A DNA stretch of 64,000 bases from Antitrichia curtipendula (lineage: Eukaryota; Streptophyta; Bryopsida; Hypnales; Leucodontaceae). The translations under genes and the position numbers were made by a program. Numbering within the stretch: the first letter of the stretch is position 1; each line of letters opens with the position of its first letter. Positions 1 to 64,000 of this stretch are shown here, one piece after another. The notes below the pieces were generated by a model, which was given only the letters and a program-made list of their open reading frames with translations, did not search any database and was not told the origin of the DNA. Where the stretch lies: contig OX579640.1 in assembly GCA_951230915.1 (NCBI GenBank), positions 14,714,981-14,778,980 of the forward strand, in the 5' to 3' direction.

Positions 1-1874
1 CCTGGAAAGAAATCTACTCAATTTTCTTCTGTAAAGGTATTATTTAAAGATCCCCTTACGATGACATTAGAACAAAAGAAAACATAAAAACTTGCAAAAA
101 TTTGTAGGGACAATGTATAGAATCTCTAGTCCAATCATAAGGAATTTCAAACAAGTCCACTATGTCTAACCACAAAGATGCAAGACCTTTAACCAAGATA
201 CATTGCCAAAAATGATCCAATTTGTAGACAAATAGGCGTAGACTGTCTTTTGAATGGATAGTAAGAGAATGCCAATTTTCAATTAAATTCACATGTATAA
301 TTTGTGGAATTTCCCTTCCACCACCCCGCATACTTGTATTTTTGGAACTCAATTCCCAATGCATTTGATATATGATACTTCAGTCAAATTTTGGATTTAT
401 ATTCATATATGTATTTGTATTTTGTATCTATTTTTGACAGCCAAGATCATCCATTTGACAAATTATCAATGGCTTTAGTGTTTCAAAAGATTGACGGCTT
501 TTGGGGGGAATTTTTCTGATGCAATCTCAAGAGCCTCTAGATTTATTTATTTATTTATTTGGGGGGGGGGAGGAGGATAAATTGAAGTTGAATAGGGTGT
601 TCTCATCTTTTTAGGGAATAGGTGCATTCTTTGCTTCTATATAAATATAAAAAGTCATCCATCGACCACTTTTTGGCCTCAATGTTCATTTGGAACCTAG
701 CAATCAACAACCAAACAATCCTTGGAGGGTTTGACAATGGAACAAGAGATCAAATAAGGAAAATAAAATAATGAGGCTTTCTCCCCATTAGGAGCTATTT
801 GAATGAATGGAAATTAATGTCGTGTTCTATCTTCTTAGAGAGTGAATGGGATTCATGTACAAAGTTCAGGTCTTACAAAATTGAAATCGTTTAGCAATAG
901 ACAAAGCCAACATGAAACACAACTGGTAACAAAGTTTATGAAGAATTGAGGAATTTCAAACATGGGATGCCAACAACAAAGGACAACGAGAAACACAAGA
1001 ATTGACATTCAAATATTTTCAAAAGGAACAGAAATGTAACACTCGACCTATTCACAAAATTGACATCCTTTGCGCATTCTTTTAGGGTCTCTTTGTTGTT
1101 CATGGAGTGAGTAAAGTTTTCAATTCTAATTTTCAACAAATGTAGCCGTAGAAGTCACCGGGTGGTTTTGTAATTCATTAGTGATTAAAAAATTTGAAAA
1201 TCAACAACTAGACTATTCTCTGGTGGTTTGACAATGGAACAAGAGATGAAAATAAAACAACCATGGTCTGTCCCCATTTAGGAATTAGGAGCAATTCGAG
1301 TGGGAGGAAATCAACGTGGTGTTCCATCTTTTTGGAGAGTGAATGGGGTTCTTTGTAGGAACATGGAATCTCACAAATTAACTTAAAATTGTTGAATAAT
1401 CGTCTCTACCCTACAAGTCACATCCAATAAAGAAATCATCACATTTGGAAGAAAACAAAAGAGAACCAAGAAATTTCAAACATGGAACATCAACAACAGA
1501 CATTCAACAAAAAAAAGCAGAAGTAGACAAGATTTTAATATATCAATATTTAATAATTAATTAAAAAAATAAAAAATAAAAATAAAAAATATAATTTAGT
1601 AGCATAAATGTGAATATCATTTATCATTCTAATATTCTAACACCCAAGAGGACCAAGTATCCATTCAAAGGACAATTGGAATTCAAATAGGTGATGATGA
1701 ATTCAAATACAAATGAATCGGTTTTTGAAAGCTTGACACAAGATGGGAAAATTCACTCCCTTTGTGGGATTTAGAAAAGAATTGATGGGATGCCAAGATC
1801 CAAACTTATGTTGCTCAAGAAAATCCATGCAATTTGGGCAATTTGGCCATCTCTTTTTGAAAATTGGCATGTCT
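1..1874. other. AT-rich intergenic DNA with diverged direct repeats
   Basis: I see no convincing gene here; the short ORFs lack recognisable domains. The stretch near 720-860 recurs, diverged, near 1205-1390: both hold 'tttgacaatggaacaagaga' and then 'gagagtgaatggg'. A second motif, 'atttcaaacatgg' followed by a CAACAAC run, occurs near 950, 1478 and again at 2966. Confidence 0.6.
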
Positions 1875-3045
1875 TTAACCCTTAAAGTTCCATGACTATG
1901 TTTTCACCGAAAATGTTCAAGAACTGCCATTTTTAATCCAAGTACCAAATTTTTGAAAAATAAATAAATTCGACACATGTAACTGTAGGATCTTGTAGTA
2001 TGCTGACTTGTGAACATGTGATAAAAATTTCAAAAATTTCCACCATGTGGATTGCAAGATATAAGTATTCAAATTCACTGAAATCATTTTTTGGGCCCTG
2101 CGAAAAACAGGGCAGCTGCACTTCACAAGCTCACTTTTCTATGAAAAAATGTCCAAAATGGTGGTGCTTCTTTGAATTCATTTTCCTAGGGAAGTTGTCT
2201 ACATGCTTGAAAATTTTCACATCATTTGGAGTTGTACAACATACATGAAAAAAATAGTAAGTAGAAAAAAGTAGAGAATGATTCAAAATACAAAATTGTT
2301 AAGAATTTGGTTATGGAATTGAAAAATGCCAATACCAATGGTTGAAATGTTGAGATAAACAATATACATCCTATTATTTTATGCTTTTCAAAAAATATTG
2401 AAAATTGAGTAAGATAAAGGACTTCAAAGTTTATTTTGGAGTAGAGAATCCATAACTACCCGCAAACTAAAACTCCTCATAACTTTTGACTCATTGGTCA
2501 AAATGGAATGATTAAAAGCTTTCCACCTATATATAACTCTAGAAAACCAATTTCAAATTTTTGTTTTTGAAAAAAGTGATTTTTTATGATCTGCTCAGAC
2601 TGCCCAGCTGGGGGAAAAAGTAACATATTAGGTCATAACTTTTGACTCGTATTTCCAAATGTCATGAAATTTAGTGCATATGAAAGATATTCCTCACGCA
2701 CAACTTCTATTAAAATTTCAGCCAAAAATATGAAAATCTCCAGTCATAGGTACTTGCCCAAAATTCCTATACTGCTGAAAAACGCATGCTGGTCCTTTAG
2801 GGGTTAACTAACATGATATCATGTAATTGTTAAAATAAAAATTCAATTCCGCCAACTAAGAGCAGCCATTCAAAACTCTACTAACCTTGTCCGGCAGGTT
2901 TCATTGGGAACAATCCACTTTTTCTAACCAGAAATACTATCAAATGATTCAAATGGCGAGGAGTTTCAAACATGGAACGTCTGCAACAACGGACATTCAA
3001 CGAGGAAAGCAGGACAGTTGACATTCAGATAATATTCTAATAAGG
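720..3045. repeat. Upstream repeat units of the CHS promoter region
   Basis: Three diverged copies of a unit containing 'tttcaaacatgg', a CAACAAC run and 'gacattca' lie near 950-1015, 1475-1515 and 2966-3035. The spacing of the first two is about 530 bp. The third is displaced by the TTAA-bounded element at 1875-2807. The last copy abuts the CHS core promoter. This looks like old local duplication with a later transposon insertion. Confidence 0.5.
1875..2807. mobile_element. TTAA-bounded non-autonomous element A (piggyBac-like ends)
   Basis: The segment starts TTAA-CCCTTAAAG and ends with CTTTAGGGG-TTAA, giving imperfect inverted ends inside a TTAA duplication. That combination is the signature of the piggyBac superfamily. 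It is 933 bp with no transposase ORF, so it would be non-autonomous. Related ends occur at 42518-43460, 45241-46441 and 47631-47880. The superfamily is inferred from the ends alone. Confidence 0.55.
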
Positions 3046-3059
3046 AATGGGCAGCTAAG

Positions 3060-3517
3060 GCCCGACTGACCGGTACACTTCGCTGACCCCCTTTATCCAG
3101 TCTCCCCGGGTGGGCCTTTTTCTCCACAGAACTCGTCACCAAGCGGACTTCCCACCATTCCACGCTCTTCCGAAACAGGGACGCTGCAGACTCTCACTCC
3201 GCGTTGCGCTCCACACGCACTATAAAGAACCTGAGAACCTTACTTCAAAACCTCACAACAGCAAACATCAATCCCCAGCACTCCAGCAACCGGCGATCAC
3301 ACTCGAGATCAAACGTTTCGAACGTATAATTCTCTAGTCCACGTACTGTAGAGGCAGGCGTACAGAGGCCTTCAACTCCATTCCAAGTCACAAAGCTAGC
3401 TCTCATTCGGATCGGATCGGATCAGATAGTGAATCACAGAAAATCATTCGACTTCCAGACGGGAAACGCGAGTAGCGCGCACTTCCCACTTCGGACCGTA
3501 GGAGCGAACTCGACGCA
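3060..3517 (+). promoter_or_regulatory. CHS core promoter and 5' leader
   Basis: A TATAAAG box lies at 3221-3227, about 295 bp before the CHS start codon, so transcription probably begins near 3250. The segment is much richer in GC than the DNA upstream. The leader includes a tandem GGATC stretch at 3410-3427 and an ACGT core near 3340; ACGT elements are common in light-responsive CHS promoters, but this one would lie in the leader. No factor can be assigned from sequence alone. Confidence 0.6.
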
Positions 3518-4968
3518 ATGGCTTCCCAGACTGCGGTGAGCGCTGCGCTCCCCAGGGGACAGCCTCGTGCGGACGGGCCGGCGTGCGTGTTGGGCATCGG
3601 CACTGCCGTGCCTCCCACGGAGTTTCTGCAATCGGAGTACCCAGACTTCTTCTTCAACATCACGAACTGCAATGAGAAGGAGGCGCTCAAGGCCAAGTTC
3701 AAGCGCATCTGTAAGTGACCCTCCGTAGCCGCATCTACATAATCCATTTCAGTTTTAGAACTGAGTACCCATTCCGGCCCACCTGGCTTAATTCATTGCT
3801 TGCCGATGAATCCCATGAACTAGTTCAAATGAATGTAGGTCATCGACTTGCAATCTCCGTTTCGGAGTCTACCCGGTTTGATGAGACTGGAATGAATTCG
3901 AAGATAGATGCATGCTTGTGGTGTGTTCCCTTGAAGTAAATTGACGTGATGTATGTTTGCTCCTATTCCACAGGCGACAAGTCGGGAATCCGGAAGCGAC
4001 ACCTGTTCTTGACGGAGGAGGTGCTCAAGGCCAACCCCGGAATATGCACGTACATGGAGCCCTCGCTGAACGCGCGCCACGACATCGTGGTGGTGCAGGT
4101 GCCTAAGCTCGCGGCCGAGGCCGCGCTGAAGGCCATCAAGGAGTGGGGTGGCCGCAAGTCCGACATCACGCACATCGTGTTTGCCACCACCAGCGGCGTG
4201 AACATGCCCGGCGCCGACCACGCGCTGGCCAAGCTGTTGGGCCTCAAGCCCACCGTGAAGCGCGTCATGATGTACCAAACCGGCTGTTTTGGTGGCGCCT
4301 CCGTGTTGCGCGTGGCCAAGGACTTGGCGGAGAACAACAAGAACGCGCGCGTGCTGGCCGTGTGCAGCGAGGTGACGGCCGTGACGTACCGTGCGCCGAG
4401 CGAGAATCACTTGGACGGGCTGGTGGGCTCTGCATTGTTCGGGGATGGAGCGGGAGTGTACGTGGTCGGGTCGGACCCCAAGCCGCAAGTGGAGAAGGCT
4501 TTGTTCGAGGTCCACTGGGCCGGGGAGACCATCTTGCCTGAAAGTGACGGCGCCATTGATGGCCATCTCACGGAAGCGGGACTCATCTTCCATTTGATGA
4601 AGGACGTTCCCGGGCTGATCTCCAAGAACATCGAGAAGTTTCTCACGGAGGCGCGCAAGTGCGTGGGCTCCCCTGCGTGGAACGAGATGTTCTGGGCCGT
4701 GCACCCCGGAGGCCCCGCTATTCTGGACCAGGTGGAGGCCAAGCTGCAGCTTTCCAAGGACAAGATGCAGGGCAGTCGCGACGTGCTGCTGGAGTACGGC
4801 AACATGTCGAGCTCGTCGGTGATGTTCGTGTTGGACCAGATTCGTCAGAGATCGTTGAAGATGGGGTCTTCGACGCTCGGGGAGGGCAGCGACTTCGGAT
4901 TCTTCATCGGCTTCGGGCCGGGACTGACGCTGGAGGTGCTGGTGCTCCGTGCCGCGGCCAATCAATAA
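3518..4968 (+). CDS. CHS: Chalcone synthase (type III polyketide synthase), two exons
   Basis: Condenses p-coumaroyl-CoA with three malonyl-CoA to naringenin chalcone, the entry step of flavonoid synthesis. Exon 1 is 3518-3710, the intron 3711-3973 (GT...AG), exon 2 3974-4968, giving 395 aa, a normal CHS length. The intron splits a Cys codon (Cys65), the conserved CHS intron site. The catalytic residues are present: Cys169 in the QTGCFGG motif, Phe220 in LFGDGA, His308 in [11 protein letters not shown] and Asn341 in GNMSS, equivalent to alfalfa 164, 215, 303 and 336. The C-terminal GFGPG loop is intact. The N-terminal start is supported by [13 protein letters not shown] following about 20 variable residues. 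Exons are GC-rich against an AT-rich background. Related enzymes such as stilbene synthase share this fold, but CHS is the best call and moss CHS is the closest match I recall. Confidence 0.96.
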
Positions 4969-5209
4969 TCTGTTTCCCGAAGGGTTACTTGGATCGATTT
5001 TCTTTGAATTGTTCATGTGAATTCATTTTTGGTGCTGATCACATCAGTGTACGACAAGTGTACAGAGGTCCGAATTGGATCAATACTCTTCGTAGTTCGT
5101 TAGGTCCATAATTCATGAGTTGCATTGGATGCAACTCCATTCATTTATGTTCAGGCGTGCATTGTGATTTCCAATTGAAATCGGCAGCCAGCAGGAGGTA
5201 ATTGGTACC

Positions 5210-5215
5210 AATAAA
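5210..5215 (+). terminator. Candidate poly(A) signal of CHS
   Basis: AATAAA lies about 240 bp after the CHS stop codon, a plausible 3' UTR length. The call rests only on the hexamer and its position. Confidence 0.35.
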
Positions 5216-5474
5216 TCACTCAATGAGTTTCTGCAATACTACTTACCATTTGCACCCCGCGCCTCACATTTATTGGCTTGATTTCAGTTCTGCTGCTTGT
5301 GTTCGTTCCAGTGGAATCCGTGAAAGGAGGACCTTGATCCAGTCGGTCATAGGGTGCAAGCACAATCTGAGCTGGATCCCGAGCAACTTGCTTCACATCT
5401 CGTTGCAGACTGAGAACTCTGAGCGGTCGTTTCTACTGTCGTTTTTAGTGAACTTCAGAATCATTTTTTAGGTT

Positions 5475-8400
5475 TTCAACTCTTGTAGTCGATTGTAGTG
5501 CTTGTTGCAGACATTGAAATTGAAATTGTTAGCTCCCAAATCGAAGTTAAATTAGGTGTAGCTGTCAACCTGATGTCCACCAAAGGCCGTGATGCTGAAT
5601 TTGACTGGTTTCCCTCAAATTTTCTTTTTGGGACCGATTTCATTCAGATTCGTGTCCTTCTCGTATTCGTTTAAAATCGCTTCTTGCTCTTCAATATGAC
5701 ATTCATTATGGGAGCTTGCTGTGTCAATAGATGTGCAAATTGCATTTCGTGCCGATTTAACATTGTGCACCGACAATCTAGAATTTCCACCCTATCCCCC
5801 TCCCGGCTCCCTCAATTGTTTCATTTCCTTGCTTGCTCGAGGGTGCGCCACAGCATTTTCATAGAATTGAGTCAATTTACGGAGTGAATCCTACCTCATT
5901 CATCATGGATGCAATGTAGAATCCAGATCCCCCCCGGAAGCCTGACATATAAAGGCGTCAACTGGAACATCTAGGTTTCATGGGCAACTGCACAAAATTA
6001 GAGAATCTGCTTTTCTTTCAAATTCTGACACTAGAAGAGCGCTCAATGGTTTCACCTTTCAGATTCCTGTCTTTGAAAATGCACAGTTTATACATGCAAA
6101 GTTTTAAAAATGCATTCTAAGGGAATCTAGAATCCCTTTGCAACCACCAACAAGACTGAACAAAAGCTTCAACAATTCAATAAGAGGAAGCATACTCAAA
6201 CCCTTATTGGGATGCATTTAAGTGTTGTTAATTTCCTGACCATGCTGTGGATTCGACTACACGGGAGGTATTCTTGAGGTCAAGAGAAACATTGACTGAT
6301 AATCGTTGAAGGTTCTAGAACCTTCTTCTTCCAACAACCAGCTACATGTCTGGTCTCTAAGTATGGCAAAACCACCATAGCTGATCACTTATTTAAGCAA
6401 TTCCACCCATGTTCTCGAGCAATATAAGGCAATGCAAATTTTCAATTTTCCTACTTTCTTGCTCACTACTTTGGCACATGCATCATGACCTTATTAGTCC
6501 TAGCCTTGAAAAGGAGTAAAAAACACATTCCAAGATTTGGTTGGAAATTTGTTCCAACCTTGGTTGGAAATGGTTGCACCCTATAGGTTGGGTATGGGTC
6601 CCTGGTTGGGAATGGGTGGTTCTACCATACAAGATGGGATTGTATTAGACTAAGAAGATAATTTTTTTTTGAAATAGTATTTTTTTCATGGCTTTCCATA
6701 GCTAAAAAAACCTCTTGATTTGAGAACAAAATCCATCTTTTGATGGTTTTTAAAACTCAAAACACTTCAAGGAATGTTTGGTGTGAAGTAGCTTGAGAAA
6801 AAACAAGAATTGTCCTCTAAAAAACACCATCCAACCCTACTCAATAAAAACACCAGCTACCCTAAGGCAAAAGCCTCCCTTCCCAAAAAATATGTATAAA
6901 TATACAAATACAAGTATGATTTACATAAATACAGATATGGATATGGATACAAGTACAAATTTGTAATCCCATATTATTTGTCAAAATGAGATTTTTAGAA
7001 ATTCATATATTTAAATTCTAGAACAAGATATATGAAAGATTCTAGAAACGAGATCAACTTCAAAAATTTTGACTACCATTCAAAATTTGACACATGGCCT
7101 CCTTAGAATATCTTCCTAAAATATCTAGCTCTAGTGGTATATCTATCTACTATCCACTCAAATATACTAGCCACAAAGTTATTAGTCTATCTTAGCCAAT
7201 AAGAAATTAGAAGTCATTCCAAGAAAAAATATTCTATAAATAGTGTAAGTCAACAAAAGATGATTTGGTTGAAAGCAAATAGTAGATGGTATGAGTAGGT
7301 GAAATTTTAGTTTCTTTTGCATACTACAATTGATTAGAAGACTTTGAAACCAATAATCTTCTATTGCTCCCATGTGAAAATTGGTATGTATGTTCTTCAC
7401 TACTCATTATTTCATTTGTTCCCAAAAGGCCAACCTTTTTTTGTGAAAATTTTGAAATATGACCCTTCAAAGTCATTTTGAATGAGGAAAAAATTATTTG
7501 TATTTTTTATAAAAAATGACTTTTTATTGTAAATATCTTAAAATATGTATGATCAAATTCTTTGAAATTAAAGTACTTACTAACTTGATAGTAGTAAAGA
7601 AGATCTTAAAGCCAAATTGTTAAAAATGAGTTTAAAAAATAATTAAAATTTAAAATAAAAATAAAAATAGTTTTGAGGTGATTTTAGAAGGAAGACCCCT
7701 TTGGATCTTTAGGAATCAAAGTTTTAAAATATTGATTATTGCACCTTATTATACTATATTGTAAAATCAATTGAATATTCTTAATTCCTAAGCACTTTGA
7801 AGTCCATGTTTTGGATGGTAAATTGAATACTTCAGGAGAATATTTTGTCCAAAAGACTTCTCTTTTATCTAAAGTGATGCATCAATTTATAAATGCAACC
7901 CTCATTTTTGAACAAATTGATTGAGTTCAAGTATTTATATAATGATTTATGTAAAAATGTGCAAAAAATTTGAATAAGGATTTGGGAATGAGAGGGTTAA
8001 CTTAAATTTTTTGCACTATGGATTTTGATTTTAAAAAATTCTTATGTTGAAGAATTGAAGAACTTCTTATATTGAGAATTTAGAAAAAATAAGTTTGAGA
8101 TGCAATAAAAAGTTAAATTAATATAATAATTCTAAGATGGAATTAAAACATGCCAACTCCATCAATGATAGAATTTGTAGCAACTAAATCCTAAAAACTT
8201 CTTCTTCTTGAAAGTTGTGAAAATTGAATTCAAAACCAAATTCAATACATTATTTTTTCACAACTTCCCCAAATAAAAGGTGTTCCATATTTTCACATCA
8301 CTAATCAAAGTTTTACCTATAGGCAAAAATATACTCTACAAAAAACAAATTTTTTCAAATTTTTATTTCAAGTTTTTTTGTTCTTTTTGGCCCCTTGTGC

Positions 8401-9199
8401 TTAAGCATTTTGAACTTAGGGTGATATAATTTCCCCCTAAAGAAACATTGGTTCTTTACAAAATATAGTAAGTACAACTAAAATTGCCCATTAGTGAGGA
8501 TTTGAGGCCTTTAGAATACCATTTCAAGATAATTCCACTTGCTATAAACTAGTGTATTGTTGTCAAAATATTAAATACTTAAAAAAAATTTAAATAACTA
8601 AATAATATTATTTGATATGAAAATCACCCGACCATGTCAAATTGCTAATGTGGCAAAGTTCCCAAGTTCCCCACAATCCAAAACTTGCAAGATTTTGTGG
8701 TCTTGTTTAGGTTTTAAAAAACATCTAGTACACTCGTTATAATTTAATTGAAACAAATTATATTTGGATGAAAGAATAAAGTGTATTTTTTCAGCAATTT
8801 GAAGAGAATACAAGTTGAAGTGAAAGTAGAGTATTTAGGACCAATACTGGAGAGTTATTCACTTTCAAAACTAATCTTAGTAGAATACCAATAATTGAGA
8901 ATGGGGTCACCCATAAATCAAGTGCAAACATGTTGAAAGGGATACAACAAGGCACCCAAATGGTGAGTTCATAGACAATAAAACATACCTTCCTTCCCCA
9001 TTAGTGCTCATATTTCAGTTGTCATTTTAACATGCCTCCCTTCCCATTTATGCTCACATTTAGTTGTTATTTTAGGTGCTGATATTTAGGACTGAAACAC
9101 ATAATAGAATATAATCAACAAGTAAGAATCTAAGAAAACAAGATGCCAACAAGAAATGATAAATTATAATATATGATAAAAATCTGGACCATAAAATCA
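5475..9199. other. AT-rich intergenic DNA
   Basis: No gene is supported. The region near 6466-6660 is a copy of a dispersed repeat that recurs inverted near 54285-54450: both hold 'catgaccttatta', a 'ttggttggaaat' core and a 'ggtggttcta' end. An ATAC/GATATGGATAC-rich stretch lies near 6890-6970. Confidence 0.6.
6466..6660 (+). repeat. Dispersed repeat copy (family also at about 54.3 kb)
   Basis: This segment matches the reverse complement of about 54285-54450 over most of its length, including the shared cores 'tcatgaccttatta', 'ttggttggaaat' and a 'ggttcta' end. It is probably one end or a fragment of a non-autonomous DNA transposon. Confidence 0.5.
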
Positions 9200-11835
9200 C
9201 TATCCAATACAAAAGTGATTAAAAATATTCGAAAAAAATTCTTCCGAAACATCATCGCCATTGATTTCACCCAGGGCAATGGCAACCTCTTTAAGATCTA
9301 TGGTCCACATATCAAGCGGAATCTCCATCTGCACCGACTCCATAGCCCTTTGAAGTGCTTCATTTGCTCTCACAAGCTGCTCAAATTGTCTCTAAGAAAG
9401 GAAAGATGAATTGTCAACACTACATATTAAAAAAATATTATTGAAAGCTTGCCGCATGGTATATTTCAGACGTACACACGCAAGCATTACTTCTTATAAA
9501 ATAACAAGCACAAGTATTTGGTATTTACAATCATGGCGTTGTCAAAAATTCCACGCTCACTTGATTCACAACCCATTGTTGGCCCTCACTAGAAACATGC
9601 CCGAGGCCAACAAAGTCTAATATGGCCATATCCAGCTCTTGCAGGCCAACACCTTGAGTTGCACAAGTTGCCACCCTTTTGGAAAATGCGTTCTGGACTT
9701 CTTGAAGCAAAGTCACCAATCCAGCTGCGACTCTATCCACCTTGTTTACATCGAGGAGTGAGGGACCTGCATGGTTTCAACGTCCTAAACAATCCCAACA
9801 ACATCCATAAAAAATGAGACTTAGAGATATGAATTTGAGACTAAAACATATTAAAAATGATACTAACTCCTTTCAGACATAATTTTGATTAATCTCATCC
9901 ATTACACAGACTACGTCAGAACTTAACCCTCCTATGATACTAAATGGGATAAAACATGGCCAAAAGACCAAACCACCTACATTGGTAACAGATGCAACTT
10001 CTATAGCAGGAGTCATAGGACCCACTAAAACATCACCAAATTGCTCATTTATTTGTCGGAGAATGCATGTTGTGCCCCAAATGCGTTAAAAAATGATTGC
10101 GTCTACTCATGTCCACCCACCACTAGCACTTATGACCATGATAACGACATCAACAACTTTTGCTATTGCTTCCGATCTTTCTACTCCTATAAAATCAAAT
10201 TTCCATGAATGGAAAGACACAGCAGATTCAAACAATTTGAATAGAAAATAAGTGTTGTATTTAAAGATAATATTATATGAGAGTATCTACAGTCAGAACA
10301 TCCCAAACAAACAAATGTCATTTAATAAACACCTTTCAAGATAAGGTAAGGTGCACCAATAGATCAATGATTCTTGAAAAATATGTAAAAATAGAGTGGA
10401 GTCCACCGGAGTTAAGTAGCAATCTCACATTAAAAACTTCCCAAGGACATAGGGCTCCCACTAGTAAATGAAAGAAAAAGCAATCAAATTCAAGCATACC
10501 AATTTTTTCTACAACATCAATTGTATCACGGATGCTAGCAATGTCCAACAAATTGACAGCAATTCCTCCCACAACCATTTGAGCTTCTACAATGTCTCTT
10601 GTTGTGCTAGGAACATCGGTAACCATTGCCCTTTCACTTTGCAAAATGGTCCCAAAATTGAAGGTAAAACACAAATATACAAGTCCATCCGAGCTGTGAG
10701 AAAAGATTATAAAAAACAAATAACCAAAAAGCTTTTGAGCAATGGTAGGTCCACAAGATTGACACAGAACTACACACTGAAATCAACAATACAACAAAAG
10801 ATGATACAAACTTTCTATTTCATTCAAAGATCATATGCAGTCACAAAGTCCTATACAAACAGAACGGGGTCTCACCTACTTGGCTCCAAGCATTCAGAAA
10901 ATTGGACTTGCTGACATTTAGCCTCCCAATGATAGCAACCTAAAGGAACAATCATATCAATCAATCATACAAGCAACCACTTTGCAATGTCCAAGCGCTT
11001 CATTCATATAGAAGATAACAAACATGCCATCTAGCTAACCGCACCATCAAATGAGAACTTTACATGAGGATAGACAAGTAGACTGGACATCAAATGGGGA
11101 GTGTCATGTAGGACTAGAAGTCACACCTGCAAGCCGGAATGCAACAAGCGGCCTTGAGCAGCTGTAGATAATGTTTGTTGTAAGCGCTGGCACATAATCT
11201 CAATCCTTTTAACTAGAGCGCTTGTGTCTAAATTGGGCATCTCGTCATCAAAGTCTAAACGTGCCTCCATCTCCACCAAAAGGTCTATGCATTCTAGACG
11301 CAAAGCTCGCACAAAAGTTGAGAATCCTCCCTAAATGATGACCAGCCAAGTCCAAGGTTAAAATACAAGTGAACTAAAAAGCAAACATCTAGAACACCAA
11401 AGAATAGTTGCAGTTTACAAGCTTAAGAAAAAACAGTTATTTCTTAGGAATAAAGTTTTCAACTTTGCAAACCTAATGCAATAAGAAAGTTCATGCTAAA
11501 CAAATACTAGATCCGATTCAACATTAAAAAACCCATGAAGATTCCTATCTGAATACCAGCAAAAGCAGATTGTGCTGTAAAAGAGGTTTTAGCGGACACA
11601 AGTTGTGAGACATTTTTTGCTTGAGCAAGTTCCAGACGGCCATTTAAGAATGCCTGCAAAGTGAATTTCCCTACAAGTTTACCATGGAAAAGCAAGAAGG
11701 TCATTTAAAACACATGATTTTCTCATTACTACAAACAATAGACAAGACAAGAGCATGTAGAGAAGATAGGATGTACGACGGCAGAGGCAAAAATATAATA
11801 GAGAGACCAAGTTGTGCCAACTTTGCACCCAGCTT
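9200..11835 (-). pseudogene. mnmE: MnmE/TrmE tRNA-modification GTPase, decayed 3' part
   Basis: MnmE, with MnmG, modifies U34 of certain tRNAs; plant copies are nuclear and act in organelles. Homologous exons read down the minus strand: 11670-11549 (FTLQAFLNGRLELAQAKNV), 11330-11127 (ARLDFDDEMPNLD...SGLQ), 10939-10880 (P-loop), about 10640-10500 (TTRDIVEA...VVEKIG), 10186 onward (VERSEAIAKVVDVV), 9766-9561 (NKVD G4 motif) and 9391-9200 ([20 protein letters not shown]). Lesions: the P-loop reads GRLNVSKS, losing the Walker glycine; the DTAG motif is DIAS; an in-frame TGA lies at 10107-10109 with more stops after it; the donor after GIQ is AT rather than GT; the C-terminal FCIGK box survives only in a shifted frame and ends FCIG-stop. 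The rest of the gene lies beyond the 25.7 kb insertion at 37.56-38.08 kb. Confidence 0.88.
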
Positions 11836-11845
11836 CCAAGCAAAG
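11836..11845. repeat. Target-site duplication, left copy (CCAAGCAAAG)
   Basis: This 10-bp sequence is repeated exactly at 37563-37572. Removing 11846-37572 rejoins an MnmE reading frame (VLHLCL-EAG), so both copies come from one MnmE exon site. A length of 9-11 bp is typical of Mutator-like transposition. Confidence 0.88.
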
Positions 11846-12240
11846 GGGGAATGCTGGTATACGAGCGTAGAGCAGCGAGCGGCGAGCGGAAAGCGGGAAT
11901 TGATGAGCGTGGAGCAACAATTTTAGAACTACAATATAATTTTTGAGAATTAATAAAATAAAAAACGGATGAAAATTTATGAAAAAGTTCAAGGTTTACT
12001 TTTTAATTTTGGATGAAAAAGTGGATGAAGAAGTTGAAGAAGAAGTGCATGAAAAAGTGGATGTAAAAGACAAACAGAAATGGATGAACAAGTGAATGAA
12101 AAAGTGGATGGAAAAGGCAAACAGAAAGTGGATGAACAAGTGGATGAAAAAATTTAGGATAAAAGTGGATGTAAAAGGCAAACAGAAAGTGGATGAATGA
12201 GTGGATGAAAAAGTGCTTATAAAATGAACCAAAAAATTCA
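11846..12240 (+). repeat. Left terminal and subterminal inverted repeat of the giant element
   Basis: The outer ~80 bp hold GAGCG-type repeats (GAGCGTAGAGC, GAGCGGCGAGCGG). Further in, 11965-12210 is a degenerate minisatellite of GATGAAAAAGTGGATG units. The same order appears, inverted, at 36985-37562. The ORFs that cross it (Ser/Thr/Phe-rich) are repeat artefacts. Confidence 0.75.
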
Positions 12241-13405
12241 ATAGCGTGACTGAGTTCAAAGAATTGGAAACAATGGCTTCATGTGGTTTGAGAAAGGAAT
12301 CTTTGGTTGCCAAAAACCTGGATGTAAATTTCTTAGGGTTTAGGGTTATAAAATGGGATGAAAGAACATGAGAGCCTTACCCCCCCCCCCCCCCCCAAAA
12401 AAAGGTATGAGAACATGGATGCCGAACTATCAAGAATGGATTAAAAAAAATGAAATAAATAGAAGATTCATGATTCAGATTTGAAACTAAAATTAGGGTT
12501 TAGGCTTTGGTGAAAGGCATGCTTTTGGGCCTACTTGACAAGAAGTAACTTCTTTTTGAACATTCAAGAGTTTAGTGGAGTTCAAGAGTTGGGTCAACAT
12601 TGGGCTCGCGGATGAAGTCACATTTCTAAGTTAGTGAGAACACAGTTTTGAACCTTTGGTGTTTATAGTCATGCTACCAGCTTCATCCGGGAGAAAGTGG
12701 GACAAACAAACCGAATTGAAGTACAATCATCATGTAGCATATATGATTGTATTGCATGAAGGAGATGGTTTGGGGATAATCTGTCAAATTGTTGCTTCAT
12801 TCATCAAATTTGAATGACTTTTATGATCCTGTACTGGACTTAGACCTTTTTTCAACCATCGTGGGATTCATGGCAGAGAACTTGTATAATGGACATATCA
12901 AGTAGTTCCATCATTGGAGGTGCATTCTCCAATGATTATGCGCTTCTACAGTATCCTACAAGACCGATTCATATGCACTAAAAGATAAAGAGAAAAGAAC
13001 ATGCATACCTAGTAAGACTGAAGCTTTGAAAAAAGAATAGTTGTATATGTTGAGGGGAAACACAGACTATGGTGACGAACCGCACGTTGCAAGGGTTAGG
13101 GTCGTTAGCAAGGCCTAATAGCCTTGCGGTTTTTAGTTAGCCTTGCAGTTTAAGCACTACAGCTACTTGTGGCCATCAAACTGGACAGGCAAGGCAGTCT
13201 GCCATGCCATGCCCAATAGAGCAGCCCAATCTGTTAGCCTAGTAGAAATGTCAGAAGAGAACTTGAGCCAAAATGGTATTATCAAGACATTTCATATAAG
13301 CAGTGTCAATGTAGATACATGTTAGTAGAGAACGCCATGTAAATTTTAAAAACTGAATGCAACAAGTGGAATTGTTCAATAGCCTATCTCAGAGTACATC
13401 ACTAG
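12241..13405. other. Element-internal stretch without a recognised gene
   Basis: This is AT-rich DNA between the left subterminal repeats and the 3' end of the ParB/methyltransferase gene. A C-homopolymer of about 16 nt lies near 12381-12396. I see no supported coding region; part may be the 3' UTR of the minus-strand gene. Confidence 0.5.
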
Positions 13406-16400
13406 TCAAAGTGCTGACATAGAACTACCCTCACTATCAGAAGTTTGCCCATCTGTCTCCACTGCCTCTTCGTCTACAAAGTGTAGAACGCGGGGATTCA
13501 CAAATTGAGCCCTAGAAGATGGCCGTGGGTCTTCTGCAACAACATTCCTACAAGAAGCCTTTGCATACGGAGGGAGCGCAAAGGATTTGGGGGGGCTCGG
13601 AAAGAAAAGTGGATGTGCAAAAAAAGGAACATTCTTGGAGGAAGTCACTTCTTGGCCTTGCCTACACAAATCAGTGAATAACATATTAAAAGACCACACA
13701 ACAAACTGAAGTAATTTGCATGAAATACAGAGCTTAGAAGACGACTTACTTACTGAATCGGAGTGTCTTCTGGACCTTCTGAATGACGACTTCATCGTCA
13801 TTCTCGTTTCCAAGGTCAGGCTCGGAGATTGCCTGCTCTGCCTCAAGAACCACAACTTTCCGAATAACGGGAGCTAGAAGGGCATCGAAGATGTCCTTAT
13901 TTTCCTCAAAAGCCAAGATATGACGACGCGTAGCACAGCAAGCTTGGATGCTGGAACCTGTACATAAAGAAAATTGAGGATCAAGTTCACATTCAATGTG
14001 TAACTATATAATGCAGTTTAAAGTACCTGAATAAATGTTAGAATCACACCTGTGGCCGCTGTACAGTCAACCACCACGTCCCCTGGTGCAGTCGCTGCTT
14101 CAACCAGCATCTGCATGAACTCACAGCCTTTTTCCTGAGGACCACGCCATGGCACGTCATTGTTCATTGTCACATCGTCTTTAAAAACCAAGTTGCGGAG
14201 GATGTCGTCCATAGCAAGGTTCACTCCCACCTTCTCTTGAGACGGGACAAATTGAAAGGGGAAGTCAGCCCTTGTCTTTGGTCCCGACTTTCTCACAAGT
14301 AGGGAGATGGAAAACCTTTGAGTCTGCATTCACAATTATGTCAATATCACGGACAACAATGCCAAATGCATTCATATGCTGTCAAGTGAATTTAAAGAGA
14401 AATACCGTTTTCTTCTGGTCAGCGGCTGATGTCAAGTGCAGATGATTAATGCCGAAATATGTCTCTAGTATGCGGAAATCGTATTCCTGGCAGTATCCGA
14501 GAATGTGGCTTCGGTGTGAAGAAGACGATGCAGGGTATATCAAGAAAAGAGCGCCATTGTCATGTAGGTACTGGTGTGCAAAGTCAAAGACAGGAACCAA
14601 ACAGTCGGATCTGAAGTCGTTCCACTTCGGCACTGGAGCAGGTGCGCATGATATGATAGGAACATGGAGTCCCTCAGGCACATCAACAATCATAAAGTCC
14701 ACAGCTGCCTCTTTTCCAATGACTCCGTTGAAGGAGCGGCTCTTGTCACACGAATGCTGCATTTCACAGAAAAGTGAAGGTAAAATTAGTGCAACACATT
14801 TATTATGAATTCTTATGAACTTCTTTTTATTCAGATAACAAAGGTAGTGTCATGTGGCTGAATTGATCTGTACTCAAAATTGATGGCCTATATTAGCAAT
14901 CCAAATATGCACAATAAAGAGGTGAAGGGATTATCATGACTAAGAAGGCCTCAACATCGTCAAAGGCCTTGGATCCCATCTCCAGACCTCCTAATGCCAT
15001 ATTCAATATGCACTCGTCGATGTCAGGCGAAGGATTCACATTCCTAGTCGACGGCGTCATCCCTTGCACCAAGCGCTCTTGAGTAAGGGAGAAGCCGGAT
15101 GACGAAATGTTGACGTCCGCTGCACTTGTAGCTGGTTCAGGCGCCTGTCGATCATCCTTCTGAAGTCGGCGTTTCTTGTTCTCCTTCTCTTGCTCTTTCT
15201 CAAATTGCCGCTTCTTCTTGTTCCCCTCGGCCTTTTTCTTGTTCTCCTCGAATTTCTTCTTAGCCTCTTCAAGCTTATCCACCTTCTTCATGTCGGAAAT
15301 CTCCCTCTTCTTGATAGCCTTGGCCTTGGCCTCTGGATCCAATCCAGCAAACTCATCGAACTCTGTGCCAGTTACCACGGAATCTTTGAGCGTTTGGAAG
15401 AGGTCCTCTTCCTCTGGTGGTGTAACGCCGAAGTTACACTCAAGATACCAAAGGCAAGTCTGCAAATGAGGACTAGTCCACTTCTGCAACTGTGTCGTCG
15501 AGAACATACAGTCGGCAGACGACCGGTCTAACCAAGTAGTGAGAAACGGGGGTAGGTCCTCTTTTTTTATGGCCTTCTTCCCGTACAACTCAAACTTGAA
15601 GTATCTGCACACAAGGAGGCTCACTTCTGTCAGTATTTAAAAATCCCTGAAACAATCAACTAGTGTAAACCATAAGGTCACTGAAAATGAATGAGCATAC
15701 TTTAGTATGACAACAACATTGCCATCCTCATTATACAGTCCCCATACAACTACTAGAATACTCCATTTTGCGTGAATCATTACAAAGAACATCACAATGG
15801 AATCAAACCGCTGACGTGAATGAGTAAGAGATTGAAACCGGTACCTGTAAACCAATCTCTTCACAGTGAGGAGCGTTCCCCTGTATAGCGTAAAGTTGTC
15901 CGATTTCTTGAAGGCATCCGGGCCCTTGAATACCCCTGTGTAGGCTTGGTCCCAAAGCTTCATCCGCCAAGTCTCTAGGTAGTCTACGATTGACTGGGGT
16001 TCATCAAGGACGGCCATGTCGAATGGTATGCTATCCGCTTGGGTGATGGTCTCAAACATCTCAGCAGCTGCCTCCTCAAGCTGTAAAATCCAATGTCAAG
16101 TCAGAGTACGTATAACAAAGAAGATCCTCATTCATAGTACAACAACTATACAAGAATAGAATCAGTTCAAAAGTAGTTTTGTTTTCTTCACACTCAATTC
16201 AAGAATAAGGTAATCGTCATACTCCAGGGTAGTAAGAAGCCTTTGCCAGAAAAATGCCCAACTTCTCTTCATTCACTGGGCGTGGTGGAAATCGACAAGT
16301 TTCTCTTGTGTGAGAGCTAGTGTTCATCCAATTCAGCCATTTGACCTTGTGTCTAGGTTCCACTGTGGCTGTCGCAATCATCTGCAGCTTTTCGAGTGTC

Positions 16401-18388
16401 AACTCCAGAACTGCATTATGACTCCAGTGTCTTTCTATTTGCTAGAGTAAAGAGGTCAATCAAAATGTAAAGAACACTGAGATTGACGAAGGAATCAAGG
16501 ACGTCCACGGAAAACAAAATTATCTCTTTAAGCCACTCTGGAATAAGGGCCGGATTTGCAACGGCTACAATCTTGGAAAGCTTCTTGTAGTGTCGGTCGG
16601 TCGAGTCTTTGATTGCCGCTCTCATTGTGGCTGCAACTGCCTCCCGGGTAACATCAACCTCTTCATTTTCTTCTTTCAGTTTTCGTATGGCAACGTCAGC
16701 TGCTGCAGAGATCTCTTGTTGGAAGATCACATTACAGACATTATTGATTAAGAGAAAGGAGTTACACGGGACTAGATGAAGCCAAAATAAATTCATTAAG
16801 ACAAATTGGAGTGGAACAATATGGCATACCTTGAAAATAAACCCAGTGAATATATGCAAAGGCATAGTATACCAGCTTGTCTGCGTGTGCATCTTACATA
16901 TCTTCACCTCTTCTTCTGTCAACAACTCTTTAAACTTCTCAAGTTCCATAACACCGTATTTCTGCACCCGGTAAAGGGTATGGACGAGGTTGGTTTTGAC
17001 GTGGGAGTTCTCCGTGTGCCTGTCAGCCATCGACATGGCGACTTTAATATATGAAATCTATCAACCAGTAAAGAAAAAAACATAAGAGAACGTCAATGTT
17101 ACAAAACCAAGGACAATTCAAGGAAATAAAACTAGAATCCCTTACATGTTGATGTCATGCATTGCCTGCATTGCAACCCCGATGCGTTGTCTAGTGTCTA
17201 GGACAATGGAGTCCACACTGATATGCCAAGCAAGATCATGGTTGTGCAGCCTCTGAATGTGGTTCATCCAAGCAATTCGTCTGTGATTCCCGTCACAGAC
17301 AAAGAACTTGTAATCCACCAAATGCTTAATAGTTGGAACTGACAAGAGGAAGGCGTTGAACTTGTCATTGACTGAGTTCCATATAGGCCCCCAATCCCGC
17401 TTCTCGTCGTCACTGAACGTGGACGTATTCCCTTTCTCATCAAAGTAAGAAACGTAAAATACTCTTGCGCCCTCGTCGTAGCCGCGTGAGAACTGGTTTT
17501 CAAGGTGAGTCAAGTCACAAGAAAGTGTTGGACGTACCATAGGCATTGGCACCAATCTACATAATGGGATCTTCATACGTGAGTGACCGTCGGTTGTAAT
17601 CTTTAGACTGTTTATGACAGTAACTGTGTCAAATGTCTGCACCCGACGAATATCTTCCTCCTTAAACCCGGGTAACACTCCTGGGATGTGATCGTCCTCT
17701 GACGTGTGTGCATCCGCGTTCAACTCAATGTCATCATCATCACTGTATATGGCCTCCACCGTCTCAGCTGGTTGGACAATCTCTCCCTGTGCGTAGTGAA
17801 GATGTCATAAATCAAATACCATGGATAAAGCCAAAAATTGAATTGCATGGACCAAGACGCGAATCGTAAACAAATCATGTGAAATGCACTCTGGATCATA
17901 AGACAAGTATGATTCATCCCAGTTCAACTATGGTATACTCAGTCCATGGTGAACTACGAAATGGAACACGGGCAAGGCAGTGTAAGGGATCTATATATCC
18001 CGCAGCACATAATGAGGACGTCATCGTCTGACATGACAGGAGAAACATCATTCTCACGCTCACAAAAGCAGTACTGAGAAGTGGACCCTGACAATGATAC
18101 GAAGAAGTTGCAACACACTGACGAGTTAATAGATGATTCCTGACTGGAACCGGAACCCTCCCATCCCAGAGGCTCATCTTCGGTGCTAAATGCATCAATC
18201 CAGAAGTGCTGGTCGCCTACCATCTCCCATGCGGCTGGAGGTGGACTTCCAATCTCGCGAGAAACTGGAATCGTGTCGGCTTCCAACATTAGCTGACCTT
18301 GCAAGTCATCAACTTCCTCTTGACTAACCACTACCGATGGTCCAGGATCGACCATGCTGTCACCTACATCTGGCACAACAACATCAAC
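13406..18388 (-). CDS. ParB/sulfiredoxin-like domain fused to N4/N6 DNA methyltransferase
   Basis: A multi-exon gene of roughly 1,200 aa. Exons I can place: 17786-17146, about 17057-16830, about 16712-16509, 16441-16223, 16080-15845, 15604-about 14933, 14756-14406, 14323-14050, 13957-13750 and 13661-13406; an acidic 5' exon starts at 18388 and ends near 18 kb. From 16830 to the stop at 13406-13408 the frame stays open and most junctions keep phase. The 17.1-17.8 kb exon holds a ParB/Srx-like region (KIPLCRLVPMP, then FFVCDGNHRRIAW). The 15.6 kb exon has a Lys/Glu-rich coiled coil and basic stretch. The last exons carry a methyltransferase in beta order: motif IV-like VDFMIVDVPEG, then DNGALFLIY, then motif I-like GDVVVDCTAATGSS and an RR..FEEN segment. 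Motifs deviate from DPPY and FxGxG, so activity is uncertain. ParB-methylase fusions are familiar from bacteria and phages; I know no described plant transposon version. The junction at 17146/17057 does not keep phase in my reading. Confidence 0.72.
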
Positions 18389-18576
18389 CTGGACAGCGAA
18401 CAGTAAGAATGATGGAAAGGGATCGGATAAGAGTAATACAACAGTGAACACTAATTACCAACACCAACCATTGACACAGCCCAAAAGGACAGGGTTGGCG
18501 GACAAGTAACCCCCTAAAACCAAATGTATATATACATTTTTCGACCACAAGCATTGGACAGTCGACTCTCTGATAC

Positions 18577-18640
18577 TGCAAGTCGGACCACACTCATCGG
18601 GCCCTCTCGGTACCGAGAGGCCTACTCGTTCGTAAGTCCG
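18577..18640 (-). promoter_or_regulatory. Candidate start and palindrome at the 5' end of the ParB/methyltransferase gene
   Basis: A perfect 18-bp palindrome, CCTCTCGGTACCGAGAGG, lies at 18603-18620. An ATG at 18597-18595 sits just downstream on the minus strand and opens a possible 7-codon exon ending before GTATCA, in phase with the exon at 18388. The palindrome is the outermost, diverged form of the motif repeated through the neighbouring array. Autoregulation by the gene product would fit, but is inference. Confidence 0.4.
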
Positions 18641-20165
18641 TCTGCAAAGAAATCAGCCATACGATGACCCTCAACCCCCTAGCATGAAAAGAGATAATAC
18701 ATAATCTGGATTCAACAACTATGCCAAATGGCAAGCTGAGGAGCCTCTCGGCCCCGAGAGTACGTGTGACAGACACGGTCACGGGTATCCTTATATACAA
18801 CGGCGGCGGCTTCAACAATCCCAAAAAAATATATAGTATCAAAAAGTAGAGTGATCCCGGAGGATTCAGTGAGCATGCCCTTGGACGAGCTGTGGTGTCT
18901 CTCGGCCCCGAGAGGGTCACGGAGAGGGTCACTAGTATGCTTAGAAGAGACGATGTCTGGGTCACGTAACCAAAAAAATATTACAACCAAAAAATAGGTC
19001 TCGTCCCATAGGATTCAGCGAGCATGCCCTGTGGCGAGCTGTGGTGTCTCTCGGCCCCGAGAGGGTGTGTTGCACGCGTAGTAAGCGCGTAAGTATCTTT
19101 AACACAAAAATGTGGTATGATGACACGAGTTATCGTCCCAGGGAATTCTAGTATGTTGCTGCAAGTTTTGGGTATCCGGATCACTTCCAAAAACACCCCA
19201 AGCAATCCGTACACTCTATTGCTATCTTCCGGAAACTAGTATTTTCCGGATTCCAATCCGGTTCCGCCCTATTCCGGATTCCGGTTCCAACTCTCTCAAG
19301 TAACTGGTTTTAGATACCCCTGTTTCACCCTCAGGGGGTCCACTATTGATCTTTCCGAGGGGCAGGGACTCGCCACTCTTGGTTCACACTCTCTATCCGT
19401 AACAAACAAAACAAAACACCCAAGAATTATACAGTAATAGCAAAGGGAGAATCCGTACCCTCACAATCTTCCAGATGACGTATCCGGAAAGTAGGTCACA
19501 CAGGGCCCGGTTAGATCTACCTTACTACAACGACAGATCCAGACTTTCCGGATTGTAGTGCTGACTTTGTATCTCTCGAGTGCTCCAGAGGTTGGCAGAC
19601 CTTCCGATGGCTGGGATAATTCCTCAGGCGGTTGCTTATCTCCGCACGGAATCCTCCCTGGACTTCCGGACTCGCACCCTCACCCGTAACAGGCTTCCAC
19701 CGGATCACCGTTCCAGCAATTTAAAGGCACCATGCACAGCTCCTCATTCACACATCTAAAGCTCTTCCGTCACAGCATATGTATCCGTCAACCCAAGAAT
19801 CCGGACTCCCTCTCACACACTCTCACTCACAAACCAGTGTATGACTCAATCATCAACGCGATACGCAAAGAGATGATCAAATTGATCTCTGGTAAGCTTC
19901 GATTAAATGACAAGAAAGGGAATGACATGCCAACAAGCCGGCCTGCCCTTAAAAGCAAACAAAAAGCGACCAAAAGGCCCACACAAAACCCGGCCAACGG
20001 CCAACTAAAAATCCGGCTAACGGTCCTAATAACCGTTCCGGCAAAACCGGAAAGCCGTTTGACAGCCTAAAAGTCCGGAACTAGGGGCCCACAGTCCGGG
20101 TTACCCGTTTCCGGAAATAACTAATAAGTCAAAATCCTAACTAAAAAGACACCCATCCGCACTAG

Positions 20166-22073
20166 TCATTTGCGGGGCTTCTTTGTCGATGGTCCGGCCC
20201 TAAGATTCGCTGGAGTGGACTTCCGGGCAGTTACCTTTGCTGGAATCCTCTTCGTTGCCGACCGAGTCCGGATTTGAGGCGGATCAGAATCCGTCCCTTC
20301 CGATTGGGAGTGAGACTCCGCAGATTCTTCTTCCGTCTCATCGATCTCCAGCGGCTCCTCGATCCTCGTGTGTCGCTGCCGTGTCGTCTTTGTCTCCGTC
20401 AAATTAATGACGGTGTTGCCCGGATTCGCTGGTGGTGGAGTGTTCTGCATATGCATAAACCTGTCCGGATCGGTCCGGGCAGGATTCCGGACACTTGCTG
20501 CTGCTATGGCCTCAGCTTCCGTCTCCGTCAGCTGGAGAGGCGGAAACAGGTTTACCGCCGCCTGTCTTCCGGCTGTCCCCTCCTGGACGGTGGTCTGTGT
20601 GCTTGCTTCCTTCGGCGTTTTAACCTCCGGATAAGTGACCACGTGAGTCGGGATTTCCGGATTCCTCTTTCCCGTTGAAGTTCCGGCTCCATGGGTTTCT
20701 TGGAACTCTCCTCCCGGAAGATCAGCGAACATTGCTTGGTCAAGCAGGTTCGGGTCGAGGCTTCCAATCAGCTGTCGCATCTCCTTCAGCACCCCCTCCA
20801 TCCGGGCCTCGAAATCCGTCAGGATGAGCACGACCTTCGTTCCGGTAATGTGGCCTTGGGCCACCATCTGTGAGTTCCAGAGTTGGGCCCTCGAGATGGT
20901 GCTGGCCGGAAGGTCGATCAGTTCTCCCAGCTTCCGTACTAGAGCCATCGCTTCCGTGGACTTCCGGTTTGCGATGTGCATCTCCCGTTCCGACCACTGG
21001 TGCTGGCTCCGGAACTGATCCCGTTCCTCCTGAAGACTCCGGGTCTGATCGTACAGAACCTTGACGTCTTCCGGATTCGGTCTTCGTGCGATGGCGGCCA
21101 AGATCTCTCTCTCGTCCTTCACTCCTAACGAATGGCAAACGTCTTGGAGTACTGCTGCCATCCGGTCGTTCACCGTCCTCGTCGTTCGCAGCCAATGTAT
21201 GGCGTTCTCGACTGGATCCACCTCCTCGTGTGGGCTTTCCGGCTGGACGGAACCTTCCGCCACTTGTTTCCCTCGCGCTGTCCGGTCGGTGGACTTCCGC
21301 CTACTGGTTCCGGCCTTCTCCGGAGTGGTCTGTGTTTCCTCCGGAACGTCCTCCTCCTCAGATTCCGGCTCCTCCGGCTGCGGTTCCGGTCTCAGCCCGT
21401 ACTTGAGGAGATTTTCCCCTTTCTTGTACATAAGCTGCTCCGGCTCGCTCAGGGTTTCCATCCGGTGGTACAAGTGGAACAAGTACGGGCTAATGTAACT
21501 GGTCTTCCGTCCTGAAATCCCATTCGCTAACTTATCCACAATCGTGTGAATAAGTCCGCCCCAATTTACGGGTCTTGGGGGCGGGTTAACCCTGTTTCCT
21601 AAAGCCCCAAAAATGGTGTTGGCCACCGTGGTGGTCACCCGGCTAGGCTTTTCCGGATACAGGATGGGGATCAGGAACTCTAAGAGTTGCTGATCCCGGG
21701 CATACACGCAATCCGTCGCTGCAAACCCCTCTTTTGGGTCGGCGGAGTTCCGGAATCTTTCTGCCGCAAACTTCTCCGTCCGGCCGGCCCATCCATGCCC
21801 CCGGTTTAGTGCAAAGTACGTTCCGGCCCAGAGCTCTTGTGTCCACGCTCTCGGGCGGCCCCTCACCGTCAACTCATACTGATTGGGAACTCCGTAAAGG
21901 AGTTCTTCAATCATTCCTTCACTCTTCAAGTCCCATGGGCGGTGTAAGAATCCGACACAGCCCATGGTCTCTAAATCCTCTTGCAACTCTCTATGGCGAT
22001 CCGTATCGAACGGAATCACCGGGCTGACAGTCCGTGCGGTCACCGCCAGTCTACGGGCTCGAGTTTCCGTCAT
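20166..22073 (-). CDS. 635-aa ORF of the nested element, Gag-like or plant mobile-element protein
   Basis: The first ATG is at 22073; an upstream non-ATG extension exists but is unlikely. The protein has an N-terminal globular part of about 230 residues rich in Trp and aromatic residues (FLHRPWDLKSEG, WAGTYFALNRGHGW), then an acidic Pro/Glu linker (EPQPEEPESEEEDVPEE), a helical region with coiled-coil character (about 290-400), and a basic Ser/Thr-rich tail ending STKKPRK. I see no zinc knuckle, protease, reverse transcriptase or integrase motif. The layout resembles retroelement Gag or the plant mobile-element domain proteins, but I cannot name the family. The frame is open throughout, which suggests a recent insertion or continuing selection. 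Confidence 0.6.
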   Translation of the reverse strand: MTETRARRLAVTARTVSPVIPFDTDRHRELQEDLETMGCVGFLHRPWDLKSEGMIEELLYGVPNQYELTVRGRPRAWTQELWAGTYFALNRGHGWAGRTEKFAAERFRNSADPKEGFAATDCVYARDQQLLEFLIPILYPEKPSRVTTTVANTIFGALGNRVNPPPRPVNWGGLIHTIVDKLANGISGRKTSYISPYLFHLYHRMETLSEPEQLMYKKGENLLKYGLRPEPQPEEPESEEEDVPEETQTTPEKAGTSRRKSTDRTARGKQVAEGSVQPESPHEEVDPVENAIHWLRTTRTVNDRMAAVLQDVCHSLGVKDEREILAAIARRPNPEDVKVLYDQTRSLQEERDQFRSQHQWSEREMHIANRKSTEAMALVRKLGELIDLPASTISRAQLWNSQMVAQGHITGTKVVLILTDFEARMEGVLKEMRQLIGSLDPNLLDQAMFADLPGGEFQETHGAGTSTGKRNPEIPTHVVTYPEVKTPKEASTQTTVQEGTAGRQAAVNLFPPLQLTETEAEAIAAASVRNPARTDPDRFMHMQNTPPPANPGNTVINLTETKTTRQRHTRIEEPLEIDETEEESAESHSQSEGTDSDPPQIRTRSATKRIPAKVTARKSTPANLRAGPSTKKPRK

Positions 22074-22208
22074 CCTGTCGGTCTTCCGGAGTTGCACCGA
22101 CCTTACTTCCGCTTCCTACCCCGATCCTATCTCACCACTCTTTCTCTCACTAAACGTACTCGCGAAAATGCCGCAGAGAAAAGAGACCGAATGAGAATGG
22201 CGGCGGGG

Positions 22209-22216
22209 TTTATATA
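22209..22216 (-). promoter_or_regulatory. TATA box of the nested element
   Basis: TATATAAA on the minus strand lies 136 bp before the ATG at 22073. Position and context (a GC-rich, pyrimidine-bearing leader after it) fit an RNA polymerase II core promoter. Confidence 0.6.
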
Positions 22217-25200
22217 GCGGCACGAAACCCTAAGTTCCCGAACCGGTGGAGTTCCCGTAAGTTCCCTAGCCGGAACCCCTACGATCCGGAACTTCCGACT
22301 ATCCGGCTACTGGTTCCGGAACACTGTTTTAACCTAATTAGAGTTTTAACTTTCCTACGAAAGAGATCTTTTCTAATGTAGGTTTCTAGTGTCTAAACTT
22401 CTATACTTATGCAAAAATTTCAAAGTTCTTCTCCTATATATTTCTATTTTATGTATTAAGTTTAGTTTCCGGACGTTCCGTAACGTTACAGGGTGTCGGA
22501 GAGGGTCACAAGTATGCTAAGGAGAGACGATGTCTGGGTCACGTAACCAAAAAAATATTATAACCGAAAAAATGTGAGTTCCCGTAGGATTCAGCGAGCA
22601 TGCCCCTGGGCGAGCTGTGGTGTCTCTCGGCCCCGAGAGGGTCACGGAGAGGGTCACCAGTATGCTAAAGAGAGTCGATGTCTGGGTCACGTAACCAAAA
22701 AAATATTACAACAAAAAAAAAGTGAAATCCCGTAGGATTCAGCGAGCATGCCCTGTGGCGAGCTATGGTGTCTCTCGGCCGCGAGAGGGTCACGGAGAGG
22801 GTCACGGGTATGCTTAGGAGCGACTATGTCTGCGTTCACAAATTCAAAAGAATATTGTAACAAGAAAAAAGTGAGTTCCCGTAGGATTCAACGAGCATGC
22901 CCTTGGGAGAGCTGTGGTGTCTCTCGGCCCCGAGAGGGTCACGGAGAGGGTCACCAGTATGCTAAAGAGAGTCGATGTCTGGGTCACGTAACCAAAAAAA
23001 TATTATAACCAAAAAAATGTGAGTTCCCGTAGGATTCAGCGAGCATACCTCTGGGCGAGCTATGGTGTCTCTCGGCCCCGAGAGGGTGTCGGAGAGGGTC
23101 ACAGGTATGCTAAGGACAGACGATGTCTAAGTCATGTAACCAAAAAAATATTATAAACAAAAAAATGTGAGTTCCCGTAGGATTCAACGAGCATGCCTTT
23201 GGGAGAGCTGTGGTGTCTCTCGGCCCCGAGAGGGTGTCGGGGAGGGTCACAGGTATGCTAAGGAGAGACGATGTCTAGGTCACGTAACCAAGAAAATATT
23301 ATAACCAAAAAAATGTGAGTTCCCGTAGGATTCAGCGAGCATGCCCTTGGGCGAGCTGTGGTGTCTCTCGGCCCCGAGAGGGTGTCGGAGAGGGTCACAG
23401 GTATGCTAAGGAGAGACGGTGGCATTGGTCACATAACCAAAAAAATATTACAACAAAAAAAATGTGAAATCCCGTAGGATTCAGCGAGCATGCCCTGTGG
23501 CGAGCTGTGGTGTCTCTCGGCCCCGAGAGGGTCACGGAGAGGGTCACGGGTATGCTTAGGAGCGACTATATCTGCGTTCACAAATTCAAAAAAATATTGT
23601 AACAAGAAAAATGTGAGTTCCCGTAGGATTCAGCGAGCATGCCCTTGGGCAAATTGTGGTGTCTCTCGGCCCCGAGAGGGTCACGGAGAGGGTCACCAGT
23701 ATGCTAAGGAGAGACGATGTCTGGGTCACGTAACCAAAAAAATATTACAACCAAAAAATAGGTCTCGTCCCATAGGATTCAGCGAGCATGCCCTGTGGCG
23801 AGCTGTGGTGTCTCTCGGCCCCGAGAGGGTGTCGGAGAAGGTCACAGGTATGCTAAGGAGAGACGATGTCTGAGTCACATAACCAAAAAAATATTATAAC
23901 CAAAAAAATGTGAATTCCCGTAGGATTCAACGAGCATGCCTTTAAGAGAGCTGTGGTGTCTTTCGGCCCCGAGAGGGTGTTGGAGAGGGTCACAGGTATG
24001 CTAAGGAGAGACGATGTCTGGGTCATGTAACCAAAAAAATATTATAACCAAAAAAATGTGAGTTCCCGTAGGATTCAACGAGCATGCCCCTGGGCGAGCT
24101 GTGGTGTCTCTTGGCCCCGAGAGGGTGTCGGAGAGGGTCACAGGTATGCTAAGGAGAGACAGTGGCATTAGTCACGTAACCAAAAGAATATTACAACAAA
24201 AAAAAAGTGAAATCCCGTAGGATTCAGCGAGCATGCCCTGTGGCGAGCTGTGGTGTCTCTCGGCCGCGAGAGGGTCACGGAGAGGGTCACGGGTATGCTT
24301 AGGAGCGACTATGTCTGCGTTCACAAATTCAAAAAAATATTGTAACAAGAAAAATGTGAGTTCCTGTAGGATTCAGTGAGCATGCCTCTGGGCGAGCTGT
24401 GGTGTCTCTCGGCCCCGAGAGGGTGTCGGAGAGGGTCACAGGTATGCTAAGGAGAGACGATGTCTAGGTCACGTAACCAAAAAAATATTATAACCAAACA
24501 AATGTGAGTTCTCGTAGGATCCAGCGAGCATGCCCTGTGGCGAGCTGTGGTGTCTCTCGGCCCCGAGAGGGTCACGGAGAGGGTCACGGGTATGCTTAGG
24601 AGCGACTATGTCTGCGTTCACAAATTCAAAAAAATATTGCAACAAGAAAAATGTGAGTTCCCGTAGGATTCAACGAGCATGCCCTTGGGAGAGCTGTGGT
24701 GTCTCTCGGCCCCGAGAGGGTCACGGAGAGGGTCATAGGTATGCTAAGGAGAGACGATGTCTGGGTCACGTAATCAAAAAAACATTACAACCAAAAAATA
24801 GGTCTCGTCCCATAGGATTCAGCGAGCATGCCCTGTGGCGAGCTGTGGTGTCTCTCGGCCCCGAGAGGGTCACGGAGAGGGTCACAGGTATGCTAAGGAG
24901 AGACAATGTCTGGGTCACGTAACCAAAAAAACATTACAGCCAAAAAATAGGTCTCCGCCCATAGGATTCAACGAGCATGCCCTGTGGCGAGCTGTGGTGT
25001 CTCTCGGCCCCGAGAGGGTGTCGGAGAGGGTCACAGGTATGCTAAGGAGAGACGATGTCTGCATCACGTAACCAAAAAAATAATATAACCAAGAAAATGT
25101 GAGTTCCCGTAGGATTCAACGAGCATGCCTTTGGGAGAGCTGTGGTGTCTCTCGGCCCCGAGAGGGTGTCGGGGAGGGTCACAGGTATGCTAAGGAGAGA

Positions 25201-28200
25201 CGATGTCTAGGTCACGTAACCAAGAAAATATTATAACCAAAAAAATGTGAGTTCCCGTAGGATTCAGCGAGCATGCCCTGGGCGAGCTATGGTGTCTCTC
25301 GGCCCCGAGAGGGTGTCGGAGAGGGTCACAGGTATGCTAAGGACAGACGATGTCTAAGTCATGTAACCAAAAAAATATTATAAACAAAAAAATGTGAGTT
25401 CCCGTAGGATTCAGCGAGCATGCCCTTGGGCGAGCTGTGGTGTCTCTCGGCCCCGAGAGGGTGTCGGAGAGGGTCACAGGTATGCTAAGGAGAGACGGTG
25501 GCATTGGTCACATAACCAAAAAAATATTACAACAAAAAAAATGTGAAATCCCGTAGGATTCAGCGAGCATGCCCTGTGGCGAGCTGTGGTGTCTCTCGGC
25601 CCCGAGAGGGTCACGGAGAGGGTCACGGGTATGCTTAGGAGCGACTATATCTGCGTTCACAAATTCAAAAAAATATTGTAACAAGAAAAATGTGAGTTCC
25701 CGTAGGATTCAGCGAGCATGCCCTTGGGCAAATTGTGGTGTCTCTCGGCCCCGAGAGGGTCACGGAGAGGGTCACCAGTATGCTAAGGGGAGACGATGTC
25801 TGGGTCACGTAACCAAAAAAATATTACAACCAAAAAATAGGTCTCGTCCCATAGGATTCAGCGAGCATGCCCTGTGGCGAGCTGTGGTGTCTCTCGGCCC
25901 CGAGAGGGTGTCGGAGAAGGTCACAGGTATGCTAAGGAGAGACGATGTCTGAGTCACATAACCAAAAAAATATTATAACCAAAAAAATGTGAATTCCCGT
26001 AGGATTCAACGAGCATGCCTTTAAGAGAGCTGTGGTGTCTTTCGGCCCCGAGAGGGTGTTGGAGAGGGTCACAGGTATGCTAAGGAGAGACGATGTCTGG
26101 GTCATGTAACCAAAAAAATATTATAACCAAAAAAATGTGAGTTCCCGTAGGATTCAACGAGCATGCCCCTGGGCGAGCTGTGGTGTCTCTCGGCCCCGAG
26201 AGGGTCACGGAGAGGGTCACGGGTATGCTTAGGAGCGACTATATCTGCGTTCACAAATTCAAAAAAATATTGTAACAAGAAAAATGTGAGTTCCCGTAGG
26301 ATTCAGCGAGCATGCCCTGTGGCGAGCTGTGGTGTCTCTCGGCCCCGAGAGGGTGTCGGAGAGGGTCACAGGTATGCTAAGGAGAGACGATGTCTGAGTC
26401 ACATAACCAAAAAAATATTATAACCAAAAAAATGTGAATTCCCGTAGGATTCAACGAGCATGCCTTTAAGAGAGCTGTAGTGTCTTTCGGCCCCGAGAGG
26501 GTGTTGGAGAGGGTCACAGGTATGCTAAGGAGAGACGATGTCTGGGTCATGTAACCAAAAAAATATTATAACCAAAAAAATGTGAGTTCCCGTAGGATTC
26601 AGTGAGCATGCCTCTGGGCGAGCTGTGGTGTCTCTCGGCCCCGAGAGGGTGTCCGAGAGGGTCACAGGTATGCTAAGGAGAGACGATGTCTAGGTCACGT
26701 AACCAAAAAAATATTATAACCAAAAAAATGTGAGTTCTCGTAGGATCCAGCGAGCATGCCCTGTGGCGAGCTGTGGTGTCTCTCGGCCCCGAGCGGGTCA
26801 CGGAGAGGGTCACGGGTATGCTTAGGAGCGACTATGTCTGCGTTCACAAATTCAAAAAAATATTGCAACAAGAAAAATGTGAGTTCCCGTAGGATTCAAC
26901 GAGCATGCCCTTGGGAGAGCTGTGGTGTCTCTCGGCCCCGAGAGGGTCACGGAGAGGGTCATAGGTATGCTAAGGAGAGACGATGTCTGGGTCACGTAAT
27001 CAAAAAAACATTACAACCAAAAAATAGGTCTCGTCCCATAGGATTCAGCGAGCATACCCTGTGGCGAGCTGTGGTGTCTCTCGGCCCCGAGAGGGTCACG
27101 GAGAGGGTCACAGGTATGCTAAGGAGAGACAATGTCTGGGTCACGTAACCAAAAAAACATTACAGCCAAAAAATAGGTCTCCGCCCATAGGATTCAACGA
27201 GCATGCCCTGTGGCGAGCTGTGGTGTCTCTCGGCCCCGAGAGGGTGTCGGAGAGGGTCACAGGTATGCTAAGGAGAGACGATGTCTGCATCACGTAACCA
27301 AAAAAATAATATAACCAAGAAAATGTGAGTTCCCGTAGGATTCAACGAGCATGCCTTTGGGAGAGCTGTGGTGTCTCTCGGCCCCGAGAGGGTGTCGGGG
27401 AGGGTCACAGGTATGCTAAGGAGAGACGATGTCTAGGTCACGTAACCAAGAAAATATTATAACCAAAAAAATGTGAGTTCCCGTAGGATTCAGCGAGCAT
27501 GCCCTTGGGCGAGCTGTGGTGTCTCTCGGCCCCGAGAGGGTGTCGGAGAGGGTCACAAGTATGTTAAGGAGAGACGATGTCTGGGTCATCTAACCAAAAA
27601 AATATTGTAACCAGAAAAATGTGAGTTCCCGTAGGATTCAGCGAGCATGCCCCTCGGCGAGCTGTGGTGTCTCTCGGCCCCGAGAGGGTGTCGGAGAGGG
27701 TCACAGGTATGCTAAGGAGAGACAGTGGCATTAGTCACGTATCCAAAAAAATATTACAACAAAAAAAAAGTGAAATCCCGTAGGATTCAGCGAGCATGCC
27801 CTGTGGCGAGCTGTGGTGTCTCTCGGCCCCGAGAGGGTCACGGAGAGGGTCACAGGTATGCTAAGGAGAGACGATGTCTGGATCACGTAACCAAAAAAAT
27901 ATTATAACCAAAAAAATGTGAGATCCCGTAGGATTCAGCGAGCATGCCCCTGGGCGAGCTGTGGTGTCTCTCGGCCCCGAGAGGGTCATGGAGAGGGTCA
28001 CCAGTATGCTAAGGAGAGTCGATGTCTGGGTCACGTAACAAAAAAACATTACAACCAAAAAATAGGTCTCGTCCCATAGAATTCAGCGAGCATGCCCCTG
28101 GGCGAGCTATGTTGTCTTTCGGCCCCGAGAGGGTGTCGGAGAGGGTCACATGTACGCTAAGGAGAGACGATGTCTGGATCATGTAACCAAAAAAATATTA

Positions 28201-30640
28201 TAACCAAAAAAATGTGAGTTCCCGTAGGATTCAGCGAGCATGCCCCTCGGCGAGCTATGGTGTCTCTCGGCCCCGAGAGGGTGTTGGAGAGGGTCACTGG
28301 TATGCTAAGGAGAGACGATGTCTGGGTCATATATCCAAAAAAATATTATAACCAAAAAAATATTATAACCAAAAAAATGTGAGTTCCCGTAGGATTCAAC
28401 GAGCATGCCCCTGGGCGCGCTGTGGTGTCTCTCGGCCCCGAGAGGGGGACGGACAGGGTCACAGGTTTGCTGAGGAAAGACGGTGGCATTGGTCACGTAA
28501 CCGAAAAAATATTACAACAAAAAAAAAGTGAATTCCCGTAGGATCCAGCGAGCATGCCCTGTGGCGAGCTGTGGTGTCTCTCGGCCCCGAGCGGGTCACG
28601 GAGAGGGTCACGGGTATGCTTAGGAGCGACTATGTCTGCGTTCACAAATTTAATAAAATATTGTAACAAGAAAAATGTGAGTTCCCATAGGATTCAGCGA
28701 GCATGCCCTTGGGCAATCTGTGGTGTCTCTCGGCCCCGAGAGGGTCACGGAGAGGGTCACAGGTATGCTAAGGAGAGACGATGTCTGGGTCACGTAACCA
28801 AAAAAATATTACAACCAAAAAATAGGTCTCGTCTCATAGGATTCAGCGAGCATGCCCTGTGGCGAGCTGTGGTGTCTCTCGGCCCCGAGAGGGTGTCGGA
28901 GAGGGTCACAGGTATGCTAAAGAGAGACGATGTCTGGGTCAGGTAACCAAAAAAATATTATAACCAAGAAAATGTGAATTCCCGTAGGATTCAGCGAGCA
29001 TGCCTTTGGGCGAGCTGTGGTGTCTCTCGGCCCCGAGAGGGTGTCGAAGAGGGTCACAGGTATGCTAAGGAGAGACGATGTCTGGGTCACCTAACCAAAA
29101 AAATATTATAACCAGAAAAATGTGAGTTCCCGTAGGATTCAGCGAGCATGCCCCTGGGCGAGCTGTGGTGTCTCTCGGCCCCGAGAGGGTCACGGAGAGG
29201 GTCACCAGTATGCTAAAGAGAGTCGATGTCTGGGTCACATAACCAAAGAAACATTACACATAAAAAATAGGTCTCGTCCCATAGAATTCAGCGAGCATGC
29301 CCTGTGGCGAGCTGTGGTGTCTCTCGGCCCCGAGAGGGTGTCGGAGAGGGTCACAGGTATGCTAAAGAGAGACGATGTCTGGGTCAGGTAACCAAAAAAA
29401 TATTATAACCAAAAAAATGTGAGTTCCCGTAGGATTCAGCGAGCATGCCTTTGGGCGAGCTGTGGTGTCTCTCGGCCCCGAGAGGGTGTCGGAGAGGGTC
29501 ACAGGTATGCTAAGGAGAGTCGATGTCTGGGTCACGTAACCAAAAAAATATTACAACCAAAAAAATGTGAGTTCCCGTAGGATTCAGCGAGCATGCCCCT
29601 GGGCGAGCTGTGGTGTCTCTCGGCCCCGAGAGGGTGTCGGAGAGGGTCACAGGTATGCTAAGGAGAGACGATGTCTGGGTCACGTAACCAAAAAAATATT
29701 GCAACCAAAAAAATGTGAGTTCCCGTAGGATTCAGCGAGCATGCCCCTGGGCGAGCTGTGGTGTCTCTCGGCCCCGAGAGGGTGTCGGAGAGGGTCACAG
29801 GTATGCTAAGGAGAGACGATGTCTGGGTCACGTAACCAAAAAAATATTATAACCAAAAAAATGTGAGTTCCCGTAGGATTCAGCGAGCATGCCCTTGGGC
29901 GAGCTATGGTGTCTCTCGGCCCCGAGAGGGTCACGAAGAGGGTCACGGGTATGCTTAGGAGCGACTATGTCTGTGTTCACAAATTCAAAAAAATATTGTA
30001 ACAAGAAAAATGTGAGTTCCCGTAGGATTCAACGAGCATGCCCGTGGGAGAGCTGTGGTGTCTCTCGGCCCCGAGAGGGTCACGGAGAGGGTCACCAGTA
30101 TGCTAAGGAGAGTCGATGTCTGGGTCACGTAACCAAAAAAACATTACAACCAAAAAATAGGTCTCGTCCCATAGGATTCAGCGAGCATGCCCTGTGGCGA
30201 GCTGTGGTGTCTCTCGGCCCCGAGAGGGTCACGGAGAGGGTCACAGGTATGCTAAGGAGAGACAATGTCTGGGTCACGTAACCAAAAAAACATTACAGCC
30301 AAAAAATAGGTCTCCGCCCATAGGATTCAACGAGCATGCCCTGTGGCGAGCTGTGGTGTCTCTCGGCCCCGAGAGGGTCACGGAGAGGGTCACAGGTATG
30401 CTAAGGAGAGACAATGTCTGGGTCACGTAACCAAAAAAACATTACAGCCAAAAAATAGGTCTCCGCCCATAGGATTCAACGAGCATGCCCTGTGGCGAGC
30501 TGTGGTGTTTCTTGGCCCCGAGAGGGTCACGGAGAGGGTCACAGGTACGCTAAGGAGAGACGATGTCTGGGTCACGTAACCAAAAAAATATTGCAACCAA
30601 GAAAAACTGAGTTCCCGTAGGATTCAGCGAGCATGCCTGG

Positions 30641-31250
30641 TGGCAATCTGGGCGAGCCGACGAGGCTTTCTGTTTCTCGGGGAGCCCTTGAAGGCATCGG
30701 TTCGGGTGGCACAGTTGAGACGCGCTTCTCATCAACCTCGGATACCCTAAACCTTAATGATTTGGCAAGATTTGATTGATTCAGCTTGAGACTTACCACC
30801 CTTGGAGCCCTCACTGGGGCGTCCGCCGCTTCTCCTCCGGCCCTGTGTCGGCACGATCTCAGCTTCGGTCCTGGATGCTCCATATCTTCCTGCCACGGGA
30901 GCAACCAAACGAGGAGTTTTAATACGATTGAGGACACCAGTACAAGCATTGGCAAAGCTGGAGAGGGTGGTTGACTATAAGGAAATGCAACATACGCTGG
31001 AGACACGGGCGGAGAAGATCTTTGATCCAAAGTTGGTGGCGCGCGGTTTAGCTTGCGGGAGAACAATACCGCCTTTGTCAGAAGCGAAATCACCGCACTG
31101 GTCTTCAGTCGCCTTGGTCCTCACTCGCGTGGTGTTAGGGGTTACAGTTTAGGGTTCGCCCAGTCCATGCCACGGGAGGAGCTCATTGTCTTGGTCCCCG
31201 TGGGAATGCTGCGTCGCATGGCCTTTCCTGGCGATCAGTAGTTTCCAAAA
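30641..31250. other. GC-rich segment after the array, possible captured gene fragment
   Basis: The array ends abruptly at about 30640 and the sequence becomes GC-rich and non-repetitive. ORFs occur on both strands: 31093-30572 on the minus strand and 30786-31241 on the plus strand. The plus-strand reading LAKLERVVDYKEMQHTLETR looks protein-like, but I do not recognise it. MULEs often carry captured host gene fragments; that origin is inferred from context only. Confidence 0.35.
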
Positions 31251-32233
31251 TCTATACATTGGGTACCTACATTAGCACTGATTACATTATATTATTTTGA
31301 CCCTCACCATTTATTTAGGATACAATTATAATTTCGAATGATAGCTGTTGTGTTATCCACGTCTATGTCAACCATCAGCGATCACTGAGTTCCATGTACT
31401 CCCCTGTTGTGATGTCATTTGGTTTGACGAATTGGCATTTGTATTCTCTCAGACGTGCTCTTACTGAGTCTTATAAGAGAGTCATAAGCATTGTTTCCAC
31501 AACCATTCACATCCTTCAGTTCCTAGTTCCAGCCTATCATATGAATAGCGTAAATTTCGCATTAATATAATGTGTATTCCTTGCAATTGCTTATCCCGGC
31601 GTCAGAGGATGCTAATTTAATGTAGTCGTTCAGCGTTTTCCGTTTGGCCTATACCGTAGATTTTTATTTATGACGGATAACAATTACTGATTGACAGTGA
31701 CAATATACCGGTAATTGTCAGTGAAATTGGGCCTGCGGCATTAAGGATCGTATTGTGTCATTATTCCGTCTTTATGGTCATTCGTAACTACTTGGAGTAT
31801 CAAGGGACTATACCCACTGAAGTGCATTACTCCAAAGGGTTAATTATATATTCATTCTTGTATTATAAAACATTTTAGTTTTTATCACATTCAATGCGTT
31901 GTCACAGTATCCCTGCAAAATATCTTTTGAATGTTATTGGTACCTTCCAATAGTAATACTAATTACTTTAATTAGAGTTACTATTGGTTTGTAACCTGTT
32001 TAATAGAGTTCATTGCCGTCGTTTCATTGTTAATGTTCTAGGATATGAACCAGCTAACACGCAGAGTTCAGAATGAATTTATTACCCTGGGTGGTTTCCA
32101 GTTTGATTGTTCTATATTAGAGGCGGATTCAATGTTGGAGTTCATTGAAAGTCCTATGTTTTGAAGGTCTGTTTCTGTGATATGTGGTACATTTCAGTGA
32201 TATGCATTGTTGTGCTTTGTGAATGCATTCTCA
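31251..32233. other. AT-rich leader of the transposase gene
   Basis: No long ORF is present. A 43-codon ORF beginning at ATG 32045 (MNQLTRRVQNEFITLGGF) could be a first exon spliced to the main ORF, but I cannot fix a junction. Several TATAA-like motifs occur, none decisive. Confidence 0.4.
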
Positions 32234-35200
32234 ATGAGTAAATGCAGTCGTCTTAGTTCGATGGCACTTGTGCGGACACTAGGAGAGGTTGTTCCGATTT
32301 CTTTTCCAGTCAAGGACATAGGTTTCGCGATAGTCAGTGCATGCCGATTAAGTATTCGTTTTCGCCTTTCGGAGAGTTCCATGCACATTGACGAGGAAGT
32401 TTTTGACAGTATCACCGGAGAATTGTCTCATACACTAGTTCAGGAGCCTGTCGAGGACAGCAGTCCTACCACATGGCATTTGAAGCCGGGTTGTTACGTA
32501 GTGTACGGCTTGCCCTTTTCTATTGTGGGCTCTTCTAATGGTGAAGGGTCTATGAAATTGTCATCGACTAGTTCGTATCAGACGCCACTTACATTACGAG
32601 TGAAAATTGAGCCTGGAGTAAATGTTATTTCAATTGACAGTGACGATTCAGACGAGTCGTCACCGCCCTGCAAGGTTCGCAAACAGATGTCATCACCATG
32701 CCGTCAAGTCCCAACCCCATCTTCCCTACCTGATGCAGAGGTGGTGAATACTTCTACAAGTGCTTCTGGGATATCCATTATTCCATGCCTTAGAATGTTG
32801 TGCCTTACAAAGGGGTCTCGGAATCAATTGAAGAAAATAGATTATGATTCTATTCCGGTACATCAAGTCGAATTCGTTCCGCAAGTGTTTAATGGTGATG
32901 TCATATTTGAGTTACCGGCCGTTGGCGATTCTGGTCAGCAATGCCAAGCCAAGCTTCTCAGCGGGATGGAGAGACGTTATGACGGTCACGTTTGGTCCAA
33001 CTTGCACACCACTAACATCAAAAATGCTTACGGTCTGACCTTTCGGTTATCATCGTGTGTTGGTCACCTTCGATGTGGAAATGGCGATTGCGATTACCTC
33101 TCTCGCAAGCACCGCGTGGCACTTATAAACGAAACGGAATGGGATGGATGTTCTCCTGGCCCTTTTCAGGTCGGTCCTATTCCTCCTCCGGGTTCCACCA
33201 TCTCCTGCAAAATTTGTTCCGCGGTCCCCATATGCGTTGCTACTTGCTCCGCTAAAATATATTATGTAGTTGGAATGCCGGGGACGCGGCGTGCATGTGT
33301 TCACCTGGGAGTTCATGATCATCCTGTGAGAGACGGAGACTGCCGTGCTTCAAAAGAGAGAACTCGGAATCTCATTTCGGATCAAGTAGAGAGGAATCCT
33401 TCTGGGACAAATTCTTCTATTATTCTGGAGGCAAGCAAGGAATTCTTGGGTGGGATGCTTCTGCGGCCAGAGGGAGCACCACCAGGGAATTTCGGAATGG
33501 ACGAACTTCTGCCTGTTATAGAGAAGTGCAAATTTATGAGTTCCCCGAGCGTTCGGAACGAAGTCACCACTTTCAAATATTTCAGGAGGTTTGGAGTAAT
33601 GGATAGCATTCTAAAGCTACGCGGTTGCAGCAATTGGGCTTATGTTCAGGAGAACATGTTTCCTGGTCAAGGCTCAGATTCGGACAAGGTTTTCATTTTC
33701 AAAATGTCTGAAGTCGGACCTGGAAGTGGCGTTGATTTGGTAGAACGAATGCAACCTCACGGTGACCTTCAGGACTCATGGATCATGTTTGATCATGTTA
33801 AACGAGTGAAAGAGTGGACAACTTTAGCATATCATGTTTATGATCCGATTTACTGCAAGGTCATGACAATTGCTGTGTGCGACATGCAGTCAGAGGATTG
33901 CACAGTGCAAACCTTGTTCTGGTCCAATTTGAACGCGGTTATGGGAAGGCATGGAATTCCTTTGCCTTATTTCAAGGGATTCATGGCAGACTATGCACAA
34001 GCCAACTGGAATGCAGTGAAAGTCATCTATGGAGGGGGTGATCCTACACAACCTATGGTCAATCGAGAGCGTACTTGTTTATTCCATTGGACGCAATCCA
34101 TGGAGAAGCATACAAAAGCCGACATTCGTTCGGACCTTCAAGATCAACATCGAACACTGTGTAAGCAATATAAGGATGCGCCTACATGGGCAGTGGCGAA
34201 CATTCAATTTAATGCCATTCGAACTTGGTGGCATTCTTCTGGGGCGGCGACCGGTGAGGGAATTCATCGCTTACAGTTATGGCTTGCTTTCTGGCACTTT
34301 CGTTACAGACAATGGGGAGGGTTCATGCACATTGTAAGTTTCTCCCGTCACTTCTTTTCTTCCTTCTTTCAGATCTTTCTGATGTGAGTGTCAAAATCTC
34401 TTACATTGATATCCACTTTTTCATTTAATCACATCATAAAGAGACATTGTCTTCGTTGACGTCTACTATCTATAAGCATCCGGTAGACGTCGATGACTTG
34501 CTTCCTTGATATCAGTATTTTTTGGAATTTTCTTTTAATCATGGTTATTCTCTTATGTCCGTAGGACTTGCCTGCCCATGAGTTGGCAGAGATGCCATCC
34601 TGCAATCTAGCGGAGACGGTCCATAACAAATGGTTGCAACAATCAGGAAAGAGAGGAAATGATCTGTACGTTGCAACAGTTGATGACTATGTAAGAGCAT
34701 TTATGCAGATGGTTCGTTATTACCAATTTTTAAAGGGTGAGAACCCAGGAACAGGTCCAGGGAAGGCAGATTTGTAGCTTCGAGTAGCACAGCGTTACGC
34801 GCAACGCACTGGGGATCCCAAGAAGCTAACCACAGCAATGCAAACCGTCCCGGGTGCTAGTGAGTATTGCAAAAGGAATCCTCACTTTGAAGGGGCTGAG
34901 GTTTTTGGATCCCAAGCTCGAATGCCAAACCTGCCGTTAGGGTCTCAGCATGAGTCACACCGCCCGGACAAAGTAAACTTCTCCAGACCTAGGATGGAAA
35001 CAAGGAGAACACGGGCAAGTGCATCAATTATTCCTCTTCATACAGTTTCTGAAGAAGTCCCAACGCAAAATACTCCTACAGACTTGGATAATAATCCAGG
35101 CCCTTCAACTGCGCCATGTACTTCACAGACTTTCCGTATGGTGAGCGTCCAGGAGACTTCTTGCGATCAGTCGAAGTGGCATATTGCTAGACTACCAAAG

Positions 35201-36028
35201 ACTTCAGCAAAGGCATGCTTTGCCTTGCAGGCAATAACGAGGAAAAAATGTGTCGCAAAGATTGTGCAAGGCAACAAAGGAACCGCTGCTCCAACTTACA
35301 CAAGGGATATGGATTGTTATCAAAAGAAAAGAATTGAGAGAACACAGTTTTTTTTCTGCAACGACGACATTGAGCGCTGCGTCAAAGGTACAAAGAGGAA
35401 GTGGGTTATGTCCAAATCCGATGTGCCTTGTATTTGGCCAGTCCTGAAGGGAACAAATCTGACGAGTACAGAAATAATGCAGCTTCAGAATGCTGGATTT
35501 CGTCTACCTGAACGTCTTGAAATCTCCCCATGCCGGCTTTTTGGTGAAAACACTTTACCGGCCGACTTATTAGATATCATTGTCCCAGATTTTCCAGCAC
35601 AACATCCAAGCACTAGATGTGGACGGAAAATTCGAAGGAACCCAGCTGCTCCAACCACTAAACAAGCGAACAATTGCGGTTCTGCTCTTACCTTGACGGC
35701 TAATGTTCGACAAATAACGATGATTCCACATCCGGGGTTTGGATGTATTGTTACAATTGACTCCGGTCTTCAGCCTGACATTCAACAATACATATTGACC
35801 ATAGGTTCATATCCAGAATGTTCATGTCCTTATTTCAAGGAGATGTCGACTAAGGCATTGGGGAAGAGAGGACAATGGGCCAATTGTAAGCATCTATATG
35901 TCCTCTTCATTGTTATCTGTCGCTTTAATGCAGAAGTAGATGCTTTCATTCATGCTCCAAGCTTAAGCTTCAATGAGATCAGACACATTCTAGAGAGCGG
36001 CATCTTGCATTGCACTAGCAGTATGTAG
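32234..36028 (+). pseudogene. MULE-type transposase with SWIM zinc finger, one in-frame TAG
   Basis: Exon A is 32234-34333, the intron 34334-34564 (GTAAGT...GTAG, phase 0), exon B 34565-36028; about 1,187 codons. The N-terminal ~190 residues are low-complexity with an acidic VISIDSDDSDE run. Around 33060-33330 a Cys/His-rich segment (RCGNGDC, CKIC, ACVHLGVHDH) resembles the WRKY-GCM1-type fingers of MULE transposases. DDE candidates are Asp520 (WIMFDHV), Asp586 (FMADYAQANW) and Glu717 (CNLAETVHNKW), with CLFHWTQSMEKH between the last two, a spacing that fits MULEs. The SWIM finger is CSC at 35819-35827 and CKH at 35885-35893 (C-x-C-x19-C-x-H). A TAG at 34775-34777 interrupts exon B, and the same frame stays open after it. 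It is otherwise intact, so inactivation may be recent, or the stop might be bypassed. It is the likely mobiliser of the whole element. Confidence 0.78.
34334..34564 (+). other. Intron of the transposase gene
   Basis: The donor is GTAAGT after codon ATT and the acceptor is GTCCGTAG. Splicing joins FMHI to DLPAHELAEM in frame. Reading through instead reaches a stop at 34385-34387, so the ORF ends there without splicing. Confidence 0.75.
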
Positions 36029-36984
36029 GTGGTAGTTCATGAGAGGATGAATGTTATTAGGGAAGCAGTGAAACCAAAGTTTATTTTGGTACTTGAATTG
36101 GTTTCTAGTAAGTGTAGTGAGACGAAAAGGGCCACTACCCCATTGCGGTTTGAATTGGTTGGGACCATGACTTGTCATGCTATTATTCCAATGCACACCT
36201 TATTTCTTGGACCTCTGGATGATTCTGATGATTTTGTTAATGCCACATACCTGAATTTAATGTTTCAAAGTGCTGCAAATAGTACATCATTGTTATTGCA
36301 TGGATCCCCTACATCAAATTGGGGATATGTCCCTTCTAAAAAATACTTATAAATCTTTCATAAATTCAATATTTTGGGCACAGACCACCCTAAACCCTAC
36401 CCTCACTATATGCATGCAAAGACTCTTGTAGGACTCCTATCAGCATCCTAAACCACCGTTAGAGGTCCCTACGTAAGGATTCGGCCACCCCAATAAATTT
36501 ATATGCGCCTAAATAATTTATGAATCATCATTGGTCCTTTTGAATCCTACAGCCTTTTTTCCAGCATTCTGGAACACTCAATTTCTATATATTCATATCC
36601 TTGATGTAGATCTAATACAGATGAGAAATTGAACACCAAAATTGTCACTGATGCAATTTTACGTCCATGGTTATAGGTTCATGGTCGTCACTCTATTCTT
36701 GCCGGACCTAGGTGAAATGTGCCATGATACATTCTTGCTCTTAGCTCCCAAGCTATAAGTTTCCAAGTTCCTAAATTCACATATGCACATATTGTTACAG
36801 GTTCACAGTTTGTAGTTTCATGTACATACACAGTGAAGCTAAACACGATTTAAGAGCCACAAAATTATTGCAAAGGCAAGCCCAACGCATTTGTGATTAA
36901 TGGGTTCCCTAAACAATGAACCATCTAAATAGTCAATGTGAACTAAGTCTTCTTCCGAATGCTTTAGATTTTTCTAAGAGGCAA
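36029..36984. other. 3' flank of the transposase gene
   Basis: The frame after the transposase stop stays open for another 107 codons (to 36352) but shows no domain I recognise. The rest is AT-rich without a supported gene. Confidence 0.45.
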
Positions 36985-37562
36985 TGTTTATTTCTTCACC
37001 CTCAACATTTGTATTCATCTTTATACTCTTCACGCATAATTCTTCACATCTGCATTTATTCCTATTTGTCATCCATATCCACCCTATTTTTCATCCATAT
37101 GCATTGTACTTTTCAGCCATATTCATCATTATTCATCAACAAAATGCATCTAACTTTTCATCCATAGTCACTGTACTTTTCATCCGTCTTCATCCTTTTT
37201 TCATCCGCATTTGTCTTTTTTCATCCACGTCCACCCTATTTTCCATCCACATCCACCTTGTCTTTAATCCCATCCATTTTACTTTTCTTCCACATACATT
37301 CATCGTCCTCATCCACATCCAACGTCTTCATCCACAGTCATTATACTTTTCATCCAACTTTTTCATCCATACTCATTGTACTTTTCATCCATCTGGACAG
37401 ACCTTAGGGTGGATTTTATTTTCTATACATCCAGAAATTTCTCTCATCCATCACCTTGCCATTTTTTTTTGCCTAATCTGCTATTGAATCAACGCTCCGT
37501 GCTCAAGATTCTATGCTCTACGCTCTACGCTCCCGCTCCACGCTCGTATACTAGCTTCGTTG
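36985..37562 (-). repeat. Right terminal and subterminal inverted repeat of the giant element
   Basis: Read on the minus strand, the outer end holds GTATACGAGCG, then GAGCGTAGAGCGTAGAGC and related units, then a minisatellite of GTGGATG/GGATGAAAA units down to about 36985. It mirrors 11846-12240 in order and orientation. Divergence between the two ends is high outside the first ~25 bp. Confidence 0.75.
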
Positions 37563-38080
37563 CCAAGCAAAGGTGTAGGACACGGCGCACGCACACATCT
37601 CCTTTGTGACACTACAACTCTACAACGTCCTCTCTTGTGTAAGATCTTGGTGCCAACATCGGCACCACCCAAGCCTGCATAAGAATATAGTAATTATTTT
37701 TGAAGGTTTGTCATGAGCTCAATAACCAGTCTGTTCCACAAACAAGACTACTCATGGTTGCAATGTTGCAGTATATTCCAAACTTAACTACATAATCCAA
37801 AATCTCATCCAAGAAAAGGTTTCAAAGAAATTGACAAATCAATCTACTTCATCCACTAAAGATCCAAAAGAGTCCACCAAATTTCCATATTACACTCAAT
37901 GACTCTCAGGTGTCCATCCATAGTTAGAAGAAGATGTTCTCTCATGCCTAACTCTTCTTACTAGTTGAAACAGGCGGCCAACAATCTCAATGTCAGAAGT
38001 CCCAGATAAACATACGATTGCAACAGCTCCATCATACCCGCCTATTGCAGTTATAATAGTTGCTATAATCTCATTGTCTT
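37563..38080 (-). pseudogene. mnmE: MnmE/TrmE, decayed 5' part beyond the giant insertion
   Basis: Exon 1 (about 38080-37848) encodes the conserved N-terminal substrate-binding start of MnmE (IIATIITAIGGYDGAVAIV, LSGTSDIEIVGRLF). Exon 2 (37674-37563) encodes VVPMLAPRSYTREDVVEL and then CHKGDVCVRRVLHLCL, where the reading frame enters the insertion site; the matching EAG continues at 11835 and below. Lesions: TGA at 37896-37898 and TAA at 37890-37892 within the SH-V-YG segment, and TAG at 37612-37614 replacing the Gln of the ELQCHGG motif. A donor GTAGAT after 37848 and an acceptor before 37674 keep phase. The first copy of the 10-bp duplication (37563-37572) is MnmE coding sequence. Confidence 0.88.
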
Positions 38081-41000
38081 GCGCCTTTTGCCACTCTTCT
38101 TTAAAACCAAAATACTCGTTATACTCGTTATTTAGTCTCACATCATTCATGTAAATGGCTACTCCAACTAAAAAGATATAACAAGTTAGATGCAACTGAA
38201 CTATGAGTTATCACTTAATAATAACAATCTTTACATAATTGTTGTGCACTACCATTTTCGGAATAGGAGGATTTTAGCTACAATTGAAATTGATCATGTT
38301 TAATGAAACTTTCAGGCATATTTGGATGAAACACACCGTGCAAAAATCTACTCCTTAAATGATGGAAACAATCGCATACAATTGGATCCAAAAACTCCGC
38401 ATGAACTCGATAAGTAGGACCTACCTCCACATGAATAAGACATTCACCTCATTCTCAAATTATTCCATTTCTAATTGCATTTTGATTGTCTTGGATTACA
38501 TTTATTCCAATTCTACTCTTTGATGACTTTGTTATTACGCTATAAATACACAAGCAAAGATTGAAAAACGTTTAAAAAGCACTAAAAATATTGTTGTATG
38601 ATTACAAAATTGTCGCATTTATCATGTCCAACAAGTGCAAAGTCTATTTCCGCTCATAGAGAGAATTATAAACCATGGAAGAGAAAATAGAGTTAGAAGA
38701 GGTAGGTAATGGGGGTTATGATTTGCATTATGAAGTTAGGATTGAGATGGTGAACTCGCACAAATAGGGTTGCCAAGCTTGCTTCAAAACCCAGATATGT
38801 ATTCTAGAACCGCGTAGAAACAAGTTAGATTAGCCTAGGGAACATTAGTGACAATATTATAACCTTGATCGTGTTTGTGAACATTACCAATATGTTGTGA
38901 GAGTTGACGTCGACTATTGAAATTGAAAATTCGCACGATTAGAGTTTCCAAGTGGGACCAAAAATCTCAAGTCTTGTATGTAAATGTTCTAAACTCAACA
39001 ACAAAACCACTAGCATAAAGTTAAATGACAATATTTACAACTTGTGAGAATCGAGGACGTCGCAATAGTTGAGATCGATTTTTTAGATTGCAAAATTTGC
39101 AAGATTAGGGTTTCTATGCATGACAAATAACTGAATATTTCACAACAAAATCCCACTAAGTACAATAGCGTGCAGTCATATAAGCTTTAATTGTTTTGAC
39201 TAAAACTAGGAGAGGAGGAGGCTGCGCCAAGCAAGTACCATGCCAATATCTCGATATTGGTGGAGGATGTAGACTCCGTTACCGGATTGCCCTAGTATTG
39301 TCGTATTTGAAGGTCTGGAAGGATCAATATATGAGATAACCCTCAAAGGACGGAGACTAAGGTATTGGAACCTAAAAGTGACACTTTCCTAATTGCAACA
39401 CCTATCTACAATTGTTCAAGATTACATGGCCCCTTATGATTGTATAGTCAAACCTTGAAAGTTCCTCACTTTATATTTGCAATTTATAAGTGACTTCTTT
39501 TTATTTTATTTTTTCAAAGATGGAATGACTTGTTTGATATTTATTATTAAAAGTTCATATTTTTTGGTAAAATTTTAAATTACCATGAATTTTGGAAGAA
39601 AAATTGAGGAAAATCTATATAAAATACAAATCATGTTCAAATAATCTAAAATAATTCTGAATAGAAGTATATTATAGTGTAGAACATTGGGATATAAAGA
39701 ATTTTTTGTGTCACTCCATATTTAGAAACATGGTTATAGATCTTCAACTTAATACTTTACTAAAATGTTTATTTTAAGGAATTTTCCAAAATTTCCAAGT
39801 AGAGTAGAAATTGAACTTCAGAAGCTTTATTTTGTTAGTTTTGGTCAAAAGAAAAAGAAATTGTTCTGATTGTCAAATTTAAGTTGTAAAGAAAAAAATT
39901 GAAATATTGAAATATATTAATAGTGTACCATTTTTTTGATAGCCCCCCCATGTAAAATTTTAATTTTTACCCAAAATGTCTTGAACTTAACTCAATCATA
40001 TGGATATAGCATCAATAAAGTTGTACCCTCCAAAATGGATGAAAATCTTTCATTGTTCAATATGTACAAAGCTTGGTTGACCATCCAAAGGACAAAAAAT
40101 GTCCTTGGCGTATTTTTGGAGCCAAGGGACATTACTCTTAGGGTGGTTTATGGGCTTGTACTTTGCTTTAGTTTGCCACTTCATTTCATGACTTCATTGA
40201 AAACTAGGGTAATAACAACAAAATAAGCCCTCAAATAAATGTGGTTTGCATTATGAAATTGTCTAAACTTTTATTGGAGTTTGTTGGTCATTGAACGAGG
40301 ATTGTAGGTTTGTTTCTCTTGTGTTTTTGTCTATGGTATGATTAAACTATGACTTTTTAAAGTATTGATTATTGGTGTATTACAAATCATCCTTTGACTC
40401 TCATGTTCAAAGCCTTTGCATTTTAGGCAAGAAAGTCAATTTTAGTGATGTGGTCAAAACTAAATGTACTTTGCTATATTAAATAGATGTAATGTAAAGA
40501 AATTTTTAGATCAATTGAGCGTCTAGATCAAAGTTTCAATCAAAGTTTCAATGATTGACATTTTTTAGGGAAGGCAAAAAACTTTCAATAGCTTGTGCTA
40601 AAATCCTCTTCTACTTTAAAAGTTTTGAAATTTGTTATGTTTGTTACTAACATGATAACATATGCAATTGTAAAATTAAAAACTACAAGTGTATATTGAG
40701 AGTATTGAGAATGTGATAGTGACAACGTGGAAATCAATGAGTTTTCAATTGAATACACCCATGCCACTTTTGACGTTTTGTGCAATAAGAGACGATTTGA
40801 TCTACGAAATTGCAATTGCAGGAAATTCACAAGTGTATGATTATGGGCTATCAACAATCATATTGTATATGATAAAATTTGCAAATGCAAGTTTCAAATG
40901 TACTATCAGTGTTTGTTTTTTGAGAGATAATTGGCTAAATAGCAATAAAAATTACTTGTGATGGAATATTTGGCAAAAGATTTTTTGTTTCTCAATGAAT

Positions 41001-42517
41001 AATATTGATGAATTCCTTCTATATTGAAGAATAGCATCACTGTTTTCTAGATGAATATTCATCCTCTTAGAGGAAAATTTAATCCTCATCCAAAATTTTC
41101 ACATTTCATCCATGGACATTAATTATAAATGATTGCATTAATCTACACAGTCAAGGTGAATTTTCAGTCTCCCATTATCCCCCCTTGTGGTTTACCCCTG
41201 AAAAAACTACTGGAAATTTTTATTTGTTACCTGTGATAAAATTTGGAATGTTTCATATTCAGAATCAAATTAGGTAGGAGAGATGTTAAAATACAAAATT
41301 ACTGCAGCACAAAATAGAGGGCAATTTTTTACATTATTTTACCCTTGGTTGAGGGAAAGGGGGGTCAGTAATCCTGCCTGATGCAATCTGCACGGTCAGG
41401 GTGAACTGACCCCCCTTGATTGTCCCTCCAAAGTCATTCCAAGGGTGCATGTAAAAAAAAGAGCCCATATTTTGTGCTTGATTAATTTACCTACTATACT
41501 TTATCTTACTAATTGGGGGCCTCTAATTGCAAATGCGAATTCAAAATTTGCAAGTTTATCATGCGTGGCAAATAAAAAAAATTAGCATTTTCCTCTAGGA
41601 CAAGCGAGGGGGTCGGTTCACCTTGGCCATGTACACAACTGAGATAAGCTGATCCCTCCACTCGTCTCCCAAAGTCATTCCAGGGGGGCATCTAGAGAAA
41701 AGACCCCCTATTTAGTATTTGATTCATTTATCTTTTATACTAATTTGGAGTCTTTTGATTGCAAATATGAATTCAAAATTTGCAAATTCAATCATGCATG
41801 GCAAATAAAAAATTTCAGTGTTTTCCCTTGGAGACAAGCGAGGGGATTAGTTCACCCTAGCCGTTTGCATTGGCTGCCCAAAATAAAATAAAGAAAAGAT
41901 ATCCTCTAGCATGGCCACGAGGATTTGAACCCTCTCTCATCCCCAAAGAAAACATTGCAATCTTTTTATTTGCCATGCAAATTTTGAATTCATATTTGCG
42001 ATCAAAGGCCCCAAATTAGTTAGGAGGGTTATAGAAGGTAAATTAATCAAGCACAAAATAGGGGGGCTTTATTTTACATGCACCCTTAGAATGATTGGAG
42101 GGGATAAGTGAGCGAGGGGGGTGATTCACCCAATCCTTCACCATTATGAATCCCAATGCATTGAATCCCAATCCCATATTGCCAAGTTCAATTTTCAAGG
42201 CAGATTTGTCAAAAAAGAGTTATAACTCATAACGCAAACCCTCTTTCTACACCTTATATTTGTGAAAAATATAAGTATCGGCGTTTGTAATGAACTATTA
42301 GACTTGGTGTTATGTCCCATAATATTCTTGAGCCTCCCGACTCTTGAACATTATCTAGTCCATAATGTATAATTTGTTTAGTCCTTTCTCTCTTGAAATA
42401 CCGTTGATTTGCAACCATATAATTTTCAAATGTTGCAAGGGTTTACTTACCACAAGTCCTTTTGGGTGGGTGGGGGGGAGAGGGGAGGGTGGACTATGGG
42501 GACCACATTGCACCATT
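38081..42517. other. AT-rich intergenic DNA with diverged repeats
   Basis: No gene is supported. Between about 38750 and 39150 a degenerate unit recurs three times (a gene-like start 'gattagggtttc' or 'gattagagtttcc' followed by 'acaaa' runs and 'gttagattagcc'-type sequence), spaced roughly 170-190 bp. The ORFs at 39.9-41.0 kb lack domains. Confidence 0.5.
41340..42130. repeat. Direct and inverted repeat block
   Basis: A unit containing 'gtcattccaaggg', a G/C-rich 'gaggggg' stretch and 'gaattcaaaatttgcaa' occurs at 41430-41620 and again 240 bp later at 41670-41860. An inverted copy ('ttgaattcatatttg', 'ttaatcaagcacaaaata') lies at 41955-42110. The arrangement looks like a rearranged non-autonomous transposon. 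Confidence 0.5.
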
Positions 42518-43460
42518 TTAACCCCTAAAGGACCAAGTGTCTGTTCAACGTACGCAAGAAATCTCGGGTAGGTTCCTACAAAGACATTTTCGGTTGGATG
42601 TTCATGAAATTTGGACACAATGTGTACACATGTACTTCCTTTGTGAAAAACTCATTTTTTTTCCGATCAAGTGCCCGGATCAAAAGTTATGTTGCTCTGA
42701 ACTTTTCGGGCAGCTTGGGCAATTTGGGAATCTTTGGAGAATCTTTTGCAAAAAAGATCATGAAGTTTTGAAGTTTGGCATGTATGTAACTAATCAAATA
42801 TGGCATACAATTGTCCCAAAAAATATAAATTTTAGTTGTCCAATCACATTCTATAAGGAGTCAAACTTTGTTAGCTATGTTGGGATAGTTTCAAGAAAAA
42901 ACATTTTCTTCTAACTTCAAACCCTATTATCTTGCAATTAGTGAAGTCAAAATTCTTGAAATTTTTTCCAAATATTTCAAATGTTTGTCTCTAATTTTTC
43001 ACCGTGTGGATTTCAAATAAAATATTTTCTCATTGCACCAAAAAATGACTAGTGTATTGCCAATTCACTTAACCTCCTTGCATTGCAGGGTGATTTAGAA
43101 TAAGCTAGACTCTATATTTTCTTCTACATTTTTTGTGAGTGAATCTAATATCATATACTTATGAATGGTCAAAAATCTCATGTTTGTGTAGAACAAAATT
43201 TTTACTCCAAATGAGTCCGAAGTCTGCTGACCTTGTTTCGCAGGATTGGAAAAAAGTTTTTTTTCTCACTTCAAATGCAATAATCTTTCAATCCGCGCAA
43301 TGAAAAGGGCTGAAAACACTTTGATAAAATGATTTACTTTAGTTTTGTACGGTCGAAGTTCCAAAAAGAAGTTTTGCTTTTCTTTTTTGAATAACATACC
43401 AAAAAGTCGCAGTTTTTGGAATGTCTTCTTGGAAAATCCCCCTAGTCCTTTAGGGGTTAA
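42518..43460. mobile_element. TTAA-bounded non-autonomous element B (best inverted ends)
   Basis: The ends are TTAA-CCCCTAAAGGAC and GTCCTTTAGGGG-TTAA, a perfect 12-bp inverted repeat inside TTAA. The length, 943 bp, is close to that of element A at 1875-2807 (933 bp). No transposase ORF is present. The superfamily (piggyBac-like) is inferred from the ends. Confidence 0.65.
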
Positions 43461-44690
43461 ATGTCTATGTTATGTCTGATCAAAGTAATATTTTTCACCC
43501 AAAAATTTCCATTCCAGTTCAAAATATGGATGAAGTCACCACATTTAGATGAAAAAATCCGTATGAACCCATCCCTACCTTAAATTAGGTTGTTTGTTTG
43601 TTACTATGAGATTTCCAGAATTGTGCGTGTCCCAATCACATTCTAAACACTATTGGAAAGCCTTCAACAACAAGGAGGGGTGCACATGCTCTGTTTCTTG
43701 ACGTTCCAATCACAGTGTAAAACTTACGAATTTTTTGAGTTATTTTTCATCCTAAACAAATGAGAAGATTTAACATTTACTTTTATTTTGGTTGTGGCAA
43801 CTGGCAACCACACAACATGGCACAACTAAGGTAGGCACCCCCAAAATGGCACCTAACCTTAAAGTGCCATCTACAGGTTGTGTACATTTCCAAAATCAGT
43901 TATGTACCTATTTGGATGGAACGCTTTCAGAAACTTTGACCCTTAATAACTTTTGCATACGGTGTCCAAATGCCACGTTCTGTGGTGCGTTGAAACCTCC
44001 TTTCACTTGCCAACAAGAATATATGAAAATTTGACCAGTCTAATAGTAGTAAGTAGGCTCAGTAACAAAAAGTGGCGGTTTTGGGTGTACCCACCTTAGT
44101 TACGAATTGAAAAGTGAGTGTTTTGGGGGTCCAAAGATGGATGAATGTAGAAATACAACCAAATTTCAAGTGATCCGCATCTCGGCACTTTCTCTCAAAA
44201 AGGTAGAAAAAAGAAAAGGGCCTGCCTCCCTGCTTACCAGTTACCACCCAGGCATGTTCGCCCTATAATTGCCAACCCGTCCCGAATGCGATTTAAAGCG
44301 TCCATCATGCCACACTGATTGCACCCGCCGGGAGTACCGGGGAGTTCGTAGTCCTCTGAACCCCGGCTTTTCTGTCTGTCTGACTGTGTGGTCCCTTCAC
44401 CAGTCCCTTTCCTGGCCCAGCGGGACACCATCAATAATCAGTTACAAGGCCCACTTTAACTGAAATCATTAGGAAAAAAAATAGCATCAACTGAAATGCT
44501 CACACATGAAACTCATGGTGGACATGCTACCTTACATTTGGGTCTCCCTGATTGACTATGCACTATGCACTGAAAAGAGGCTACCTGTTTGGGTATTCCG
44601 GTCAATGAGGGCCGTTGATTGTGTTACAAAAAAATCAGACCCCCTTGGAACACCGTCGATTCCAAAAAACAATTTGGGATACGATATAGA
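43461..44690. other. Intergenic DNA with a GC-rich patch
   Basis: A locally GC-rich patch at about 44250-44450 stands out from the AT-rich surroundings. It has short ORFs on both strands without recognisable domains. It may be a transposon fragment; I see no RNA gene that I can support. Confidence 0.4.
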
Positions 44691-44699
44691 TATGGATAC

Positions 44700-44840
44700 A
44701 GATATAGATACAGTGCTGATATGGATACATGTACAGCTATGGATACAGATATAGATACAGTGCTGATATGGATACATGTACAGCTATGGATATAGATATA
44801 GATACAGTGCTGATATGGATACATGTACAGCTATGGATAT
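44700..44840. repeat. 47-bp tandem repeat of GATAYA type, about three copies
   Basis: The string 'cagtgctgatatggatac' starts at 44711, 44758 and 44805, giving a period of 47 bp. Each copy is itself built of GATATAGATAC and GATATGGATAC units. The ORFs through it on both strands are artefacts of the repeat. Confidence 0.85.
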
Positions 44841-45240
44841 ATATAAAAATACAGATATATATGTGGATATGGGATATATCCCATATTGATTGTCAACCCC
44901 ACCCCCACCTCAAAATTACAAAAGGGTGGGAGGGGGGAGATTTTTTTTAATTTTTTTTAATTAATTTAATTTTCTTTTTAAAATTGAGCTCACCAAGGGG
45001 GGTAATTGAAAAAATAAATAAATTTGAATTTATTTATTTTGAGTGCATAGTGATATCCGTGCACTCAAAAGAGGCAGTAATTGCCTTTCTCATATTGACT
45101 AGGAACATAGTATGCCATGTGCCACCACGAAGATATATTATAAAATCGGCAATTTAGAATAATATAATTTAATGACAACCCTCAAACAATTCTCATAAAA
45201 TATTATGATTCATAAGGTAGTCTGCTCTTAAAGAGATCAT

Positions 45241-46441
45241 TTAACCCTTGAAAGGCCCTTGGGGTCCCTCTATACAACCCATATTTTAGCCTTATAATTC
45301 TTCAGTTGTGGTTTACTATATGAATTGTGATACATTTTAATTTACATACTACCATGATCATTAATTTATTGAGTTGAACACTATTTGGTCAATGTTTTTT
45401 CTAGTCAAATACCAATGCATTCATAGCCTACTATATGGCCACAAAGGGCTTTCAGGTCCTTCTAGGGTTAACCACTGAAAGCCTAGGGCCTTTTTGGGTT
45501 CAAAAACATCATTGCTTTTGAAGTGTTATAGATCTAAATGTCACTAAGGTTTATAAATCTCAACTTTACAATCTTACAATGTACGTGTTGTCGATGATGT
45601 GAATCAAATTTGGAGTCATTTGGCCACATAGATTGCAAAATTAGAATGTTTTAAGTGATGAAAAAAGATGCTGAATTTTTTCTAACAACACATTATTTTG
45701 GAGGTGAAACTTGATTTCTAAACCTACTCAAATGAAAAAAACTTTAAACTATAAAGTGATTCAAAACCAACATTCAAACACATCAATGAAAGAAAATATC
45801 ATTCAATTGACTCATTGTGTTTGCAAAATGGCTTTTAAATGCGAAAGAATAGTAAGAATAAACACATTTGAGGTTGAACCTCCTTCTACTAAAATGCTTC
45901 TCAATCACTTACAACTTCTTGGATTCATGTGAAACTTTAGCCACATAAACTAGACCAGTATGCACAATTTTGCCAAAAACAATTATTGGGAAATGGACAT
46001 TGTATGAAGAAGAAACAAGCCGCCAAAGTTCATTGTAATCCAAAAATGTTGGGATTTTGAACTTTGAATTGCTCCCCAATATTTAAAATAACTTGGATTG
46101 ATATGAAATTTTTATCAAAATAATTAGATTTCAAGGGAAACTTAATCCAAAAAATTATATTAAAAACTAACATTGGATCAAGGAGATACAAGCCCCCAAA
46201 GTTGAAGCCATCAAATGCAATTTGGTGAACTCAAATTGAACCTTTGAACTTTGATTGGCTTACAAAAAGCTGTACGTATTGGATTGATATGCAGATTTTA
46301 CCACAAAAACTAGAAGAGAGAGTGCTAATTTTCCAACAGCTTTTATTGAATTTGGACATTGGATGCAAAAGTTACAGCACTTTGAATTGGACTTAAACTA
46401 TGTGAGGACACTTTTGGTCCCCTAGGCCCTTTAAGGGTTAA
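45241..46441. mobile_element. TTAA-bounded elements C and D, adjacent or composite
   Basis: TTAA occurs at 45241, 45468 and 46438, each next to CCCTTGAAAGG- or CCTAGGG-type ends. The outermost ends (CCCTTGAAAGGCCC at left; the reverse complement CCCTTAAAGGGCC at right) match best, so this may be one 1.2 kb element or a 231-bp element next to a 974-bp one sharing a TTAA. The ORF at 45711-45932 has no domain I recognise. Confidence 0.5.
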
Positions 46442-47630
46442 GAATAGCTTACATTTTGGGGAAATCTAAGCTCCTTGAAGCAATTTTCAGTAATTTTTTG
46501 TAGGAAATAAAAAGGAAATGGCATTTAATCCAAGTCATTTCATATTTTTTCAATCTTTGTGGAATTAATTACGAATTTTCAAAGTTGAAACTCAATGGTC
46601 ATGAAAAGCGACCACCTCTTGAAATGTACATGGTTGGCACATTGAAGAAAGAAAAATGTACTTTTGTGTTAGCAGTCCCTTCCAAAGCAAGGACACTTTT
46701 AGAACACTCCTAAAACCTTAATCATATCCATGTGATAAAATCAACGACCACACTAATTAATATTTTTCAATTAAATTTTGAAGTCAAAAAAATTAAAAAT
46801 TCCTTCTTAAATTGACTATAGGTTGAATATTTTTCATTTTAACAAAAATATTTTTACTTTGAATTCAAAAAGTTAAATTTTAATCATAGTAATTTTTGGA
46901 AAAGCAAACAAACTATTTTTATTCAAGTCATTTCAAAAGGATCATTAAGTTTGAATTGAATAGTTTATTTTTACGGCCATACCTATTAGTAACCTTCAAA
47001 TTATAGAATGTTGGCAAAGCAAAAGTGGCTTATGGTTTATACTGTACAAATGTTAAAGAACTTATATAAGAATCTACAAAAGAAATCAATTGATGGTTCG
47101 ATTGATGGAAAAAAAAAATGCATTTTTGTGTGCTTGGAATGTGTTTGTGTTCATCCATTGTTCAAAATTTGAATACCTAGTCTAGGCTCCTAAATTTCAC
47201 AGAAAAATTTGTATTTGGAATCAAGTGTGTTGTCCCAACAACAAAATATATTTTCTTGACCATTTCTTTTCTTTATGTGAATGAAGAATAATTTTCTGTA
47301 TGAACTTCTACAACATCATACTCGGCTGCTTATTGCATTGTGTTACATTACATTATGATCATTTGATAAATAATCAAACACCTTTAACAATGATGGTTAA
47401 TGTTGTCATGCATTGCTTCATAAGTGTGATGAAGCTCCAAACATATACTCACCTCCAAGATTTTGCAAGGTAGTTTGAAAGTTGTAATAACCAAAAAATT
47501 AAGAAAATTCATAAACCAGTAGGATTTGTGAATTTAATCTTACTATATAAATGCAATATTTAATATTTAACTTTACAACTTTATAATTGTTTGTCAATAT
47601 AGTCAGTACACCTTTTGTATTTGATTTCTT
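46442..47630. other. AT-rich intergenic DNA
   Basis: I see no gene or strong repeat. Confidence 0.6.
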
Positions 47631-47880
47631 TTAACCCGTGAGCGCCCTAGGGGCCAAAATATGGCTTCTCCATTTTTGAAAGATGTCCTTGTTTGACTCT
47701 TCTAATCTTTCCGATGGTACGGTCAAAGGACACGCCCTTTTCCCTTTATCTCCAGATATGTCTCTGCAACCAATTGTTACTGTCAATTAGTGTGGATATT
47801 TTCTTAGGTGATGGTTTAAGTGGAATGAGTATAAAAGGGTTTGGATTTCTGTGAACATGGGCTGGGCACTTAGAGGTTAA
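47631..47880. mobile_element. TTAA-bounded short element E (250 bp)
   Basis: It starts TTAA-CCCGTGAGCGCCC and ends GGGCACTTAGAGG-TTAA, imperfect inverted ends of the same general form as elements A to D. It is short enough to be a MITE. Confidence 0.5.
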
Positions 47881-49224
47881 TGTAGTTCAATCATATTTAT
47901 TGTAGTCAACTTGCTTCTTTGTAGATGTAAATTGTATGTGACAAACAATTTCTCCCATACTATTTGTAAGCATATTCCAAAGTTTCTTCACAATTTGGAA
48001 AACAGTAACAAGATGTGGAAGGAGGTATGTGGTGAGAAAGTATCATTAAATGAAAAATACAAACTATTACATTTTCATCTTAGGCCCTCTAATTAATTGA
48101 AGACTTATTAAGTAATTTCAATAAATTGAGAGTGTTTATATAATAGTGAGAATAGATGGATGTCAATGTTGGATGCTATGTATTTTTAGATATATTACTA
48201 TGTAAATAAATTTAATCATCAACATGTGATTTTTGGGTTGCTTTTATTTTGAAATACTCAAACCATACCATAACTATGATGATGTTTGATCTTGAGTTAA
48301 AATAAAATAAAATGAAATAATTTTTTTGAAGTCCCCCCCCCCTCCCAAAGAAAGATCATTGCAAAGACCACTTCATATAAAAAATATTTAAAGGAACAAA
48401 AATAATTGATGATAGGAGTATTTACCCTCATTGTTTTTAAGAGTTATAAAACACTCGAACTTGGTTTGATTTCTATAGATAACTAGTGTATCATATGCCG
48501 TTGTCACAGTATAATAAAATAGAGTAAAAGTGTAATATTAAATTTTTTTAATTCATAAAAAATCCAATACCTTTTTTGCAATGAGTTAGAATGCAATGAA
48601 TCCAAGTTCATGCGCCCTAGTTGTTGTGGTGTGAGAGGTTGCATTCTTAATATGAATTGAAGGTTTTTTATACAAAGGAGTGCAAGGGCTTTGTTGGAAC
48701 ATGCAATGTGAAAATTATGTTTTTTTCAAAATAAAATATTTTTTCTTTTCAAAATTTTCAATTTCAAATTAATTCAAAAATCCCTAACTTTTGTCATTGT
48801 TACAATCAAAATCAAAATAATTTTTTAATTCATAAAAAACTTTGAAATTCAATATCTTTTACATAGTAGGTCCAAACGTCAATTATTGAACCATTAGGAG
48901 CTTTTAAAATTTCTATAAGTAATAGTGAAATCATCCTTTAAATCTTTTAGATCCGCAACTTCTTTACAAGGTTAGCCTTTATAGAATGTAACCCCCTATG
49001 ACCAAGGTAGTCACCCAAATTGTTTCAATTTTTTGGCCAATATACAGATGCATAGTATGTTTTTATAGTGAACAATGAAATCATTCATTGACCACTTTTT
49101 AGTCTTAGTGCTCTTCAAGAGTTATTGAAACCATGCTCAACAACCTCTTTAATTGCTTTCAAAACAGGATCACATGAAAGGCTTTCTTAGGGTAGGAATG
49201 CAGTAATTTCTTGATTGCCTGCTG
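47881..49224. other. AT-rich intergenic DNA
   Basis: No gene is supported. A run of ten C residues lies near 48333-48342, followed by further C-rich bases. Confidence 0.55.
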
Positions 49225-49509
49225 ACATGGCAACCAGCTCAGCTTTGAAGGGTCAAGACGAATGATTCGCTCGTCTCTCCCGCGAGCTGTCTTCAAGCTG
49301 GTCAATCATGGTCGGAAAGGTTTTTATAATGTAGAGTTGCAGTGAAAGAGATGACATGGCAGCCAGCTCAGATTTTACGGGTTGGAGCGAATGGTCTATC
49401 GTCTCTCTCGCTGGTCAAGCTCCCTTATAACCAACTTCTGCCTGTGCGTCGCCAGCGTACTGCCCTTTCTTCATTGCGCTCTGCTTGGCTCTCACCAGCA
49501 AGCAACCAG
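49225..49509 (+). promoter_or_regulatory. Duplicated promoter/leader of the small conserved gene
   Basis: A roughly 80-bp unit beginning 'catggcaaccagctcag' at about 49228 is repeated, diverged, at about 49353 ('catggcagccagctcag'), each followed by a 'cgtctctc' stretch. A TATA-like TTTTTATAATG lies between them near 49320. The second copy runs into a leader exon that ends at a GTATGT donor at 49510. Confidence 0.5.
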
Positions 49510-50784
49510 GTATGTGTACGGTTGATCACTGTATCTTCTCTCTGTCATCCGAGATGGCGATCAACCGCGTAGGAAATTGGGCTTTTAGCACCTTCTTAGC
49601 GTGTAATTTGGCATAGATCGAGAAGTCGAGGATTGGTGAAGCGTTTCTTAGATCGAAACGATCTTTGTAAGTGTTGGCTGCATTAAGAGTTTTCACCCGA
49701 TCGTCAGTTACACAGCGCAGATTTGTATTTGCAGTTTCCTCCTTTCTTGGTACCGTAGACGAGTTTGTGCTCCTTTCTTGTTTCTTCTTTCGAAGGAGGA
49801 GGAAAGTGTAATGTCAACGAGATCACATGCGCGTTAGGCTTGCAACGAGCGATGGAGAGTAATTTACGAGGCGTAAGAAAAGTACCGATTTACGCCTTTT
49901 AATTGATATTTTTGTTAGAAATCGGTCATTCTCTGGCCGGTCGAGACGTCGAGGATTGGCATTATGAATTTTCTTTGGATTGTTAGGATCTTCGTGTGCA
50001 TTAAGAGATTTTCTTCTTTTGCCAGTCACACCAGATTTCCTCCATTATTCAGTCAGAGTGAGCAGACTTGTGTTTGGAGTTTCTTCCTTCCTTTTTTGGA
50101 CTCGGTCATTCTCTGTTTGTTTGCGGTAAAGTTTCTAATCCTAACTCCTCATTATTGCGGCATTGTTGCGAAGAACGCTCGACTATTTCAGAATCGATTT
50201 TTTGGACTGCGTTCCTCCTAATTAGTATCGAGTTTTATCTGTTCTTTCCCCTCATCTTGTTTTCTTTATCTGTAACCTCTCAGATAGAAGCGTTTGAATT
50301 AACGCTGATCGAGCACAATCGTTCTCGAACGCCGTTGATCGTAATAATGCCTTGAGAGGGTCATCGCACTATTCCTCCCTCCATTATCTTTAGATTCGTC
50401 TGTACTTGTAAATAGAACGAAGTCCGATCGTATGTTTTTACTTCTGAAAGTTTTTCCTGCTGAAACTGGTTCAATGACGAAGCTATTCACTCTGACTGCA
50501 ATCTTGAACGCACATCGGAATCCTCACTCCCTCATATATTCGATTTCACTCGTCTTTGATAGGCTCTTGGTGCACTATAGCAAACTTGAGCCTATAGGTA
50601 TTGACTTCTCCTTTCAAATATACATGTGCATAGTTTTCTTGGAGTGTCAACATTATATGGTCTTTAAAGATTTTAGTGTACAGTGTTGTTTGGCAGGATC
50701 TGTCACTTCTCTATGTTGGATCAGTGAAAACTTGACGTCTACACATTTCCTTTCAAGGGACACATTCGTTAAGATCTCTCGTAG
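49510..50784 (+). other. Probable 5' UTR intron of the small conserved gene
   Basis: The donor is CCAG-GTATGTG at 49510 and a good acceptor, CTCTCGTAG, ends at 50784, two bases before the ATG at 50787. Within it, a stretch near 49675-49760 recurs, diverged, near 49995-50100 ('gcattaagag', then a 'cagtcac' or 'cagttac' core, then 'gtttcttcc' or 'gtttcctcc'). ORFs here have no domains. Confidence 0.5.
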
Positions 50785-50786
50785 AG

Positions 50787-51026
50787 ATGGCCGCATACGA
50801 AAGGCAGGAATCAAACGGTTGGGCCGATCAATGGGATAAACACTTCGACGAGGATGTGGGAGGCCAGGGAGGGCGAAAGAGGAGCAGGATGTCCAAGGTT
50901 AAAGCAGCGGCCACCAACAGTGTGGAAATGACAATGAGCGCTGCTACTGTGAGCGCACAGAAAGTGAAGTCCGGCACTTCAACCAGCCTACGCTGGATCA
51001 AGGATAAGGTTCAGCGAAAGAAGTGA
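50787..51026 (+). CDS. Small conserved plant protein (79 aa), function unknown
   Basis: Starts MAAYERQESNGWADQWDKHF, then an acidic/Gly patch (DEDVGGQGG), a basic patch (RKRSRMSKVKAAA), a Ser/Thr/Ala helix and the ending SLRWIKDKVQRKK. The N-terminal GWADQWD and the C-terminal W-I-K-D-K box match a widespread family of small plant proteins that I recognise but cannot name. No signal peptide or membrane segment is evident. The ATG follows a plausible splice acceptor, and the protein is encoded in a single exon after a long leader intron. Its composition and conservation, more than its length, support it as real. Confidence 0.7.
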   Translation: MAAYERQESNGWADQWDKHFDEDVGGQGGRKRSRMSKVKAAATNSVEMTMSAATVSAQKVKSGTSTSLRWIKDKVQRKK

Positions 51027-51760
51027 ACTATCTGGATATCCTGTAAGAATCATGCCGTTTTAATTTCATCATTTTGGCTTCGGCGATGGTGGATGTGTAC
51101 GGATACTTGTAAAGCGCTATGTTGCCCATCCATTTTGTGTGATCTCATCTCGGATATTGACGAAGACTGAGCGTATTGCATATTATCGTTGTAATTATTC
51201 CTATTCATGTCGCTCAAGTTGTTTATTGGAGGAAATAAGGTGGAGAGGTCTTTCGTCATCTTGCTGTAGATGAGGGAAATTGAAAAGGTCTCGCAACAGA
51301 CCGAGCAGACTATATGAAGAGCTGTACTGTACTTGTGTGGTATCAGGTTCACAGGCATTCAAGACCAATACATGCTATACGAAGCAAATCGTTCAGGAAT
51401 ACTTGAAGGAGATGTTGGATACAAATGATGAGATTCCTCTCACGATTCACGATAGAGAACCTGCATTATTGCATTTGCAGTGCCCGTTCTTGGTGTTCAA
51501 ATATGATGCTATTTTAAGATACCTTAGTGCATTCCGATTTGAAAGCTGCTTTTGCATTCTATCTTCTTTTAAATTTAGTAATGTACAGGCTCATTCCATC
51601 CGCTGCACTTTCTCGAACTGCGACAATGCGACATGGATTTATATAATTCTGGTCTCATCCAACTCTAATTGTAGTATTAATGTGTGCAAATGTCCTTGGT
51701 CGTCTGTGAGCATGTCTCTCAGTTTGGGGATTGTTTGATGTTCTCATAGTCTGTCGTTTT
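51027..51760 (+). other. Probable 3' UTR of the small gene
   Basis: This segment keeps the moderate GC content of the upstream gene until about 51750, where the sequence returns to AT-rich intergenic DNA. The ORF at 51280-51738 has no domain I recognise and is probably noncoding. Confidence 0.35.
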
Positions 51761-54284
51761 TGAGTGCTCATTTTCATTTTAAAGGGAACCATGCTGTAAG
51801 CTTAGCTACCTTGGCCATCTTCACGTTGTTTACAACACGCGCAGCAGGGCAAGAACCTTGGCATCTCCAACTTGTAAATGAAAAAATGCACAATTAATGT
51901 TTGAGCCCACCCTTAAATTCTCTTTGTCCATTGGAATATGCAGTTTCTGATGGGGTTGGCAACTCCTCTAAGGGCATGTCCACCAGCGTTAGAAACTTCA
52001 TCAGCACCTAAAATTCATGTCACTTAAAAAGGGAGGGTCACTTGTTAATACAAATATTACAGTTCTAAGATTCCTAGTGTGCAGAAGAAAAAAAATAAAA
52101 CATTATTTATAATGACAACATGTTGATAATAGAAGAAAAAGTAGTGATTTCTAACCATACAATTATTCACCACTTTTCACTTGAAAGCAAGTGTGGAACG
52201 GTTAAAGTGTGGAGAGCATATGTGCCTTCAACTGATTGACACTTTTCAAAGAATCTTTGCAGCTCCGCATTGCAATTGATCAATGAGAATCGAGTTCTAG
52301 CTTCTTGACCTTATTTATCATGTTGACTAAAGGTTGATCACCCCACTCATTATGAGAAATCCAAGATTGAATCAGCGGGCCCAAGAAGTTGGAGGTAATT
52401 CCACATTGAAAAACATATCATTTGAGAAAAAATGGGAGCTTTTCATTTATTTGTGAATCTAATAAATTCATCACCAATGGTTTTTCAGTCAATTATTATA
52501 TAAACTTATAAAATATACCTAAAAAGATTCACTATAAGTATAGTATTGTGTTTTAAAAAAAAATTAAAATTTGGTATGCTTGATTGAGATTGCAAATGAA
52601 TGCTATTTATGCATATAAAAGTATCAATTGAATTCCACATTATCAAAAATTCTTTGAATGGTAAAATAGGTAGTAGTGAATTCTAAAAAACACACTAAAA
52701 AGAAATGACAGAAGGATTGTTGCGGTAATGTCTTAAAAGGGTGTATGTAAGCTAAGGCTTTGTCATATGGGCCGACAAGACAAAACTTAGATTAAAAGAA
52801 AAGAAAAGACAAAATAAGTGTGACAATATCTAGAATGGCATGTATAAGCCAAAACTTTGCCGTTGGTTAGGAGTAGAATATAAATTTTGTAAAAAATGGA
52901 AAAAAACTTAAGACAAACCACAATTTTGCATGTCAAGACTCTAGGGGAATTTTCAAAAATTGGAATTCCCATGCAAAGAAGCTAGTGCAAAATAGGAATC
53001 TTGAAATAATGACTCAAAAATAAAAATAAAAGTCAATAAAACACAAATGTTTGTAAATAAAGCTTGCAAAACATAAAACTAGAATCAAGATGACAAGAAT
53101 GCACCAAAAATCACTACCATCACAAAAAACCTGAGCCTTGTAAAGGGCCGTTTGACTTTCAACAATAGTGTACATACATTATTATTTTTTTATTTTTTCA
53201 AATAAATAAAGGATTCTTTTTATAAAATTGCCAATCTGATGTGGCACTACTAGGATTAATTTGATTTTAAGAAAATATTTATTTAGCTGTAATGGACTAA
53301 AAGTTTAAAAAAAACCCATGTTGACAGATATTGATCAAATTGGCTAAACAACACTAAATAGACCAAACGTCAAGGTTCAACATTATAAAAGGGGTGGTCT
53401 AAGAAGAAAAATGGAGGCCTTATTCAAGGACTCACCCCCTCATTTAATCCTAAGATCTTTAGCTTTTAACAACTAATTATTAAAAAAAGTCAAATTTATT
53501 GATGAACTACACTCTAATTTTTGGACTTTATCTGAGTTCCTTGTAATACTTCAATCACCATAAATGGTGAAATTTAAAATCGTTAAAAAAAATGTCATAA
53601 CACATGAATATATGAGATTAAGAAGTACAAATATGAGAGAGAAAAAGAAGTTTGAATTAATACAAGACATGGATTGGGAGATGGAGGGAATTTGATGGTA
53701 CACTAAGTGAAGGCAAGTTGGATGAGAGAAGGAGGCACCTAAGGTAAAAGTACCTATTTTGGATAGCCCCTTTATCGTGGCTTTTTAGGTTGACCAATTA
53801 TAGACAATATATGGATGCACTATGCATTGAGAAAGATTCTTTGTTTGTATCTTCTTGTCCACTCATCTCTCTTCTTTTCTTGTTTAGGGAGAAGTGCCAA
53901 AACTAACCACAATAGGTAAGTCCATGAGATTGGAATGGATCCTAGTGAAAAATCTTAATTTATATTAAATAAAATATTCATTTTTAGAGAAAAAAATTTG
54001 ATTTGATTTGCATTCTTTCTCATCCTTGTATTTGCCCACATTGAGTTTAGTTTCTCAATGAATTTTTTACAGCATACAAGCTGAAATGTTTAGATTATCA
54101 GGAATAGGTACTTCTACCTTAATGTATCAATATGATATGTTAGTTGCTCCTAAATTCAATTTTTATATAGGGACAAAAGCAAAGAGTAAAGGCTAAGTCA
54201 CAATAATTTTATTTTTTGGTTGGAGTTATGACGTATTAGGTTAAGGTTTGAATCTACAAAAGTACTGAAGGCAGTGAAAGCTAA

Positions 54285-54720
54285 GAAATAAGATAGAACC
54301 ATCCATTTCTGACTAGGGAGCCATACTAAACATGTAGGATGCAACTATTTCCAACCAAAATTAGAACAAATTTACAATCCAAGCTTGAAATGTGTTTGTT
54401 TTTTCTTGTTTTCAAAGTTGGGATTAATAAGGTCATGACACATGTCCCAAAGTGTCATAATATGTGCAGGAAGTACTAATTGGGAAAGTAGTCTCTTGAT
54501 TGATCAGAATTGGAACACTCTAGATGTTGTTTATGAGTTCGGAATACTTTATGACTCCCAAAATTCATAAAAATTTCAGTTTGGGGAATAAAATTACATA
54601 ATGTTCACAATTCCAATATTTCTTATCTCTCTACATGAAAAAATTTCCATTGCCTCACACTACTCCTCATTTGTCTTAAAATTGCTTAAGTAATCAGGTA
54701 TGGGTGGTTCTACCTTAAAA
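54285..54720. mobile_element. Non-autonomous element with 'tagaaccaYccat' inverted ends
   Basis: The left end reads 'agatagaaccatccat' and the right end 'atgggtggttctacctta', which are inverted copies about 420 bp apart. The left half matches, inverted, the repeat at 6466-6660. No ORF is present. The superfamily is not clear, and no target duplication is obvious to me. Confidence 0.45.
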
Positions 54721-56680
54721 GGGGAAGATGTAGTAGGACAGGGGGGCATTGCAATGCATACCAAAGGATCCTTCATTTAGGTTATAACGTCAATATATTG
54801 AAATGAGGTGCACAAAAATGGAGTCACTCTAATGATTTTTAAATTTGAAGCTTCAAATGCAAAAAACAATATAGGTCGATTGATCCACAACATCATCTTT
54901 TGAACTAAAACTTTGAGAGGGAGGAAGAGACAAGGTGATAAAGAAGAAATAAATAATAGTATAGTATAGGCAAAGTAAGGGATAGTGGTTTAGAACTTGC
55001 CGATTATGCCAAAGAACACACACATATGTGCTCCATAATAGGTGTCTAATTTCTATCCAATTCCCTCCTTCTTTTAAAGATGAACCCATTGAATTCCTCT
55101 TGTAATAAAGGCAAGATTGTGGAATTCTATGGCAAGACAAGAAAAGTCGTGCAATCTTCTAAATCCGAAATTACACTTGAAGAAAATCTAAGGTGCAATT
55201 TAATCTAACAAAAAACAAAGAAATGGAATATTTAGAATGAGCCCCTTGCAACAATGAAGACTAAAGAGATGCAAAAACCCAATCTTGCAAATTTGAAAAG
55301 AGAGGAAGAAGAAGAACCAAGCCACCATGTCAAATAGGGGCAAACTTTCAAAAGATGGAACCCTAGAAACATCAATATTTGTGGAAAAAGGACCTACTAT
55401 CAGTACTATGTAATAACTATTTAATCAAGGTATCTTGTTAATTACTTATCTTGACATAATTGTATCCCCCTCTTATATAGCTATTGGGCCAAAATATTGT
55501 ATGAGTGTCGAAATACATGGAAATGTCCTTGGAAATGTCCGTAGAAGTTGGCAAAAGGGATAAAAATAAAATTATGTCAAAATTCAATCGCACTGTTTTA
55601 TACTTACACCTTTGTAATTAACAAATGAGTTGTATTTTAAGTTTTCTATGTTTTCATTAATATAATGCGTACATAGGACCACTTAGGAGTTTAAAATCTC
55701 TTGAAATTTTGATCAATTTTAATCCTATAGTTCCAAAATTTGATGGTTTTTTCTTTTCATTTTCACCAATTCATAGTTATATACTAACTACATTTTCTTT
55801 TCCATATATAATTTTGTCCAAAAATGCCCTGTAATGAATGTATAGTTGAATCAAGTATGAATATGAGTCAAAGATCACCCTACACTACCATACTCAAGAA
55901 TTAGGGTCGGCATTATTTAAATAAAAAACAATAATTGATTTTTTTAGAAATTATTTTAGGGGGGAGATGAAAAACAATATAAGTTAATGTTGCAAATTTC
56001 TAAATATCATAATATGAGTCAAAAATCGTGAAATTCAAGTCACTTATTCACTTAATGTCAAAAATTCATTTATTTAATTTTTATTAAGTATCACATGCAA
56101 CGCTTTTTTTGGAACAATAATCGCCTCTTTGACTCTTTCTTTTCATTTCATTGGAGCATTTTTGGAGTGGCGTGCATTCATTAGTTTAAATCTGTTAGTC
56201 AAATTTTGCTAGAATAAAAAAGTGTTGATCACATGCAGCATCAAATATCAAGATATTTTTGTTTGGTAATATGAAGGGCTTACTTCATTGGCATGCTGTA
56301 AATAAGAGGGGATGGTCAAGAGGTCATTTTTATAGTAAAGTTCATTGTCCTTCATCAAACCGCAAAGGTTATGGGATACTTGAAGCAAGATGGCATCTCA
56401 AGAAAAAAACAATATCTCAAAACACACATGCATGAAGTACTTATGTTCACGCTAGAACTGTAGAATTCATTTAAGCATCATAAAACAATTTTTTTTGAAA
56501 TGCAGTCATCTTAAAAAAATGTAGAAAAACAAATTTAGTTTCACTTCCCAAAATCCATTTGTAATTTGGATTTTATATTAAAAAGTTATAGAGGTCTGAA
56601 ATTCAGTTTAGGAAATAATTATTGCATTATTTTGACTTGACTATAAGTGATTGATCTCTTTCATGTCTTAATTTACATAT

Positions 56681-56770
56681 CCTACATAGATTTTTTACCT
56701 TGTACCTCTCTACTTCTATAAAGCACCTACATAGATTTTTTACCTTGTACCTCTCTACTTCTATAAAGCA
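56681..56770. repeat. 45-bp perfect tandem duplication
   Basis: The unit starting 'cctacatagattttttacc' at 56681 is repeated exactly at 56726. Perfect identity suggests a recent duplication. Confidence 0.9.
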
Positions 56771-59700
56771 CTTGCACAATGTACAGAAAAAAAACTATAT
56801 GTACATACATGCTAACCAATTTTTTTGACAACTATCTAAACAAAATGAAAGGTAGCGGATGCACTTCTACTATAAAAACATGGTTTGGAGAAATCAATTG
56901 TCTTGGAACCTAAATCCACAAATTTTTAACCAAACGTGTACTAGGAGATGAAGAAACGGGTTAGATCTAGAGTTTTAAAATGTTGGAGATTAACCTATGA
57001 ACTTTCACTAAAGTAAGAAAATTTATTGACCTTTGATCCAAGGCCAACCGGCTAGGCAATCTAACAATTGCCAAGTGGCGCAACCTTTTACTAGCATGGA
57101 TTTTTCCTTTGTCACCCTATTTCAATAAATGTTGCATTTCTCTCTCTCACAATCACACGTGATTGGGTTTTGTCTCCCTCAATCGTTACTTTACTATGAA
57201 TCACTAATATGCTCTAGCGTACATACTTGATTGTTTGTCTGTGAGTGATGGTGTTTAGGTGTTGGATGTATCTACTTTTTAGGCATATAAGGAAGTGCCG
57301 AAATTTGATTTTGCGTATCTCTTTGATATACTAATCAATCTCTAAGAGTTAGGGGCTATACATTTTTTGAAGGCTAAATCTTTGGACCCAAGATGGTGGG
57401 ACTTGTGTTGCTTCAAAACCAGCCAAGGATCTTTGAGCTTTAGAAATCAACAATACCCCTTCTTAAAAGTACACCAAATTTTTTTCCAATATATAACAAT
57501 AAAATTTATGTTTTCACCAAGATAATTTTTTTAATTTAGAAAATCAATTGAGTCTAAAAAATTAAAAAGATTTTGCCTAACCAAAAAAGATATATTTGTG
57601 ATATAACCCATCAAAATGACAAAAAATCAAGTGAACTCAAATAGAAGTGGAAATCTACTAAGTTCCATATATAAAAAATCTCCTTGAACCATGTTCTTGC
57701 CTTCTCTTTATGAATCAAACATTAAGTGACTTAAAAAAATATGCAAGATGGACAAAATAACCACATACAAAGCACTATAATTTTGCAAAAAAATAAAAAA
57801 ATAAAAATTGAAAAATTTATTAATTCTGCAAGCCCATAATAAACTATGTTTTCAACTTTAAATAATTATTAACTATGATAGAATGGTGGTAGGTCATAAA
57901 ATTATTCACTAATGCTAAGGCGCTTTATTTTTTGCATCTTCATCCAAAAATGCATATGTCAAATTTGAAAAATGACATGGAAGGAGAGTGGACACTATAT
58001 AAATAAGAACTGATTAAAAGTGCAACTCAGATATCAAAAGGAGGATATTCTTTAGAAGAACAATATTAGACTTTAATAAATGATCTAGAAGGAAAAATGA
58101 CACTCTAGATGAATGGCATTTAGAATAAAACCCAAGTACCAAAGGGATGGGATATCCTTTAGTAGGATGATTTTAAGCTTTAGGAAATGACTTGGAAAGA
58201 AAAAAGACATTTCAGATAAACGACAATTGAAGTGCAAATGTGCAACCAAACTATTCAAAGGAGGATATATGGGCATTTTCAAGTTGTGAGAGAATTCTTG
58301 GGACAATCCAATGCTTGTTATGATTGAGATAATAATTGTAGTTGTTGCAAAAAATAATGTAAAATAATAGGCTAGCAATACTATCAATAATTTTTTAAAA
58401 TATTCAAAGTAGAAAAAATCATTTTATAATTTCAAATTTTCAAATTAATCAATGCAAACAAGGATCAAGTTAAATATTTAGAAAAAAATTTGAAATTTTA
58501 AAGACTCAATAATAAAGAATCTACATTGTCTTGTTAAAGTCATCTAAATACTAAAACATGGATTAGAAAAAATACTTTGATAATTGCAAACTTAGTACAT
58601 TTATTGCTTCAAAAATGGTGTCAAATGCCAAAATATAATTAGATGATGACGAATAAAATTTCAAAATAAACCACAAGTTTTTTTCTCAAGAAGGTATATA
58701 TATGCATTTACTAAGTTCATTAAAAAAAATTAGTGCTTTGAAGTGGCACAAATGTCTTTAAATCATATATGGAAGTTGAAAAATTGAATAAAATTCAACT
58801 TTGTAACTACAAAATTACTATAATACAATAGCTTGAAAGCACCTATATCTTTTACTTCTTGGTATACTTTGAGGAAAGATAATATTTAGAAAACAATGGT
58901 ATAAAAGCTTGAAGTGAAGTAGTAAAATTTACCTCAAAAAATCAACCCCTAAATTTTTGAACATTATATAGCTTTTGGATTATAGAAATTGATGCAAATT
59001 AAATAAATAATTGCTAAGTAAATATATATTTAAATATATAAATTGGATGATAAATTCATCTCTTACATTTTTTATAAATGAAAATATGTACAGAATTTGC
59101 TATAGTAAACTAAACATGATTGTGACTAGGAGTCTTGACAGTAAAGGACTTCAATCTAAATTATTTTTGGATAATACTAAGTCTTTGATGAATATGAGAC
59201 AACGTCTTTCCATCAAATGGAAGCTAGTGCATAATAGCTCATTCATTTTTGAAATTCTTCAACACTAGAGAATCATGGTAGGGACCTAAAAGATGGTGAA
59301 ATAGCATTTTTTTTTTAAAATTTTGGGACTTTTTCCTTCCTTGTAAATTTCAAAATTATAGAGTTTGAAAATCTTCCACCATTGGGTACTATTTCATACC
59401 AAATTTCAAAAGTAAATGAAGTATTGAATTTTTTCACACATTTGTCTTAGATCTACTTCACTTTAAGTACATTACAATTGAATTTTAAAAACAATAAAAA
59501 AAACACTCTTTTCTCAACACATTTCAAAATGATTATTTTTAATAGTTTTTTGTAAATCATACCCTTAATCCTTTAGTAGTTAAATACAATCATGAAATTT
59601 ATAAATATAAGAACAATTTCAATTGGATTGTTTCAAAGCCAAAGTAAAGGCCATGTTGTTTTGGACCTTGGGGTAGAATTTAAAAGGTACTCTAGTGAGT

Positions 59701-60689
59701 TTGTTAATATAAACCCTTACCTCTTTTAGACATCCATTTTATCTTTTACAAGGTTATCTATTTCAAATTGTAGGGTGGTTGCCACAAAGACCAACTAGTT
59801 TTGGTAGCGTTTTGCACAATATTCATGATTTTTTTGGAGTACTTTAAATTAGAAAAACAATTTAAAGAAAATATGAAAAATATGTTCAATGTACACAACT
59901 TTAGAAAAAAGGTATCCTAGGAAGGAAAAACATAGAATTTTTTTCTAAGTAGCAAAACTAGAAAAGTGCAAAATCTCAAGAAAATAGGTATTTTGACGTT
60001 TTAATTTGTGAAAATTAGAAAAAATGATTTTTGAAGAAATTAAAAAATTTCCATTTTGAAGAACTATACGATGAAGAGATTTCAGCAAAAGAATGATCTC
60101 AAGACCATCTTCAATATTCATAAGTGCGTGTGCAAGGGAGCCCTATTAGCACGCATGTGGAAGACATAAAATCATGTTTTTTTAAGTTTCCTTTGGTATG
60201 TACATGCCCAAATAGTGTAGAAATAGACCACAAAAATTTCAAGGCTACATTTTTTTTGGATATTACACAGTGTTAAAAAAATTCTAAGCTACAAAGTATG
60301 ACAAATTAGCCAAATTGAAATTTAATTAAAAGTTTTCTTTTCAATTTTTTTGAAAAATATATAATCTTAGCACTTCTAAATTAGCCATCTTTAATAAAAA
60401 TTTCAAGTACATTGGCTCCATTTTCCAAAAGTTATGGCTGATTTTTCAAATTGTGACACAAAATAAGACTAGTTTTTCTTGCAATCACCTTGTATAATAT
60501 AATAGTTCACTCTAAGCATGAGATTCTTTGAATATGCACTTCAATAATTCCAACTATCAACACTATGCAAAAAGGTCACAACATTCTATGTTCAACTAAG
60601 TTTGGAGTTTGGGAAAGAGATTTTGAATATGACCAAAAGGCTCGTAAACAAGCTCATGTAAAAACTATGTATAGGGGCACTTGTTAATA

Positions 60690-61160
60690 TTGATTAGGGT
60701 AGCTTTGGTTGACCAAGAGGCAATAACATTAGATGACATGCAAATCGACCATTCAAGGCAGCTATGTTGATGTTGATTGGGGTAGCTTTAATTGACCAAG
60801 AGGAAGTGACACCATATGGTAGGTGAACTGGCTTGTGAAAGGGAGCCTTGTCAGTGTTGGATCATGCAGGAACCGCCTTATTGATTTTGATTGGAGTAGC
60901 ATTAGTTGACCAATAGAAAGCGGCATCATATGGCGGGCGAAGTGGCTTGTGCAAGGTTTGTCTTGTTAATGTTGGTTTGTACAAGGCTGTTGTCTTATTG
61001 TTGTTATTGGATTAGCTTTAGTTGACCAATAGGAAGCTACACCATGTGGGGGGGAAACTAGTTCATGCAAGGTTTGTCTTGTTAGTATTGGTAGTGACAA
61101 CTTTCATTTATCAAGAGGAAGTGACACTAAATAGCATGCAAAGCAGCCTGCACAAAAATT
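60690..61160. repeat. Degenerate tandem repeat of about 85-120 bp
   Basis: The motif 'gttgaccaagagg' or 'gttgaccaatagga' recurs near 60710, 60795, 60910, 61022 and 61095, each followed by an 'aaGYgRcaYcatatgg'-like stretch. Four to five copies are visible, well diverged. No coding potential is seen. Confidence 0.55.
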
Positions 61161-61730
61161 GTGCACAACTGCCTTATGGGCGACAATTGAGACTACTCTA
61201 AGTACGATACTATAAACCCTACCATTAAAGTTCAAAATTTCCCTTACAATTAATGAATAAAGTCATAGAATCATGACTTTGTGTTCAAATAGTCACATCA
61301 AATCAAATCAAACGCTATTTGATTTGAAAACATCAACTCCATTAATGCATAAGATGTCAAATGATCATATTACAATCAATAGGTTATCACACTTCTATTA
61401 TCTGCTCAAGTGGTTGATGGATCCCTTCTCCCAACCTCACTCCAAACCAAATTAAGTTAATCCAATTTGTTAAAGGGGAATGCCAATCCTCATAGCCAGG
61501 TCATATTGATAATTTTGAACATAGAATTTGACAATTTTTTTCACCTCAGAAAGAAATGTAAGAACTAATTATTTACAGCAAGATGATCAAACTTATTAAT
61601 TTGAATTCGTAAATGAGATCAAGGACTCCAAATTAGCTGGTTGTAGCTGAGAAATACAAAATTAATCACCACAAACCTGGGACAAATTTTTACATTTATC
61701 CACCACGGTGAAAAAATTGGAGTTTTGCAT

Positions 61731-62071
61731 CTCACCTTCTCGAAGTCAGCTTTTGGAAGGAGTCAGTTGTGACCAGTGCAGAGCCAGACCGGGCCGGGTA
61801 GTGGCCGGGACGGGCAAGGCGACCTGCTGAGTCCCTTTCCGTTCTATTTTCGATCACCCTGAAGGGTTTTGTTGCCTGCGGGGGATCATCTTCGCTCGTG
61901 CAACAGGAGCCGAAGGCTGTGGCGCCATAGCCAACTCGCCATCCTTCTCCGTCCGATTGCTCCTGCACACCAGATTCCACAAACCCTAAAGGAGTTTGTC
62001 GCGACGGAGAATACAAGCCCTTACAAGATTCGCGTGACGACGCCGTGGCTGGTGCAGCACTGGCAGGAGGG
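61731..62071 (+). promoter_or_regulatory. PP2A-A promoter-proximal region and 5' leader
   Basis: GC content rises sharply from about 61730. The sequence is pyrimidine- and GC-rich up to the start codon, typical of a 5' leader. The 302-codon minus-strand ORF across it and the first exon is a shadow. No clear TATA box is seen. Confidence 0.45.
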
Positions 62072-63813
62072 ATGGCGACGATGGCGATGGTGGACGAGCC
62101 TCTGTATCCCATAGCCATTCTCATCGACGAGCTCAAGAACGACGACATCCAACTGCGCTTGAACTCGATCCGGCGCCTGTCCACTATCGCGCGCGCCTTG
62201 GGGGAGGATCGCACTCGCAAGGAACTCATTCCGTTTCTGAGTGAGAATAACGACGACGACGATGAGGTGTTGTTGGCAATGGCGGATGAGCTCGGAGGGT
62301 TCATTCCGCATGTCGGAGGGGTGGAGTTCGTGCACGTGCTGTTGCCGCCGCTGGAGTCGCTGTGTACTGTGGAAGAGACTGTGGTGAGGGACAAGGCCGT
62401 GGAGAGCTTGTGCAAGGTTGGAGCGCAGATGAAGGAGCGCGACGTCGTGGAGTGGTTCATTCCTCTTGTTAAGGTCGGTATTGGTTGGCACTGGCTCGCA
62501 TCTATAATGTGAGATGACAGATATTGTGTTTTTTCAACTGGATATTTGACTGCTGCAAATCTTTCATTGTGTGAGGATTGATTCCGTGACGCATTTCGAT
62601 TAGGGTTCCCAGAACATGTCATATTAGAGAAGTGAGACAATATTGCGTGTTGCGCGAGGATTCTGCAACAGTTTATTAGGGCACCTGGTGTGCGCGGAAG
62701 TTTCGGTTGGGATTTTAGCGAGGAGGGAATTTTTAGGGTTTCAGTTGCTAATCTGTGTTCTAGGGTTTCGACATACCGTTCGTATGAGATTCAGTACTCT
62801 GCTTGTTAGCGAAATCCAATTTCCACGTCACATTTCAGGAGTTACGGTCAATTACGAGATGACATGTGTCTATTGGGACTGAAATTCCGACTGTAAAGTA
62901 AGCTATCGTGAGGGGTTTCACAACGCGGTTACTGGTGGGAAGCAAGAGACATTTGTGTAGGGGATCAATGCGGTAGCATGAATGTATCCGGGAGCGCTAG
63001 GTCTTAGTTTGGAAACTGGTTTCTGCTGCAAGTATGGCAGTTTATGGTATTCTTTGAGTCCCTGCAACGTTTTTTTGTTTTTTTGTTTTGTTGACTTTTT
63101 GTGTTTACCTATGGATGAAAACAGAGACTTGGTGCTGGGGAATGGTTCACCGCAAGAGTGTCAGCCTGCGGGCTTTTCCATATTGCTTACCCTAGTGCTC
63201 CGGAGCTTCTTCGGTCTGAGTTGCGTTCGGTTTACAATCAGCTCTGTCACGATGATATGCCCATGGTGCGACGATCAGCTGCGCTGAATTTGGGCAAATT
63301 TGCGGCTACAGTTGAGCCAATGTATCTGAAGACTGATATTATGACCTTCTTCAGGGATCTTACTCAAGATGGTAAGTGTGCTATTCTTAGAGGATTTTAG
63401 TGCTGTTCATTCCAGAGAATTTTTCGAACTGGACTAGTATCAAATGGTGGACGGGTATAATTGAGAATTGATCAGCACACAGTCGCTCTCTTTCATGGCT
63501 TAGATTCCCTTGCAATTCTCTACAAATATTTGTTGTCGGGAGTTTCATCGACGTCATCACAACTACGTGGTCAGTGTGCACCATTTATGTTGGAAGTTCC
63601 TGCTGGTGCACACATGTGGGAAATGAAAGTGGCAACGCTAGATTTCAAGATTCTTCTAGATGTCAATAGGTCCATGGTTGATGGAGCGAGATGGTTGCAG
63701 ATCAAGACTCAGTGAGACTTCTAGCTGTGGAGGGATGTGCTGCATTAGGCAAGCTTCTGGAGCCTGCTGATTGCGTGGCAAATGTTCTCCCTGTTATAGT
63801 GAGCTTCTCACAG
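62072..63813 (+). CDS. PP2AA: PP2A scaffold subunit A (PR65), first three exons, partial
   Basis: The HEAT-repeat scaffold that joins the catalytic C and regulatory B subunits of protein phosphatase 2A in cytosol and nucleus. Exons: 62072-62473, 63125-63371 and 63701-63813, with GT...AG introns in consistent phase (0, then 1). The start is [20 protein letters not shown]; the family usually begins MAMVDEP, so ATG 62081 is an alternative. Exon 1 has [20 protein letters not shown] and [20 protein letters not shown]; exon 2 [20 protein letters not shown] and [20 protein letters not shown]; exon 3 [20 protein letters not shown]. These cover about the first 254 of roughly 587 residues, the first six or so HEAT repeats. 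The frame is intact. The next exon must lie beyond 64000, since I see none before the window end. There is one strong match in every exon to the Arabidopsis PP2AA proteins. Confidence 0.95.
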
Positions 63814-64000
63814 GTATGGTTTTGCTGGCCATCTTTTCAGCACCCTACTTTTTTTAGGTCGTTCCTTTCAGATCGCTCACATGGCATTTCCCTCTCTGCT
63901 ATTGGACATCAGCAGTGCTTGGCAGATAAAGCTCTAAACAATGTGGTTGGAATTTATTGGAATGTTGGACCAGGGGATTTTTTTTGTTCCTCATTAGACC
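63814..64000 (+). other. PP2A-A intron, runs off the window
   Basis: It starts GTATGG after codon CAG. I see no further exon homologous to PP2A-A before the edge. Confidence 0.7.

What the first reader, a model, noticed from the sequence alone, without database searches (positions are those of the whole stretch)
13406..18600. ParB/sulfiredoxin-like domain joined to an N4/N6 DNA methyltransferase inside a plant transposon
The exons keep an open frame over most of about 1,200 codons. The CDGNHRR box with its preceding IPLCRL strand looks like a ParB/Srx fold, and the C-terminal exons show beta-class methyltransferase order. Such fusions are known from bacterial mobile elements and phages. A spliced version carried by a MULE is, to my knowledge, undescribed. 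It suggests capture of a prokaryotic-type gene long enough ago to gain introns.
Basis: partly seen in the sequence, partly recalled or inferred. Interest (0 to 1): 0.9.

Follow-up and report, generated by a model that had tools for sequence, protein, structure and literature searches.

The report
Moss transposon with ParB-methyltransferase gene
A large mobile element that is repeated all over a moss genome carries an intron-containing gene for a bacterial-looking DNA-binding and methyltransferase-like protein, and next to it rows of a conserved palindrome that this protein probably recognises, which suggests how such elements mark and control their own copies.

Summary
A minus-strand, intron-rich gene (about 13645-18388; 11 modelled exons, 1,102 codons) joins a ParB/Srx-fold domain to a beta-class amino-methyltransferase domain. 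It sits in a 25.7-kb TIR transposon (11846-37562, 10-bp TSD), head-to-head with a transposase. [quoted passage not shown]

New here: (1) a moss, with an apparently Mutator-like carrier; the own genome gave 150 scored ParB-exon matches (1,249 candidates). (2) Exon structure is conserved, with purifying selection between lineages (omega about 0.15). (3) The catalytic DPPY is D[VI][PL]E[GD] in 20 of 20 copies read, so it is probably not a normal DNA methylase. (4) The spacer between the genes is a tandem array whose unit changes between lineages (148-441 bp) while TCTCGGnnCCGAGA stays; it occurs 1,775 times genome-wide, against 4 for the reversed control. Six of ten array groups also carry mirror-image GCAT/ATGC half-sites about 33 bp out.

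Best reading: an own-element recognition protein with its binding array, comparable to VANC in VANDAL elements. Binding is inferred. The window copy is damaged.

The parts
11846..37562 (.). whole transposon (about 25.7 kb), flanked by a 10-bp target-site duplication
   Evidence: ends defined by TIR alignment and TSD; 7 of 9 copies examined, the window included, have both ends and a shared flank of 9-12 letters
11836..11845 (.). left target-site duplication CCAAGCAAAG (an 11th letter also matches)
   Evidence: the 11-mer occurs only at these two places of the window; 346 of 200,000 random segment pairs share any 11-mer
37563..37572 (.). right target-site duplication CCAAGCAAAG
11846..11950 (+). 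left terminal inverted repeat (GGGGAATGCTGGTATACGAGCG...), imperfect
37460..37562 (-). right terminal inverted repeat (read inward CAACGAAGCTAGTATACGAGCG...); the outermost bases differ from the left end
12010..12215 (+). subterminal GGATGAAAAAG-type tandem repeats; a mirror set lies at about 37000-37450 (seen by eye)
18058..18388 (-). exon 1 as modelled (acidic N-terminal part); the ORF stays coding to a stop at 17954-17956
   Evidence: ORF found in 15 of 15 clade-1 and 14 of 14 clade-2 copies; tail block dN 0.15, dS 1.79 over 110 pairs from the 21 of 29 loci with exact CGIYRSL
17146..17782 (-). exon 2: ParB/sulfiredoxin-fold domain with CDGNHRR box
16830..17019 (-). exon 3
16524..16712 (-). 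exon 4; the splice sites of the following intron are altered in this copy
16223..16438 (-). exon 5
15845..16080 (-). exon 6
14941..15604 (-). exon 7, with a lysine-rich stretch
14406..14756 (-). exon 8: MTase motif IV region, DVPEG in place of DPPY
14050..14323 (-). exon 9: MTase motifs X and I (CTAATG in place of FxGxG, the last codon split by the intron)
13754..13957 (-). exon 10: rest of the AdoMet-site lobe
13645..13661 (-). exon 11, modelled end and stop
   Evidence: not tested in relatives
18604..18619 (.). outermost palindrome CTCTCGGTACCGAGAG, upstream of the gene
18708..19123 (+). 148-bp-type array units on the gene side of the insertion
22490..30644 (+). main 148-bp tandem array (54.8 units); 48 exact palindromes TCTCGGnnCCGAGA in the element, all between 18500 and 30700
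32213..34333 (+). transposase exon 1 (707 aa), MULE-like; contains a CxxH motif
34565..36028 (+). transposase exon 2, SWIM-like CxC...CxH near the end; interrupted by an in-frame TAG at 34775-34777

Best explanation
It is the accessory gene of a large, probably Mutator-like DNA transposon family in a moss. The protein has a ParB-type domain, a middle part of unknown fold (it looks helical) and a C-terminal domain derived from a beta-class amino-methyltransferase whose catalytic tetrad is remodelled. I propose that a dimer recognises the palindrome TCTCGGnnCCGAGA, in some lineages together with mirror-image GCAT/ATGC half-sites about 33 bp out. These sites, or close variants, are found upstream of the gene in every array group examined. 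By loading on this array the protein would set the chromatin or transcription state of its own element, most likely countering host silencing as VANC does for VANDAL elements, and the MTase-derived lobe would serve binding or an altered modification. Shown: gene structure, both domains, selection, mobility, gene arrangement, array and palindrome conservation. Inferred: that this protein binds the palindrome. Guessed: the anti-silencing outcome.
For: ParB fold. MTase domain. Selection: exon 2 between clades median omega 0.15 (210 pairs); MTase exons 0.13-0.18 against L037-L044. Mobility: TSDs of different sequence at different sites. Arrangement: 49 of 63 transposase places lie head-to-head with a ParB exon within 40 kb; the other 14 have none among the 150 scored; none is in another orientation. 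Palindrome: 29 of 29 loci L005-L033 and 16 of 20 diverged upstream loci have an exact site; 0 in 20 exon 8-10 loci, 16 element-end loci and the window outside the element. In a scan of all 6+gap(0-6)+6 inverted repeats in 9 array groups, this one is shared by 7 and its overlapping variant CTCTCG(n4)CGAGAG by 6, together all 9; ones unrelated to it occur in 1 group (top 10 printed). Repeat periods differ (148, 159, 181, 224, 245-267, 255, 349, 380, 441 bp); 57 of 58 short cross-group matches overlap the palindrome in both partners. Genome-wide 1,775 sites against 4 for the reversed control. Mirror half-sites in 6 of 10 group consensuses. Analogue: VANC binds a short motif in tandem repeats of its own element (PMC5735166, passages).
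Confidence: 0.5

Rival explanations
1. It is an active N6-adenine or N4-cytosine DNA methylase that ParB-guided binding directs to its own element, as proposed for the algal proteins.
For: MTase fold under purifying selection; the published proposal for the Ectocarpus protein (PMC12477816); first G of motif I kept in 2 of 19 readable copies.
Against: DPPY is replaced by D[VI][PL]E[GD] in 20 of 20 genomic copies and is DVPEG, DMPEG or DVLEG in 14 of 14 database homologues that cover it; 17 of 19 readable copies have lost the first G of FxGxG and 19 of 19 its F.
Confidence: 0.2
2. The palindrome array belongs to the transposase, as an internal enhancer or transposition-complex site, or is only a satellite spread with the element; the ParB-MTase protein acts otherwise, for example as an NTP-regulated nickase helping transposition.
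For: A bacterial ParB-methylase (Bce_0392) is reported to nick DNA through its ParB domain (PMC5512222 passage). The array abuts the transposase gene as well.
Against: The palindrome is absent from the 16 element-end loci, where a transposase would be expected to bind. A pure satellite would not be expected to keep one 12-base dyad while the rest of the unit is replaced.
Confidence: 0.2
3. A plasmid-like partition or maintenance device: ParB-like protein plus parS-like array that clusters or positions element copies or excised circles.
For: ParB/Noc are the best fold matches; the palindromic site is parS-like in form (recalled).
Against: No ParA-like ATPase gene noticed by eye in the ORF listings (not searched by profile); the element is chromosomal with TSDs.
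Confidence: 0.06
4. A captured gene fragment with no function (Pack-MULE-like passenger).
For: The window copy is damaged: transposase stop and altered splice sites. Many other copies have stops. Within clade 1 median omega is 0.65.
Against: Omega about 0.15 between clades at dS near 1, conserved exon borders, and conserved linkage with transposase and array.
Confidence: 0.04

Closest known systems
ParB + N4/N6-MTase gene of Ectocarpus Sola1-1_Ec32 (PMC12477816)
   Same: ParB-like plus amino-MTase domains, about 1,100 aa (1,104 against 1,102), strand opposite the transposase, element over 20 kb
   Different: Sola-1 carrier in a brown alga against a TIR element with 10-bp TSD in a moss; its catalytic motif, sites and introns are not given in the section I read; its sequence was not compared
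Green and red algal transposon ParB-MTases (Iyer 2011 and Petroll 2025, as cited by PMC12477816)
   Same: said there to be similar proteins in transposons
   Different: Iyer 2011 is not held; for Petroll 2025 I tried a DOI from memory and a title search without finding it; nothing was compared
VANC proteins of Arabidopsis VANDAL elements (PMC5735166)
   Same: accessory protein of a MULE; its targets are short motifs in tandem repeats of its own element whose units turn over
   Different: no ParB or MTase domain is mentioned in the passages read; the VANC motif is a 9-mer YAGTATTAY, not a long dyad
Bacterial ParB-methylases such as Bce_0392, and phage DNA methylases
   Same: ParB domain fused to an amino-methyltransferase (PMC5512222 passage); two proteins named methylase are among the 50 BFVD structural matches listed
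   Different: the three phage MTases aligned carry D[PL]PY where the moss family has DVPEG; no relative confirmed in IMG/VR or GTDB contigs
Bacterial ParB-parS
   Same: ParB/CTPase fold; inverted-repeat sites
   Different: many tandem sites; no ParA noticed; no parS-type HTH identified

Membership tests
Transposon-borne ParB-MTase accessory proteins (algal type) | ParB/Srx-fold domain N-terminal to an amino-MTase domain in one gene | tested here: met
   exon 8 lies downstream of exon 2 on the same strand for 46 of the first 50 exon-2 rows
Transposon-borne ParB-MTase accessory proteins (algal type) | gene on the strand opposite the transposase in a mobile element | tested here: met
   49 of 63 transposase places head-to-head, none in another orientation, 14 without a scored ParB exon; TSDs in 7 of 9 copies
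Transposon-borne ParB-MTase accessory proteins (algal type) | common descent with the algal proteins | not tested
   algal sequences not available to me
ParB/sulfiredoxin superfamily | ParB/Srx fold | tested here: met
ParB/sulfiredoxin superfamily | match to ParB_N profile PF02195 | tested here: not met
   no hit in own genome nor in Pfam scans; weak DndB only (E 0.046; E 0.094 in 1 of 93 members)
Active beta-class N4/N6 DNA methyltransferases | domain profile and motif order IV ... X-I | tested here: met
   PF01555 E 1.2e-5, just under its cut-off; PHROG_3008 E 9.1e-10; alignment with three phage MTases
Active beta-class N4/N6 DNA methyltransferases | catalytic (D/N/S)PP(Y/F/W) | tested here: not met
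   0 of 20 genomic copies, 0 of 14 database homologues; so it is not filed as an active methylase
Mutator-like elements (MULE) | 8-11-bp TSD and terminal inverted repeats | tested here: met
   10-bp TSDs and imperfect TIRs; criterion from PMC6446971 passage
Mutator-like elements (MULE) | MULE transposase domain and SWIM finger by profile | tested here: inconclusive
   no Pfam transposase hit; SWIM only E 2.4; CxxH and CxC...CxH seen by eye; Sola and KDZ not tested
VANC-type anti-silencing factors | binds tandem motifs of its own element and removes DNA methylation there | not testable with these tools
   array and motif shown; binding and methylation need experiments

The most novel reading that the evidence does not exclude
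A eukaryotic, transposon-borne ParB/parS-like address system: a ParB-fold protein with a repurposed, non-methylating (or chemically altered) methyltransferase lobe that loads as a dimer on a compound dyad (TCTCGGnnCCGAGA with GCAT/ATGC half-sites about three helical turns out). The dyad is preserved by selection while the repeat units around it are replaced, and the system controls the epigenetic state or mobility of the large population of element copies in the moss.
Probability: 0.4. Interest if true: 0.92.

Novelty: new variant of a known kind. Interest (0 to 1): 0.8.

Why it matters
It extends a prokaryotic-looking ParB-methyltransferase, reported from algal transposons, to a land plant, and shows that the gene has been kept by selection between element lineages. 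It also supplies what the section on the algal case that I read does not: a concrete candidate binding site and a testable site-protein pair. If binding is confirmed, it gives a second, unrelated example beside VANC of a plant transposon that addresses its own copies through tandem motifs, and a case of an amino-methyltransferase fold kept by selection after its catalytic motif changed. It also offers a direct test of whether 6mA or 4mC has a role on plant transposons.

Tried and rejected
Full-length spliced protein against the protein database: none at E<=0.001 of 7,990 scored candidates; exon-sized queries succeeded instead. ParB_N HMM in the own genome: 0. Relatives in IMG/VR and GTDB contigs: 130 and 15 pattern matches, none confirmed. 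Exon 8 alone is not recognised as an MTase by Pfam or PDB profiles (14 rows, P0134 and P0135 left out), so its assignment rests on the spliced domain, motif order and the alignment with phage MTases. Single-sequence fold of exon 2 was useless (pLDDT 31). A first exon 4/5 junction was wrong and was corrected from relatives; the Pfam, PHROG and protein searches before that used a few wrong residues there where they covered it. A first dN/dS run was invalid because loci were not oriented; redone. The script stopped with an error in its last printing line, after its counts were out. Conservation of the palindrome inside the 148-bp array alone is weak evidence (6 of 133 windows score higher); the cross-lineage comparison counts. 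One search picks windows by the core, so its core columns are not independent evidence; one search is the unbiased scan. Chalcone synthase as a taxonomic guide: about 94% identical (my count on the printed alignment) to PDB 6dx7, which I recall as Physcomitrella; the species is not known to me. Whole-gene integrity was not tested for any copy; copies without stops in the exons searched exist.
Full report
What is there. On the minus strand between about 18388 and 13645 lies a gene with 11 modelled exons and 1,102 codons (the exon 4/5 border was later corrected without change of length). Exon 2 holds the CDGNHRR box; exons 8-10 hold the methyltransferase-like domain. The spliced C-terminal domain matches PF01555 N6_N4_Mtase (E 1.2e-5, 25.8 bits, curated cut-off 26.7) and PHROG_3008 DNA methyltransferase (E 9.1e-10); the matches run across exon borders, which supports the splicing. 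The ParB part has no significant HMM hit: PHROG_1033 E 0.28, NCBIfam DndB E 0.046 over 98 residues, Pfam none.

Relatives make it solid. Exon 2 as a query found 315 proteins at E<=1 among 378 candidates, the best 71% identical over 87% of the query (120 listed). Alignment shows invariant residues around PxCR, F..DGNH, WH and D (33 of the 120 listed plus the window). Of the 120 listed, 83 end exactly at INK and 88 one residue after IN, at the modelled donor. A query of exon 8 plus part of exon 9 found 15 proteins at E<=1 among 32 candidates. For three pairs the longest contig has the same length in both searches (4,168, 51,571 and 331,364 bases), which suggests but does not prove that both exons lie on the same contigs.

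The element. Imperfect terminal inverted repeats lie at 11846 (GGGGAATGCTGGTATACGAGCG) and 37562 (read inward CAACGAAGCTAGTATACGAGCG), with an identical direct repeat outside. In 8 further copies of the same subfamily the predicted ends were fetched: 6 of 8 have both ends with a repeat of 9-12 letters, of different sequence at each site; in one the left end and in one neither end was found at the predicted place. With the window 7 of 9. The TSD is 10 bp. A two-exon transposase (32213-36028, plus strand) has a CxxH motif and a SWIM-like CxC...CxH, but no Pfam transposase hit, so Mutator-like is likely, not proven; 8-11-bp TSDs are the published MULE range (PMC6446971, passages). It carries one in-frame TAG in the window copy.

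Copy number and arrangement. The own genome (400,189,583 bases, 303 contigs, window at C8:14714981-14778980) gave 150 scored exon-2 matches from 1,249 candidates, 150 scored exon-8 matches from 1,098 and 65 transposase rows, 63 scored of 1,818 candidates. Of the 63 transposase places compared, 49 lie head-to-head with a ParB exon within 40 kb (3.1 to 33.3 kb) and 14 have none among the 150 scored; none has another orientation; the chance of a random place being so near is about 0.03. Exon 8 (first 50 rows) lies downstream on the same strand for 46 of the first 50 exon-2 rows; 4 had none within 20 kb.

Selection. Exon 2 between clade 1 (15 copies) and clade 2 (14 copies): median dN 0.149, dS 0.98, omega 0.15 over 210 pairs; within clade 1 omega 0.65 (105 pairs), within clade 2 0.23 (91 pairs). 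MTase exons of the window against L037-L044: omega 0.13-0.18; L046 0.11 at dS 2.5; against the near copies L034-L036 0.29-0.99; L045 and L047-L053 are saturated. Exons 8, 9 and 10 were found in 20 of 20 copies fetched and splice dinucleotides are mostly conserved (exon 8 AG 19 of 20, GT 19 of 20; exon 9 AG 19 of 20; exon 10 AG 18 of 20, GT 17 of 20).

The catalytic motif. The place of DPPY reads D[VI][PL]E[GD] in 20 of 20 copies and DVPEG (12), DMPEG (1) or DVLEG (1) in the 14 of 15 database homologues that cover it. Aligned with three Staphylococcus phage amino-MTases it falls on DPPY or DLPY. Motif I is mostly CTAAT(G), with the first G kept in 2 of 19 readable copies. Since the domain is under purifying selection with this motif, it is not decay of one copy; a normal methylase activity is unlikely, an altered one possible.

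The array. Between the two genes lies a tandem array, in the window 54.8 units of 148 bp plus a few on the gene side of an insertion that holds a gag-like ORF. CTCTCGGCCCCGAGAG occurs 47 times exactly, and CTCTCGGTACCGAGAG once, nearest the gene, all inside the element; 58 sites fit within 4 mismatches. The upstream regions of other lineages have other units: 148 bp in clade 1, 159 in L019, 224 in clade 2, and 181, 245-267, 254-256, 349, 380, 441 and 159 bp in more diverged lineages. Exact TCTCGGnnCCGAGA is present in 29 of 29 loci L005-L033 and in 16 of 20 diverged loci; the exceptions L056 and L071-L073 have variants with 1-2 changes. It is absent from 23,387 bases of exon 8-10 loci, 12,516 bases of element-end loci and 38,304 bases of window outside the element. 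In a count of all 6-base-arm inverted repeats with gaps 0-6 in 9 groups it is the most widely shared, 7 of 9, and its overlapping variant completes all 9; ones unrelated to it occur in 1. Of 58 short matches between arrays of different groups, 57 overlap the palindrome in both. Flanks within 40 bp are slightly more alike than random windows (3.51 against 3.22 of 7), part of which is the mirror half-sites. Genome-wide there are 1,775 sites against 4 for the reversed control; of the first 50 listed, 35 lie within 6 kb upstream of a scored ParB exon, 8 more within 21 kb, 7 near none. In 6 of 10 group consensuses GCAT begins at -34 or -33 and ATGC ends at +33 or +32; symmetric complementarity is high in the core and again at 29-33 (0.60-0.78; other offsets from 8 outward 0.06-0.46).

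Mechanism. ParB proteins bind DNA as dimers (recalled) and the array offers dyads; the site is kept while its surroundings are replaced; the ParB-MTase gene accompanies it. I therefore think that the protein binds the array (inferred, about 0.6). VANC of VANDAL elements binds short motifs in tandem repeats of its own element and induces loss of DNA methylation (PMC5735166, passages); the same logic is my best guess for the outcome here (about 0.35). The proposal that such proteins bind and epigenetically modify their own transposon is already in print for algae (PMC12477816, section 5 read in full). The site, the remodelled motif and the land-plant occurrence did not appear in the listings of my literature searches (6 to 20 rows each, open-licence papers only); of the two papers cited there, one is not held and one was not found.

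Limits. The window copy itself is probably not functional (transposase stop, altered splice sites of intron 4); other copies without stops in the exons searched exist, but no copy was checked whole. The N-terminus is open: the exon-1 ORF looks coding to its own stop (dN 0.15, dS 1.79; 21 of 29 loci). No expression data could be consulted. The host is a moss judged by its chalcone synthase and recalled names.

Noticed in passing
window 17954-18388, minus: The ORF holding exon 1 is conserved to its own stop (MSDDD...CCGIYRSL..PCPCS.S) with dS far above dN (21 of 29 loci); it may be a third small protein of the element or a short isoform by intron retention.
   Followed up: partly
window 18520-18545: A conserved AT-rich palindrome AAATGTATATATACATTT upstream of exon 1, found in 10 of 15 clade-1 copies; perhaps a TATA element or a second site.
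   Followed up: no
window 20166-22115, minus: 649-aa ORF that looks gag-like by eye, no Pfam hit; it lies in an insertion that splits the 148-bp array.
   Followed up: partly
window 12010-12215 and about 37000-37450: Subterminal GGATGAAAAAG-type repeats in mirror orientation inside both TIRs; possible transposase sites.
   Followed up: partly
window 3940-4968, plus: Chalcone synthase gene, about 94% identical by my count to PDB 6dx7; shows that the host is a land plant, probably a moss.
   Followed up: partly
window 61931-62512, plus: ORF that looks like the start of a PP2A scaffold (A) subunit gene; recalled, not searched.
   Followed up: no
model m5b4bc6b438d3: The first and third BFVD matches of the ParB model are uncharacterised proteins of Cafeteria roenbergensis virus and Faunusvirus: giant viruses may hold relatives of this ParB domain.
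   Followed up: no
L071, L072, L073 (upstream regions): In the most diverged lineages the site shifts to TCTCGGTGGCGAGA or TCTCGTCGGCGAGA, a possible case of protein-site co-evolution.
   Followed up: no
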